From Strobilurus pachycystidiatus (Eukaryota > Basidiomycota > Agaricomycetes > Agaricales > Physalacriaceae): a DNA stretch of 64,000 bases. Location of the stretch: assembly GCA_019915135.1 (NCBI GenBank), contig JAHLMK010000010.1:372001-436000 (forward strand), given 5' to 3'. The position numbers and the translations under genes were made by a program. Of this stretch, positions 1-64,000 are shown in pieces. Below the pieces are notes generated by a model. That model was not told the DNA's origin and ran no database searches. It saw only the letters and a program-made list of their open reading frames with translations. How positions within the stretch are numbered: the first letter of the stretch is position 1; each line of letters starts with the position of its first letter.

Positions 1-500
1 GGCGAATGTAGACAAGTTACTCGTCCGAGGATGTTGTGACGGACCTCGAAGTCAAGTTCGACATGTTGGGGTCATAGGGTCTTAACGCTTATTGGAATGT
101 TATGTGATGGAAACCCGCCTACAATCGAGTCGGCTACTTACCCACTATTCATGCAGCCTACCACACCTGTCAAAGTACGTGCAGGGACACTACGACCCAC
201 GAGTCAACTTCTGAGCAAGCTTGACGCTTGTCATCCTCGGAGACAGTGTTGACAGGAGCAGATCCCCGGACTTTCGTCGAATTGAGAACATCATGCTTTA
301 CGCCTGAGCCCTGTATTGTGTCATATATCGCTCCAGTATTCGGTCTTTTCAGTGGACAAGTGGCGCCACAACGTAACGACAGAAGTCCAGTGAGTGGAGC
401 AGAATGCGAGATAGGATGATGCTGTACAATAAACACGGCAAGTCTGTCTTGTCTATATGATAATTAGATGATATGTAAGGTGAATGCAAAAGAAACTTGT
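1..500. other. intergenic, no gene supported
   Basis: Only short overlapping ORFs on both strands with no recognisable protein features and no paired splice sites. It should contain the 3' flank of the ornithine carrier gene, which ends at 501. Confidence 0.5.
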
Positions 501-1776
501 CTATCCGAAGTACGAATGTAAGCCATCGTAGACTACGAACACGATGCCACTACTGGGCACCGCGCGCGCGACAGTCATGCCGCACCCCGCGTACAGCCCC
601 TTGACGCCATGCATATTGTACATGCGTACGGCTGTCCGCCAAAATGAAGTAGTCCGTTCAACAACCTGCTTGGGCGTCGTTCTCGAATGCGAGCGGAGCT
701 CCTCTTCCGTTTGTATCGCGCTCTTCACCGTGTCGGCGGGGTACAACGCGAGGACACATGCTCCGCCTGAAAGTGCGCCGGATACGGCAGACTCCCATGG
801 GAGAAGTTCGCCAGGAATGCCTTCGCCCAGTCGACGGGCCTTGAGAGCAGACGCAAGCCATTCCTTGACGGCAAACCACGACGCGGTGCCACCTGTTTCT
901 CGGAGTAGGGTACCGGTGTGGCCTAACCAGAGACCGCGAACGCCATGGTCCTGTATTGTTGTGCGTATTATGGCGGCAGGGCCGGGTAGACGCCGCCGGA
1001 ATGCCTCTATCTCTGCTCTTGAGGATACGAGGGTGGAAAGATGAGATCGGGAGGAGGTGGATTGGGGTGCGGAGGCTGCGGCCTGGACAATCTGTTTGAT
1101 TGTCTTTGGGGTGGCGTGTATGGGAGGAATATGGGCCCCAGTATGGGTGTTCATCATCTGGACCTGCATCTTGCATTTAACGAGCTCAATGGGTGTCCTA
1201 CGGGAGGTCAGTCGAGCTCGAGCGAGTTGCAAAGTGAACGGACAGGATGAAGCTGGTAACAAAGCCGGCGCCGGCCGCTGCAAGACCGAGTTGGGGTATT
1301 GATAGTTCTAGGGAGGTTTCTGAAGGGTGTTGGCGAAAGGAATAGGCGCGAATAACATTTTGGAAGGAGGAGTAAGCAAAGAACAATGCTGCAGTTTCTG
1401 CCATTGAGCCGACCAGAGGAGCAGGTAGTCCCTAGCCTGATTTGAGTAACAGATTGAAGACGAAGGTTATAGAACGAACCCGGTAAAGGCCTCGAAACCC
1501 TTCATCGCGCCAAGTTCTTCTTAAACAATCCCAAGGCCCAGTAAAACGCATAGAGTCAGGCGACGAAGTAAGCATTTGTGATTGCAGGCGGACTTTGGCA
1601 AGGTCGAAAGGGTATTCGAATATTTCAGAAATCATTCCAGCGACCTACAAAAAATCAGAAAAATCGTTGGCCGAGAAAGGTCAACTTACACTGCCGAACG
1701 CGATGTCTTTGGCGGCGGCGCGCGCGGTGACAATGGCTGTTTCATCGTCGATGGCGCGCGGGTCACTCGAGTGCAT
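501..1776 (-). CDS. mitochondrial ornithine carrier (ARG-13/ORT1-like)
   Basis: Mitochondrial carrier family protein, most like the fungal ornithine carriers (Neurospora ARG-13, yeast ORT1) that exchange ornithine across the inner membrane for arginine synthesis. I join four exons: 1776-1690, 1644-1480, 1431-1244 and 1197-501, separated by introns of 45-48 nt. The start ATG at 1776 opens MHSSDPRA, ahead of the first carrier repeat. The three carrier signatures are visible: YPFDLAKVRLQSQ in exon 2, TPIELVKCKMQVQ across the exon 3/4 junction, and YPADTVKSAIQTEE near the C-terminus. Gly-rich helices and the GLYR/GLWLG/GLYAG motifs fit six membrane segments. The protein is complete, about 378 residues, slightly longer than typical because of a loop after the second signature. 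Intron 2 uses the unusual donor GTTCGT. The family call is very secure; the ornithine substrate rests on overall similarity. Confidence 0.9.
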
Positions 1777-2153
1777 TTCTGGCCGCCGTTGTCGTCGTCG
1801 AGGGTCAAGGTAAGGACATGATGGCGGCGAGAGTCTGAGATGCGTCGGCACCGACCGGCACTGATGCCGCAAGGACGCGCACCGGGCAAATGTTCGAATC
1901 CCGATCAGGTCAGCATATCAAAACCAGATAAGTAATCGTGGTACTTATAGACCGGGTTTCTCTGAGAGTAAGGATTTACGTCCTGGCTGTCTATCTGTAC
2001 AACAGTGTCTATCTGTACAACAATCTACGCTCAAAAGCGCGCCCAGCCTGGCATGACTACACGCTATTAGTACATGTACGGATCTATTTAGATATCGTTT
2101 GCCAGATCATCTTCAACAGTAGGAGAGGATGGAATAGGTCAAGAGGAACCACG
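1777..2153. other. intergenic (carrier promoter side)
   Basis: No gene seen. It lies between the start of the ornithine carrier and the 3' end of the FAD oxidoreductase. A TTCGAATCC string near 1894 resembles a tRNA T-loop, but no cloverleaf can be formed around it. Confidence 0.4.
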
Positions 2154-4269
2154 TCAAACATCATGGTCATTCGCCAGATAAGTCTTCCTGGAATGAAGGA
2201 CATCTGAATTTCCGCGCTGAGACGTGAGAAAGATATGGTGTACCTGCTTGTTTATCCTATGCGACGGGTTAGCTGGCTTTCTGTTGGGAATAAAACGTCA
2301 CCCACTTTCAGTGCAAGGCGCAAAAGACGGCGTGTGAAGCTACGCTGAATGGCACCGCACTGCAGAGTCTCGCCTTCGATGGGAACCGTGGTGTCATGAC
2401 CGTAATCTGCCAACGTGAATTCAACGTCCGGACTACCAAGCATTCCGCTCGCGTCTTGGAAAGGCTTACCAGCCGCCTTTACTCCCTCCCTTTGAGCGCA
2501 AAGATTATTTGAGTGCCACAGCAGAAAGAAGCCCTGTTAACCCACCAGATGCCATTGATTTTCAACGCGTGCGACTTGAAGAAACGTGAAGAGAAGTTGC
2601 TCGGCAGTGCGTGACTCTCTGCTGCCTCTTCCGGGGAATATTTCACGCTTCGAAGAAGGGTATTGAAAGCAGCTGCACCGATAAGGGCTTTGGAGGCACC
2701 TTGTCTACCTGACAATCAGCCCTTCACTAAATATCTAAAGATAAGAGTTTACTCACCCGAAAACGGGATTAAGACGACAGACACTATCCCCGACAGCAAC
2801 GTAATTTGGCGGTAATCCAGCCGCTGTCTCATAACGAACGAGAAGTGAAGGTGCTTGAATCAGAGGGTGAGGTGGGATATGTTGCAAATGCAGGCATTCT
2901 CACGAATGCGGAGGACACTGTACGTCCTCGTGTCCTCTATCTCTCTCAGCATGTCCAAAAGCTTTAGGAACCATTCGTAGATGGGCTGTTCGGTCGGTAT
3001 CGCCAACGTGAGACTCTTGATATCATCGATCGTGTGGGCAGCGCGATCCAGAGCCCACCCGCCACAGCAAATACCAACTAACATGATTAGAACAAAGTGC
3101 AGATACCATCAAGTCGCGATGAGGAACATACTTACGTTGATTATGTTCCACCTTCGCAGCCATAATATAAACATGACTGCCCCTGTCTAGGTCAGGAGTC
3201 AAGATAAGTATGTGCCCTTCAAGGTTATCCCAGCCACCGGGAATGGGAAGTCGAGCAGCTAGGTCAGGCGGTATCGTGAAGCGAGTATTGGTGTAATACA
3301 TTCGCGGGTCGTAGGTGATTTTGTGCTCTGCGTAATCCCGACCTGTCGCTCGTTTGAGCCATTTCAGTCCAGCAGCCGCAGGGCCGGTGCAATCTGAGTC
3401 AGACGATATGAGAGAGTACTTGCTTCAGAAAAAAAATCCATACCGACAACCAGCTCAGCAGGAATGGATTGCGTGGAGCCGTCTGATTTACGCACCGAGA
3501 CAGATCCAATGTACCCATCAGGCCCAACGTCTACGCCAGAAATAGTCCCCACAATCTGTCTGGTGGTTGAAGACTTTCCCAGCGTCAATCTCCTGATGAT
3601 GGTTTCTAGCGCTCTTCGTGATGCAAAGATCGTATCTGGCAGACGACCATGAGCATCGTACGGCGCAGCCCAAGGAAGCCCCCAGTAAAGTCCCTTCAGA
3701 TCCGAGGAAGCAACTCTGAGCACAAATTAGAATCCCAGAACAGAAACATCGAAGATAGCGTACGGGATGCCTGACTTTGAACATTCCGCATCAAAGTCGG
3801 GGAAGAGTCGCTGTAGTCCACAATATAAGAGACGCATAGTGACTAGCCGAGTCTGTCAACGATGCGAGGAGCCAAGGACCAGACAGACTCTTTACCATGA
3901 AAGGCCTCATATTGCATGACACGCGTTCGTGCATTCTTCTGAGTCCAACTCTGGACGACACTTCCATCCGACGAAGCAAGCCACGCTTCCGGCTCGATGA
4001 TGATAACATCGGTGAAGTGATCGCTACACACCCGAGCAGTGAGGAGACCACTTATACTAGTATCACAGTCAATGGAAAGCTAGTGATCGATAAGCACCAG
4101 ATCCTCACCTGCCTCCACAAATCACGGCGGTACCTCGAATCTTGGTGGATCGGGCCAAGCCAAGGAGAGGAAGATCTAAGCTAGCCGTCGTCGTGCACAG
4201 AAGATAGTATCGAAGCGTCTTCCAGGCAGCAACTACAAAGGCACAGAGAGCAACAGCAAAGACGAGCAT
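2154..4269 (-). CDS. membrane-anchored FAD-dependent oxidoreductase
   Basis: FAD/NAD(P)-binding monooxygenase-like protein of a family common in Agaricomycetes; its substrate is not known to me. I read about nine exons. The ATG at 4269 gives a hydrophobic anchor (MLVFAVALCAFVVAAW). Next comes the dinucleotide-binding start TAVICGGSISG, split by an intron, then IIIEPEAWL and the family motif VMQYEAFH. Later parts include DLKGLYWGLPWAAPYD, the DCTGPAAAGLKW motif, then VAVGDSVCRLNPVFGQG (the second FAD-binding signature) and DYGHDTTVPIEGETL near the C-terminus. The introns are GT-AG and about 45-65 nt; all junctions restore frame. The last exon, ending at 2154, is less certain; without its final intron the protein would stop at 2252. 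Nothing adjacent suggests a biosynthetic cluster. Confidence 0.75.
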
Positions 4270-5879
4270 ATCGATGAGTGGAAGGAAAGACCTGATTACC
4301 TCGTTTTAAAGAGGCACACAGTGTTGTCAGGGATAAGTCAACTCCTTGACCTGACCGGGGGGCCAGCAGGGGGGTCGAAACGTCAAGGGTCAAGGACCGA
4401 CAACCATATGTTGTTGTTGTTGTGTTGTTTCCCGCGGGTTGTGGAAGGTGCGCACACGACGACGTCATCGCCTATAGTCAGCGACCGCTTCGCCTGTACG
4501 TCTTAGAGACTCGCACATTTGGTTGTTCCTCTTGGCGATTGTGGCTTGATAATTCAATCGCGAATTTGGTTGTAAACTCATTACCATTCAGATCAGATGA
4601 ACAGAAAGCGTCCATACACGTTGCCCAGAATGACAGACAAAATGTAATAACCAAGCCTGCTTTCGCATGCTATATGCTTACTCACATGGACTCGGCAGCG
4701 ATACCTGTCTCAGCTATTCGAGAAGATTGCGAGGGATTGCGGCGCGCTTGCAACGAGGACAGGGTCAGCCATGGACTCGGAAGCTGGCACGCTTCGTAGG
4801 TGCTGTTGTCATGCGCCGAGATTGGTACATTGCACATGGTACAGAAAGTTGGGCTCCTCGCATTTATCTATGCACATAAGCTTTGCATGGGCAGACAATA
4901 CTCAACTCTACATACCCTGCAGACTCTCTCTCTACACTCTGAAGTGCGTTGATTATAGCCTCTCCGTGACCTCGACTCTGGGGACAACTAGAGGCTGACC
5001 ATCTTTGAGAGATGTTACTGCCGTAGAGTCCCTTGACCGTTCACACGGCAACAGAAGGGGAGACACAGACATTATGGTGGAAGGAAAAGGAAGAGACGCG
5101 TCGGCAGAACCGGCCCGACCGCCATTTCTCTCACCGCCACCACATCCTGCCTCAACTTGAACGTTCTGGGACTGGAAGCTCTCTTACGGTTGACCTTTGT
5201 ATTGTCTCTCATCTCATTCACGGGAAGATTAGCCTCAGATGCATTGTGATGGCTGCTTTCGGAATTTCGACTTGTCGGAGCGGCGACTCTCTCAACTAGA
5301 AGTTGAACTACGCGATGACGGTTATATAGACATGGCCACAGTCGTTCCGTGGCGCGTAATTGTGAGTACTACTGCCGACTTGGCCGCCGCTACCATCTTC
5401 GTCCTCGCGCTCGCTCTCTCGGTCTTCATCTGAGTATGTTCCAAGACTCACGGGGACCGGGGCCGGGGACTCATGGGCTATGACCAACGGGACCTGAACG
5501 GGACATCGAGTCCTGTATTGTGAGTTGGTCCTTAGGACTTCTCACATACATACCAGTTAAGTTACATACTGAATTGCTCTCACAAGCAGGTCGGGCCGGT
5601 TTTCTGGGCGGTCACCGGCCCTCAAGCAGGCTCTCTTCTTCGGAGTTCTTCCAGGTTCTTGCCCGGGCAGGACATCGAGTCTCTTTCTGTACGTTAGCAC
5701 CCTTTGCCTCTGTTCTCGTTTTAACTTGCTATTTGCGAGCATGTTCGCTCTGATATGGCCCTCGTCTTTCTTCTACTCCCACCAACATCGAGGAGGCTCG
5801 CGTTGGCTGCCGAACTCTCAACTCATTCGCTTTCAAATCTGGGTGGGACCGTATCTTCACCCATATCTCATCATCAATC
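4270..5879. other. long intergenic stretch, no gene supported
   Basis: About 1.6 kb with only short ORFs of biased composition and no recognisable motif or convincing exon chain. It includes the upstream region of the FAD oxidoreductase gene. Confidence 0.4.
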
Positions 5880-6585
5880 ATGTCTTCGGAGATAGTTTTT
5901 CTCCACAATAGACCTTTATCTGCTCGTTCGGCTCCGTCGAAATTCGAGGTCAAGGTTCTTACAGTACTCCACCACGGTCAACTACTAAAGTGGGACATGG
6001 TCGACACGAACTCCTATCCGGGACTAGCACCTGGTACAGTTGACGTCTACGCTGGGCTAGACTTCTATCGAACACCATGCGTCACTCAGACGCCACCAAC
6101 ACAAACGAAGAAGGACGCCTCGAGGAAAAGCATGCATTTTTCGCCCATGATTCAATTTCATCCTTCAAACCTCTCCCATCCACTCCCAGGCGTCATCGCA
6201 AGAGCAAAGCTACTACTCCTGACACTTATCCTAACAAGGAGAATAACGCATTCAGAAGATTGGTTCCGTCAATCAGAGTCGAATGGAGGTGACGAGTCCG
6301 CTGGAGCAGCTAGCGAACTTGGCATCTAGCTCGCTTCCAAAGCATCGTCGCCCTGCCCCCATGCCCTTTGGAGATGCTATGCACCCCGCAAGAATTGGGA
6401 ACTGTCTTGCACCACAAACCGTGCCCAGGATGTTCGGCTCTTCCTGCCTTCTTAAGTACAAGCATTCAGAATCACCATTCAGTCGGCAAGTGGACGCGTC
6501 GTCTTCTGCCGCGTCTTTCGTGACGCATCGACTGATAACGAAAGCGTGTTACGACAATCCCATGAGGTATAAAGACCGAGTCTAA
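5880..6585 (+). CDS. possible hypothetical protein (weak)
   Basis: Three overlapping open frames (5880-6329, 6077-6292, 6283-6585) have composition more protein-like than the surroundings, with a basic stretch TPRRHRKSKATTPDTYPNKE that could be a nuclear signal. I could not build one consistent spliced model and recognise no domain. It lies just upstream of the aldo-keto reductase and may instead be its promoter region. Confidence 0.2.
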
Positions 6586-6612
6586 GGCAACAGTGTCCAC
6601 ACCCTCTCTCCC

Positions 6613-8219
6613 ATGGCTGACCGTGCTACCACCTCCATGAAATATGGTAAAGCAAACCGAACGCTCCCGCTCTATGCCTCGCTGAATCTCCCATAAGTGC
6701 GATTGGGTGACTCCGGCTTGACGGTGTCCAAGATCATTCTTGGCTGCATGTCCTACGGCAATCCAACTTGGTTCTCGTGGCTTCTGTCGGAGGAAGAGGG
6801 CCTCAAACATATCAAGGCCGCATACGACGCAGGCGTGAACACTTTTGATACTGCCAATGTACGCTCATACTGTGGATGTCCTTGACCACTACCACCATTG
6901 AAGATGCTTCTTAGATCTACTCGAACGGCCAGTCTGAAGTCATTCTGGGCAAGGCGATCAAGGAATATGATATTCCGCGTGAAGAGATCGTTGTCATGAC
7001 CAAGGTACGCGCTGACTGTCCTTCCTGTACCGCAGACTGAGGAATCATTGGCAGCTCTGCGGCGTTGTCGGGCACGACATCTCCGGTCCTATGATACGCG
7101 ACCATTGGAAGGCGCAACAAGAAGGTTATGTCAACCAGTTCGGACTGAGTCGTAAGGTCTGTGTCGTTGTTCAGAAATTGGCCGACATATTCCGAACTCA
7201 GTACAGCACATCTTCGACGCGATCAAGAAGAGCCTCGAACGTCTTCAGCTGGACTATGTGGATGTGATTCAGTGTCATCGCCTTGATCCTTTGACTCCCA
7301 TCGCGGAAACGGTACTGAATTTGGTTAGCTTTCCTGATACCTCTCTAATTCATGACGAACTCGCAGATGCGTGCTCTCCATGACATTGTCCAAGCGGGAT
7401 ACGCCCGCTACATTGGGATGTCGTCTTGCTACGCATATCAGTGTAAGTCCTACTCTCCGATTTCGTCGCCCTTCTGACCGAGAGATTTAGTTCATCTCAT
7501 GCAAAGTATGATACTTCTTCCTCTGCTGAAGCAGCGTTCCTTACCTAAACCTGCAGACTATGCTATTGAACACAACCTAACGCCGTTCATCTCCATGCAG
7601 AACCATTATAACCTCGTGTATCGTGAAGAGGAGCGTGAAATGATGCCGACACTCAAGGCGAGTCTCTCGTCTCATGTTTGAACTGAACCTTGATCTTTTC
7701 TGCATGCAGCACTTTGGCGTCGGCTGTATTCCTTGGTCCCCATTGGCTCGTGGCGTCCTTACGCGCCCTTTGAGCGAGCAAGGTAGTGGAAGGAAGGAAA
7801 CCGATACGTTAGTCCTTTTCAAGTTTGTTCGCGAACAGCGTATCCATCATGATCTCAGGCTCGTGAACGCGTACTTCTCTAGTCCCGCTACTAAGGACAT
7901 TGTCAACCGGTATCACTTATATCTCTCTATCCGTGACCTTGCTCACAGAAAGTTGGCAGCGTCGAGGAGATCGCCAAGAAGAAGGGCATTACGATGGCGC
8001 AGGTGGCTGCTATATGGGCCATGAGCAAGGAGGGCGTCACTGCGCCGATTGTGGGGTCAACTTCGCTTGAAAACCTGGCTCAGTTGATTGGTACGTTGAT
8101 GGAGCCACCGAGGCTTGCAGTAACTGACCAGTGGTGTAGATGCTGTGAACATGTCTTTGACGGAAGAGGAGATCAAGTATCTCGAAGAGCCTTACAAACC
8201 GATGGCCGTCGTCCATTAA
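6613..8219 (+). CDS. aldo-keto reductase
   Basis: NADPH-dependent aldo-keto reductase of the fungal aryl-alcohol dehydrogenase-like group, expected to reduce carbonyls in the cytosol. The ATG at 6613 opens MADRATTSMKY, and an intron follows before RLGDSGLTVSKIILGCMSYG. The catalytic tetrad is visible: Asp and Tyr in NTFDTANIYSNGQSE (spanning an intron), Lys in VVMTK, His in IQCHRLDP. Later motifs include YIGMSSCYAYQ, FISMQNHYNLVYREEEREM, CIPWSPLARGVLTRP and the cofactor-binding PIVGSTSLENL. At least eight exons with 50-60 nt introns; the last codons are PYKPMAVVH then TAA at 8217. It is close to the usual length (about 350 residues) with no broken frame. The family is secure; the true substrate is not visible. 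Confidence 0.88.
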
Positions 8220-8326
8220 ATTGCAAAGTATGTACGTATCAACTGCTCGATGAGTTATTCTGCCTGTCAATCCACGTCGTTGAGTTTGCTTGAGTTTTGC
8301 CACACGGAATCAGCACCTGGCCCACA

Positions 8327-9058
8327 TCAGGCTTCGTCAAGACAAGCAACACAAGACGACGCACCAGGATGCAGCACTGGTTCAACAATATCCTTCCTGA
8401 TCTCCTTCTTCCTCTCATAATTCTCGCCGAACCTCTCGTCTCTTTCCTTGACAAATTTCTCAAAGTCCAACTGCCCATCCTCCGTGAAGCTCATCATCAA
8501 CTTTGGCTCCCCCATCGGCAGAACATCCCCGCGGTCCACCTGCCACAGATGGTAGACCTTCCCGTACAGATGCACGACCTGCTCCATTTCCTTCGTCTCG
8601 GCGAGCTCCCACACACTAGCAGGGACGCCCGCGGGCTTGGGCATGATGAGCATGCCGGATTTGACCTCGTACACATGCGTGTGCCAGTACTTGCGCTCAG
8701 ACGCGGGGAGGGTCGCGTAGAGCTTTGGCGTTATCATGTACTCGATTCCGATGAGGCGTGCGCCGCGGTTTGGGGAGTCGTACAGGAGGCATTGGCGGAC
8801 GTCTGGGATGTGGGACTGGGTTGAGCTCAGCTGGAGTTGTCCAAGTCAAGTCATACCTTCATTGAGGTGGCTACAGTAGTGATTCGCTTCGACGAATCGC
8901 CCAGGCTCGTCGGCGTAGACATGGAAAGCATTTAGATGGGCGCAGATCTGAGATGTGGGTTCAAAGGATTGCAGCGTTGACGCGCCGGCTTCGAGTATTT
9001 TGCTTTTGACACAAAGAGGGTCTCCTGGGGCGTTGTTTGTGAATGGGATGGAGTCCAT
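8327..9058 (-). CDS. oil-body-associated protein (DUF1264/OBAP)
   Basis: DUF1264 family, known in plants as oil-body-associated proteins and widespread in fungi, where the function is unclear. There are two exons, 9058-8857 and 8802-8327, with a 54-nt intron. The start is the ATG at 9058. Family motifs read clearly: [37 protein letters not shown] (across the junction), [52 protein letters not shown] and [17 protein letters not shown]. The length, about 225 residues, is usual. No signal peptide or membrane segment. It converges with the aldo-keto reductase, with about 100 bp between stop codons. Confidence 0.9.
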
Positions 9059-9536
9059 AGTTCAATGCTTTATCGTTGAAGGGGAACGAAGTCAAGGCTA
9101 TTTACACGAACACTTGTATGCCTTGTGGAACTGTGCGTCATAGGCGCTTCATTATGCACCTCATAATCCGGGGATAGTGTCATCCTCGTCGCTGCAATTA
9201 TTCCACTGTCCTCTTGTATCCTCATTCCAAAAAGCACAGCAATGGTTGCTATATCACTTGAGTGCATCGATTCGATTCTGGTCGGCACTGCTGAGCATTG
9301 CTGGCGTTCACGACGTACTCAGCGGCAAAATGAGCATGCATCATCATGTCAGCAAGCAATACGGTGACATTCCACGTGGTCGATATGTTACATCGATCAA
9401 AATGTGACATACGGAGGTTGCCCTCTTACCATTCGCATCTCCCTGATCCCATCCTCTATTTTTCTTGAATATCTTCTGATTGTAGCCGCGGCCTCTTCTT
9501 CATCTTTTTTCTGGACCGATTTCTGGCTACAAGGGC

Positions 9537-11616
9537 ATGATTGACGCTCCCGGACATCCCCACGCTCACCCGAGCAGCAACGGCCATGCGGACTTGAATG
9601 CACTCAAACGAGACGTTGTCATTCTCGAGACACTCAAGCGCGATATCAAGGCTGGGCAGCATCCGGCATTCCGGCCCAGACCCCGAGCTAACTCCCTGAG
9701 GGCTTTGTGGAAGGGGCCGACTGTCGCCCACAGTGATCATTCACGAGCAGCATCTGGTAGCTCTACTGTATGTCTTGATCATCCTCCATATCTTTTGTTC
9801 ATTAGCGATTGACACGAATGGCCAGCTGTCTGCATCGCAATTAGCCCCTGGTCATATCTTGCCATCAAACTACCCGAGTGCAGCCGAGAATCTCCCTTTT
9901 GCACGGTCGTCGCCAAGCATGCAGTCTCTGGACCGCGAGAAGGGCAGAATGGCCTCGCCTCACTCAGCAAGGAGCTACGACAACCGCGGGCAAGATATGG
10001 ACAGACAGAGTCTTCCTTCTTCCGGAGACCGTTTCATACCTCGGGATAGAGCCTTCATTATGAACGACAGAGAGCGTCGCCCCTCGCTTACAGACAGTCG
10101 GCGACCGCCTCCTGAAGACCGTCATTACGAGCCTGCCCGAGACAGAGACCATCGGGATAGCTACTCTTCAGACAGACGCCCTGCTCCACCTCCACCTCCT
10201 CCCACACACTCTCACGGTGATGCGCCTCCTCCTGGTGATAGAAGGTATCCTGACGACCGCCCTTCCCTCCGAGAACTGCGACCTCTTACAATCGACGACC
10301 GACGATATGACAATCGCCGCCCTCCTGGAGAGGACAGATCGGCTCCTGTTCCATCTCAAGCCAGAAGTGCTCCTCCTCCTCGTGATGGCCGGCTTTCCGC
10401 TCATCTTCCTCTTTCATCTACTCAAGCCCCCGCGCTGGAAGAAAGACGGCCTCCTCCACCGCCAATAGCAGACGACCGGCGACCAATCGCAGACCGACAA
10501 TTCATAGAGCGCAGGAGATCTGCTTCGCCTGTGTCGCGCCGGCCTTTCTATGAGGAGCGGCGCCCACTTACTCGCGTAACCCCTCCGGTAACGAGGCCAG
10601 ATGATCGTCTTCCCCGCGTAGCCTCGCTCAGCGAGAGGCTCAAAACTCCTCCAGTGTTGTCTAGTCAAGATACAAATCGTCATCCGATGCCTGCTCCTTC
10701 CATGGACCGTCGACCTGGCTTAGAAGAGCGTCTTCCTCTACCCGCTCCTACTTCGTCTATCACTACCCCATCTCTGAGCGACAGACTTAAAACGCCACCA
10801 CCGGCCCCTGCGTCGGATCCAACCAGATTCTCTCGTTCACGCTCTCCTTCTCGTGCTCGTCCGCTCGCTCCTCCTCCACTTTCGGCCCGTGTCCAACCAC
10901 ACCCAAACAGCTATCGTCACAGCGAGAACAACTATCGGCCTATGGAAGAGAACAACTATCGTCCATCCGAGATCAGTCGAAGCAGTCAGCGGCCTCCTCC
11001 AGATGCTCTGCCGAACCGCCCTGCGGAAAAAAGCTACCGTGCGCCTCCTCCAGAGACGAACAGTAGCAATTATCGACCTGTTGAGGCGACCAATTATCGA
11101 CCACCAGAACCGAACAGGAACAGCTATCGTCCTGCGGACTCTGTTGGCGATTACCGATCTTCGGAAAGCATTCATAGGCCACCTCCCACTTCCTCTGCAT
11201 CATCCACCACCTATCGGCCTCACGAGACGACGAGTTACCGACCTCCAGAGCCCAACAACTATCGACCCGGAGAACTGAGCAACTCTCGCCCACCGGAACC
11301 TGTTCATTACCGTCCTGTCGAGACGGGCAGCTACAGACCCCGGGAAGAGACTCCCTATCGCCCTGTGGGTGACCCTTATGATCGTCGTGAGTATGCAAGG
11401 AGACCTTCGCCGCCTCCTCCGCCTCCGCGTTCGTCTGGCGGATGGGTGGATGATTACCGGGACAGAGGGCGCGAAGATAGTTATAGGACGGCGGCTCCAG
11501 CTTATGCGGCGCCGAGGAAGAGAACTCCCAGCCCGACTGGTGGGTATGGGGATGCGAAGAGGGCGAGGTATGAACCTGAGCCGATAGCGCCGAGATATGC
11601 GTATGAGAGGAGGTGA
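9537..11616 (+). CDS. disordered Arg/Pro-rich protein with YRP repeats
   Basis: I do not recognise a family. Two exons, 9537-9767 and 9826-11616, joined by a 58-nt intron, give 673 residues. The first 77 residues look ordered (NALKRDVVILETLKRDIKAG). The rest is low complexity: a long region of DRR/DRRPP repeats with Pro tracts, then about a dozen Tyr-Arg-Pro-x-Glu units (NYRPMEE, NYRPSE, NYRPVE, SYRPPEP and so on) over about 10,930-11,380, and a tail with KRTPSPTGGYGDAKRARYE that could be a nuclear signal with SP phosphosites. Arg-rich charge, Tyr spacing and Pro content suggest an RNA-associated or condensate-forming nuclear protein; that is inference. Upstream exons cannot be excluded. Confidence 0.7.
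10930..11380 (+). repeat. degenerate YRP-coding repeat array
   Basis: Within the Arg/Pro-rich gene, a unit of roughly 24-45 nt encoding Asn/Ser-Tyr-Arg-Pro-x-Glu recurs about twelve times with variable spacers. The amino acids are better conserved than the codons (tat/tac, cgg/cga/cgt mixed), so the repeats have diverged at DNA level while the peptide was kept. Confidence 0.7.
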
Positions 11617-12147
11617 AATGGACAACCTACCTACAGGCCTATCTATATAAATGGATCTAGGATGGATTAGTTTATGTACTGGCATGTTTCCTATATATGT
11701 GATATGCTGATTACTCTTGCTTTGTGCGAAATATACGATCTACTTGTGTTTCCTAAGTTCAACAACGTGGACGTGGTTGTTATGTCGATATGTGACTGAT
11801 AGAGTAGGGTGGCCTGTGATTCCGTTTGTTTTAGCAGGCTGATGACTCCCTGCAGTTCGTGGATAGGAATAATATGTTTTACCCATACGCCCAAGTTCGA
11901 GATCTGTGTTGAAGCTGGACCGAACTCTATACGCCACACTTACCGAGGGCAACCGAACGCCGAAGGTGTGATCCGGACTGCCCAAGATAGGCCTCCATCA
12001 CGACCAAGCACCGAAGCACTTTCATTGGCCAGCGAGGTCGTATTGTTCCATCAGTGGCTGTATTGATGGACCAGACGTCACTCAGCCTGTTCCTTCCCTT
12101 CTCCTTCCTTCATTCCTTTTATTCTTTTCATTTACATTCTTTTCGTA
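11617..12147. other. intergenic
   Basis: Contains the 3' flank of the Arg/Pro-rich gene and the promoter of the KRE6/SKN1 gene, including a CT-rich stretch near 12,090-12,140 just before the start codon, a common feature of fungal promoters. No gene seen. Confidence 0.5.
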
Positions 12148-14693
12148 ATGTCTCGGCTCTTGAAGGGCTACTCAATATCGTCTCTTTCTTCTAGCTCGTC
12201 GACGAGCACTATTTTGCCCCTTAGCGCGCCTCCAGTTTCCGAAAAGGAAGTAAGTGTCGCAAATCCACCAATCAGAGGCGAGATTAGGGAAGTGCTGATG
12301 GCGGCTACATAGACTCGAGCTGGAGCGGAGACACCTTACGAAGCTGCGTCTAAGGAGCGCTCCTCCACGAACAAGGAGTTGTTCGAGAAAGTACGTTCAT
12401 TGACGTTCCCCATCATACGTTCAAGCTCACGAAGTCGCTCAAGTACTCCTTGGCCGCTGATCCTCTTACATGGGGCTCGAACCTGAACCCACGCTATGCG
12501 GAGGCTGACGACGCCCTCCACGCTCCAACGGTACGCGGAGGAAAGATTGTGGACGACAGCAGCAATCTCTCCTTCTCATCACGCGGGATGGCGAATTTGA
12601 GCTGCCTGTTCATCCTTCTGTTTGGTCTACTGGGTCTCTTGTCCGTCTCCGCCCCTCCCTCTTCTAATCCCTTGTCAAACTCAATTCTGTCAATCAGCGT
12701 CGGATATCCTCTATTTACGTTCCGCCAACGCCAACTGCTCGACGCGGCGTCGATTCACGCGCTGGGTGTGAATGGGACGGGACAGGTGCGCAACAAACTT
12801 TGATTACTGTAACACGTTGTGCTGAGCAATGACAGGTCCCCGTCATGCCAGGCGGATTCGCCCCCATTGATCCAGAAACACCCAAGGAAGCCCTCACCAA
12901 GACATCTCGACGTGATGGGGAAGAGTGGCAGCTTGTGTTCTCGGACGAGTTCAACACTGATGGACGCAGCTTCTACCCCGGGGACGATCCTTACTGGGAA
13001 GCGGTTGATCTTCATTATTGGGTGCGTGTTGGTGTGGCAGTGACGTTCGTAACTTATTCCTCCTCAGGCGACGAACAATCTGGAATGGTATGATCCGTCA
13101 GCGGTGACCACGTCGAACGGTAGCATGTCCATCACTATGAGCCGGAAGAAGAACCATGACTTGAATTTCCAGAGCGGTACGTGGATGCTAAGTAGATGGA
13201 CGGAGCAGGATTGCTGACTTTATCCATTCCAGGCATGGTGACAACGTGGTCAGTAGCGTTTTAGGATCCAATCGACACGCAAAAGTTAAACTTTCATCTT
13301 CGTTAGGAACAAGTTCTGCTTCACAGGCGGCTACATAGAAGCTGCAGTTCAACTTCCAGGCGCCAACAACGTTATCGGTCTATGGCCTGCTGTGTGGACG
13401 ATGGGAAACCTCGGACGTGCGGGCTACGGCGCCAGCCTGGAAGGCATGGTGCGTTATTCATCTGATATCAGCATCTTCATCATGCCTATAGAATGTATCA
13501 GTGGCCCTACAGTTATGATTCCTGCGACGTGGGTACAGCCCCCAACCAAACGATCAATGGTCTGCCGGAGTCGTCAACGACCAGCGGATTCGTGGAGTCA
13601 GATTTTGAACTATCGTATCTGCCTGGTCAGCGTCTTTCCCGCTGCACCTGCCCCGGAGAAACCCATCCAGGCCCTTTTCACTCTGATGGGAGCTATGTCG
13701 GTCGCTCGGCACCCGAGATCGACATTCTTGAAGCCCAGGTGAGCTTGGCTTACATCTGCCCGATCATCTCGTTGAACATCGATGATTAGGTCACCGGCTC
13801 GCCTCTTCTCACCGGCTCGGTCTCTCAGTCTGGACAATGGGCTGTACGTATCAATGTAGCGTCATCTTCTAATCTCGCTAAGATTTATGTAGCCTTACAA
13901 CAATGCCTACGTCTGGGATAACTCGTCGGCCAACCTGATTATCGACGACCCGACACAGTCGATCTTCAATGAATTCCGCGGTGGTGCCTTCCAGCAAAGC
14001 ACATCGGTCGTCACGGACACCAATCCTGATTGTTACCAGTTGGGAGCGGGATGTTTTGCCGTCTATGGATTCGAGGTAAGATATCGTTGATGTGCAATCT
14101 TTTCGGTAGTACTCATGTCAAAACTCTCAAGTATAAGCCAGGCTTTGATGACGCCGTAAGCACATGGAGCCACAATTTGATCACGACGTTGATTTTGTTC
14201 GCTATCTAGTACATCCAATGGGTTACCAACGACAAGTCGGCATGGACCTTGAATGTGGCTGGTGTCGGTGCTGATACCACGTCCGAAATTTCTGCCCGTC
14301 CTATTCCTCAAGAGCCTATGGTAACCCATTCATCTGGACGAGTTTCAACAGGATGCTGATGTTTTGCTAAAGTACATCTTGATGAACCTCGGCATGTCAT
14401 TCAACTTTGGCGGGACCGTCGATTTCGAGCACCTCATCTTTCCCGCTATCATGCTCATCGACTACGTGCGTGTGTACCAAGACCCTAACAGCATCAACGT
14501 CGGGTGTGATCCAGATGATTTCCCAACGCAGTCGTACATCAACGCGTAGGTCTCCGCTAACATTGTCATTGCCTCGATAATGACAAGATTAATTAGGTTC
14601 CCTGAGGCGTACTACAACGCGAATCTGACGACCTGGCGAGACGATTTTGGGCAACCGTTCCCGAAAAACAGGCTTGTTGATGGATGCGACTAA
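12148..14693 (+). CDS. KRE6/SKN1-type beta-1,6-glucan synthesis protein (GH16)
   Basis: SKN1/KRE6 family type II membrane protein needed for beta-1,6-glucan assembly in the fungal wall, acting in the secretory pathway. The ATG at 12148 opens a Ser-rich cytosolic tail ([18 protein letters not shown]); a hydrophobic segment around 12,590-12,660 ([13 protein letters not shown]) is the signal anchor. The lumenal GH16-like domain starts at [13 protein letters not shown], with [54 protein letters not shown] and the catalytic EIDILEAQ (two Glu at 13715 and 13730). The rest ([35 protein letters not shown]) matches family order. There are about 13 exons with short introns. The end VDGCD, TAA at 14691, is clear. 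It seems complete at about 560 residues, short for the family because the cytosolic tail is short. Confidence 0.9.
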
Positions 14694-14905
14694 CTTATTA
14701 ACTTATTAACTTATTTACCTACTGTAGTGCTGCTGGCAGTTGTGATTCTCACATGTATGTAGAGTAGAACCGCAGTTTTGTAACGTCCTTGGACTCTGTA
14801 CTTGTTCTTGAGCTTGGCGGACTTTCTTTCGGCATTGAGCGGCAAAGCCATCAAACTCCTCTTCGGCTTCCAACGAACTTTTTTCATACCACTACATTGA
14901 CAATC

Positions 14906-15769
14906 ATGAGCCAGCAGAACGAAATGTATAAGGCAAACGACAAGCTGAACCCCTACGATCCAGGTAAATAGATGGTATTGGCGCTTATATGTCATTAATG
15001 ATACCGCTCTCCCAGCCGCCTTGGAATTCGATGACCCAATGGAAGGCTTGACAGCGCGCATCCAAGCGGGCACAAGTCCAGCTTCTCCTGCCCAGCTTAA
15101 GAAGCTGGCTCAAGATCCCTCGCGGATGGCTCTTCTCATGGAAATGATGAAGCGCGACGCAGAGGAACGTGAGCGTACTGGTGAGACGGTGGAGCAGCAG
15201 ATCATTCGCGAGAAAAGAGAGTGGGCCGAAGCGGATGCTCGCAGCGCGAAGATCAAGCTGGAGGCCAATGACGCCTTCAGGAAGGGTGACTACAAGGAGG
15301 CATTCGTTCTGTACACCGTGTGTTGCCGCCTGTCTGCACAGGAACCCCTTTACTGGTTGAACAGAGCGGCGGCTAGCTTGAGTAGGTTTCCATTACCTTT
15401 GTGTGATGTGGCATTTTGATGAACGTTAATCGCCCAGAACTGAGGTTGTATTCCGAAGCCATCGACGATGTCGAGAGGCCTATCGATGTGAACTTTAACC
15501 TGCCCAAATCCTACTTCCGTCGTGGACAGGCATACCGATTTCTTGGGGACTTCATTTCTGCCGAACGCGACTTGACACAGGCTCTTTTCATCCAGGAAGA
15601 TGATTCGAGTATCAAGAGAGAGCTCGAGGAGCTAAAAGTGCTGCAGGATCTCGACTTGGACGAGCAGGAGGCGTGGATTGCTGAACAGAAGCCAGAGACA
15701 ATCGATGGAATCTTTGGCATTGGGGGACTTGACCAACTCGTGAAGGAAAGGATCGCCCGGAAGGACTGA
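14906..15769 (+). CDS. TPR-repeat protein
   Basis: Three exons, 14906-14963, 15016-15381 and 15438-15769, encode about 251 residues. N-terminus MSQQNEMYKANDKLNPYDP, then a helical charged region (MALLMEMMKRDAEERERTGE), then TPR-like helices: KLEANDAFRKGDYKEAFVLYT, YWLNRAAASLKLRLYSEAIDD, and KSYFRRGQAYRFLGDFISAERDL. The tail is acidic and ends FGIGGLDQLVKERIARKD. It has the layout of small Hsp70/Hsp90 co-chaperone-like TPR proteins, but no clear carboxylate clamp can be proven by eye. Both introns restore the frame precisely. A role as a scaffold or co-chaperone is inferred only from the repeats. Confidence 0.82.
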
Positions 15770-16137
15770 TTGATCGATATGTACGGCCTTTGATGTGGTG
15801 ACAGATTTGTGTGTATCTATTAGTTCTTGTATTCTTGATGTAACTATACTAAATGCACTGACGAGCTTACTGTGGCGTAGCATTGGACCGAGAACTGAGT
15901 GATGCCGGTCCATCTGTTAGTGATGAGCACCTTTACCTCACTCTCTCTATGACTGATAGATTGAGTTGAGAACTAGAGCAGGAGGTCCGTGCGTCAACGA
16001 CCGTCCACGGGCTGTTCTTATTTGAAGTCTTGCCTACAAAGTCGACAAGTCTCATTCTAATGACCAACTTTGGAACTCACGAAGCGGATCTGTGACCATC
16101 TTCTCTCTACAAGCCGCAAGATGAACACGTACGACAA
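15770..16137. other. intergenic up to the left duplication breakpoint
   Basis: No gene. The 3' flank of the TPR gene runs into the duplication arm at about 16138, where sequence abruptly becomes that of the methyltransferase gene; a TGA in frame just upstream closes the truncated reading frame. Confidence 0.5.
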
Positions 16138-16955
16138 CTTTCGAACGCGATTACGCTGTGAAATGGATCACCGGACTCATCGCGCGCTCCGATTCTTGGG
16201 TCGAGGATGATGAGTCGCGCCGGCCAATCATCGAGGATGCAGCTCAAATTCTCCTCCTCTTTGCTGGCAACCCCGATGCAGAGGAGGAGTGTGCTGTCAC
16301 ACGTTCATTCCACTTCCCCAACGACGTTCACGTAGAGCTCAACGACGCCCCCTTATCCACCTCTGATCATACATCGGTCGGCTTGCAGAGTTGGGCTAGC
16401 TCAATCTTGCTTGCTGAGCGCATGTGCGCCGCTCCCTCAAACTTCCGTCTATATAGTCGCATCTTGGAGTTGGGCGCTGGCACGGGCATGCTCAGCATCG
16501 CTGTCGCCAAGCTCGTCCCCGACGCCGCCGATGTCATCGTTGCCACGGATTACCATCCGGACGTTCTTTCCAACCTCCGCGACAACGTTGAGACAAATGG
16601 CGTGGATGTCATTGTTCGGCGGTTCGATTGGGAAAGGCCGTCGTACGAGGCTCCGCTTGATCAGCCGTTTGACGTGATACTCGCCGCCGATGTCATCTAC
16701 CACGTCGAGCACGCAGCTTGGATACGCAGCTGTGTCGAACGGCTTCTGGCCAAGAATGGAGTGTTCTGGTTGATGATCCCAATACGCTCAACGGGACGGC
16801 ATGAAGGAATGACTTCTACGGTTGATGCGGTCTTTCCTGCCGCTGATCATGGACTTATCATTCTCGATAGAGAAGAGCTGCAAAGGCAAGGTGGTGTTGG
16901 GAGGGCGGACGAGGGTGGGTACAAACTGTTCAAAATCGGCTGGGCAGGATCATAG
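16138..16955 (+). pseudogene. 5'-truncated methyltransferase copy
   Basis: Same protein as the complete gene at 26812-27870 but starting abruptly at residues FERDYAVKWITG, so about the first 85-90 residues and the promoter are missing. Upstream in frame there is a TGA and no ATG; the first usable in-frame ATG lies well inside the domain. The Rossmann motif RILELGAGTGMLSIAVAK and the DVILAADVIYHVEHA motif remain open to the normal stop at 16955. Differences from the complete copy are mostly conservative (SR for GR before the motif, DN for NN, ER for ET). It is probably not expressed as a normal enzyme, but the frame has not decayed, so the duplication is young or the copies are being homogenised. 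Confidence 0.8.
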
Positions 16956-17105
16956 GTGGTTTTTTTCTATCGGTAGAGGACTAATGTTGTACTCATATGT
17001 TGTCTACTAGTCCAGTAATATGTTGGGTACGACAACATCGTCCACAACTTTCGCCATCACCGAGTACAAACGAGGGACGAAAATAGGTGAATAAGATAGG
17101 TGAAT

Positions 17106-17914
17106 CTAGAATTTGCCACGAAGGAGGTTCATGATCATCTCCCGTCCAGTGATAACGGTCGTCTTGTACAAGGTAGGGATGTCAAGTGTAGAGGTCAAGC
17201 CATCGGCAAAACCGAAAGGAAGCATAAACGGGATCCATCCTTGACGAATGTGAGCTACAATCTGAAAGACGCGCAATAGCATGCATACCGCGACTGTATT
17301 CCAAAGCGAAGCAACCCTTGTGCATCTTGTATTGCTTGACGGTACCGCGTGGGGTATAGTTCACAGATCCCGCAGGGTACCTCTCCATCTCAAGAGCGCC
17401 CGGAAGGAAAGCCCACTGCTCCCCCGCGATGATATTGAAGTAATTGTCTGCGCTGTTCACACCAGTATGCCCTTCGGTGCCGAGGGGCGTCCCGTATATA
17501 ATGAGATACTCGGTTATGCTGGCATGGATGATGTATAACGCGCCCATGGCGCCGCCGGCGTTATTGAAGAACCATTCAGATGAGTCGGTGTTGATACGAA
17601 TAACTTCGGAAGGATATGTGGCGGTGAGGTTCGTGACGATGTGCTCTATCATCCCCGCGGTGTTGTTGGGGGACGACTCGATAGCCGCCTTGGCTAGCTC
17701 GTGTAACTCTTTCGGGTCCAGAACATACCATCGGGCCTAAACATGTGCAGGTCAGCGACGCGAAGTGCACGAGACGCAACAATGGGCAGACCCTTATGCT
17801 ATCCAGGTATCCACACAACGCAATGAAGATGGCGACAGCAGCAATTCGGGCGGCCCATTTCCGCAAGAAGTTGTCCGCCGGTGGATTTTTGGCAGCAGTT
17901 TGGTTCGGTGTCAT
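17106..17914 (-). CDS. ERG2: sterol C-8 isomerase ERG2, copy A
   Basis: C-8 sterol isomerase (ERG2, sigma-1-receptor family), which shifts the B-ring double bond in ergosterol synthesis at the ER. Three exons, from the ATG at 17914 to the TAG at 17106-17108. It has an N-terminal membrane helix ([20 protein letters not shown]), then [73 protein letters not shown], and the C-terminal [18 protein letters not shown]. The copy in the other arm encodes nearly the same protein. Frame and splice sites are intact, so both copies should be functional. ERG2 is one of the targets of morpholine-type fungicides (established knowledge), so two copies may matter for dosage. It converges with the truncated methyltransferase. 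Confidence 0.92.
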
Positions 17915-18190
17915 CGTTCTGTTGAAAAGCGGTAAGCAAGCTGAGATCTTCTAGTCTGATATGGAGATAATTGGACTGACTGGTTCTGCTGAGGCGGGTG
18001 AACGTGGAAGTTTAAGTAGAGGCGGTCAGACACGACTCGTACCATCCTCAATATTTATACTGGCGCCATATTCCATTCGCGGTATTCTTCACGGTCACGT
18101 TACGAGGACAAGTCATACATCTTCTTGGTTTACTAATACCAGGAACAGAGTTACTGTCTGCTACTCACCCTTGAAAGGGTCATGCTTGAT

Positions 18191-18809
18191 GGACTCTGTC
18201 CGTTTCCCGTACGCTGTGTATCTGTTTATCGCAATGCGGCACCGGCAAGCTTACTAGAATCACTGGCAGTCAGATGCACTTTGTCATAATCCAGATTTTA
18301 TCGACCTTGCAACAGCGTGTCAGCTCGAACCTTCATTGGGATTCTGTATGGGAGTTCTGAGATTGATCATCTGAGAATATCGCTCTGAGATTGCCTGCAG
18401 CTGGTACGCGTCGCGTTCAAGCTTTTCGAGATGAACAGTACGTGTGACATCAGGCAAGTCAGCAACTCGACAAAGCAGACGTCGTCAAAATATCGAGGCC
18501 GGCCCATGATGTGAGAGGTAATTTCAATGTCGGACGGATTTCGCTCACTTATTATCATTGATCAACTTCGCCTCTTACGCAGTGTTTGTCGTTAACTCAG
18601 TAGATGCGTCACATATACCTTTGTCTGTCCATGTTGACGCTAGTGGGCGGAGATGAATGTCGGGCCGGTTCATCATTTCATCCGTCATGCGAATTCGGAA
18701 CACATGTTTGTTTTCTCGCTCACGTGGCACGAATCGCCTTGCTCCGAAACCATCACAGTCAATGCCGACTCTATAAATCGCGCGCTACATTCCCTTATTT
18801 CCTCCCGAA
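18191..18809. other. intergenic between left arm and PIF1
   Basis: No gene supported. The left-arm homology ends at 18190, inside what would be the ERG2 copy A promoter; everything upstream of that is unique to this side. It also holds the PIF1 promoter. Confidence 0.45.
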
Positions 18810-21152
18810 ATGGCCACACCCTCCAACCGCAAGCGGAAAGCACCTGCCTCTACATCGACTCCACGCAAAACCATCAAGAAACCGCGACACACGCTCGACT
18901 CATATTTCTCGCCGCCAGTCACTGTCGTCAACGCCTCCGAGGATTCCGACGACTTCTCTGTTTCCCATGTCGCACTGAGCGCCGAACAGACACGAGTGCT
19001 CCGGATGGTCGTCAATCAGGGTCAAAGCGTCTTCTTCACGGGTGCTGCAGGTTCGTGATTTCATGCACATTGTAAGGCTAAAGCTTGATGGACACTCTGT
19101 TAGGCACCGGAAAGTCTTTACTATTGAGAGCGATCATCGACGGCCTTCGGCGCAAGTATGCCAATCAGCCCGAATCCGTGGCAGTCACCGCAAGCACGGG
19201 CATGGCTGCTTCGAATATCGGAGGTCGGCGTCAACAAATTGTCTGTCTGGGTGGCTTCATCCTTACACTCACTCAGGTCAAACTATACACGCATGGGGTG
19301 CTGTGGCCCCTACCGTAGACGATATCGACAACCTCATCAAGTGCATCAAGACATGTCGACCCGCTCATCTACGGTGGAAACAAGCGAAAGTCTTGATCAT
19401 CGATGAGAGTACGTGTTCCTCTGTACATGTGGTCAGCCCGTACTCACCATTCACAGTATCGATGGTAGATGGTATGCTATTCAATAGACTGGCTGAAATA
19501 GCAACAAGGCTGCGCAAGAAGACAACAAAGCCATTCGGAGGTCTACAGGTAGGCTCACTTTGTGCGTTATGTTCCTTGGTACTGAAGCCGTCCAAGATTG
19601 TGGTCACCGGTGACTTTTTCCAGCTCCCTCCTGTCACCAAAGGAAACACAGAACCATATTTTGCATTTGAATCCTCGGCATGGCAAGAGACCTTGGACTG
19701 TACCGTGAATTTGGTCAAAGTCTATCGTCAGAAAGATCAACGTAAATAATCTACATCATCTCCAACAGATAAGTTCGAACTGGATTGTCTCTGGTGGCCT
19801 TCCTCTCGATGGTTGTGTTGCATTTGTTCCAGCCGATCCGAAGTTGAGACAAGTGCAGCACAAAAATCGACGAAACGACCTGGATGCAATGCATTTTGAT
19901 CTTACCTAGACGCGCGTGCTCTCTGAACTAAATCACCCACAGGTTTCGTCGACGCCCTTAACTCATTACGTATCGGAGAGCCGAGCCAAGACGCGATAGA
20001 CCTCTTCAATGACCTGTCCAAGCCCCTCGAACCCATCTACATCGAGACCATAGCGACTGCTTCACAACTCCCGACACCCTCACCATCCCAACCCACCCAA
20101 ATATCTCAGGCTCGTCGGCGTATGACCGAAATACTCCCAACAGAACTTTTCCCCCTGCGCTACGCCGTTTCCAATGCCAACCAAAAACGCCTAGATGCCC
20201 TCCCCGCCCAGAAATTCACCTTCACGTCGCAGGACAGCGGCACCAAACCCATTATGCTCGAAACACTCCTCGCAGAAGCCACCGTTCACCTCAAACTCGG
20301 CGCGCAGGTCATGCTCATCAAGAACGTTGACGAAGTGCTCGTCAACGGGCTGGTCGGCAAGGTCGTAGGGTTTTATCGCTCTTGGGAGCTGATGTCTGGG
20401 GGCCCGCCAAGTCGGAAACCGCTCTCGACGATTAGTACCAGTGCCGGCGGGAAACCTCAATCTGGGAATGGGAAACCACCCGCGGCGGCCAAAGAGACAA
20501 CGAAGAAGAACGCGGCACTTCTCAGGCATGTGGTCTTAAATGAGGATGGGAAGCCCATTCTTTTACCTGGGAAGGAGGAGGTGGAGAATAAGGCGGTGGA
20601 TAAGAAGCCGAAGCCGAAGAATGAAGAGGAGCGATTTCCGTTGGTCTTGTTCCAGTACGCGGTTCCTGGGGAGGTGGGGCTGCAGACCGAGGCGGTTCTG
20701 CTCAAGCGGGACGAGTTCACTGTTGAGGACGCGGAGGGGAAGGTCCTTGCGAGGCGTGTTCAGATGTAAGTCGGGTTCGTGTTTTACTGGTGGACTGCGT
20801 CGGCTGACGAATGTTTGAAGACCGTTGATCCTGGCTTGGGCAATGTCAATACATAAGAGTCAAGGCCAGACGATCCACCGTGTGAAGGTAGATCTGACGA
20901 AGGTTTTTGAGCGAGGTGTGTAGATTGCTCAATCATTCAACTACGCCTGATGCTGAGATGGACGCAGGGCAGAGCTATGTCGCCCTTTCTCGCGCTTCTT
21001 CTCTTGAGGGACTTCAAGTGATTGGCTTTAACCCGCGAAAGGTAAGCCCTCAATTGGATATCTTCTTTCTCGGGATAATGACGAACACTGGCCTGCAGGT
21101 TATGGCGCATCACAAGGTTATTGAATGGAGCACATCTTTACAGACGGTATGA
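18810..21152 (+). CDS. PIF1: PIF1-family 5'-3' DNA helicase
   Basis: PIF1 superfamily 1B helicase, acting in telomere, mitochondrial DNA and G-quadruplex maintenance. ATG at 18810. The N-terminus has basic nuclear-type sequence ([21 protein letters not shown]) followed by [10 protein letters not shown], which resembles a degenerate PCNA-interacting box. Motifs in order: FFTGAAGTGKS (Walker A, split by intron 1), [31 protein letters not shown] (Walker B), [12 protein letters not shown], then [41 protein letters not shown] and [17 protein letters not shown] low-complexity insert rich in Lys/Pro/Gly lies between the late motifs. The stop at 21150-21152 follows SLQTV. One intron (19742-19942, 201 nt) is four times the usual size. 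Helicase motifs are all intact. The gene lies alone in the spacer of the inverted duplication with the aminotransferase. Confidence 0.9.
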
Positions 21153-21319
21153 ATTATTATAACATCTTATATCACCACGTCTTGGTTCATCGCATTATGA
21201 CATGATTTTAATCTTAGATTATCATTATGAGTTATCACTGTATCGTTACAAACAATCTTACGCATGTTATTCTTACGTGGAAGGGACTCTGAAGCTCACG
21301 AACTTGAAGTTGTACGACA

Positions 21320-23257
21320 TTAGGACCAAGCCTCCCGGAGTACATCCGCCATTCTTTGGATTGCGGATTCCATGTCTTCTTTCTGCAGCAAAGACGCGAT
21401 TAGTAGAGTAGACATGATACTCCAAGATGGTGAGCTTACTGTCGATGTTGAGTAGCATAACCTGAAGAAAATCCTCTTAATTTCCCGACCGGAAGCGGCA
21501 GTTGTGGCCTTTTCTTTGCCTTGCCATGGCCTTCGTAGCAGATCTGTCCTCAGAACACATCGTCGTCTAATGGGGAGAGACACCTACGTGTAATACGACC
21601 CGGGAGTGACCAGGACGTTGCCTCGAATGAATTCTTCCCAAAGGATTCTCTCATACTCTGCTTCAGGATCCACTGACGTTTCTCTCAAAGCGGCAAAGCC
21701 AGGATTGGTATCGAGATAGACCTTGACCCAGAGGAACATGCCCGACCTAGCGGGGACGAAGCTGAGTAGCTTGGTCGACTGTCCCTTCATGTACGCCACC
21801 AAGCTCTCTCCATCATCGCCTTTCCGGATGTCGAACGAATGCGCAAGAGCGTCGACCATCCACGTCCTCCGCACCTGGTACTCAAGCCGAAGACGAGAGA
21901 GCCACCGGAGGTACCCACTCAGAGTCCAGGTCGTCAGCATCTGCGAGATGATGGCCTGGCTCCAACCTGAGGGTGACTGCACCATCACTTCTGTGGCGCG
22001 GAGGAGTCGTTCACAAAACACAGGGTTGGCGGTAAACCAGCCGACTCGGCTGCCTGGGGCGAGGGTCTTGCTGAAACTGTCCATGCGAATAACGCGCCCT
22101 TGGGTATCGAAGCCAAGGAACGTCCGTTCCAAAGAATTCAAGAAAGTGGTTTCGTCGTACGGCTTTGCCTCTACGGTGTCGACGTGGCCGGGCACATAGT
22201 GCTCAAATTGGAGGAAGTAATACGGATCGTCTTCGACAATGATCAGGTCTGTAGGAGATGTGAGTACCACAGGTACCAGGGCCATGTAAAATATGTACGT
22301 ACCATATTTAACACAGACATCGTAGATTTCCTTCTTCCGCTGGGAAATTACGACACAGCCGGTTGGATTGTGACCAGTTGGGACGGTGCTGTCGCAGTCA
22401 TCTGAGCCGCCAGTAGTGGAAGCCTGAGTGCATGAGCTTACTAAAGAACATGAGGACGCTTGATACCCGGATGGGTCTCGTCCCACTTCTCAAGAGTCTT
22501 CTCCAAGACATCTGCTCGCATCCCAAACGCGTCCATCTCGACTTGTGGCACCGTCAGACTGAGGGGCACATTGGAAAGAGTGAGACTACATACTGGGGAC
22601 GCCCTTGCACCCCATTGGGATCCAGACCGCTTGTGCAGTCGGGTACGTGTATTCCTCGACGATGATATAATCTCCGTATTCGCTAAATACGCGTCAATGG
22701 CGGGTATTATGACATGAAAGACACACAAACCACAATAAATTGACAATCTTCGTCCAACCGTCGGTATTGCCCATATGAATGAGGACGTCGAAGTTTTTAT
22801 ATTGCGGCTGGAAGACACGAAGTGCGAAGTCATGCGCGAATTTGAGAAGAGACTTCTGTCCGGTAGCTTGTGCTGAGAACGCATGTTAGTCTCTGTCAAA
22901 ATGTACTGTCTAAGGAGCGAATATCATACCATACTGCAAGCTCCTTGACAGATCGACCTGATCTACATCACCGTATTTGGGAACGCTGAGGTGAATGATA
23001 TCGGAGGAGACGAGGCTTGTTAGGTCTGCTTCGGGAGAGTAGACGTCAACTTCGAGACCAGCATACGGAAACAAAGACGTGTGTGGAAGGCCACCAGCAA
23101 GACTGATCATGCCTGGGTTTCCCATGTGCTGCATGATATCTACGGCGGCTTGAATGAGAACGTTTTGAGATCGACTCGTCTACATACCTTTCAGCGGACT
23201 GGGGCTTCGCGACAGCGACAGAGTGTTCAAATGGTGCGATAGATCGATAGCGTCCAT
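21320..23257 (-). CDS. aromatic/2-aminoadipate aminotransferase (ARO8-like)
   Basis: Fold-type I PLP aminotransferase of the fungal ARO8/kynurenine-aminotransferase group. The ATG at 23257 opens MDAIDLSHHLNTLSLSRSPSPLK, and a 40-nt-class intron joins it to AAVDIMQHMGNPGMISLAGGLPH. Other landmarks: LIHMGNTDGWTK, DYIIVEEYTYPTAQAV, YTVPTGHNPTG (junction at an intron), LIIVEDDPYY, and the PLP lysine in DSFSKTLAPGSRVGW. The C-terminal exons run PGSYYTPWQGKEKATTA, RIFFRLCYSTST, then KEDMESAIQRMADVL, with the stop at 21320. About seven introns, all restoring frame. Expected roles are transamination of aromatic amino acids or 2-oxoadipate in lysine synthesis. Tail to tail with PIF1. Confidence 0.87.
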
Positions 23258-23466
23258 CAGTGTCACACAAGCTCTTCACTGGCAGTGGATGTCTAAGACC
23301 GTGTCTTGGGGGTACCAGGTTGATTTTTTGGCCATGCGTTTATATGTCAATGATACAAACCATGGCCGTGGCCAGGATCGACCCCCACTTGGACACCTTC
23401 GGTTGATTTAAGCGCCGGATAGGACCGTTGTGTGACTCATGTCGCGTTTCTACAGAGATTTTCTGG

Positions 23467-23488
23467 GACGCGGCGAATCCCTGTGATG
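23467..23488 (+). repeat. direct repeat flanking the outer element (left copy)
   Basis: A 22-nt run starting gacgcgg recurs at 24712-24733 in the same orientation with one mismatch, just outside the ends of the outer inverted-repeat element. Confidence 0.65.
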
Positions 23489-23496
23489 CCTCTATC

Positions 23497-24709
23497 ACAC
23501 CGGGGGCAATGACTACCGCACAGGGTCTCTGGTGCGTTAAACGCACCTAGTGTTGCCGCGAGGCGAGTCGAGTTGAGCTCGAGGCAGCGGACCGGAGTTA
23601 CCTCGCTTGGTCGAGTCAAGTCGAGTTCGAGGCGCCATCAAGGTACCTCGAGGAAACCTCCCAAAATGGCAGTCGGCATTTCGGCGCAAGATGGCGCATT
23701 TGTTCGAGTTCTGCATGTCCTTCAGTGAATTCCAGAAGACTGTACCGTAGAACGGCTGTTGGTGAGTATGGGAAATGTCCGAAATGAACATCCATAATGG
23801 CTGAATGCAGTTTGGCAATGATTCTGGGGTGAATGGATGAGAAATTGACGTTTTCATCGTCTCAGCTGCTGAGCAGCACGGATATCTCACACTTTTATGC
23901 AGTCCGGCTCAAAGTACGGCGCCCGGGGCCCGATATTTCTATCTACTGGGTTGTTGGAGTCTTTTGCCACAGCTTCAGTGCCCATAGGCCACGGCGGCAG
24001 TCCATAACACACAAATTTATCGAAATCTCTCACTACATCCCACCAGAGAGGGAGTGCGGCAGCCATCAAACTACGCATCAGTCCTTGAACGAGGGAGGCG
24101 CGAGGCCATCAAACTCGACTCGACTCGCTTTCCTAATAAGGTAACGAGTCGAGTCGAGTCAAGGTCAGGGTTCAAGCTACCTCTGCCTCGCGGCAACACT
24201 AAACGCACCAGAGTTTCATCGACGTTGTCAATCGGACTGGCCGGGACTGTCGGACCGGAGGAGCTCTCTCACGGTCTAGATATCCCAAAGTTCACGTTTT
24301 TCATGGTGTTTCTGTGTCCTTTCCAGAAGAGTTCTTGCATAGACATATAGATGCACTTTTGCTGTACAACTATCAGTGCTTGAATTGTGCTTTCACTGAC
24401 TCAAAACAAGGCAGAATTGACAAAATGATGGCTGATGAGCCCTGTTTTAATCGCAAAATGAAGGAATTGAGATTATTTGTAGAATTACGGCCAGATTATA
24501 TGCATGTGGTGATAGTGGCTAGTATTCTCTCCCCTTTGAAGGTGTCTGGGTGGACCACCCCTTCTCTGTGTGCTATGTACGACTTGCATGAAACTCAAAA
24601 TGTCCCGGTCCGATCATCCGATGAGAGGTGCATGTGATAAACCTCTCAATGAAATTCTGGTGCGTTTAACGCACCAGAAATCAGGTGCGGTCATGATTGC
24701 CCCCGGTGT
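23497..24709. mobile_element. outer non-autonomous inverted-repeat element
   Basis: The ends are inverted copies: ACACCGGGGGCAAT at 23497 and its reverse complement ending at 24709, followed inward by similar sequence (ACCGCAC, then CTGGTGCGTT and a GGTGCGTT-AACGCACC palindrome at each end). It contains no transposase ORF. It is 1,213 bp as it stands, about 550 bp once the nested inner element and one copy of its target duplication are subtracted. A 22-nt direct repeat lies just outside each end. Class not assigned. Confidence 0.7.
23548..24201. mobile_element. inner hAT-like MITE (654 bp)
   Basis: Terminal inverted repeats TAGTGTTGCCGCGAGGC at the left and its reverse complement at the right, flanked by a perfect 8-bp duplication AACGCACC at 23540-23547 and 24202-24209. 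An 8-bp target duplication points to the hAT superfamily. It is non-coding, with GAGTCGAGTCGAG-type subterminal repeats inside both ends. Its ends are unlike those of the autonomous hAT at 43934-48027, so that element is probably not its direct parent. Confidence 0.82.
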
Positions 24710-25577
24710 CAGACGCGGAGAATCCCTGTGATGTCTCTTCCCCAGCTTCCCCTGTGTCGAAACGCGGTTTTGTTTCCTTCGTCGGGAGACACCGCTGAGT
24801 AAGTCGTTAATCCGTGAAGTTCGTGAGCGTGAAAGTTTCATGGGCTGTCGTTCATCTACACCCAGTGAGGCGGAGGCAAACGAAGGCGTTAGCACTGGGT
24901 GGGAGTTCTTGATGCGTCGACGTCTAAACGCGCGCGTCATGCCGTCGCCTGATATCGAGGTCTAGGCTACCAGGTACAAGACAGAAAAAACCTACTAAAA
25001 ACCTGCTGTGTGCCGTTGGTGGAGCTGATGGCCCCAGGGCATGGTCTGGAATCCTTGTGCCTTGGAGCTGTGTATTGAGAGTCAGACAGGATAGATTATA
25101 ATCATCGAAGCTGACAGAGCTGACGAAGAGAAAAACAGGCCGTAATAGAGTAGGATTGCGTGATCGTCCTCGGGTAGATGCCTACAATGATACATTGCTG
25201 CATAGATTAGAACATCTTGAGACACGCAAGCTGCGCGAGAGATTGCAGTACGTACTTACAGTGATTTACGTGTGTTGTAGCGGTTCAAGTTGCGGAGAAG
25301 TTGCGGCGAAAGGGAAAGCACGGAGTAGCTCGTTTCCTTTAAGTTTTCGGTACTGAGCGGCAGGATGCCTTGGGCCCTTGGCCAATCGGCCGACGGCCGA
25401 AACATGATGCCGCCCTGGTGCCGCCCGGCTCCAGCCTTCAGCCTTCAGCCGAGTAACTACATAGATGGTTAGTGGCCTGCTGCCGCGCGCTGTCGTGCGC
25501 TGGTCGTGCGTTCGTAAGTCAAAAGTGGACCCAGACGCGTCGTGACTTAGAGTCCGAGGAATATGCCTAAGCATCCT

Positions 25578-27629
25578 ATCAAGCATGACCCTTTCAAGAG
25601 TGAGTAGCAGACAGTAACTCTGTTCCTGGTAGTAGTACTAGTAAATACTGTAAAACAAGAAGATGAATGACTTGTCCTCGTAACGTGACCGTGAATGGGA
25701 TATGGCGCCAGTATAAATATTGAAGATGGTACGAGTCGTGTCTAACCGCCTCTACTTAACATTCCACGTTCACCCGCCTCAGCAGACCTGTCAGTCCAAT
25801 TATCTCCCTATCAGACTAGAAGATCTCAGCTTGCTTACCGCTTTCCAACAGAACGATGACACCGAACCAAACTGCTGCCAAAAATCCACCGGCGGACAGC
25901 TTCTTGCGGAAATGGGCCGCCCGAATTGCTGCTGTCGCCATCTTCATTGCGTTGTGTGGATATCTGGATAGCATAAGGGTCTGCCCATTGTTGCGTCTCG
26001 TGCACTTCGCGTCGCTGACTTACATGTTTAGGCCCGATGGTATGTTCTGGACCCGAAAGAGTTACACGAACTAGCCAAGGCAGCTATCGAGTCGTCCCCC
26101 AACAACACCGCGGGGATGATAGAGCACATCGTCACGAACCTCACCGCCACATATCCTTCCGAAGTTATTCGTATCAACACCGACTCATCTGAATGGTTCT
26201 TCAATAACGCCGGCGGCGCCATGGGCGCGTTATACATCATCCACGCCAGCATAACCGAGTATCTCGTTATATACGGGACGCCCCTCGGCACCGAAGGGCA
26301 CACTGGTGTGAACAGCGCAGACAATTACTTCAATATCATCGCGGGGGAGCAGTGGGCTTTCCTTCCTGGCGCTCTTGAGATGGAGAGGTACCCTGCGGGA
26401 TCTGTGAACTATACCCCACGCGGAACCGTCAAGCAATACAAGATGCACAAGGGTTGCTTCGCTTTGGAATACAGTCGCGGTATGCGTGTTATTGCGCGTC
26501 TTTCAGATCGTAACTCACATTCGTCAAGGATGGATCCCGTTTATGCTTCCTTTTGGTTTTGCCGACGGCTTGACCTCTACACTTGACATCCCTACCTTGT
26601 ACAAGACGACCGTTATCACTGGACGGGAGATGATCATGAACCTCCTTCGTGGCAAATTCTAGATTCACCTATCTTATTCACCTAATTTCGTCCCTCGTTT
26701 GTACTCGGTGATGGCGAAAGTTGTGGACGATGTTGTCGTACCCAACATATTACTGGACTAGTAGACAACATATGAGTACAACATTAGTCCTCTACCGATA
26801 AAAAAAACCACCTATGATCCTGCCCAGCCGATTTTGAACAGTTTGTACCCACCCTCGTCCGCCCTCCCAACACCACCTTGCCTTTGCAGCTCTTCTCTAT
26901 CGAGAATGACAAGTCCATGATCAGCGGCAGGAAAGACCGCATCAACCGTAGAAGTCATTCCTTCATGCCGTCCCGTTGAGCGTATCGGGATCATCAACCA
27001 GAACACTCCATCCTTGGCCAGAAGCCGTTCGACACAGCTGCGTATCCAAGCTGCGTGCTCGACGTGGTAGATGACATCGGCGGCGAGTATAACGTCAAAC
27101 GGCTGATCAAGCGGAGCCTCGTACGACGGCGTTTCCCAATCGAACCGGCGAACGATGACATCCGCGCCATTTGTCTCAACGTTGTTGCGGAGGTTGGAGA
27201 GAACGTCCGGATGGTAATCCGTTGCAACGATGACATCGGCGGCGTCGGGTACGAGCTTGGAGACAGCAACGCTGAGCATGCCAGTGCCTGCGCCCAACTC
27301 CAAGATGCGACCGGATAGACGGAAGTTTGAGGGAGCGGCGCACATGCGCTCAGCAAGCAAGATTGAGCTAGCCCAACTCTGCAAGCCGACCGATGTATGA
27401 TCAGAGGTGGATAAGGGGGCGTCATTGAGCTCTACGTGAACGTCGTTGGGGAAGTGGAATGAACGTGTGACAGCACACTCCTCCTCTGCATCGGGGTTGC
27501 CAGCAAAGAGGAGGAGAATTTGAGCTGCATCCTCGATGATTGGCCGGCGCGACTCATCATCCTCGACCCAAGAATCGGAGCGCGCGATGAGTCCGGTGAT
27601 CCATTTCACAGCGTAATCGCGTTCGAAAG
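25578..27629 (-). repeat. inverted duplication, right arm (about 2,052 bp)
   Basis: Reverse-complement partner of 16138-18190. Here the methyltransferase gene continues beyond the arm to its own start codon, so the right arm is the likely parental locus and the left arm the copy. Confidence 0.92.
25856..26662 (+). CDS. ERG2: sterol C-8 isomerase ERG2, copy B
   Basis: Second complete ERG2 gene. Exons 25856-25978, 26032-26479 and 26529-26662, introns of 53 and 49 nt, stop TAG at 26660. The protein of about 234 residues opens [14 protein letters not shown] and contains the membrane helix, the [36 protein letters not shown] and [10 protein letters not shown] motifs. It differs from copy A at very few residues within exons (for example Ser for Asn before FLRKW, and YLVIYG for YLIIYG). 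The upstream 275 bp are shared with copy A apart from small indels, so core promoters are alike while distal regulation differs. It converges on the complete methyltransferase gene. Confidence 0.93.
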
Positions 27630-27870
27630 GATCGTCCCTGATGCAATCCTCTCCGACTTCATCATCATCTTCCTCTGCGGAGGCGTATCCAGAATCGGGT
27701 ACAGAGAGGTCGTGGATGAGGGGATCAGATTTGCGTGAGATCAAGGGGAGAGGCCAGTAAAACTCCCTAAGGTTTTCGAGGGCGGATGCGATGATTGTCG
27801 TGGAGAACGTCTGCAAACGGGCGAGTGGGGGCAGGAAAGCGGTGGGGGAGATTAGCGGGGATGTAGCCAT
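26812..27870 (-). CDS. lysine methyltransferase-like protein (Methyltransf_16)
   Basis: SAM-dependent methyltransferase resembling the METTL21/EFM group (Methyltransf_16) that methylates lysines of translation factors and chaperones. Single exon. An open frame extends to 27957, but the likely start is the ATG at 27870 (MATSPLISPTAFLPPLARL), giving 352 residues. An acidic linker (SAEEDDDEVGED) precedes the core. The core has HTSVGLQSWASSILLAERM, RILELGAGTGMLSVAVSK (motif I), VIVATDYHPDV, FDVILAADVIYHVEHAAW and FWLMIPIRSTGRHEGM. Divergent from the GON7-like gene, sharing a promoter of about 180 bp. The natural target is unknown from sequence. Confidence 0.82.
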   Translation of the reverse strand: MATSPLISPTAFLPPLARLQTFSTTIIASALENLREFYWPLPLISRKSDPLIHDLSVPDSGYASAEEDDDEVGEDCIRDDPFERDYAVKWITGLIARSDSWVEDDESRRPIIEDAAQILLLFAGNPDAEEECAVTRSFHFPNDVHVELNDAPLSTSDHTSVGLQSWASSILLAERMCAAPSNFRLSGRILELGAGTGMLSVAVSKLVPDAADVIVATDYHPDVLSNLRNNVETNGADVIVRRFDWETPSYEAPLDQPFDVILAADVIYHVEHAAWIRSCVERLLAKDGVFWLMIPIRSTGRHEGMTSTVDAVFPAADHGLVILDREELQRQGGVGRADEGGYKLFKIGWAGS

Positions 27871-28051
27871 ATGTTCTCTAGAATCTATGCGTCTAAGTCT
27901 ATTCGTTCCTCTAAAAAGCAGCGCGGGTTGTGGGGAACCCGCGCCGCTATATCCCAAAGACAGGCATTGTGGTTGTGGTGGTTGCAGGACAAGATGAAAA
28001 TCCGAATATTAGTTCCGTCCGTCCTGATCGGCAACTTCCGGTCACTTTCTC

Positions 28052-28342
28052 ATGTCCACCATCACGATCAGCTACGACCTCAATCCGCCAGCGAGCGTCG
28101 AAACAGAGCTTCATGAGTCCAAAACTGCATCCTTCACCATTCGGAAGTCGCCCTCAGACGGCCACAAAGTGTATTACCCTGCATTGAGGGACGCCCTACA
28201 TCTGGCGCGGAATCAACTCGGCGAAGAGCTGACTGCCTGGCGAGATGCGGTCGGAAAAGCTGAGTTGACTCTGGAAGTGAAGCCGCCAGTCACAGAAGAA
28301 AATGAGGAGGAGGAGGAGGAGGAGGAAGCAGATGAACAGTGA
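28052..28342 (+). CDS. GON7-like KEOPS/EKC subunit
   Basis: A 96-residue single-exon protein. The N-terminal part ITISYDLNPPASVETEL and a central helix YYPALRDALHLARNQLGEELTAWRDAVGK resemble the fungal GON7 family, the smallest subunit of the KEOPS complex that makes t6A on tRNA. The C-terminus is a Glu tract (EENEEEEEEEEADEQ), as is common for this subunit. The start ATG at 28052 follows a short shared promoter with the methyltransferase. The match is to pattern and length only, so this is a moderate call; other small helical acidic proteins could look alike. Confidence 0.6.
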   Translation: MSTITISYDLNPPASVETELHESKTASFTIRKSPSDGHKVYYPALRDALHLARNQLGEELTAWRDAVGKAELTLEVKPPVTEENEEEEEEEEADEQ

Positions 28343-28736
28343 TGAGAATCAAAGGCAAGTTTCGAAGAGTATTCTAGACCACATGTGCTCACGAACATGA
28401 GGTCAGGTCTCTGACGTCCGGAATGGGGTCGATTAATGAGATCGTCTTCGGTACGCAAGCAGTCTTCTAGTGAACACTTAGCTCACACGGATAGCAGGAA
28501 GTTAGTCTGCAATGTATCCTGTACATAAGAGCACAGGTGAAGATAAACCCCATAATCGAATTTGCCGTGTTCGGAGATTGTGCATCCGCATTTTTGACGT
28601 TCTACATGGTCATGCAACATTTTGATTGCTCACTTTGAAGGATGGAATGGTCTGGCGGCAGCCTGATGGTACTTCTATCACTGATAAGCGTCTCAGATAT
28701 AACCTCAATTTTTACTAGTTCATACCTATATCGACA
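28343..28736. other. intergenic
   Basis: No gene seen between the GON7-like gene and the following methyltransferase. Confidence 0.45.
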
Positions 28737-29835
28737 ATGACTCTCACAGATCAAGAAAAGGCTGTTAACAGGTGGTATAACGCCGAAGTCAACTATGGTC
28801 TACCTTCCGACAATTTAGAGAAGGAAAGGTAAGCGCTCACCCCTGTATGAATTACGCCTCCATACACCAACTATAACACAGACTCGACGAGCAATATCGC
28901 CTTGTGACACGGAGGATGTGTGATGGCAAGCTCGTTCTTTCGCCTGGCCTTGTCTTGCAAGGCGATGACCAGGTTCTAGATTCAGCGACCGGGACTGGTA
29001 ACGAATTTATTTTAAGCAAAGCCAGCACGAATCTCACTCCCTCACAGGAATATGGCTCTCAGAGCTCTCTAGTCGCGTCCCTCCCACAGTCAAACTTGTC
29101 GGTATAGATGTCCAGGACCGACTCTTTCCCGACGAATCCAGCGCCCCGCCAAACTCCTCATTCGCCTGTCACTCCATCCTCTCTTTGCCTCCAACTTGGA
29201 CCAATGCATTCAAGCTGGTCAATCAGCGGTTCCTCATAGCCGCGCTCACCGAGGCGGAGTGGAAAACCGCCCTGAGCGAGATCCATCGTGTCCTTCAGCC
29301 AGGCGGGTCGGTACAATTGATCGAGCCTCATCGTCCAGTGAACGTGGGTCCCGCGATGGCGAAAGTGGAGGCCCTTGTTCTCTCCCTGTACGAGGCGAGC
29401 AATATCCACTACCGCGTCCCCAAACTGCTGCCGGACATGCTGGAGGATGCCGGTTTCGTGAACATTCGTGCCTACCAACGGTCCTTCCTATTGGGCAAGA
29501 CTGGCGGGGACGATGGCATCGCTTTCGCGACGAGCGGGACACTTTCCGTTTACTCCGCGTTGAGAGGGCGGATTTTGAAGCTGGGTAGTGTCGACGAAGA
29601 GGAATTGGAGAGGCTTTTGGTGGACGCTCAGCAGGAGTTGGATGAAGGGGTTGGTCCTGCGCTGCGGCCCTACATCGCGGTGCATGCCGAGAAGGTACAC
29701 TTTCTTCTTCAGTCATTGTGTTGGTATTCCCCGGTACTCAAGCACAGCTTTCTAGCCCCCACCTCTTCCAAATTGATTCTCCGTGGCCGGGTCCTAGTCC
29801 CCAAGACTTTCTTTCTTCTTGTGCACTTCTCGTGA
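28737..29835 (+). CDS. class I SAM methyltransferase
   Basis: Fungal small-molecule-type SAM methyltransferase. ATG at 28737 (MTLTDQEKAVNRWYNAEVNYG). Two introns join LEKERLDEQYRLVTRRM and VLDSATGTGIWLSEL, the latter recreating motif I (ATGTG) across the splice. Next come VKLVGIDVQDRLFPD (motif II), EWKTALSEIHRVLQPGG and SVQLIEPHRPV (the post-motif region), and IHYRVPKLLPDMLEDAGFVNI. The 3' end is uncertain: the frame is open to 29835, but a donor-like GT at 29695 after RPYIAVHAEK may start a final intron. The acceptor substrate is unknown, and there is no surrounding biosynthetic cluster beyond the transporter downstream. Confidence 0.75.
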
Positions 29836-30490
29836 GATGGGTATTCGGAAGCCAGCTGAAGACCCCAAGCGTACAGAAATGACTTTACGTGGGCCGAGAT
29901 TGGCACCTACTCAGATGATAACGCGATAACAGACGAATAAAGGTTATCTTTGTCTTAGTCCCCAAACAAGACGAATAACATCTGCTTCACCGTCGACTTG
30001 CTGACTTGCCTTGTCTTCTTGGGCAGAATTCTTTGTTTGCAAGCATGAATGAGCCGGGCATGACTGGAGATGCTTGCAAACAAGATGTCTCGGCTTTGGA
30101 CTGAATACGCTGGGGAAGATGTGAGTCTTCAAATAAGCATGCCATGCTGCCGATATCCGGATCATTGACGTGTACTATGCAGCAACTTCAGATTAGTTGG
30201 CTTTCTGACTCTTGAGTCATGGCCGAGTCTTGCCCGTTCAGTTGCACGTTTCTTTGTGTATGGACATGTACGGCACGCCCGAACTTTCCGGGGTAAGAGA
30301 TCGTGAGATTTGTGATCTGCTCACAAATCAGCACGACCGTCTCCTTTTTCCTCCAGGCTTTGTAAAGAAAAACGGCCATCTAATCAGCTTTCGCTTGCCT
30401 ATATAATGGGACCACTTTCGTTCGAACTGAGCTTCAACCACCTCGCAGTTCATCTCCCCCTTCTACTCACACTTTCTTTACAGTACAGAA
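29836..30490. other. intergenic, MFS transporter promoter
   Basis: No gene. Contains a TATATAA box at 30400-30406, about 85 nt before the transporter start, and CT-rich sequence near 30,440-30,480. Confidence 0.5.
30400..30406 (+). promoter_or_regulatory. TATA box of the MFS transporter
   Basis: TATATAA located 84 nt upstream of the ATG at 30491, at a usual spacing for a regulated fungal promoter. Confidence 0.5.
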
Positions 30491-32416
30491 ATGGTCGCAG
30501 ACTTGATTCGGGACTCCACTGTGGGTCAGTTCATCAACTGGGCATCTGGCGGCAAATACCTTCCCTACGCCGAACAACGACCAGGATTTGAGGTTCCTTC
30601 ACATCTCCTGCTTCCTTCAAAGCGACCTTCTGCACCGACATACGACTCGTCCGATAATGCCACTATATGCGACGATCTAGAGGAGACGCCAAAGGGCGGG
30701 GTGACCCCAAACACGGAGTTGAAACGCGAATCGACCATTGCTGTCGATCCTGAGACCCAGAAGACGATAGACGACTCGACTGGGACGCTGCCGAACCCAT
30801 ACCTCGTGGACTGGTACGGGGATGACGATCCTGATAATCCTCGGTCTGTCTTCTCTACCAGCCTCTCAAGACGTCGACTAATGTAGTCTCTGCAGAAACT
30901 GGTCGCCCACGAAACGCGCTTTCGTTGCTCTCAGCATCTCATTGTTGACATTTACGATGTATATCGGATCTGCCATATACACGCCTTCTATCCCTGGCAT
31001 TATGGAAGAATTCAATGTCTCTCTTGCGCACGCCACACTTGGGCTCACCCTCTACGTGATGGCATACGGGATCGGACCCATGTTCCTCACACCGTTCCAG
31101 GAGATTCCCGCCTTCGGCCGCAATGTCGTATACATCGGCACACTCTTTCTATTCATTATCTTCCAAATACCCATCATCACCGCCACAAACATACAGACAA
31201 TCCTTGCCTTCCGCTTCCTCACAGGTTTCTTCGGGAGCCCTGCCTTGGCGACAGGCGGCGCGTCGATGGCGGATATATACCCGATGCACCAGCTTGCGTA
31301 CGTGATAGGCGTGTGGGCTCTGGGTGCTGTTGCTGGTCCCATTACTGGACCGGTGATTGGCGGCTTCGCAGCGCAGGCTAAAGGGTGGAGGTGGCCGCAG
31401 TATGAGCTGATCTGGATATCGTCATTCGGCTTTGTGCTTCTATCGCTGGTTTTGCCGGAGACATATGGCCCGACTATCTTGCTCAAGCGCGCCAGGCGGC
31501 TGAGGCAGCTGACGGGCAACGAACAGCTGCGGACACAGAGCGAGATTGACTCGGAAGGAGAGTCGCTTAGGCAGGTCCTCGGAGAGGCGTTGTATCGCCC
31601 GTTGGTGCTGTCGCTAGAGCCTGTGCTCATGTTCGCAAATGTATATCTTGGATTCGTTTGTGAGTCAGTTCCTTCTGCTCTAGCTGATTTGAATCTGACG
31701 TGACTCTAGACGCCATCTTCTACCTGTGGTTTGAAGCTTTCCCATTGGTCTTCACCGACATATATCACTTCAACCTCGGAACCAGTGGGCTGCCATATCT
31801 TGGTTTCTTCGTTTCTGGTGCGATAACTGTGGGTTGCAATCTTTCTTACTAGGGAAACCAACGTCTCACTCTCCACAGTATACCGTCTACTGCTTGTACC
31901 AGATGTACCACATCGCACCGCGTTACCAACGGGCTGCCGAGGCAGGAAAGGAAGTTGCGCCGGAGATCCGCCTAGAAATCGGTCTCATGGGTAGCATCTT
32001 TATCCCGACCTCTGTTCTCATATTCGGCTTCGCGTCAAAGGAGAGCATACCCTGGATCGTGCCCGTCATTGGCGCCGCGCTTTACCTCCCAGGGCTCTTC
32101 CTCAACTTCCAGAGCATCCTGATGTATATCACGTCGGCGTACCCAAAGTACGGTGCGGAAGTGCTGGCGGGGAATGATCTGGCGCGGTCGACCATTGCGA
32201 GTGTGTTCCCGCTATTTGGGCATGCATATTTTACAAACTTGGGATTGGGACCTGCGTCTGCGCTTCTGGCAGGCATTTCATTTGGCCTTATGATTGTGTT
32301 CGCGGTGTGTCCCTGTCCAGTCTTCTCTGCTCAATCCGAGTGCTGACAGTGGCTTGTAGGGGATGATCAAGTGGGGACATGTCCTTCGACGGCGCTCGAA
32401 GTATGCACAGGCTTAA
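30491..32416 (+). CDS. MFS multidrug/polyamine-type transporter (DHA1)
   Basis: Major facilitator, drug:H+ antiporter-1 type, similar in plan to the fungal polyamine/fluconazole-resistance transporters (TPO/FLU1). ATG at 30491. A long cytosolic N-terminus ends in NPYLVDWYGDDDPDNPRNWS, the usual signature before TM1, with an intron inside it. Then SIYTPSIPGIMEEF-like and LGLTLYVMAYGIGPMFLTP segments, FRFLTGFFGSPALATGGASMADIYP, VIGVWALGAVAGPITGPVIGGF (antiporter motif C region), and LPETYGPTILLKRARRLR at the central loop. Twelve segments fit. About five exons; the final join GLMIVFAGMIKWGHVLRRRSKYAQA ends in TAA at 32414. Complete, roughly 560 residues. Substrate unknown; it might export the product of the adjacent methyltransferase, but that is speculation. 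Confidence 0.88.
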
Positions 32417-32854
32417 AATTGGAACCTACGCCCGTTTCTTAGAGGAAATTTACGACGCCATTATGAATACAGTAGAAGATTTCACCTTAGACGCAATTTG
32501 GAGATCAAGCTCCGATATAATTATAGATGTCAAGATGTTGGCCAGTGATCGAAGTACCTGTCTTCTCACCACATCGCCAGTATCCTGATTCCTCATATCA
32601 AGCTATACAGATGTCATCTACTTCTCTTCCGAAGTGTTATCCTTGATTTTCTTTGTAACATGTATACCCTCATTTCGTCGCAATGTATATGACACTTTTG
32701 ATGCTGGATCCGCGGGTGACAGCCAAAATTTCCAGCCATAATAGCTCAGACCACCAACTCTCAACTTTCGTCCTCAAATGCATTGATTTGGCGCACGATC
32801 ACAGAGTCGACGTCGCCAGCACCAACTGGTACTGTACACTGTAGAACCGATCGA
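32417..32854. other. intergenic before the CACTA-like element
   Basis: No gene seen; holds the 3' flank of the transporter gene and the unresolved left boundary of the following transposon. Confidence 0.4.
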
Positions 32855-33141
32855 GGATGAAAATCAACTCACCTTTGGTTGAAAAACAATTTTCAGCAAG
32901 TTGTTGGATGATGAAACGTTGATTCGGATCATCGTACCACTTTTGGATGATTTGCCGACGTTGATTTATAGTGTCGACGTGGTTGAAATTCTGCTCACAT
33001 TCCAATAGATATTAAATACTCATTTAATCAATTATGTGGCTGTATGCGCGCGAGGTTCGTATATATATATATATGGTTGGCGGGCATGCACAGAGCTTGC
33101 CAGATGCTATACTGATGTACACCCAATAAAGACCATCATAT

Positions 33142-33700
33142 TCATACGATATTTTTGAACAGGCTAGCTACTTTGTCCCGCCCACTAATCTGCAACATGA
33201 CCTGGGTACGGCGCGCCAGTGCAAGCCTGAGCTTTCGATGTGCAACCATCTTACGTCGCTCTACACCCTCAATCAACTTTCCCTCTTCCTGGCGAAGTAT
33301 GGCGTGACGGACAGCATTGAATGCTACAGATTCCTGCGCACCCGCAACTGACTCTTCGTCGATCAGATCCTGGATGTACTTGAGGTGCTTGAGGTGCCAC
33401 TTCTCATCGCGTTGATGATAAGGCACTGCAATATGTTCGATATGGCTTGAGAAAGCTTCGTCAATGTCAACCTCCGTCTTGACCTGGATGTGATCAGAGT
33501 TCAAACTGACTTGACAACAAATATAAGGTACGCACCTGGTTGTCCCAAACAAATTCCTTGTCTTCCTCTTTTTCCTCCTCCTGCATCATAGGGTTTGGAG
33601 ATGTAGGCCTCGGTGAGATTGGTGAGAGGTGCGCTGCCCTTGGTGGAGCAGGCCAGTGCGTGTAGGAATCCTCCAGACGTTTTTGAAATGCTGTCTGCAT
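33142..33700 (-). CDS. third ORF of the CACTA-like element
   Basis: From the ATG at 33700: MQTAFQKRLEDSYTHWPAPP, a Pro/Ser-rich stretch, a Glu/Lys run (EEEKEEDKEFVWDNQ), then after an intron near 33,530-33,490 a helical basic domain (KWHLKHLKYIQDLIDEESV, RRKMVAHRKLRLALARR) ending at 33142. I recognise no domain. It follows the transposase on the same strand and could be a separate protein or 3' exons of a larger one. Confidence 0.45.
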
Positions 33701-33975
33701 TTGTGTGACAGTCTGAGAGTCGTAATCTTCGTCGTCGGCTGACGGTGAATGCTATGTGATAGTCTCAACATGTGCATGACTGTTGAGCATCAAAGTAGAA
33801 CATACAGCCACCATGTTGGCAGAGTGCGGTTGTGGTAAAAGGGTAAGCCATGTCCAGGCACGTGTCTTCGTTGTCAAGCGCAAATCATCCAACAAAATCA
33901 ACGTCTCACTGAAATTTCCAACGAGATACATACACGTAAAGACGATAGATACAACTACTGAGCTGTTGAAGTACA

Positions 33976-36900
33976 CTAGAACGTCTCGTCATCCATTGTA
34001 CGGGCAAGAGAACCACTTCTATCAATAAGCGCCCACTCATTGCGATCATGAACCCGTCCAATCAAACACTGCAGCGCAATAACATCAACCACATCGCACG
34101 ACCCTCCCAAACGGTCGGAGAAGTGAATGTCCAGTTTCTCCAGCTCGCTGTGGTCATTGAGTGGAGCGTTACGAATGGCGACCATGATCACATCAGACGG
34201 GGCTTTGAGTAAGACTTGCGCTTCGGGAAGAAACCGAAGATGCACGATGCGCTCTAATTGCCCATAGAACTCTGCATCAACCATGATGGGATCACGTCGT
34301 GCAAACCTAGCATTCTTGTCGACCAGCATGGTATACTACGAGGTATCAGTACTGCACTTTCTGACGGATGGTCAGGGTCACTCACACGAACATAGGTAGC
34401 ATCTCGAGTGTCTTCGCCACCCTTTACCATGGTCGAGGATCGGAAAGTGTCCCCTTCGGAAGTGTCGATTCGCCGCAGTCGCCCATACTCTTCAATGAGT
34501 ACATTACCAATGTGTTGGCGTACAACGTTGACTCTGACACCAAATTTGGTGGCCAGCGCAACACACAAGGCGTTCCGAACAAAATCCTCGGGAGGTCTCC
34601 TGGGGGAATGAGGAGGTAGCAAGATACAGCTATCGTCTAAAATCAGCATTAGCATGTGCTATGAATACAAAAGCCCGAAGAACACACATCCAAGGACATG
34701 TACTGCACCAAAGGTGTCCTGATGAGAGCGAGTCTTCTTGCCCAGTGCCAGTTCGTCGTGAAGTCGATACAGAAGCTTGATCTGAGTCAGCTGGGCAGTC
34801 TCAACCACGTAACGGTCCATCGAGCGCCATGGATGACGACGACTACGGATTGCAGGAGAAAGCTTGCCGCAGTATCGCTCCATTGGAAAAGCCCAGTAGC
34901 ACCAGACCGGACCCATCGCAATGATACTGTCTGCAATGTGAAGCAGACCATGAATGGTAACCGGACAGACATTGACACGCGATGGTTCATGTTGATAATA
35001 GAGACTGGAGATGAGTCAGATACAATTCGACAGGATGAGGCGTAGATTCGAGAACTCACGTTTCGTATTTTGTCACCCAGTCAGCGAATCCCGTTCGTAT
35101 TGCCGTAACGTCGTCTTTGGTGAGGCTGAACTGAAGACAAAGGTTGAGAAGAACGACAAGGGAAACAAAGTGATCATGATAGCGCTGATGGCGAAAACGT
35201 CGGCGTAAAAGAACGGGGCCAAGATAGAGGGTCCAGAATGACCACATCTCGGCAGACATATACGAGCGATCCGTTGCGACATCCGGTACACGAACCCCAT
35301 ACGCCGATGGAATGGTAGAGCCAGCTGCAGCCGAACTTTTCCCGACGGCCTCCCAGACTGCTTTCTCTAGCGTATACTCTCCATTTCCCTCGTCAACACC
35401 TTTGAACTCGCCTGTCCACAAGGATACCAAGTTCTTCATCAAATTCTCCCAGATCAAGTGCATGAAGTCATATGGAAATGACACCGGAAACGACAGTGAG
35501 TCTAGTGATGCGAGTACCGGAACTCCCTTGATGCCATATTTCGTAGCCAGCTCTTCTGCGCGGACATTTGTTGGTGACTCCATGACCTCCTTGCCTTGAG
35601 CGATAAACTCCTCGTGAGTGCGTAATGGAAGATCTAATGGGTCGTAGACTGGCACAGGGTCTGTGCCAGCAATGACAGAAGGATGATTGGCGCGATGATG
35701 GGGAACGTAGTGTGTCGTAACGCGAGGCATATCTGGGATACGCAGACCGGTGATAGTGCACATCCGGCATGGGCGATAGCCATTGTGTCCCTTGATATTC
35801 ATCAAGAGAGAGACGGCGGGAATATCGCCAAAGACGACAATGAGGAAGGCGCGAAGAGAGAAGAGGGCTTGGCTGATGTCAGGTGATAAGACATCGAAGG
35901 CACGAACACCAAGAGCGAGCTCGTTCAACTCCTGCACAAGTGGCCACAAAAACGAATCGATATCGTGAGGTTTCTTGGGACCGGGAATAACGCCAAGAGA
36001 GATGATGTTCTCGAGATGAAAGCGGATGTCGGGGGGGAGGTTATAGTTGAAGATGATCAACGGCCAAGCACTCTTCTTGCGCCGCTTATGAGGACAGAAT
36101 CCATCTGTTGAAAGACCCAACGCAACATCACGAATGTCTGCAAAGTAGCGGCGTAGATGTTCGGTACCATGAACGCGGATATTGCGACCACATAAAGTGC
36201 GGTACGCAGTACCATCGAAGATGTCGGCAATCTCACCATCATCCGAAGTGTATGAGCCACGATATTGCATAGAGGTGGCAATGTCCCGGCACGAGGCGAA
36301 GGCCTTCAAACGGGGAATGAGTGGAAGGTATGTGAATTTCTGTCGGGGAGTCTTTCCATCTGCTTGATAGCGTGCCTCCTTGCAGTACGGACATGACTTA
36401 AGTGTCGCATATACGCCAGTGTAACAGCAGCAGGATCGTGGACAACAGTCAAAGAACTGCGGTTTGAAACCAGACAGGAAGGCAACACGTGAACGAACAC
36501 GGTGAAGAGTGGGGATTTCGGGATGATCACTATCGGATGGAGGAGGATTCACAAAGGGTAATTCGGCAAAGGCGCGGTCCGTGAGATGGTTGCGAACTTT
36601 GAAGGCAAAGGCCCGGCAGATAGTATGGTCCAGGTCGGAAAGTTTATCGGCTAATGTTACTATCAGTTTCATCCAAGGATATCCACAGCTGGATTACGCA
36701 CCAATTTCACTAACGAGCTTTTCATACTCTGCACCTAGGCGATCCAAGGCGTTGAGTTCCCCCATCTGGCGTTCAAGAGCGTCAAAGTCGAATGCAGCCC
36801 AGTTGAACTCCTCCTCCTCCTCCTCGTCTTCTCTGTATGCACCATTGTCTCCATCCTCTTCGTCTTCTTCATCAGAGCTATCCTCAACCTGGAAGCAACC

Positions 36901-37248
36901 CCAGGGAAGGCTAGGACGATCCGGATCGAGTCCGTCCGCCGCACGATCCACAGCAGCGTCCCAAGCTTCATCATCGAGGGCGTCGAGATCGTCAATAGGT
37001 CCAAGATCGCCACTGTTGCCACACGGTGGAATGGGTTGGATAGTCGGAGGAGGGACTCCGTCATCTTCATCGTCATCAGAATCTGAGACAGGATCCCGCT
37101 GGTAGTAAGCAGCAGGAGCAGGCGGTGCAGGAGAATGAGTGGCAATCGATGGATTCTCATATGCTTGAAGAGCCGCATGCGCCTGTGCGCGCTTCCGGGG
37201 GACTTCTTTGTTGCAGCACGGACACCAGACATAATCACGGGGAGCCAT
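33976..37248 (-). CDS. Tnp2-family transposase
   Basis: Transposase of the CACTA/EnSpm Tnp2 type found in many basidiomycetes. The ATG at 37248 begins with a zinc-finger-like CPCCNKEVPRKRAQAH, then a long acidic region. An intron near 36693-36650 leads to ADKLSDLDHTICRAFAFKVRNHLT. The core (36650-35060) has CCPRSCCCYTGVY and SCPYCKEARYQADG, LGLSTDGFCPHKRRKKSAWPLI (likely first catalytic Asp), FGDIPAVSLLMNIKGHNGYRPCRMC and FPYDFMHLIWENLMKNLVSLW. Later exons hold GPVWCYWAFPMERYCGKL and QLTQIKLLYRLHDEL, conserved downstream blocks. I see no stop inside the proposed exons, so it may be functional. The 3' end at 33976 is the least certain part. Confidence 0.8.
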
Positions 37249-37412
37249 AAGAAGAATGGAGGGCTGCTCGGTGGAAGAGGCGAGGAAAGGGCGTGAGAAC
37301 TAAACACAGGAGGTTACAAAAGTTTTCATCGTCAGATCGAGACTTTGGCCACTCACCACTTGCCCGCCACCATATTCACATTCTCAACCCGCTGCGCCCT
37401 GTCTCCAAGATT

Positions 37413-38742
37413 ATGGCCAGCGCCGTAAACCCTCCACCGAAAGCTGCCCGTGGCGCCGGCAGGCCCAGGGGAAGCAAGAACAAGAACACGAGTACGAGCG
37501 CCAGGACTCCCGCCACCGGCGCGCTTAACGATATCGGTAACACACCGGCTCTTGAGGAGGCGCAAGCCCTTGCCATTCGTCAGGCTGCAGAGATACAAGC
37601 CTTGAAGGGTGTGTCAGCCTGATACTTTGTTCTGTCTCTTTTTTCCTTGACTCACCATAATAAGCTCAAATCGAAAAAGACGCCACCGAGGCTCAAGCGC
37701 TTCAGCGACGTCTCTTCGAGGCATCGCAGGCTCCGCCGCCGCCGCCGACAGCTGACACTGCAAGCCAGGAGCTGCAAGGTGTGTTATCAGCTCATTCGGC
37801 GACAGAGGATCTGTACTTACGACATAGCCAAACTCAACGAGCAAATTGACGCCAACAAGAAGCTGCAAGAGCGCCTCGACGCAGCCATGGAGGACGATGA
37901 CGACGAGGAAGGTGCACAGCCAGACACCAGTCAAGGCTCCACCGAACCGCGAAAGAAGATCGCTCGCCCGAAAGGTGTTGCAGGCCGCAAATGGAGCATC
38001 CAGAAGAAGATGAAACTGCACAAGCCCGCGAAAAATCACCTGAAATACAATGCATGCAAGGTGAGTGTTCATTACCCGAAGATTGAATGATGCTCACGTC
38101 TTCCATGCCCATACACAGCGTGTTGTACGACGTGTCATCAACAATGCAAATGTCAACTTGGCACTGCATTGGAACAAGATCCCACCCTTATCCAAAGTCA
38201 ATATATATGCAGCTGTGAGTCGCATTTACTCACCAGCTCAGAGACTGACATCTCGGAAGGCAAATGCGGCCATGCCCCTTCTCGAGGACTATGAAGATAA
38301 TTGGGCGACCGAAGAACTGGCTAAGCAGTATCTCAAGAACCAACGGTCGAGCGCCTATGGTCGTGGCGAGCTAGAGCGACCAGCAGGATACGAGAGAATG
38401 ACCGACAATGCGGCTAAGCGTGGGTCCGGTGGTCGCCAGAACAAAGCTAAGGCGGCTTTACGCGAGTACGAGGCTGAGAAGGAAGAGCGCCGTGCTCAAC
38501 GCGTAGCCCAGCGGGCTGCTAATGATGTTTCCGCCTCTGCTCCTGGTGCTGGTGCTGGCGATGCTGGCGATGCCGGTTCTGCTCCCGCTCCTGGTCCTGG
38601 TGCTGGTGAAGCCGGGACTGGGACCGCATCTGGTGCTCGTGATGGAGGTCCCGGTCCCGGTCCCAGTTCTGCTCCTGGTGCTGGTGACGCCACCGCCGTT
38701 TCTGGTGCTGGTGGTGCGAACAACATGGACGTCGGTGTGTAG
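37413..38742 (+). CDS. AT-hook companion protein of the CACTA-like element
   Basis: Divergently transcribed from the transposase, starts 164 bp apart. ATG at 37413: MASAVNPPPKAARGAG then GRPRGSKNKN, a canonical AT-hook. Further exons encode a coiled coil (ALEEAQALAIRQAAEIQAL), a basic domain (RKKIARPKGVAGRKWSIQKK), a conserved-looking block (HWNKIPPLSKVNIYAA, PLLEDYEDNWATEELAKQYL) and a tail of Ala-Gly-Pro-Gly repeats ending NNMDVGV at 38742. About five exons. Probably a DNA-binding accessory protein, comparable in role to plant TnpA, which binds subterminal repeats; that comparison is by analogy, not sequence similarity. Confidence 0.65.
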
Positions 38743-39010
38743 GATGCCAGGAACCCTTGTGGTAGTGAGTAAAGAGTCGCATCTTTCTCACGACCGCAGG
38801 GACTCATTCGTCTACGTAAAGGTACGTGATCATCAACGATCTCATTCTCATGCATATGCTAACTTAACCTCCGACACAGTTGATACTCTGTATTAGATCT
38901 CAATCGAAACTGCCAGTCACTCTACTCTGGCCTGAGCCGTGTATGACACGCAACATTTCAATCCACTTAGGTGCGCAATTCGTATATCGTATGGTTGATG
39001 ACTGCGTGTG

Positions 39011-39034
39011 AATTTGCCCCAGGCGGGGCAAATT
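39011..39034. repeat. perfect hairpin, 10-bp stem
   Basis: AATTTGCCCC, a 4-nt loop, then GGGGCAAATT. Lies past the AT-hook gene, within the presumed right subterminal part of the CACTA-like element. Confidence 0.7.
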
Positions 39035-39559
39035 CCCGCGCTCATTTCAAGAACGCCGGTGACGATCAGCGCGACGGTCTGCCAGTCATGGACCGGAGTA
39101 CCAGGTACCTGTGGGCATCCGATTCCTCAGGCTTCAGTACGGTCTCGAGCATGATCACAGTAGTTCCAGCTTGTACACTGCATGCCATATACCATTAATA
39201 AATCCGTTTTCTACTACATTTCTGTGATACCGAATGAAGCCGAAGCATCAAGCAAAATCAACGAAAGGATCAAGAGAAACACTTACCTGAATCAGTGAAA
39301 CGGAGGATGATGCATCAGCATGCTGAAGGATGAAAATCAAGCTAGAATGAATAAATCCGCGCAATAAACGGCAGACGCTGATTTCGGCCGTTTTAGAATG
39401 TAATTCAACGTTATGTGGTATGGTTGATTTTCAGCCAAACATCAACGTACTGTGCGATGAAAAAGAACGTGACCTTGGTTGATCTACGAGGATGAAATTC
39501 GTCGTCAGCCAGTCTTACAGTGGTAGTCATGTGCCCGCTGTCTACCAGCCACGTGAAAT

Positions 39560-39586
39560 ATTTGGCCTCGGTCAGCGAGGCCAAAT
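39560..39586. repeat. perfect hairpin, 11-bp stem
   Basis: ATTTGGCCTCG, a 5-nt loop, then CGAGGCCAAAT, about 550 bp after the hairpin at 39011. Similar AT-outer, GC-inner design. Confidence 0.7.
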
Positions 39587-39670
39587 TTCGATCGTCTCGC
39601 TCTGCTCTTCCCCATCTCCGAGCCACCGTGGTTTTGTGTCTTTCCACCTGCTCACCTCCACCATTACCAC

Positions 39671-39902
39671 GAGACATTCTGCTTGTGATGGCGACCGCAG
39701 ACGGGCGACCTCCTTGCAGCATGGCTGCTTGAGATGGACCGCAGATACTTAGGCGACCTCCCTGCATCGAATGGTGACCCGGATTGTGGATGAGACATTC
39801 TGCTTGAAATGGCGACTGCAGACGGGCGACCTCCTTGCAACACGACTGCTCGCGATGGCGACCGCAGACGGCGACCTCCCTGCATCGAATGGTGACTTGG
39901 TT
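39671..39902 (+). repeat. two-unit tandem repeat, period about 121 bp
   Basis: Both units begin GAGACATTCTGCTTG and end near CGAATGGTGAC (39671 and 39792). Each unit is itself two half-repeats sharing GACCGCAGA and GCGACCTCC. No coding sense is evident. Confidence 0.75.
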
Positions 39903-40166
39903 CTCTTGTCTCCCCGGCCTGTGCTGGGATCTGCGTTGACGAATTGTGTTTCGGCTGACACTCGTACCACCCATGGCCTTCGGCATCCTCGTTGATGTAA
40001 CCTCCTGCATGGAGGTGCGCGCATGGTGGGGTGCGTGTACACAGCGTGAATTGCTGTCGCGTGAAACGTTTATGCAAGCCGTCCATCATGTCGAGCGTCC
40101 TATCCGCAGAACAGCACATCTCTTTCCTCCTCGTTCAGCGTATTGCCTCCTGCCATCGTCTTGACC

Positions 40167-40589
40167 ATGTTCAACTCAACATGCATCTCCTCCGATCCTG
40201 ACATCTCTGGCACGGGTGTCCGCATCGCCACCTATATCCAGAACCTACTCAGCTTTGTCCCCGCCTTGTGGGCTATTGCGGACGGAGAAGTCTCCCAGTA
40301 CGAATTGGAGTCCGTCGAAGACCAGTCGGTCACCATCCTCATTACAGCGTTCGCCATCCTAATCTCCGCCATATTCGAGGCGAAGACACTTGGTTTGTCC
40401 AGCTATCACGCGAGCATCATACTTCATATGAGCTGGATGAACAACACAAACACGTTCATCTGGTTCGTTCTCTACATGCACTACGAAGGCCAACGGGACG
40501 TAAAGCGCCCCATCGAACCCAAGTGGTCAGCATGGGGACACCGCCTTGGTGAGAGCTTGCGCCACACCGAGTCCGACTGCCTTCCCTAG
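40167..40589 (+). pseudogene. truncated membrane-protein gene (unknown family)
   Basis: ATG at 40167 opens MFNSTCISSDPDISGTGVRIA, followed by TYIQNLLSFVPALWAIADGE, YELESVEDQSVTILITAFAI and LGLSSYHASIILHMSWMNNTNTFIWFVLYMHYEGQR. This is the N-terminal part of an Agaricomycete multi-span membrane protein family of unknown function, which normally continues with further membrane segments. Here the frame ends after about 140 residues at 40589, and the following sequence (a CCGA satellite) holds no plausible continuation. It is probably a truncated gene, though a short functional product cannot be excluded. Confidence 0.6.
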
Positions 40590-40671
40590 GACATCCCACC
40601 GTGCGCTCGAGCCTCCACTGATTGACTAGCTAGTCGGCAAATACCCTCAGACATGTGGTACGACACGCATA

Positions 40672-40860
40672 TGCCAGCCGACCGCCACCGACCGACCTTG
40701 CCCACCGACCGACCCCGACCGACCTTGCCCACCGACTGACATTCCGCCACGACCGACCGACCAACATTCCGCCACGACCGACTTTGCCCAATGCCCACCG
40801 ACCGACCTTGCACCGACTGAGCTTGCCGACCGACCGACCGACCGACCGACCGACTGACTC
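40672..40860. repeat. CCGA-type microsatellite/minisatellite
   Basis: Repeats of the 4-mer ACCG/CCGA interspersed with CTTGCCC blocks (for example cgaccttgcccaccgaccg), ending in a pure run of about seven CCGA units near 40,830-40,855. All ORFs over it are repeat artefacts. Confidence 0.85.
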
Positions 40861-41544
40861 TTGACAACCCGAAACTGCCCTTGACGACCGAGTACCTGGA
40901 CGATCGACGACGGCCTGCCAACACTGCAACGATATACGAACCGCAAATCCTTGCAATTAAGGCCCCGCAAGCTCCGAGTCCCCCAAAGACATTCTCACCC
41001 TCTCATGTACGTGTGTATGCTTTTTCATATGTATCCCTTGTTAATCTCACTCTCCTCATTCTAGTGCGCTCGTTCACAATCTCCACGTCCGGACTCCATC
41101 GCATCCTGGTTGCTTGACGTGTCGCACGCTAGCAGGGCGGCGGTGAACTTTTGTGAAGAGGAGGTGAGCGGGAGGCAGAGGATGTGACGGCGGCATCGTG
41201 ATATAATTAGACATTCATCTGTATCGTCCCATACCTTGTTATACATTTGATTCTCTCTACTTTCTTTCGTGTTGCTGCGATACCCCAGAGCAAATGCCAA
41301 ATGATAAAATGCTTCATCATCTGTTATTGAGCCTGATATGATGCTGTCGTCAGCTATAGTCACTCAGAATCCTTATAATGGCTGTAGACTTTATACCAGA
41401 CTGTAGATATTTATGCTCCAGGGAAGACCTATACAATGTGACTATAGTCGATGGTATAAGGCTGATACGTTATTACAGTGATTATACGAGACTCCAGTAG
41501 ATTATGATCGACTACCGGACTTTCCCAGATTTGCTGATGGATTA
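40861..41544. other. intergenic, AT-rich
   Basis: No gene supported. The part from about 41,340 is AT-rich with TATAGTC/GACTATA-like motifs and leads into the NmrA gene fragment. Confidence 0.4.
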
Positions 41545-41851
41545 TCCCAGGGTACGTCCGTCAGACTGAGCGAAGTGACTGTCCTCTTACCATCCCAAGT
41601 AGCTTCCGAACGAGGAGATAGAGAAGATGATGAACGGTACTGATCTGGGACCGAAAATCCTTGCCAAGTACATGAGCAGTCTGTACATTCGTGGAGACAA
41701 CAGGCTCGAGAAAGCCATCTCGAGAGGCGCGTTGAATGCCAGAGAGTTGTACCCGGACGTTCCAGTTGTTACGCTAGAGCAAGGGGCAAAGGAATTTTAT
41801 GCAAGCCCACCAGTACCGGAGTACGACCTTACAGACATGGGAATACCGTAG
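41545..41851 (+). pseudogene. 3' fragment of an NmrA-like reductase gene
   Basis: Corresponds to the last coding part of the intact NmrA-like gene 1.7 kb downstream, including the end of the penultimate exon (DYPR), an intron with GTACGT donor and the final exon (SSLYIRGDNRLEKAISRGALNARELYPDVPVV). The final frame is open to the normal stop. The upstream three quarters of the gene are absent. The two copies are clearly diverged (for example YMSSLYIRGDNRLEKA against YMNSIYIRGDNTLEKA), so this is an older partial duplicate. Confidence 0.75.
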
Positions 41852-42444
41852 ATGCTTCTGTGAAATTCATATACGGTTGTCAGAATGGTCTCAGCTCGGT
41901 TGAAATTGTTCTAGAGGAAACGCAAAGTGGTAGTGACATTCGTAGAGAAATCATTCACCTTTCCTAGTACTCTATATTAATCGATGCGGGCCAGTGGTCT
42001 ATTTCAAATTTGTCATAGTAGGCAACGACGCGATGTCGAATTGTTACATCAAGACTCTTTTTTGAGGTAGGACGTCCTGTAGGCTCGCTGGACCGCCAGT
42101 GGGGAATCTTCGACTCATACGACATTCCGCAAATCCAGTCTTAGTGTCGATGTCTGCAATGCGACCGACTTCTGCCCTCTGGCTATCCGACTTCGGTCTG
42201 GCTTGCCTAGGATGATAAACGTTGACTGTCTCATCCGCAGCACAAATACATATCTCAACTCACTGATTCCTCTTCACACATGATAATGACAGCTCCAATC
42301 CAATCGCACAGTCATTCCCCGACGGAAATCGGGAAAGCGTTCTCCGATGTCCGGAAACATGAAATTACTCAGCGCTGAATAATTCTGAAATAGCGTTAAA
42401 TACCTAGAGAGTGTGATCTGAAGAAAAGTTATTCACAAGAAAAG
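41852..42444. other. intergenic, NmrA gene promoter
   Basis: No gene seen between the fragment and the intact NmrA-like gene. Confidence 0.45.
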
Positions 42445-43530
42445 ATGTCGACAAAGCCTCTGGTCTTACTCGTCGGCGGTGCAGGTCAGACCGGTCGTGT
42501 TATAACCAAAACCCTGCTAGAAAGTGGCCAGTTCGTACGTGCATTTACGCGTCCTCAATCGCGGAGCTTATATTTTCGACAGCGCGTCGCCATCCTCGTT
42601 CGCGCCCAGTCAGTCAACAAGCCAGTAGTCAAGGACCTGGTAGCGGCTGGTGCTGATGTCCGCATTGGCGATGTCTCCGAGACGGCGGACAAGATCGAAG
42701 CGTTTCTGCAAGGCGTCGACGTCTTGCTTTCGCTAGTGCTGGCGTGGATTGACCAGAAGCCCCTCATTCAAGCAGCGAAAAAGGTCGGAGTGGGGCGCTT
42801 CATTCCTTCCGACTTTGGCCCGACTGCACCCAGAGGCGTTATGGCTATGCACGACTTAGTGAGGACGATCTCCTTCTTCATGAAAGCAACTTCATTGATG
42901 CGGCCTGTTGCCTACTAGAAACTCGATATCAGGGAGTACGTTAAAGAGGTTGGCGTGCCGTATACCTTTATCGAAGTCGGCTGGTGGTTGCAGCTGATGT
43001 ACCCGTACCCGCACTCGAAAGAGACGCCGTATCCGAAGGTGTACGCCGGCAATCGTCGAGTCAAGATCTTGACTACGTCCGTGGCGTCTATTGCCCGCTT
43101 CGTGGTCAAAATTATTGCGGATCCTAGAACGCTTAATCAGACCGTTGTGACTTCCGATGTCGAGTCTACCGTGGGTGAGGTATGGTCCATCGCGGAGAAG
43201 GTTTCTGGGGAAGACTTTTCCGACTATCCGAGGGTACGTGTTGTCTACATGGACTGTGGCTTTTAAATTTACCATCGGTAACAGGTTCCAGACGACGTGA
43301 TTGAGGAGCAAACAAGGAGTGACAGTGCTGCAGTGAAGATTTACGCACAATACATGAACAGCATTTATATTCGTGGAGATAATACACTGGAGAAGGCGGT
43401 CGCTAAGGGTGCGCTGGATGCTCGCAAGTTGTATCCTGATGTGCCGGTAGTGACGATAGAGGAAGGTGCGAAGGAATTTTACGCGAATCCCACGGCTCCA
43501 GAAGCCGACCTCTCTAATGTAAAGATATAA
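42445..43530 (+). CDS. NmrA-like/isoflavone reductase-type protein
   Basis: NAD(P)-binding atypical short-chain dehydrogenase. ATG at 42445; LVLLVGGAGQTGRVITKTLL is the GxxGxxG cofactor site. Intron 1 (about 42535-42579) joins ESGQF to RVAILVRAQSVNKP; further on are GADVRIGDVSE, VDVLLSLVLAWIDQKPLIQAAKKVGVGRFIPSDFGPTAPRG, then intron 2 to KLDIREYVKEVGVPYTFIEVGWWLQ, and VESTVGEVWSIAEKVSGEDF. The last exon ends SNVKI at 43530. About 310 residues, complete. Such proteins either reduce phenylpropanoid-like compounds or act as redox-sensing regulators. It lies 110 bp from, and convergent with, the interrupted MED10 gene. Confidence 0.86.
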
Positions 43531-43925
43531 GACCACCATAGAGTAGAGCATCCCAACGAAGGGCACATTTGTTTTGTCCAGTGAAAGAGCCCGATAGTGA
43601 CGACTCAGAGCGTAGAAACAGCAAACGAGGACAGCGGTATAGCCTAATGCCCGTTGGAGAATATGCCGATGGTGGTAGGTTCCTCCTTGATAGTTTTAGG
43701 TTTGAGAATGTCCTCTAGATCTGGCCAATTTTGGACAAGGGCTTCATTGAGGTAAGTGCGATAAGTCTAGGCACGAATGAGCCACGAAAATACATGAAAC
43801 ATCTGAATAAACGAACGTCCAAAGCGTTGATCTTGCCGTTCATAAACTGATTCTCGGTGGCAGCGCGCTGTATGCGGTCGCGCGTCAGCTGCATGGGATT
43901 ACGGCCATTGTCAATTTCCGCCAGT

Positions 43926-43933
43926 ACTTCGAC
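43926..43933. repeat. target-site duplication, left
   Basis: ACTTCGAC immediately before the hAT 5' end, identical to 48028-48035. Confidence 0.95.
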
Positions 43934-44251
43934 CAGTGTTGTCCCAGCCAGTGGCCGTGTCCCAAAGCCAGAGATCAAATTGACTGGCTAGACACTGACG
44001 GTCAGAAAGCCAGAAAGCTGGCTTAGCTTTTCCCACGCGGGCGGATAGACGGTCCGCAATGGCCCGGCGGCGTGAACTGGTGATGGGATCAGCGGTCCCC
44101 GTTCGTTCACATCTTGCTCTTATCCGCTCATCAGCAGCAGTCGCCACAATCCCTTTTCATCCATCTTATTGTCTTTGACTCTCTCCAATCTAACACATGT
44201 ACTTATTTACCGGCTAATGGCTCGTCAATAAACCGGATTTTCACCTATAAA

Positions 44252-47200
44252 ATGCGCCCCTCAACCAGCTCTAATATCATCACTCCAATGGCCCACTTAC
44301 CTGGTTCAAATCGTGGCCCAATCCGAGAGTATTTCCTTGATCATCCAAATCTGCTTACCAAGGGCTCTGATGCGCTACAGAGTACAAAGCCAAGGCTCTA
44401 CTGTAAAAAGTGCATCGAAGTAGATATCACGGAGCTTCAAGCTGACGATGAGCGTGCCGTTAAAGAGAGTCGACGAACCACAGTCCGAGACCGAAACGAG
44501 GCCATCCTTCATCGTGCGTGTCAGATTTCCTGTCATCATTCACATCTCAGACCGTGTTTAGTGTTTAGTATAGAGGGGACTGCCACCACTCGGCGATGGA
44601 CTCGGGGTGAGACCGACACCCTGGTCAATCATGTCAAGCGCTGCTCTCTCTGGTCCGCTGCCGAGAAGAAGCGCGCTGAGGACGACACCAATTCTTGGCG
44701 GCATACCAAAACTCCCCAGCGTCCGAGTCATGCTCGAACTGTATCCATTGCTTCTGACGCGTCGCGTCCTGGTACACTTCAGTTCGGAGGTGCTGCCGGC
44801 TCCTCACAGGACATCTACTCGCTTAACTCCCCCATATTCCCTCCTTCCTTCTCTCCTTGGCCGCAATCCTCCTCACGCTCTCACTCTCGTCCACCCAGCA
44901 CTGTTGCAAACTCGCCAGCTGCTGGCTCTATCCTTCTTCCCTCCGACTCAGTCTCATCTATCGGCTCTGCTGATGACGATACTCGTAGCAGAACAGGGTC
45001 CACATCCAAGCGCCGTCGTATCTCGCGCTCGCAGTCTTTTCAACACCTTTCCATCCTTCCATCTTGGTCTTCTACCGATCAAGTCGAGTTTGACGAGCTC
45101 ATTGCTACCATCACAGCATCTGCAGGCTTTTCGTTGTCATGGATTGAGAACCCAGAAGTCCTTCGGTTCTTCGAGAGATTCATTCCGGAGGCCAACGTTC
45201 CAAGTCGCAAGGTCCTGACGACGCGTCTTATACCCACCGTTCTTGAGAAGAAGCGCACTAAGGTATGTCAGACTCATACTCACTATACTAATGTTACGAC
45301 TGAGATGTACTCTAGCTACGCGAGGCTCTTCGCGGGCTCTTTGCAACTTTGGTCTGTGACGGTTGGTCTGGCATCAACTTCCATCATCTCCTTGCTTTCA
45401 TGGTCGTTGTCGATCAGCAGCTTCACAACATTCGCATTGTCGACACCACTGATGAGCGTAAGACTACGGACGAGCTCATGAAGCATATGCTTGCTGTGAT
45501 CGACGAGCTTGGAACAAAGTGGGGTATCACTCTGGTAGCCTTTACCTCCGACGCCTCGGGAGAATCACGCAAGGCCCGCAAGCAACTTGTTCGCGCTCGG
45601 CCATGGCTTGTTGCTCCCGATTGCTATGCCCATCAGGTACGTGTATCCCGCTTGACAGTGATAGATATCTAACCAGATTCATACATGCAGATAAACCTCA
45701 TGGTCGGGGACTACTTCAAAAGAGCTAGCCCAAACTTGAAGAGGTACACCAAGTGGGCCACAGCTCTCATTACTTGGCTTCGGAGCAAGACATTCGTTCT
45801 CGCTTTGCTTCGAGCTGAGCAGGTGGCTTACGGCCTTCGCGTTCTTGCCGTAATCCGTGCGGTCTTGACGCGCTGGACTGCTCACTACCTTGCTTTTCGT
45901 CGCCTACTTGAGATCAGACAGTCACTCGAGTTCATGGTATCACACGACGCGGTTCGCGGGGCGAGGAACTCTCAGTTGATCACTGGGGATAAGAAGGCAA
46001 AGGCAAAGGCTCGTGTCATGGTCAGCATCATACAGAATGCCGCCTTTTGGCACTCTATCACACGGTTAGCATTCTTCAATCATATGCTGATCACGTCAAC
46101 TCAAAATCACACTTACAGAATCAAGAATCATCTGGAACCTCTGGCGATTAGTGCCAACGTCACCCAGTCAGCATTTTGCCGCCTTGACGAGGTTCTTCTT
46201 ACCTTCGGTTATCTATACCATCACTACTTCAACATTCTCGACGACGCAGACCCAGAAGATGTCATTGCCAAGCGAACCCTCCTTGCTACCATCGAGACGC
46301 GTTGGTCTAAATGCGAACAAGAGGTCATGATTGCGGCTGTTCTTCTGAACCCCTTCTTGAAGACCACCCCATTCCAATCCACTACCTCCAATCAACTTCG
46401 CTTCCTTGCTCCCGCCGCCATGCTTGCCTTATTTCGCCGCCTGTATGTGCGCTTTTTCCGCGAGCAACCCGACGATGTTGCACTCTACGAGAACTTGCAC
46501 GACTATCGCCAGAATACTGGCCTGTTTGGGTCCGTTAGTGGTTATGTGTCAATTCTTGCTAAGGTGGCAGAGAAGGAGGGAACGAAGCTGGATCCTCGTG
46601 CAGTCTACAAGGGTCTCTTCGATGCTAGTAGCGGCGCCACTGTGCCTCCGTTGTTCCGTCTCGCGAACCACATCTTCTCCATCTGTGCCAATTCTGCATC
46701 GTGCGAGCGTCTATTCAGCATCATGGGGAACACCCTGACAAAGCTTCGTAATCGCCTTGGTACCAAGACGCTGGCCAACTTAGCGGACCTCAAGATGATT
46801 ATTCGTGATGAACATGTCGCTCACGAAGAGTCAAAGGATCGACTTAAGCGACACTTCGGTCGCTCCAGAGAGCTTCCGCGGCCTGCGCCTACTATCCCAA
46901 AAATCGATGACCTACCTATCCGCGACGCGGATACTTCCTCAACCCATTCCACTGCGGCTTCGAGCAGCTTCTTCACAGCATCGCAGATTGAGACCGCACC
47001 CGCCGCTCTTCCGGACGCTCAAATCGATGCGGATCTCGGCAGTGGCTCAACCGAATTTGACCGCATCGTCAACCAGTTTGAGGACATGGTCGACAAGGAC
47101 GCAGACCAGGAAGCGGATGATGATGATACGATGGATGGCGGATCAGCACTGCCGTCCTCTTTCGGTACAATTGACATTGCTGATCTATTCAATATGTCAG

Positions 47201-47358
47201 CCAGTGCATGGATCAAACAGTACTCAGGTGCAGCGGTCCGTAGTCTCGACGAGGAGCTATCTTTCTATGAGCTTGTTGATTTGGATGCAGACGCAGATTT
47301 AGATGATATGATAGACATTGACATTGACGAGACCGTAGAAGCAGTCCTACACCCGTAA
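44252..47358 (+). CDS. hAT-family transposase
   Basis: DDE-type transposase of the hAT superfamily. The frame is open from 44114; the likely ATG is 44252 (MRPSTSSNIITP). The N-terminal region has a BED-finger-like set (LYCKKC and later LVNHVKRC) with a probable intron near 44,516-44,571, then a Ser-rich disordered stretch with an NLS-like SKRRRIS. The catalytic region has LVCDGWSGINFHHLLAFMVV, ITLVAFTSDASGESRKA and LVAPDCYAHQINLMVGDYF; introns near 45260-45316 and 45637-45690 restore these joins. An intron-like segment 46064-46119 lies inside ITR/IKNHLEP. The C-terminal dimerisation block PLFRLANHIFSICANSASCERLFSIMG is intact (written here in shorter runs: FSICANSASCERLFS, RNRLGTKTL). Ends with an acidic tail at 47358. 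No disabling change seen. Confidence 0.9.
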
Positions 47359-47671
47359 CTACACATCTTCCAAAATCTGATCTAGCTCTTCAACCAACGA
47401 CTGAGTGCCCTTGAGGTGTTCCTTCAAAGCAGCTCGAAACCGTGCACCTGCATCCAAGACTGCGTGAGACGCGTCTATCGCGTCACTGCTCTGCACAAGT
47501 TCCCGTAGATAGATGGTTGTTGCGCTCAATGCATCAAGGAGGCATTGCTGGTGGGCGACAACGGTTTTCAGGTGTGTTGCACCGTCAGAAAGTGAGACGG
47601 TGGGTGCCAGGTCATCGCGCGCTGCGGGTGCCGAATCCGATAATGCACTTTGGGGCGGGACATAACTGAAA
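47359..47671 (-). CDS. antisense accessory ORF within the hAT element
   Basis: Open frame on the opposite strand whose stop codon directly abuts the transposase stop codon. The readable part begins after a good acceptor (CCTCCCGTTTCAG, ending at 47672) with YVPPQSALSDSAP and continues in a helical segment: LKTVVAHQQCLLDALSA, TIYLRELVQSSDAIDASH and LKEHLKGTQSLVEELDQI. Composition is protein-like and coiled-coil prone. There is no ATG in this exon; the upstream exon or exons in 47672-47990 are not resolved. Function unknown; it may be a second element-encoded protein or a chance frame. Confidence 0.4.
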
Positions 47672-48027
47672 CGGGAGGTTGTTTGAGTCAGTGTCAATAT
47701 ATGATGTGGATGGCGCACTCTTCACAGCCAGGGGACGCATAATCTTCTCCTACACGCCAGCGCCCTCCACGGTGTATATGGCACAGGTCTCCGTTACACA
47801 TCGTGATGATGGATTTTCGCGGTTTAGCACGTTGGGACGCGGGAGGAGTTGTCATTGCCGATCACAGCACGAATAAAATGAGCAAGTAACATTGTTTGTA
47901 CTAACAGTTCGACGTGTGTAGTAAAGCCAGTGGGCGTGAGAAAAGCCATGGCCAGAAGATGGCCATAGTCAGTAGCCAACGTGACCTAACCTCGGTCACT
48001 GGCTAGCCAGTGGCCGGCACAACACTG

Positions 48028-48035
48028 ACTTCGAC
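48028..48035. repeat. target-site duplication, right
   Basis: ACTTCGAC immediately after the hAT 3' end; together with 43926-43933 it defines the insertion point in MED10. Confidence 0.95.
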
Positions 48036-48444
48036 TGGGATCATGGTCGGCGTTTGCTGTGATATTTCATCGAGGTGGGCGAGGCGGGTGACGACATCGT
48101 TTCTAGGGCGGAGGTTACGGTATACTACAGACCGAACAGCATACAATACGTACACTTTCGCCCCTACTGGTTTGGTGGGCGGCTGGCCGGGAGGCTGCCC
48201 TGGGTTTCCGCGCTCTTTAGTCGAGTCGTTGATGACTTTGGTGCCGAGCGCGTAGAGGGCATTGGCCAGTTCCAGCAGCTCGCCCTCGAGATCGGCTTGG
48301 ACGCCGACGGGAGGCGGGGATTGGGATGAGCGAGGCGAATCAGGTGCCTGCTGCATGGCCATGATGGTGGTCGATGGTCAAAGTGACGGAGCTTCCTTTT
48401 TCGGCGACAATCTCTTCACCTTTCTTCACCCTTTTACCACCACC

Positions 48445-48789
48445 ATGGCGCCCACAAAAACTGGAAAAGCAGCTGCTGCTGCCACGCCGGAATGTAGAAC
48501 CGCCTTCGGTAAGGACGAAAATCCGTCGTTCGCAAATACAAGCTGACTGGCCATAGAGGTGATAGACATGACACATCCGGCGACAGTCGAGCTTTTTAGA
48601 AGATGGGATCAGAAAGAGGTTGCCTTCATCCAGCTCCTGAGATTCATCCGTATATCAAGCGCAAATCCAGACTCGGTTGTTGTCTCCAAACCGGGGAAGC
48701 ACCATACAATAGTCGGCCACGAAATTACCCCAATCGCAAGCGTAGCCACCCCATCTGTCGACGAGTCAGAGATGCTGATAGACGGTTGA
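48445..48789 (+). CDS. small hypothetical protein, 98 residues
   Basis: Two exons, 48445-48508 and 48557-48789, joined by a 48-nt intron with donor GTAAGG, branch-like GCTGAC and acceptor CATAG. Total 297 nt, an exact multiple of three. The protein opens MAPTKTGKAAAAATPECRTAF and continues EVIDMTHPATVELFRRW, DQKEVAFIQLLRFIRISS, ending SVDESEMLIDG. No family recognised. It is divergent from MED10 with only 82 bp between the two start codons. Confidence 0.5.
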
Positions 48790-49192
48790 AGGCTAGAGGA
48801 CAGTTCGCATCTATCCCTGTAACTCTCGATCCATCACGAGTTCAATGGATGCTAACTGACAAAGACTCTTTCCTTAGGGCTTCCTGTACTATCTATCCCT
48901 GATTATCCTTGTCGTTTGTTTTTCGTTGCCCTTCACTTTTTCATGTACAAGGAGACCGTGGTCATTCGCGTTCCAAGCGAGCCCCACATGTTCTTGCTAC
49001 TATTACGCACATAATAGGAACCAATCCTATTGCGCCCTTACGGGTGTCCAGACAAGGTCCAGAACGTCGGCAAGATGGCTCACAAATATTACCTCCGTGA
49101 ATCTCCTTAAGTTAGGTGCGATTTAAGTTAGATCGAAATGAACGTCAACGACTCCGACTTCACCCTGTACCAGACGTTCATTGCGTCCATTC

Positions 49193-49720
49193 ATGTCTGA
49201 ATCCGCCTCCCAAGTTCTTGTGGTGAGCAGGGTTCTCAACCATAGGTTCCATCATCATCTAACGTCGCTTTGAGGTCGGGGCTGGTCCGTCTGGTTTGGT
49301 TCTTGCGCTGTCTCTCCTCAAAAATGGCATTCCTGTTCGAATTATCGACAAAAACCCAGAACTACGCGTTGGCCAGCGAGGTGCAGGGATAATGGTACGG
49401 TGGCGATCCATTCTATCTGTCGCAGTCTGTCAATTTTTGAATTAGCCACGCTCCATGGAACTCTTCGAGCTTCTGGGTATCGCACCTCCCATTCTTGAGG
49501 TCGCATTTGCAACGCCGAGCGTAAAAACATATGAACTTGAAGCTGGCCTTCATCCCACCGGCACTTTCGAAATGGCACCGTACACCGAGCCGACGGCCGC
49601 TTTTCCCTACGTCCGTTTACGCCTTTCATAATTTTCTATCGCCCCTGACTATCAGGCCGCAGCTCAACATACTTTGCCTTGGCCAAGACCGACTCGAGGC
49701 CATCCTGCGCCATGCTGGAG
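49193..49720 (+). pseudogene. 5' remnant of an FAD monooxygenase (phenol hydroxylase-like)
   Basis: ATG at 49193: MSESASQVLV, a 52-nt intron, then VGAGPSGLVLALSLLKNGIP (FAD-binding GxGxxG), VRIIDKNPELRVGQRGAGIM, an intron, and PRSMELFELLGIAPPILEVA. The sequence continues to FEMAPYTEPTAAFPY and, out of phase, to LGQDRLEAILRHA, which is conserved in this family. After that the frame runs into an Ala/Gly-coding repeat and stops. More than two thirds of the expected enzyme is missing and the last junction cannot be joined in frame, so it is almost certainly a broken gene. Confidence 0.75.
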
Positions 49721-50107
49721 CAGGCACTGGAGCGGCTGGAGGGGGAGGGGGAGGAGCGGCTGCGAGAGGAAGAGCGGCTGCGAGAGGAAGAGCGGCTGCG
49801 AGAAGAGAAGAGGCGGTGGTTGGAGGAGGAGGAGCGCCTGCGGGAAGAGGAGGGAGAGCGCCTGTGGGGACATGAGGGCAAGTGGGTGGAGCTTTGGGAT
49901 GGGCGGCAGCGCCGGCGGAATGCGCAGTTGCAAGAAATGAAGGAGACACTACAGGGGATGGAGAAGGAGCTGCCGGTGTTGGAGGAGGAGCAGCAGCAGG
50001 TGCGGGTGGAGATGCGGCAGCTGAGGGTGAATTTGCAGTCCGTTCCAAGTGCCAGAGTCGTGCGTGCCGCGGGAGGTGTGACAGCAGGTAAAGTAGGAAC
50101 GTTGTAG
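49712..50107 (+). CDS. Glu/Arg-rich coiled-coil ORF
   Basis: ATG at 49712 overlapping the end of the monooxygenase remnant in another frame: MLEQALERLEGEGEE, then repeated RLREEE units (18-nt DNA repeats around 49,757-49,805), then KWVELWDGRQRRRNAQLQEM and EELEEEQQQVRVEMRQL-type coiled coil, ending at 50107. It could be the 3' exon of an unrelated repeated gene joined here by rearrangement. Function unknown; expression doubtful. Confidence 0.4.
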   Translation: MLEQALERLEGEGEERLREEERLREEERLREEKRRWLEEEERLREEEGERLWGHEGKWVELWDGRQRRRNAQLQEMKETLQGMEKELPVLEEEQQQVRVEMRQLRVNLQSVPSARVVRAAGGVTAGKVGTL

Positions 50108-50640
50108 GAACGGCTGGTGCAGCTAAAGCTGGTTAGTTGTGATATCAGGCAACCTGGGGGGACAGTTTGCGCCTCTGTGGCGTAACGGTGCGTAACATCG
50201 ATGTCTGTAAGTGTATAGTAGCGTGCACATCGGGTGAATGTATGGCTTGTCAGTGGTCCTTTCCCGACAGATGAACACCTCGAAAGAAGAATTGTCGATG
50301 CGCACGCAATCTCGTCCCAACCGACTGGCCTGTTCATCCGTTTCCAAGTAAGTACTAACTTCAAAGGGCAACTGCTCTGATAGATTGTCTGAGATTACGG
50401 TTGCCTTAATTTATCTATTCTACGAGGCGTCAAGCTCTTGTAGGTTCAGCTAGCAGTAATTCTTGGTCACCGTCACACTCTGTGAAATGCTGAGCATTGG
50501 ACACCAGCACAATGCCGAACCGTAATGGCACGAGTCGAAAATGTGGAAGGTATCTCGAGACTCGAGAGTCCGACGTCGAACACTGGTCCGTCGAACAGAG
50601 TCTCTCGATTGCCGCAAACCCTAACCCGAGCGAGTACAAC
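50108..50640. other. intergenic
   Basis: A short open stretch near 50,268-50,350 reads HLERRIVDAHAISSQPTGLF before a GTAAGT and might be a stray exon; no gene could be built. Confidence 0.35.
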
Positions 50641-50819
50641 TCTTGAACTGGATCAACCAAAAATTAGCGCTCAGCCCCAGTGTACCCTTTATACTTAACT
50701 TCCATGTCGAAAACGCCGTCTTCACCAATGCTGAAGACGTCGGTCCAGGCTGCGTCTTGCCTTCTCTGCCTCAGGGGAACTCGGGGAGCTCATTCGCGGA
50801 AGAGTGGCAGGTACGAGAC

Positions 50820-51300
50820 AAGCCATTCACGTTTCGACGGCATGACGAAGGGCGCGCAGGTGCGTCTTCATTGTTATATCTAAGATATGTGCGCTGCGCT
50901 GACGATGGAATAGCCAGTGGTTTGGGGCGACGGCACTGGATCAAGGATATCCTGCTCAAAGGCGACTCGTGCATCATCCGGGTCAAATCCAGGGCATTAA
51001 GGACTCGGGGTTGCGCAAGCGTGGAGGTGATGGGTTCGCAAGGAGAGTCTCACGAGCAAACCTGGCTGGGATATGCACGCAAGGTGTGTTGGTCTTGGTC
51101 TTCAATCTATGGGATCCATGTGCTCACTGACACCAGACCGCTCTGCTTGGCTGTCAACGCCGACGAAGGCGAACCAGAGACGTGCAAGGACCGCGGGATC
51201 TTGCTCGGTCATGGGCACAAGCCCATCGAGGGCTGCCTCCCCGCCGGGCGCGCCAGGACTTCTGTCACTACAATGGTCAGCAACACACATCGATCGCCAT
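50820..51300 (+). pseudogene. decayed NDUFV1-like (complex I 51-kDa) sequence
   Basis: Pieces of the NADH-binding subunit of mitochondrial complex I lie in correct order but different frames: HWIKDILLKGDSCIIRV (one frame), IKDSGLRKRGGDGF at 50996 (shifted frame; the family has SGLRGRGGAGFPSGLKW), SLTSKPGWDMHAR (family SFMNKPGW) and LAVNADEGEPETCKDRGIL with IEGCLPAGRA. The family reads VNADEGEPGTCKDRE. At least two frameshifts and several lost Gly residues of the FMN/NADH site make it non-functional. The functional gene must be elsewhere. Confidence 0.75.
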
Positions 51301-51994
51301 CAAGGATGCAATCCTCGCACTGGTTGTCTGCTAACTGTCAAGGCAGACCTGAACGAACAATTTGTTGCGCCACAATACCTGTTCCATGTCAACGATGCCG
51401 CGCCATACGCTCTCCAAAGCTCAGCAGCGAGGTGACGGACTCATTGGGGGGATGGACGGACGAGGTATCGGCGGAGGTTTGCAAACATCTTACACCACTG
51501 GCATACGTACGTGCCTACTGACAAGTTCCGCAGTGATGTGATGGGAGCATATACTTACACAGTCGAGATCAATTCATCGTCGTCATCATCAGTTACTTTT
51601 TGATAAGCTTTTCAACAACGTGTCGTGGTCCAGCTATCATGGACTGAATCTGAGTCTTCCTGGCGCTTTCTGTTGCCCAGATCTCTGCTGCTGGGACCTC
51701 TTCGCGCCCACAGCAACTCTACCTTCCTTCGCGTTGTTCCTCGTCGAGCCAAGTCATGATCAAACAGTGCCAACGCTCGCATATGGAGATGGACCCTGCG
51801 TGAACCTTGACAAACGACTACCCCAATCCGGCGCCTCGTTGAACGCCAAACGGGGACAGACTCGAGCACAAGGATTGTCATTTTTGGAGCGAGGAAGATA
51901 TGACGAGCTCTTTATAAAGCGGAGGTTTTGCATTTGCGTCCCTATCCTTTGCGGTCCCCTCCTTTTCTAGTTTCTGTCCCCGTCGGGATCAGCT
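51301..51994. other. intergenic, receptor promoter
   Basis: Possible further NDUFV1 debris to about 51,520, then the upstream region of the STE3-like receptor. No pheromone-precursor ORF with a CaaX ending found. Confidence 0.4.
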
Positions 51995-53561
51995 ATGGCG
52001 TTTCCACCTAATGAAGCTTTCATGGCTGTCTCGTTCGTGGGGTTTGTGTTGTCTCTCCTGCCTCTGCGATGGCATCTTCAAGGTGGGAAATCTACCGACG
52101 CTGGCTAGGCAATACATCGGGACGATATACTGACATACCTCCAGTTCATAATGTTGGGACATGCGCCTACATGATCTGGGTTGGGATCGGTTGTTTAAAC
52201 CTGTTCATCAACGCAGCGATCTGGAACCACAACGCTATTCTACGCGCTGAATGGTTCTGCGATATCTGTGAGTTCCATGCGCTCCTCCATCGCGGCAATT
52301 TGCTGATATTGCCCCAGCAACCCGAATCACACTCGCAATGACCACCGCCATCCCCATCTGCTCGCTAATCATCAACCGACGTCTGTATTTCATCGCGACC
52401 TCAAACACGGTCATGTCCCCGCATGAAGACGTCTGTCTCTGCCTTCCCCCCCCCCCAGTGTCATGTGGTGCTAAACCCCTCACAGCGTCGGCGTGCAATG
52501 GCCTTCGAACTCGCCATGGCGATCGGCGTTCCCGTTCTATTTGGCATGATCCTCAGTTCGTTTTCTCTCCCGATTTCAAAATGTGAGATGTGCTGACAAC
52601 TTTCAGGTTATATCCCACAGGGCAATCGCTTCAACATCTACGAGAACTGGGGCTGTTTCCCGTCCATCTATAACACATGGGTTAGCCTCTTGATCAGGAA
52701 CGTCCCTCCGATCGCTATCGGTTGTGTCTCTGCAGTGTATTGTGGTATGTGTTCCGACCATATTGCCTATGCACCGTGCTGAACGTAGAAAAACAGTCCT
52801 AACCGTCATCGCATTCAACCGTCGCCGGCGGCAGTTCAACCAAATGCTCTCCCAATACTCTAATCTCAACTCCAACCGATACTTCCGCCTCATGCTCATT
52901 GCCTCCATTGATATCTTGTGTACCATCCCCCTCGCAACATGGGTTCTGATCCTGAACGTTGGCTATCTGCAACCGTGGATTAGCTGGGATAACGTCCATG
53001 CGAGCTTCATGAACGTGTATCAGTTCCCTGCACTGATATGGCAGAACGAGCCTGGGGCATTTGGAATCGAGCTGGAGCGTTGGTTGACACCGCTTAGTGC
53101 CTGGCTCTTCTTCTTCATCTTCGGAGTACATGCCGAGTCAAGGAGGAATTACAGGACGCTTTTGAATTCGCTGGCGAATAAGCTTGGGACGTCGAGCTCG
53201 TTCCTTGCTGGTAGCTCTTCAACGATGCGTTCTTCGACTGGTCAAAGGTTGTATCTCTCGTCACATTCGTTGTGTACTAATCACCACGTCCGTTTGTAGG
53301 TCGACCAACGAACACGTCATGGAGCGCATGCCAGAAAGGCCGAAGGGTTACTCAATCGACTCGTTCGCTGACCCGAGAAAGTCCTTCCCGATCGCTGAGC
53401 CGTTCGACCGATCCGAAGGCTCCTTTAGTGCTGTGGAGAAGGACATCGACGCGCATTCCGACTTTTGGTCGGCGGATGCTTCTCCCAAACGCATCTCTCC
53501 CGAGCCTGTGCCCATCGCTTTGCCGTTCAAGTACAGCAGGAAAGGTCATGACTACGTCTAA
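51995..53561 (+). CDS. STE3-type pheromone receptor (GPCR)
   Basis: Seven-transmembrane lipopeptide-pheromone receptor of the fungal STE3 family, coupling to the mating MAPK pathway at the plasma membrane. ATG at 51995: MAFPPNEAFMAVSFVGFVLSL (TM1). Exon joins give RWHLQVHNVGTCAYMIWVGI, FINAAIWNHNAILRAEWFCD, STRITLAMTTAIPICSLIIN (TM3), RRRAMAFELAMAIGVPVLF, YIPQGNRFNIYENWGCFPSI, WVSLLIRNVPPIAIGCVSAV, RYFRLMLIASIDILCTIPLA and a last helix at LTPLSAWLFFFIFGVHAES. The cytosolic tail is Ser-rich and ends KYSRKGHDYV at 53561. About seven exons; one intron carries a C13-type homopolymer near 52,447. No pheromone precursor or homeodomain mating gene is nearby, so it may be a non-mating receptor-like gene. 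Confidence 0.88.
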
Positions 53562-53866
53562 GATTTGATTCACGAAACAGACAATGCTTCCTCTGTGTAC
53601 ACTACATGCGGATTATACCGACCGACCCACTGGTAGTCGGACATTGTGTATTATTTAGTTTGTGTTCATGGTCTTATGCTGTACTGCCACTGTAGCTTGT
53701 ATCATTCTTTACGACGTCTCATGATATGCAACACCTTCGTTTACTGTTTCAAAAACACCCTGCGAGAGGATTCGAATGGAGTCAATCATACTAATGACTA
53801 GGTTCGCTGGATTCGGGCGATGGATGCTTTGACTTGAAAAGCATGGGGCCTCATTGTTGAGAGTCC

Positions 53867-55065
53867 TTAGACGCGTCGAGCGTGTACATGGTAGAACAAA
53901 CTGTACTGAGGAACCACACCTTCAGTCAGCTGCATCGTGGTCTCCGCCTCCAGCTCGTCGACTTCCTCTTCCGACATACCATGCGCTAGGTAGATTCCAC
54001 GAGCAGACTTGACGACTCCCTGTACCCATAGTCAGGGTGAGGAGAAACGAAGCTGACGCTCAAGGTAGAGAGCACGAACCAAGGTATTATCTCGTCCTGC
54101 GGTGCTACCATCGATAGATGGTGCAATGGGGATCCATAGCTCTTTGTAAACGATGTCGCTGAATGCTCCGTGTTGCACGACTAGAGAGTGAAGGATTTCT
54201 CCGGCCTTCGGGAATCATTGATCATGATCTGGGAATTGGAGGCGGAAGACCGACCTCCGGGATTCCACCTCGTTTCTTGACCGCTTCCCTACCAATGGCC
54301 AGGTATCGACTCCAGCCCGGCGCGGTCCCATCCATGCGCTGCTTCGTCTCGTCGTAAGTCTGGAAGTCGTACTCCATCATGTCGATGATCCCTCCGGGCT
54401 TAACGACTCGGCTAATTTCGTCGAGGAAGGCGTGGTAGTCGAGAATCTAGGCCGTGTCAACTATATCATACGTGGACCATCTTTGTGTGTACTCACTCCC
54501 TGTGCGACTAAGCGAACGTGTACCACATCGTACTGGCCGTAGAAAGATTCCAGGCCCTCGTTCATGTCGTGCACTTGGCAGCTACATGCGAATCTTATGA
54601 GCGGGAGGTAAAATCAAACAACGGCAATTTCACCTTGCGTTCTGGGGAAGCAAACTTCACAGATCGTCAATACACAGATCAGACGAAGGTCCAAGTCACT
54701 TACGAAGCCTCAATAGGAACTATGTCCACCCCGACCGCGATGCAGTCCTGAAAAGTCGTCGCAATATCGATCAACCTGTAAAGACGATGCTCAGGTGCCG
54801 AATCGACAGTACGGCACGATTCTACGCACCAGCTCCCACTTCCAGCACCCAGGTCCAATACTCGTTTCTTCTCTGGAGACCTGCTGGACAGTATCTCAAT
54901 CAGAGGCTGAGGAAATCCCCCAGCCGCCTCCTGGAGCATGGTGTGCTGTCGGTCTAATTTCGAGAACGAGTTCGGGTAGCAAACACACGAGCGGAGTGCA
55001 CACTCACCCAGTCGCTTGAGCTCTGATGTATCGGCTAAGAGATAGTACGCATGTTCAGAGGTCAT
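53867..55065 (-). CDS. SAM methyltransferase, LaeA-like class
   Basis: Class I methyltransferase of a type abundant in basidiomycetes. ATG at 55065 opens MTSEHAYYLLADTSELKRLGE; after an intron come DRQHTMLQEAAGGFPQPLIE and KRVLDLGAGSGSW (motif I, completed by the exon starting LIDIATTFQDCIAVGVDIVP). Later exons: FYGQYDVVHVRLVAQGI, ISRVVKPGGIIDMMEYDFQT, GWSRYLAIGREAVKKRGG, FSDIVYKELWIPIAPSIDGS, and SARGIYLAHGMSEEEVDEL with the end HVHARRV at 53867. About eight exons, no break seen. Substrate unknown; LaeA-type relatives can regulate secondary metabolism, but many are plain small-molecule methyltransferases. Confidence 0.82.
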
Positions 55066-56610
55066 TATGGGCAGAAGCGGCGGACGTGTCTGATGGAACG
55101 AAAGAGATCTCGCCTACTTATAGTCTCGCAGAAGCGCCCATGGCCATCAGGTTGCGAGACCCACTGTCACACAGAGGTGAAGTGAGGCCAGTTGACGCCG
55201 ATCAGACCGTGGTGGACACTGAGCAGGTCGCTTGAGCTTCTGAGCAAGTTTGTCCAGATGAGGGACCTAAGAAAAGCATTCGAACCGATCAAATGTGAAT
55301 TTCGCGGCGCCTCGTCCATGAAGTCAAGGCTGATCAGTACTCTTGTTCGGTTTTTTCAAGTTCCGGGGAACACAGGGGAGAGAAATAAACTCGGAGGAGG
55401 GAATGCTGATCTACTGATGCCCTCAGACTCAAACGGCGTGGTCTAGGTATCTGATATGCAGATTGACCGAGTCCTCGAGCATGTTGGTGCGGATTTGCTC
55501 CTTTCTTCAACGAAACGTGGACTACCCAAACGACACACGGTTTTGGCGACGGACGCGTTGATCGCAGCCCTTGAGAGATGCTTGTGGCGTCCATGTCTGA
55601 CTTTTCGTACATGGATTGGGATACGGGAGAAGCAGAGCAAAAGGTGTCTCTCAACGCCCCGTAACGTTAATGGTTCTGGAGAGAAAACAGTGAGGACTGG
55701 AAAACGCTACAAAAGAGGGTGGAAATAGAGAACGCACTCGCGGATTGTTCACGCCGGCCAGCATAAAGAAAATGTTCCTAGTACAGTATACGCGCCCTCG
55801 GAGCCACGCGTTCTCCGCCGCGAGTAAAAGTGCCTTGGATTTATAAATTGCCGTTGCATGTATATCGTTGATTTTAAGGTATTGCGTGGCATATTCACCT
55901 AATCCGAAAGGTTAGAGCACGATGCAGCGCAGTATGATCATGCATGATTGTACGAAGTCGGAGGGCGGCTGTCGTAGCAGGGCTCAGCAAGCATGGCCAC
56001 TCATCTGGCCCGGTTCTGGATGAAAATCAACGGCGTCTGTCGCAATTAAATTCGAAGATCCACGGGGTATCATCTTCTGATATAGCTTTTCGAGAGTGAG
56101 AGTCGGAAGCAAGGGCATGCAGGACTCAGGTAACCCCCGCCCCGCTCATTGCCAGATTCGGCTTCTTCGCGGACAACAATCCGCTCCTCCACTTCTACTG
56201 ACGCGCTGATGCTTAGCGCGGGCTGCTCAAAAAGGCTCTCCCGATTTTGAATTTGGACCTCTACCATTGGTCTTAAAGTCTGTGAAGAAGTTTGCCTTTC
56301 GGACGCGATTCGACTAATTTGGCTGAATATACATTGAAGACTGATGCACTGATGTTTCATTGTAAAGAGGAAAACGACCTTCTTAAGACTTGTCCTTGAA
56401 TTTGAACGCATTGGCCAGCAAGGCCAGCAGCAGCTACAGATGCCAAGCCACATCGAGGTATGTAAGCCATTCCCACATTCAAGTTTGGCTATCTCCGAGT
56501 CCTTCACTTCTAAGTTCTCACCGTCGTGACGCGCTCGTCGACTCACTAATAGTATCATTGTCTATTCTCTCTCCAATCCCTGTCTTACTCCTTCCACGCA
56601 TACTCACGTC
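55066..56610. other. intergenic with a MYND-gene fragment
   Basis: Apart from the relic listed at 55430-55545, nothing convincing. A GGATGAAAATCAAC 14-mer at 56018-56031 matches the CACTA-like element end. Confidence 0.45.
55430..55545 (-). pseudogene. fragment of the MYND-finger gene
   Basis: On the minus strand reads QIRTNMLEDSVNLHIRYLDHAV then a stop. The intact gene at 61264-62206 has QIRTNMLEDWVNLHTKHLDNAV at the same place. The DNA matches over roughly 45-60 nt and fades on both sides. A relic of a former paralogue or a small ectopic copy, 6.3 kb from the intact gene. Confidence 0.7.
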
Positions 56611-58060
56611 ATGGCCCCTACCTCCTCGATACTGCCGTCCATATCGAGCACTTCGTCTTTGTTCATCGGCATTGAGGACAGCAGGATGGCGCAAAGCTCC
56701 ACAGAAATTAACAGACTGCTAGGGTGCCTCCAGGTAGTGCATAGGGTTGCAAATGCAGAGGATCAGGCGAAGTGGCTATGGCACCGAACCCTGCCGAAGT
56801 GGTTTTAATTTTCAGCGCTGTGCGTAAACGTTCAGCTCAAGATGGTGCCGAAATTTTGACCATTTCGACACCCTCTTACTAGCCTTGCCATGCACTTTTC
56901 ATCTCACACCCCAGACGGCCAGATAGCTTCACCGATGAGTTGAAGACGAAGCACCCATCGCGAGTCTATATGGACCTCAGTGCCGAGAATGAGGACATCC
57001 TCAAGAGCCATTTCAGCCACATAGTCCAGGTCTGGTCAAAAAGGCCGAAATATAGCCATGCACCCTCGGAAACATTCTCTTGCACAGCACCCATATCCAT
57101 CATCTTTGGTATTATCTACGACATCTTGTCTGACGGCGACTACAAGCAAACGTATGTAGCCATTTACCATCAACTCTTATTGTTTACTGAGAGCCATACG
57201 GCCTAGTGAAAGCACATTTCCCACTCATGACGCATTCTCGACATCAGATGCAAACAAGATCATTTATCAGTTGAACGTGAGAAACGGTTCTCTCGTTTCG
57301 GAGACGGCCCGTTGGGCTAACATAGCGGGGGACGATGTCGAACTCCTCCAATGGAGTAGCTCATCTGCGAACAGCAGCGCATCTCTGGGACTGGAAGTCC
57401 TGGAGTTCAAGAAACCACTCGAGTTTGGTGGGAATGTCCAGGCGATGCAAGCTACCGTATCTTTCCTCTCACAACGCTGGATGCTTAGGCTGCCCTCATG
57501 ATCAGAGGAGTATTATTTTTGGACGTTCGATGCAACGTATGTGACATTCAACACGGCGAAATTGCGGCCGTACGCAAATGACGATCTGAAGTGGCCGGTA
57601 TTTCTCAGTCTTCTCTATTTTCTAGAATCTACAGTGAACTGATGCAGCACAGGATGTTGACGTTATCTATGGTCTCATATCCTGGGACATACACTCCCCA
57701 GCGGAGTTCTTTGAATTCCTCGCCTTTCTCGTCAATCACGTTACCGAAAGACTGAGACTCAGAGATCAGCGGGATTCTGACCACTACCAAAAGCTACGCA
57801 CTGAGCCGCCATTCAGGGAGGAGACAATGAGTATTATCAAGAGATTGGTGAATGGGGAGGGGGATGGTTATTGGAGGTTTCCTTTTCGAAAAGCAGCAGC
57901 CACTGCGTGTAACGAGGAGCTGGCGGACAAACTGAAGAGGATGAGGGCAGATGAAGATGAGGATGATGACGATCGAAGCAAAGGCAAAGATGTTCGAAAG
58001 GGAAAGGGAGGACTCCGGCAAAGCAGTCAGAAGAAGGCCAAGAAGGCCAAAGAGATTTAA
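56611..58060 (+). CDS. hypothetical protein with nuclear-type C-terminus
   Basis: Multi-exon gene of unknown family. Likely ATG at 56611 ([20 protein letters not shown], then MAQSSTEINRLLGCLQ). Following exons read RRPDSFTDELKTKHPSRVYM, SAENEDILKSHFSHIVQVWS, FGIIYDILSDGDYKQT, then TFPTHDAFSTSDANKIIYQL, WANIAGDDVELLQWSSSS, YYFWTFDATYVTFNTAKLRP, and DVDVIYGLISWDIHSPAEF with FLVNHVTERLRLRDQRD. The last exon ends in Lys-rich KKAKKAKEI at 58060 after an acidic DEDEDDDDR run. A stop near 57,499 in one frame must be bypassed by an intron I cannot fix, so the middle is uncertain. Confidence 0.55.
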
Positions 58061-59725
58061 ACAGTCCCGGTCACGACTTCTTTGTGATATATGATTGTAC
58101 CGTAGGATAATGAACGTAGGCGTAAAATCAGATCTGAGCGACGCGAGTGCTGTCTTGGGGTCTGGGTTGAGACTAACATGGGAAGCCAAGCTCAATAAGA
58201 GGAATGTTATAATATCAGCAAGAGGAAGCGCGTGCCCGACGATGTAGATGAAAAGATCCAGCGAGGTCATGGTCAGAGGCAAAAAGGTATTGATGACCCT
58301 GCATCTTGAGTCCAAATTAGGATCGAGAGCGGCTGTAAGTTTCAGCCTCCACTGCTCGTTGACGTGAGACAGCCCAAGAGAATCATTGTGGAAATGGGAA
58401 AGAGTGTTGATTCGACGTCCAACAATATCTACTGCAACCCCGACGTCGTCAAGAGATGGCGCCAGATAGTGCACAGCAAAAAAGGCGGGAACCATTCCCT
58501 CAACAAGAGACACGGGTGGAGGTACTCCTAGAACCAAGCCATCGCTGCGGACAAATCTACCCGCGCCGGAGTACAAGGTGACACACTCGTAAACATACGA
58601 GGCAGTTTGTTAGGACAAGTCCCACGGCTGGCGGAGATGCTTTTCCGAGTCTCGAAAAGAACAGAAAAAGGGTTTGAAGAAGATAGGGTCTATCCCGAGC
58701 ACTGCAACACCGCGACAACGGAGCGTCGTCTGGCCGACCCAGAACGAGGCAGGTATGTTCGACCTGGTCCTCATCGTGTGCAGTGCCCATCGTCGTGCTT
58801 GAGGTCGTCGGGGACGAAAGAAAGAGAATGTCGCAGGGGGTCATCGAAGTGTTGGTGGGAGGAATGCTGATTAAATGGTCGGAAAGGAGCCATTATATAG
58901 CCAAGCAAGTGTTTGCGTATGTTGAAAGTGTCTGAGATCGTCCGTAGAGTTCGGTCAGGCCGATCGACAGCATTTTGCGGCAGAACGATTCGGAGTGGCG
59001 CCAATTATTGGTGTGTTTAATGTTATCAGCAGGCGCTCACCCGATTTGCAGGGCGGGGAGACACAGAGTAGACGGTCAATGGGAAGCAGGCCTATGTCGT
59101 CAGAAATATGGCAGGAAGAGCAGCGCAACAGCCCTGAGGGCGAAAAGGCGTTTTGACATCGGGGTAGGAAGCCAAGCTGGGATGCTCTTACATACCCGAG
59201 TCCTTACAACTTTGGTCTCGTCTATCACTACGGTGTCAATGACTAACTCGACGGCCATTCCTATAGACAATGGCGGCCTCTTTGCGGGTGGAATGGGATC
59301 ATTTTGGAGAGCAGTCAAATCGACAGGAACGGTTGGCTGACGCGGCGAAGAACTGGTGCGTTTGCTCACTGTGCGCTTCAAACAGAGGGACTTACAAACG
59401 ATGAACAAACAGCGCGTTCAGCACACGACACGACACCTTTCTCAACCACCATCTGTTAGTCTCCCCTAGGCAGACTCGATCAAGTTCGCTGGTAACTTGA
59501 TCTGGAACCATCTGTCACTTCTGTTATGTCTTCCCTCGACGAGGAGGCGAATATATCGTCTTACAGATGGATGCGGTCACTAACTGGCATTGACCATCAA
59601 TCAACTCTCAGTGTGTGGTGACGGCACGGTGGGTATTGCGGCAACGCCGTGGGACGCTAAGAACACCGGTGTATTCATTCTCGTTGAACATCCCCGCCAC
59701 TTCTTGAATCTCAACGTCCAACAAC
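58061..59725. other. long gap, possible minus-strand gene
   Basis: A minus-strand frame at 58576-58120 encodes hydrophobic segments (NTFLPLTMTSLDLFIYIVGH, LADIITFLLLSLASHV), and frames at 58790-58610 and 59390-59190 look mildly protein-like (for example PPLSIGMAVELVIDTVVIDE). I could not connect them with consistent splice sites. A small membrane protein is possible but unproven. Confidence 0.3.
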
Positions 59726-61217
59726 ATGGCATCCATAACTACCGTCTGGGGTACTGCTACTACGGAGTACCCACAGGCGCGGGGTCGTCCAGCTCATTGG
59801 GTAAATGACCAAGGAACCGCTTTCAAGAATCCTTGGGCAAGTTGGCGGCCCCACGACTGGCGCGATCAGCTCTATGTGCGTCGCAGTCTTCCAATCGAGC
59901 CTAGCATAACGAATCCTTCACTTCAGATCGTATTCCAGCACTCCAAACAGTGTCCTGTCCCTCCAGATAACATGCACGAACTTCTCCCGGCTCGGAAGCC
60001 GACGCTGGATTTCAGCGCCGACGATGCCTCCATGCTGAAGTCAACCTGGCTGGGACATGCATCATTCTACGTGGAACTTCCTGCTCGTTCTTGTGCCGGG
60101 GAAGTCACGAACCGCGGTGCTCGTGTTCTATTCGATCCTATCTTCAGCGAGCGCTGCTCTCCCATACAATGGGCTGGTTTCAAGCGAATCACTCGTAAGA
60201 TCTTCAGTCGTCGCATCTTGCCAGTAGGGACTGAGTCTCGCTGGTAGCTCCCGCTTGCAAGCTTGAGGGTCTTCCTGAGATAGACGCTGTAGTGATATCT
60301 GTAAGTCGCTCTCTTCCTCGTCTAGATCGCGGCCTAACGCAAGCTCCAGCATGATCACTATGATCAGTAAGTGCTTCTCGTCTTCATAGTGTCACATACT
60401 GGGCTAACATCCGGATAAGTCTCGATACCGAAACAGTTCGTCAACTTATCTCCCTCCCTCGAATTCCGCAATTCTTTGCCCCTCTCGGAAATGGGGGGCT
60501 CTTACGGTCCATGGGTGTTCCTGTCGATCACTGTCACATCCTGGACTGGTGGGACAGCCGAAGGATCGAATTGAAGCTTCCCGCTGGCGACACCATCCTC
60601 GTAGACATAACCTGCACCCCCAGCCAGCACAACGTGGGACGAAACTTCATGGATCGTTTCCGCCATTCCAAATCCCTCTGGGCGTCATGGGTTGTCCAAG
60701 AAGTCACGGAAGCGCCGCCCGGGCCCATCAAACCAAAGTCGGTCTTCTTCGCAGGCGATACTGGGTACCGCTCCGTTCTTGATGGTCAAGATGAGGACAC
60801 GGTCCCCGTTTGTGAGGCGTTCAAGCAGATTGGCGAACGTTTTGGGGAGATCGATCTCGCTCTGATTCCTATTGGGTACGTCGAACTGTCTGCGAAGTAC
60901 TACAATCGATCTCTAAACAACCTTGCAATAGTGCCTACATGCCTCGCAGGTACATGTCCCCGATACATTGCTCCCCAGAGGATGCGGTGCTACTATTCAA
61001 AGACATCGGGGCGAAACATGGAGTGGGAATGCATTGGGGGTCAGTATCGGTGCTCGCACGACTCGGGTTGTATCGCTGACTAAGTTTCAGGACGTTCGTG
61101 CTCACTACCGAGCCCGTCATGGACCCTCCCGCGAGATTGAAAAAGGCGTGTGAGAGGTTTGGAATTGAAGATGGCAGGTTTGTATGCACTGACATTGGTG
61201 AAACGAGGCTTTACTGA
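59726..61217 (+). CDS. NAPE-PLD-like metallo-beta-lactamase-fold phosphodiesterase
   Basis: Related to N-acyl-phosphatidylethanolamine phospholipase D (mammalian NAPE-PLD, yeast FMP30), zinc hydrolases releasing N-acylethanolamines. ATG at 59726. Landmarks: WVNDQGTAFKNPWASWR, STWLGHASFYVEL, RGARVLFDPIFSERCSPIQW, GLPEIDAVVISHDHYDHLD (the HxHxDH zinc motif), FFAPLGNGGLLRSMGV, TCTPSQHNVGRNFMDR, KSVFFAGDTGYRSV, IDLALIPIGAYMPRRYMSP and KHGVGMHWGTFVLTTEPV (metal-binding His). The zinc motif is spread over three exons, the middle one a 17-nt microexon at 60350-60366. Seven exons; last codons GETRLY, TGA at 61215. All expected metal ligands are present. Convergent with the MYND gene, 46 bp between stops. 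Confidence 0.88.
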
Positions 61218-61263
61218 AGTGGTAAGCTGATAGGTTAGAAGATGACTGCGTGTGTGTGTACTC

Positions 61264-62206
61264 TCAATCGAACGTAATGCCCTTTGCTGCCAAGTCTGCC
61301 AAACTGTGTCGCTTCCATACCCAAGCGTCTCCACGTCTTTCCATGAGTCCGAGGGCCCATTCTTTGCGTTGCCCATTGTCTAACAATCGAGCGACGACGC
61401 CGAGCCTTGAGCACAACGCAGCCTCATTGTAGAACGACTGCGCGGTCCTGTCCCTAGGAAGATCAGTCGTAAATGAGTTCGTACTCGTCACCCAACCGGT
61501 GCCCAAGTTGGTAACTGTGTCTGCGGTAGCATAAGCAATTAGATCACAGATCGAAGGGAGCTGGAAAGACTTACAAAGACAAGGAACGACCGACACATAT
61601 TTCGGGAGAGGTGTGAGCTCTGCGTGGATTGTCTCGAGTCCCTTTATGAGGGCCCCGAACTGCGCGCCAGTGTGCCCCAACGACTCGGGCGGAACATAGT
61701 CCCACCGTGCAGAGACCAACCTGAACGCCTTCGCTGGATTGTCCTCGTCATGGCGGAACTCCACCTCGAAGTGCATGAATTGCTTGTGGAAGTCGTATTG
61801 TCCCGGATAGTCGTTCAGCGCTCGCGCAACGGCGTTATCTAGGTGTTTGGTGTGCAGATTGACCCAGTCCTCGAGCATGTTGGTGCGGATCTGCGCTTCT
61901 GACTTCACAGTGGACGTCGCCGATTGACGGTTCGCGAGGCAGATCGGCTTGTGCTGGGGCCAGTAGTTGCGTGCACATTCTCGACTCTAGCGGAGGATGT
62001 GAGTGAAAGCAGTAACGATGGACTGGGAGCGATGAACGTACACAGTAACGAACAGCCTTGCAGGCAGAGCATCGCTGCATCGGAGGCGCGCCTGGAGCGC
62101 GGGTAGATTCACAAGAAATACAGGCTTCTATGGTGTTCCGTGAATGTGCAAGCTTTGCCGAGTCAGTGTGGACTTTGAACACTGTCAGGCTACGAATGTC
62201 TCTCAT
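61264..62206 (-). CDS. MYND zinc-finger protein
   Basis: ATG at 62206. The MYND finger is complete across an intron: ACISCES, then RCSACKAVRYC joined to SREC, NYWPQHKPIC. These eight Cys/His residues bind two zinc ions in a protein-protein interaction module. The rest (SEAQIRTNMLEDWVNLH, QYDFHKQFMHFEVEFRHDED, VSARWDYVPPESLGHT, then TVTNLGTGWVTSTNSF and LGLMERRGDAWVWKRHSL) is of the kind seen in large Agaricomycete MYND families with unknown function. Three exons; the second intron (about 61575-61521) joins PCLY to TVTNL. Stop TGA at 61264. About 265 residues, complete. Confidence 0.85.
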
Positions 62207-62723
62207 GATGGCGATGATGGGGAAGGTGGGGAATGGTGATGGTGAAAGAAGGAGATGTATATTTTAAATTGGCTTCTTGTCTCGGTCTCAGTCTGTCTCA
62301 CTACAATGGGAAAGGCGCGATCGGGGCGGCATGATCCCGCCGATCAGTCCAAATGGGCGCGTCAACGGCGCGTCCTGTATATCGTTGCAAACGGGTGTAA
62401 GTCTACACCGGTCGCCTGCGCCGAGAGTCAGCGCGTGGGCCGGTGGAAGGGTTCGTTAGGTTGATGATCATGAACTTAGGTCTCAAGTGTCGGTGGCCGT
62501 GCAACAGAGTACTGTAGCCTCAGAATTGCATCTTTGATTCCTCACGTCAAACGCGTACAGTATCTGACCGAAAAAGAGAATGATGATCCAACAGACTCAA
62601 GGAGAAGTATGAAATAGAACAGGAAAGAAACACGGAGAAAGGAGTGAAAAACATTGTACAGAACCAGTTGGCGTAGATTGCCGCAGAGTCTGCGTTGAAA
62701 AGTAGCAAAGACGACCAAGATCA
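62207..62723. other. intergenic
   Basis: No gene seen between the MYND gene promoter and the 3' end of the beta-lactamase-like gene. Confidence 0.45.
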
Positions 62724-64000
62724 TCAACTGAGCTTGTCAAACCAGACCTCACTGGCCTCCTGAACCGTAAGCCCCGGGCCTGTCGACGCGTCAGCCGCTC
62801 CCGTAAATCCGCCACTCAGCCCAAAGCCATACCAACTCCCATTGGCAGCAAAGTCGAAAGTGGCTATGAACGGCCCGCCAAGTACCGGGATATCAGACCA
62901 ATACTCGCCAGTCCGTCGTCCAGCGCTGTCCAGAATCGGCTATGGAAGGAAACGAGGTCAAGATTGTTCAAGACTGGCCGTGGATGAAGATGACTCACGC
63001 GGCCGTTCATAACAGTGACATTCCAGAGATCGCCGTCGAAATGCTGGAGCCGAATGTGTGTGACCAGGAGTTTGTTCCAGTGTGCAACGAGAGTGGGATG
63101 TTCGGGATCGATGGCGTTGGGCAATGTCGCTAGGGTGTCTGCACAAGCTGAGGTATTCCCAACAGGGGCGTAGCAGAACGTTACATCTCCATAGGCGGGG
63201 TTATGATACGTGCCCGCGAGTTCAGCGTAGGGTAGAGTGGGCGGCGTAGATGTGTTGGTGGGCACTGGAGAGCTCTGTGCTGCCACGGCGTAAGCCTCTG
63301 ATGCGATGTTCTTGAGGCTGCGAGGATCAAGGACATCAACCCCAAGTACTAGCTGGGAACGGCAAAAAAACTGAAACTAACGTTGTATCCCAATCAGTCA
63401 CATCCAAGCCCAACATCGCGTCCAATAAGCGGTACTGGATGACTGGGGTGAAGAAGGCACCGAACGTGTCGTCATTGGCAAGGACCGCTACGCCAACGTT
63501 CGCCGATGGAATACGAATGGTGAGGGACGCAAAGCCAGGAACTCCGCCGTCGTGGCCGATAGAGGCTTGAGAGTTGAATTGAGAATCCTTACCGGAAACC
63601 TGAGTCAGCAGAGAAATTACTCACCGTAGCCCTTATACGCCCTCATCTGTTGCCCAACTCCATACACGGTCGGTGCACTGAAAACCTTGAGTAAGATGTC
63701 AGGCACTTGAGGACACAATATCCTAGTACCCAGGCGCAGTGCTGAAGATGTCATCATCTACGATAGAAACTCCATTCGTAGTCATGTCAAGAACTTCCCG
63801 GGGAATAACCTGCTCTCCACTGTGTGGGTTCACACCTCCGAGAAGGAGCGTTTGAAGCCAGACGCCGGCATCGTTTGCGTTCATGATAAGGCCACCGGCG
63901 CCAGAGATAGCTGATGCATGAAATATGAGATTTCTGCGCTGCTTGGGGAAACAAATGCGCGTACCATTTCCATCTTCCGTAGCACTGGAATCCCAATACT
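62724..64000 (-). CDS. serine beta-lactamase-like protein (3' part; runs off the window)
   Basis: Penicillin-binding-protein/class C beta-lactamase fold, serine hydrolase group. Only the C-terminal two thirds are in the window; the SxxK and YxN catalytic motifs are expected beyond 64000. Visible: AISGAGGLIMNANDAGVWLQ, PREVLDMTTNGVSIVDDDIF, APTVYGVGQQMRAYKGYG, SIGHDGGVPGFASLTIRIP (the HxG box replacing KTG), VAVLANDDTFGAFFTPVIQY, YAELAGTYHNPAYGDVTFCY, and the final exon PFIATFDFAANGSWYGFGLS ending DKLS with TGA at 62724-62726. Introns near 63964-63911, 63721-63681, 63650-63600, 63384-63335 and 62996-62943 are approximate. Such fungal proteins are usually secreted or cytosolic esterases or amidases; the role is unknown. 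Confidence 0.82.

Follow-up and report, generated by a model that had tools for sequence, protein, structure and literature searches.

The window analyzed here is a stretch of 64,000 nucleotides (C10:372001-436000) of a genome assembly of 51,781,917 bases in 61 contigs, and within it a copy of the Mediator gene MED10 on the minus strand is split by a 4,094-bp insertion. The N-terminal part of the gene lies at 48028..48362 (exon 1, 48362-48154; intron, 48153-48103; start of exon 2, 48102-48028) and the C-terminal part at 43644..43925 (rest of exon 2, 43925-43817; intron, 43816-43767; exon 3, 43766-43644). The insertion (43934..48027, plus strand) falls in codon 95, splits that codon, and is flanked by two copies of the 8-bp target site ACTTCGAC (43926..43933 and 48028..48035), read directly from the sequence and identical at 8 of 8 positions. 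Its terminal inverted repeats (left, CAGTGTTGTCCCAGCCAGTGGC, 43934..43955, plus strand; right, 48006..48027, minus strand) agree at 19 of 22 bp, with a perfect run of nine (CAGTGTTGT) at the start. Among the best 25 of the 86 inverted pairs found between 43800 and 48100, the element ends were listed first, with 86% complementarity; three pairs were longer (23-25 nt) and only 75-78% complementary. When the flanks were joined with a single target copy, an open frame of 171 residues plus a stop codon resulted, interrupted by two introns (51 and 50 bp). Reading of the sequence bore out every coordinate in the preliminary description of this locus, which had reported an intact-looking hAT element inside a MED10 exon, inverted ends, a flawless 8-bp duplication, and a gene of 172 codons and two introns after excision.

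Within the element, a transposase gene model of 949 amino acids (44288..47358, plus strand) was predicted from five exons (44288-44513, 44574-45262, 45316-45636, 45691-46064, and 46119-47358), the introns of which were picked by eye. The model contains no internal stop codon, in agreement with the earlier impression that the element is free of decay, and retention of the first intron gives a product of 969 amino acids that is open too, such that intron 1 may be unspliced. The predicted protein carries a DUF659 domain and the hAT C-terminal dimerization domain (PF05699, 30.7 bits versus a cut-off of 21.4). At least 52 homologues were recovered from 7,994 scored candidates, and those bearing organism names all belong to the Agaricomycetes. 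Residues D320, D384, and E733 are presumably the acidic catalytic positions expected from Hermes. They are present in the predicted protein and mostly conserved: with gaps included in the denominator, D320 is an aspartate in 41 of the 52 sequences recovered (9 gaps), D384 is kept in 49 of 52 (3 gaps), and E733 is kept in 34 of 52 (10 gaps and 4 lysines). A 119-amino-acid open frame with a GTG start lies on the minus strand (47359..47718), its stop codon directly adjoining the transposase stop codon in a tail-to-tail arrangement, and it had no family match above the cut-off. We conclude that the element is a DUF659-type hAT transposon.

The element at 43934-48027 was the only full-length copy found in a search of the assembly in which the best candidates were scored, and copy counts are lower bounds because only those candidates were scored. 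At least two short relatives keep the element ends only, at about 76% identity on the left and 85-86% on the right. The 733-bp relative on contig C25 has the 8-bp duplication ATACAGAG on both sides; a clean 8-bp flanking pair was looked for around the 727-bp relative on C9, and none was found. More distant hAT relatives, 31-35% identical in protein sequence and each interrupted by an in-frame stop, were noted on C26, C13, C5, and C4. Those on C4 (stretch L026, about 920-4479), at C13:1.218 Mb, and at C5:2.821 Mb are transposase pieces of a different hAT-like family, the stop being TAG in each. Elsewhere in the window, an open frame on the minus strand (35056-36693) matches Transposase_21 (tnp2) at 83.1 bits and represents another DNA transposon or a remnant of one.

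Pfam Med10 matches were found at two places in the assembly, one being the window and the other C5:1768351-1768530. The gene on C5 is uninterrupted and encodes 171 residues plus a stop codon, with introns of 50 and 50 bp; its match to the Pfam profile of 119 positions spans 6-115 and scores 77.3 bits. A PDB search with its product returned 13 sequences at E up to 1, of which the 5 with E below 1e-6 were all MED10 and the other 8 had E above 0.5. Among the 120 homologues listed of 321 found, the best came from Hymenopellis radicata (78% identity), followed by Armillaria and Desarmillaria (65-67%), a ranking that probably places the organism among the Agaricales, within or close to the Physalacriaceae. 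In the window, the C-terminal half alone belongs to Pfam Med10 (36.5 bits versus a cut-off of 23.3), the frame containing the N-terminal half had no Pfam hit with E≤0.1, and the joined flanks match the C5 gene in all but 8 codons; the split gene had been correctly named as MED10. The C5 gene holds a single ACTTCGAC and no hAT element, such that the full-length element is represented by one filled and one empty site in paralogous copies, and the 8-bp target is present twice in the window and once on C5.

An uninterrupted MED10 outside the window was what the preliminary description had proposed to look for, and its presence on C5 contradicts the notion that the only MED10 of the host is disrupted. 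Disruption of a sole copy of an essential gene was thereby ruled out. According to a published study (PMC4222720), MED10/NUT2 is one of the orthologs of essential Saccharomyces cerevisiae genes that were put to the test in Candida albicans, and its repression blocked growth there. Because repression blocks growth, it is the C5 gene that reconciles the MED10 lesion with life.

The similarity between the two MED10 copies extends well beyond the gene. About 4.46 kb of C5 (C5:1766059-1770519) is duplicated in the window on the plus strand at 41540..49712 (41540-43933 plus 48028-49712), and the duplicate is interrupted by the hAT element. Identity to C5 is 97.6% over 41540-43933, 98.1% over 48028-48489, and 99.0% over 48489-49712; altogether, 59 substitutions, 37 of them transitions, and 6 gaps were counted over 4,066 aligned sites (1.45%). 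The segment contains the 3′ end of one NmrA-like gene, a second NmrA-like gene in full, MED10, TMA16, and the start of a flavin adenine dinucleotide (FAD) monooxygenase gene. The whole NmrA-like gene (42445..43530, plus strand; 324 codons plus a stop, with Pfam NmrA matched by exon 1 of the C5 version) is open in both copies, which differ by 8 nonsynonymous and 5 synonymous changes. Next to MED10, 379 bp of TMA16 that are present on C5 are missing from the window copy (junction at 48488..48489), and the Pfam Tma16 domain was found on C5 only. At the right edge, the FAD monooxygenase gene breaks off at window position 49712 and runs on in C5, where the FAD-binding domain is matched above the cut-off by two more frames, the second of which also matches a C-terminal dimerization domain just below the cut-off for that domain (23.9 versus 24.9); the C5 sequence past this edge is single copy in the assembly. 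The left edge falls inside an NmrA-like gene that continues on C5, and since the C5 version of that gene has in-frame stops itself and may be decayed, it is at the right edge alone that a gene apparently whole on C5 is clearly truncated.

A left-truncated repeat (40572..41540, plus strand) with relatives on C4, C9, and C14 adjoins the left edge of the duplicate, its right terminus (...TTTCCCAGATTTGCTGATG) meeting that edge to within a base or two. Members of this family reach about 1.5 kb and have inverted ends CATCAGCAAATCTGGGAAA (stretches L026, L027, and L028), and the window copy is without its left part. The C4 copy of the different hAT-like family mentioned above sits between two parts of this repeat. 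No consistent target duplication was seen in the copies of the repeat that were read, and for that reason the repeat is not claimed as the maker of the duplication. Both introns and the intergenic DNA are kept in the window copy, which ruled out a processed, RNA-derived pseudogene or retrocopy. The copy carries disabling lesions, namely, a 102-residue frame, truncated edges, and the TMA16 deletion. We conclude that the window MED10 is, as judged from these lesions, a predicted unprocessed pseudogene, a spare copy in decay.

The eight codons that differ between the two MED10 copies comprise four synonymous and four nonsynonymous changes (T42K, E114Q, V157I, and N164I, in the direction from C5 to the window), and the introns differ slightly. 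Hymenopellis radicata agrees with C5 at all four nonsynonymous sites, placing the changes on the window branch. T42 and E114, both changed in the window copy, are invariant in all 120 homologues that were listed; the residues at 157 and 164 are highly variable in the same set. With 25 of the 171 positions invariant, the probability that at least two of four random changes would hit them is 0.10. Selection on the window copy may have been relaxed, but the numbers (4:4 in MED10, 8:5 in the NmrA-like gene, probability 0.10) are too small for proof and make the argument a weak one.

A disrupted gene and an intact one at 97.6-99.0% identity could also be the two alleles of a dikaryon, with the window derived from one nucleus and the C5 copy from the other as a separate contig, and identity in this range is within what alleles can show. 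Alleles should share flanks, and here near-identity stops sharply at both edges. The C5 copy sits 1.77 Mb into a contig of 2.99 Mb, among different neighbors, and when 40 kb of C5 was compared with the window, just two weaker matches, between NmrA-like paralogues (65% and 72%), were found outside the segment. Since nothing stronger joins these 40 kb to the window apart from the segment itself, the window MED10 is a paralogous copy and not the other allele of a dikaryon. A search of the assembly with window positions 41200-43933 and 48028-51500 likewise gave C5 as the only near-identical second place, the other matches being the repeat to the left of 41541, at 89-92%, and either paralogues or short stretches, at 65-78%. 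Moreover, Med31 has one locus in the assembly, and no near-identical second copy was found there for window positions 28500-32500 (best long match 75%, over an MFS-transporter gene, and one 46-bp stretch at 83%) or 59500-63500 (sole further match 67 bp at 88%). With a single Med31 locus and two 4-kb stretches that lack a near-identical copy, the assembly seems not to contain two haplotypes and looks haploid here. We consider the allelic reading very unlikely. The preliminary description had offered a paralogue, a second allele, or splicing rescue as ways out of an essential gene being lost; the paralogue stands, in the form of the C5 gene, and a need for either of the other two is not supported.

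Rescue by splicing would demand that the element be removed from the window transcript so that this copy still makes MED10. Within the stretch enumerated, 38 GT-AG pairs keep the MED10 C terminus in frame, and one of them, removing 4,099 nt (donor GTGTTG, acceptor TCGAAG), leaves MED10 whole with one extra residue. Such an intron would be 4.1 kb long, compared with 50-51 bp for those of MED10, and its donor is poor; without splicing, the open frame closes after 102 residues, of which MED10 contributes 95 and the element 7. With an uninterrupted MED10 on C5, there is no need of rescue, and we regard it as extremely improbable. An artefact of assembly at the junctions, or a chimeric contig, is equally hard to credit: although the locus was judged from assembled sequence, a perfect 8-bp duplication, matching inverted ends, and an independent empty site are together the mark of transposition and not of a mis-join, and the window copy differs from C5 at 59 sites. 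The direction of copying might instead be reversed, with the C10 copy ancestral, the C5 copy its duplicate, and the host already reliant on the newer copy when the element struck the older one. Direction rests on the edges and on an outgroup protein rather than on synteny in related genomes, which leaves some room for this reading; it is nevertheless the C10 copy that is cut inside genes, lacks TMA16 coding sequence, and bears the derived MED10 residues, and we think reversal most doubtful. There is also a slim chance that element-driven or read-through transcripts of the dead copy, some of them antisense to MED10, give rise to small RNAs or a truncated MED10 of 102 residues that tune the C5 gene.

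We hold it to be very probable that about 4.46 kb of C5 was duplicated on C10, that the spare MED10 was hit by a DUF659-type hAT element, and that the MED10 of the cell comes from C5; the NmrA-like gene of the copy, which has stayed open, counts against this reading. In the history that we infer, a DNA-level duplication would have copied the segment, introns included, from C5 to C10, where the redundant copy, truncated on either side, would have shed 379 bp of TMA16 and gained its MED10 changes. The hAT element would have inserted by cut-and-paste chemistry in codon 95 of the spare gene, duplicating 8 bp, and MED10 would be supplied by the C5 gene, which is presumably expressed and sufficient. 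These steps are given in a likely order, within which the empty C5 site places the insertion after the duplication; precise excision from C5 is an unlikely alternative. The age of the insertion is bounded only by the duplication because there is one element with one target duplication. As for the claim of a very recent jump, the insertion postdates a duplication that now shows 59 differences between its copies in 4,066 aligned sites, and a very recent date is compatible with this bound.

The surroundings of the duplicate include a gene for an STE3-type pheromone receptor (about 52147-53299; Pfam STE3, 107.4 bits for one exon), which starts about 2.4 kb to the right of it. Further STE3-like loci are present on C9, C4, and C7, and because of these the gene need not mark a mating-type locus. 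The window also contains a second recent duplication, in which inverted copies of about 2 kb (16138-18190 and 25578-27629) are 96% identical and carry Methyltransf_16-like frames.

No earlier report of this MED10 insertion was found in a literature search, none of the papers listed there containing the term Med10. We conclude that the insertion is real and of an ordinary sort: a transposon of a familiar kind sits in a redundant, decaying copy of a gene. That an essential gene seems to be lost is itself unremarkable because an uninterrupted MED10 exists on C5, and the seeming paradox of a missing Mediator subunit is removed. The locus provides a clean pair of empty and filled sites for one full-length hAT element in an Agaricales-like genome, a marker of past activity. 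It further indicates that the remainder of the assembly should be consulted before an interrupted housekeeping gene in a single window is taken as a sign of a hidden allele.

Compared with other transposon-hit duplicate genes of the unprocessed pseudogene kind, the window copy shows the same truncated neighbors, deletion, and insertion, and there is no difference in kind. At the protein level, the best homologue found for the transposase comes from Armillaria ostoyae (P0001), a hAT-type protein of 1,084 amino acids (versus 949 here) that covers 99% of the query with 42% identity and also has the hAT C-terminal domain. When the 557-amino-acid last open frame alone was used as the query, Hermes-type transposases were the sole PDB matches (four distinct sequences at E≤1: 6dww and 8edg, and 4d1q and 2bw3, which are labeled "transposase" only). 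The match to Hermes (E of 4.7e-5) spans about 50 residues in the stretch holding the conserved E-R pair, consistent with a distant relative. The nearest parallel in anatomy is MarorhAT-10 of Marasmius oreades, a 3,396-bp hAT element with DUF659 and hAT C-terminal domains that was reportedly caught moving (PMC9674265) together with relatives of 597-631 bp that have the same ends and lack the internal section. MarorhAT-10 was observed to move, whereas the element described here is known from its sequence alone, and the two families are likened by anatomy. They share the DUF659/hAT architecture and the accompaniment of short relatives with common ends, at 4,094 bp and 727-733 bp, respectively, in the genome studied here.
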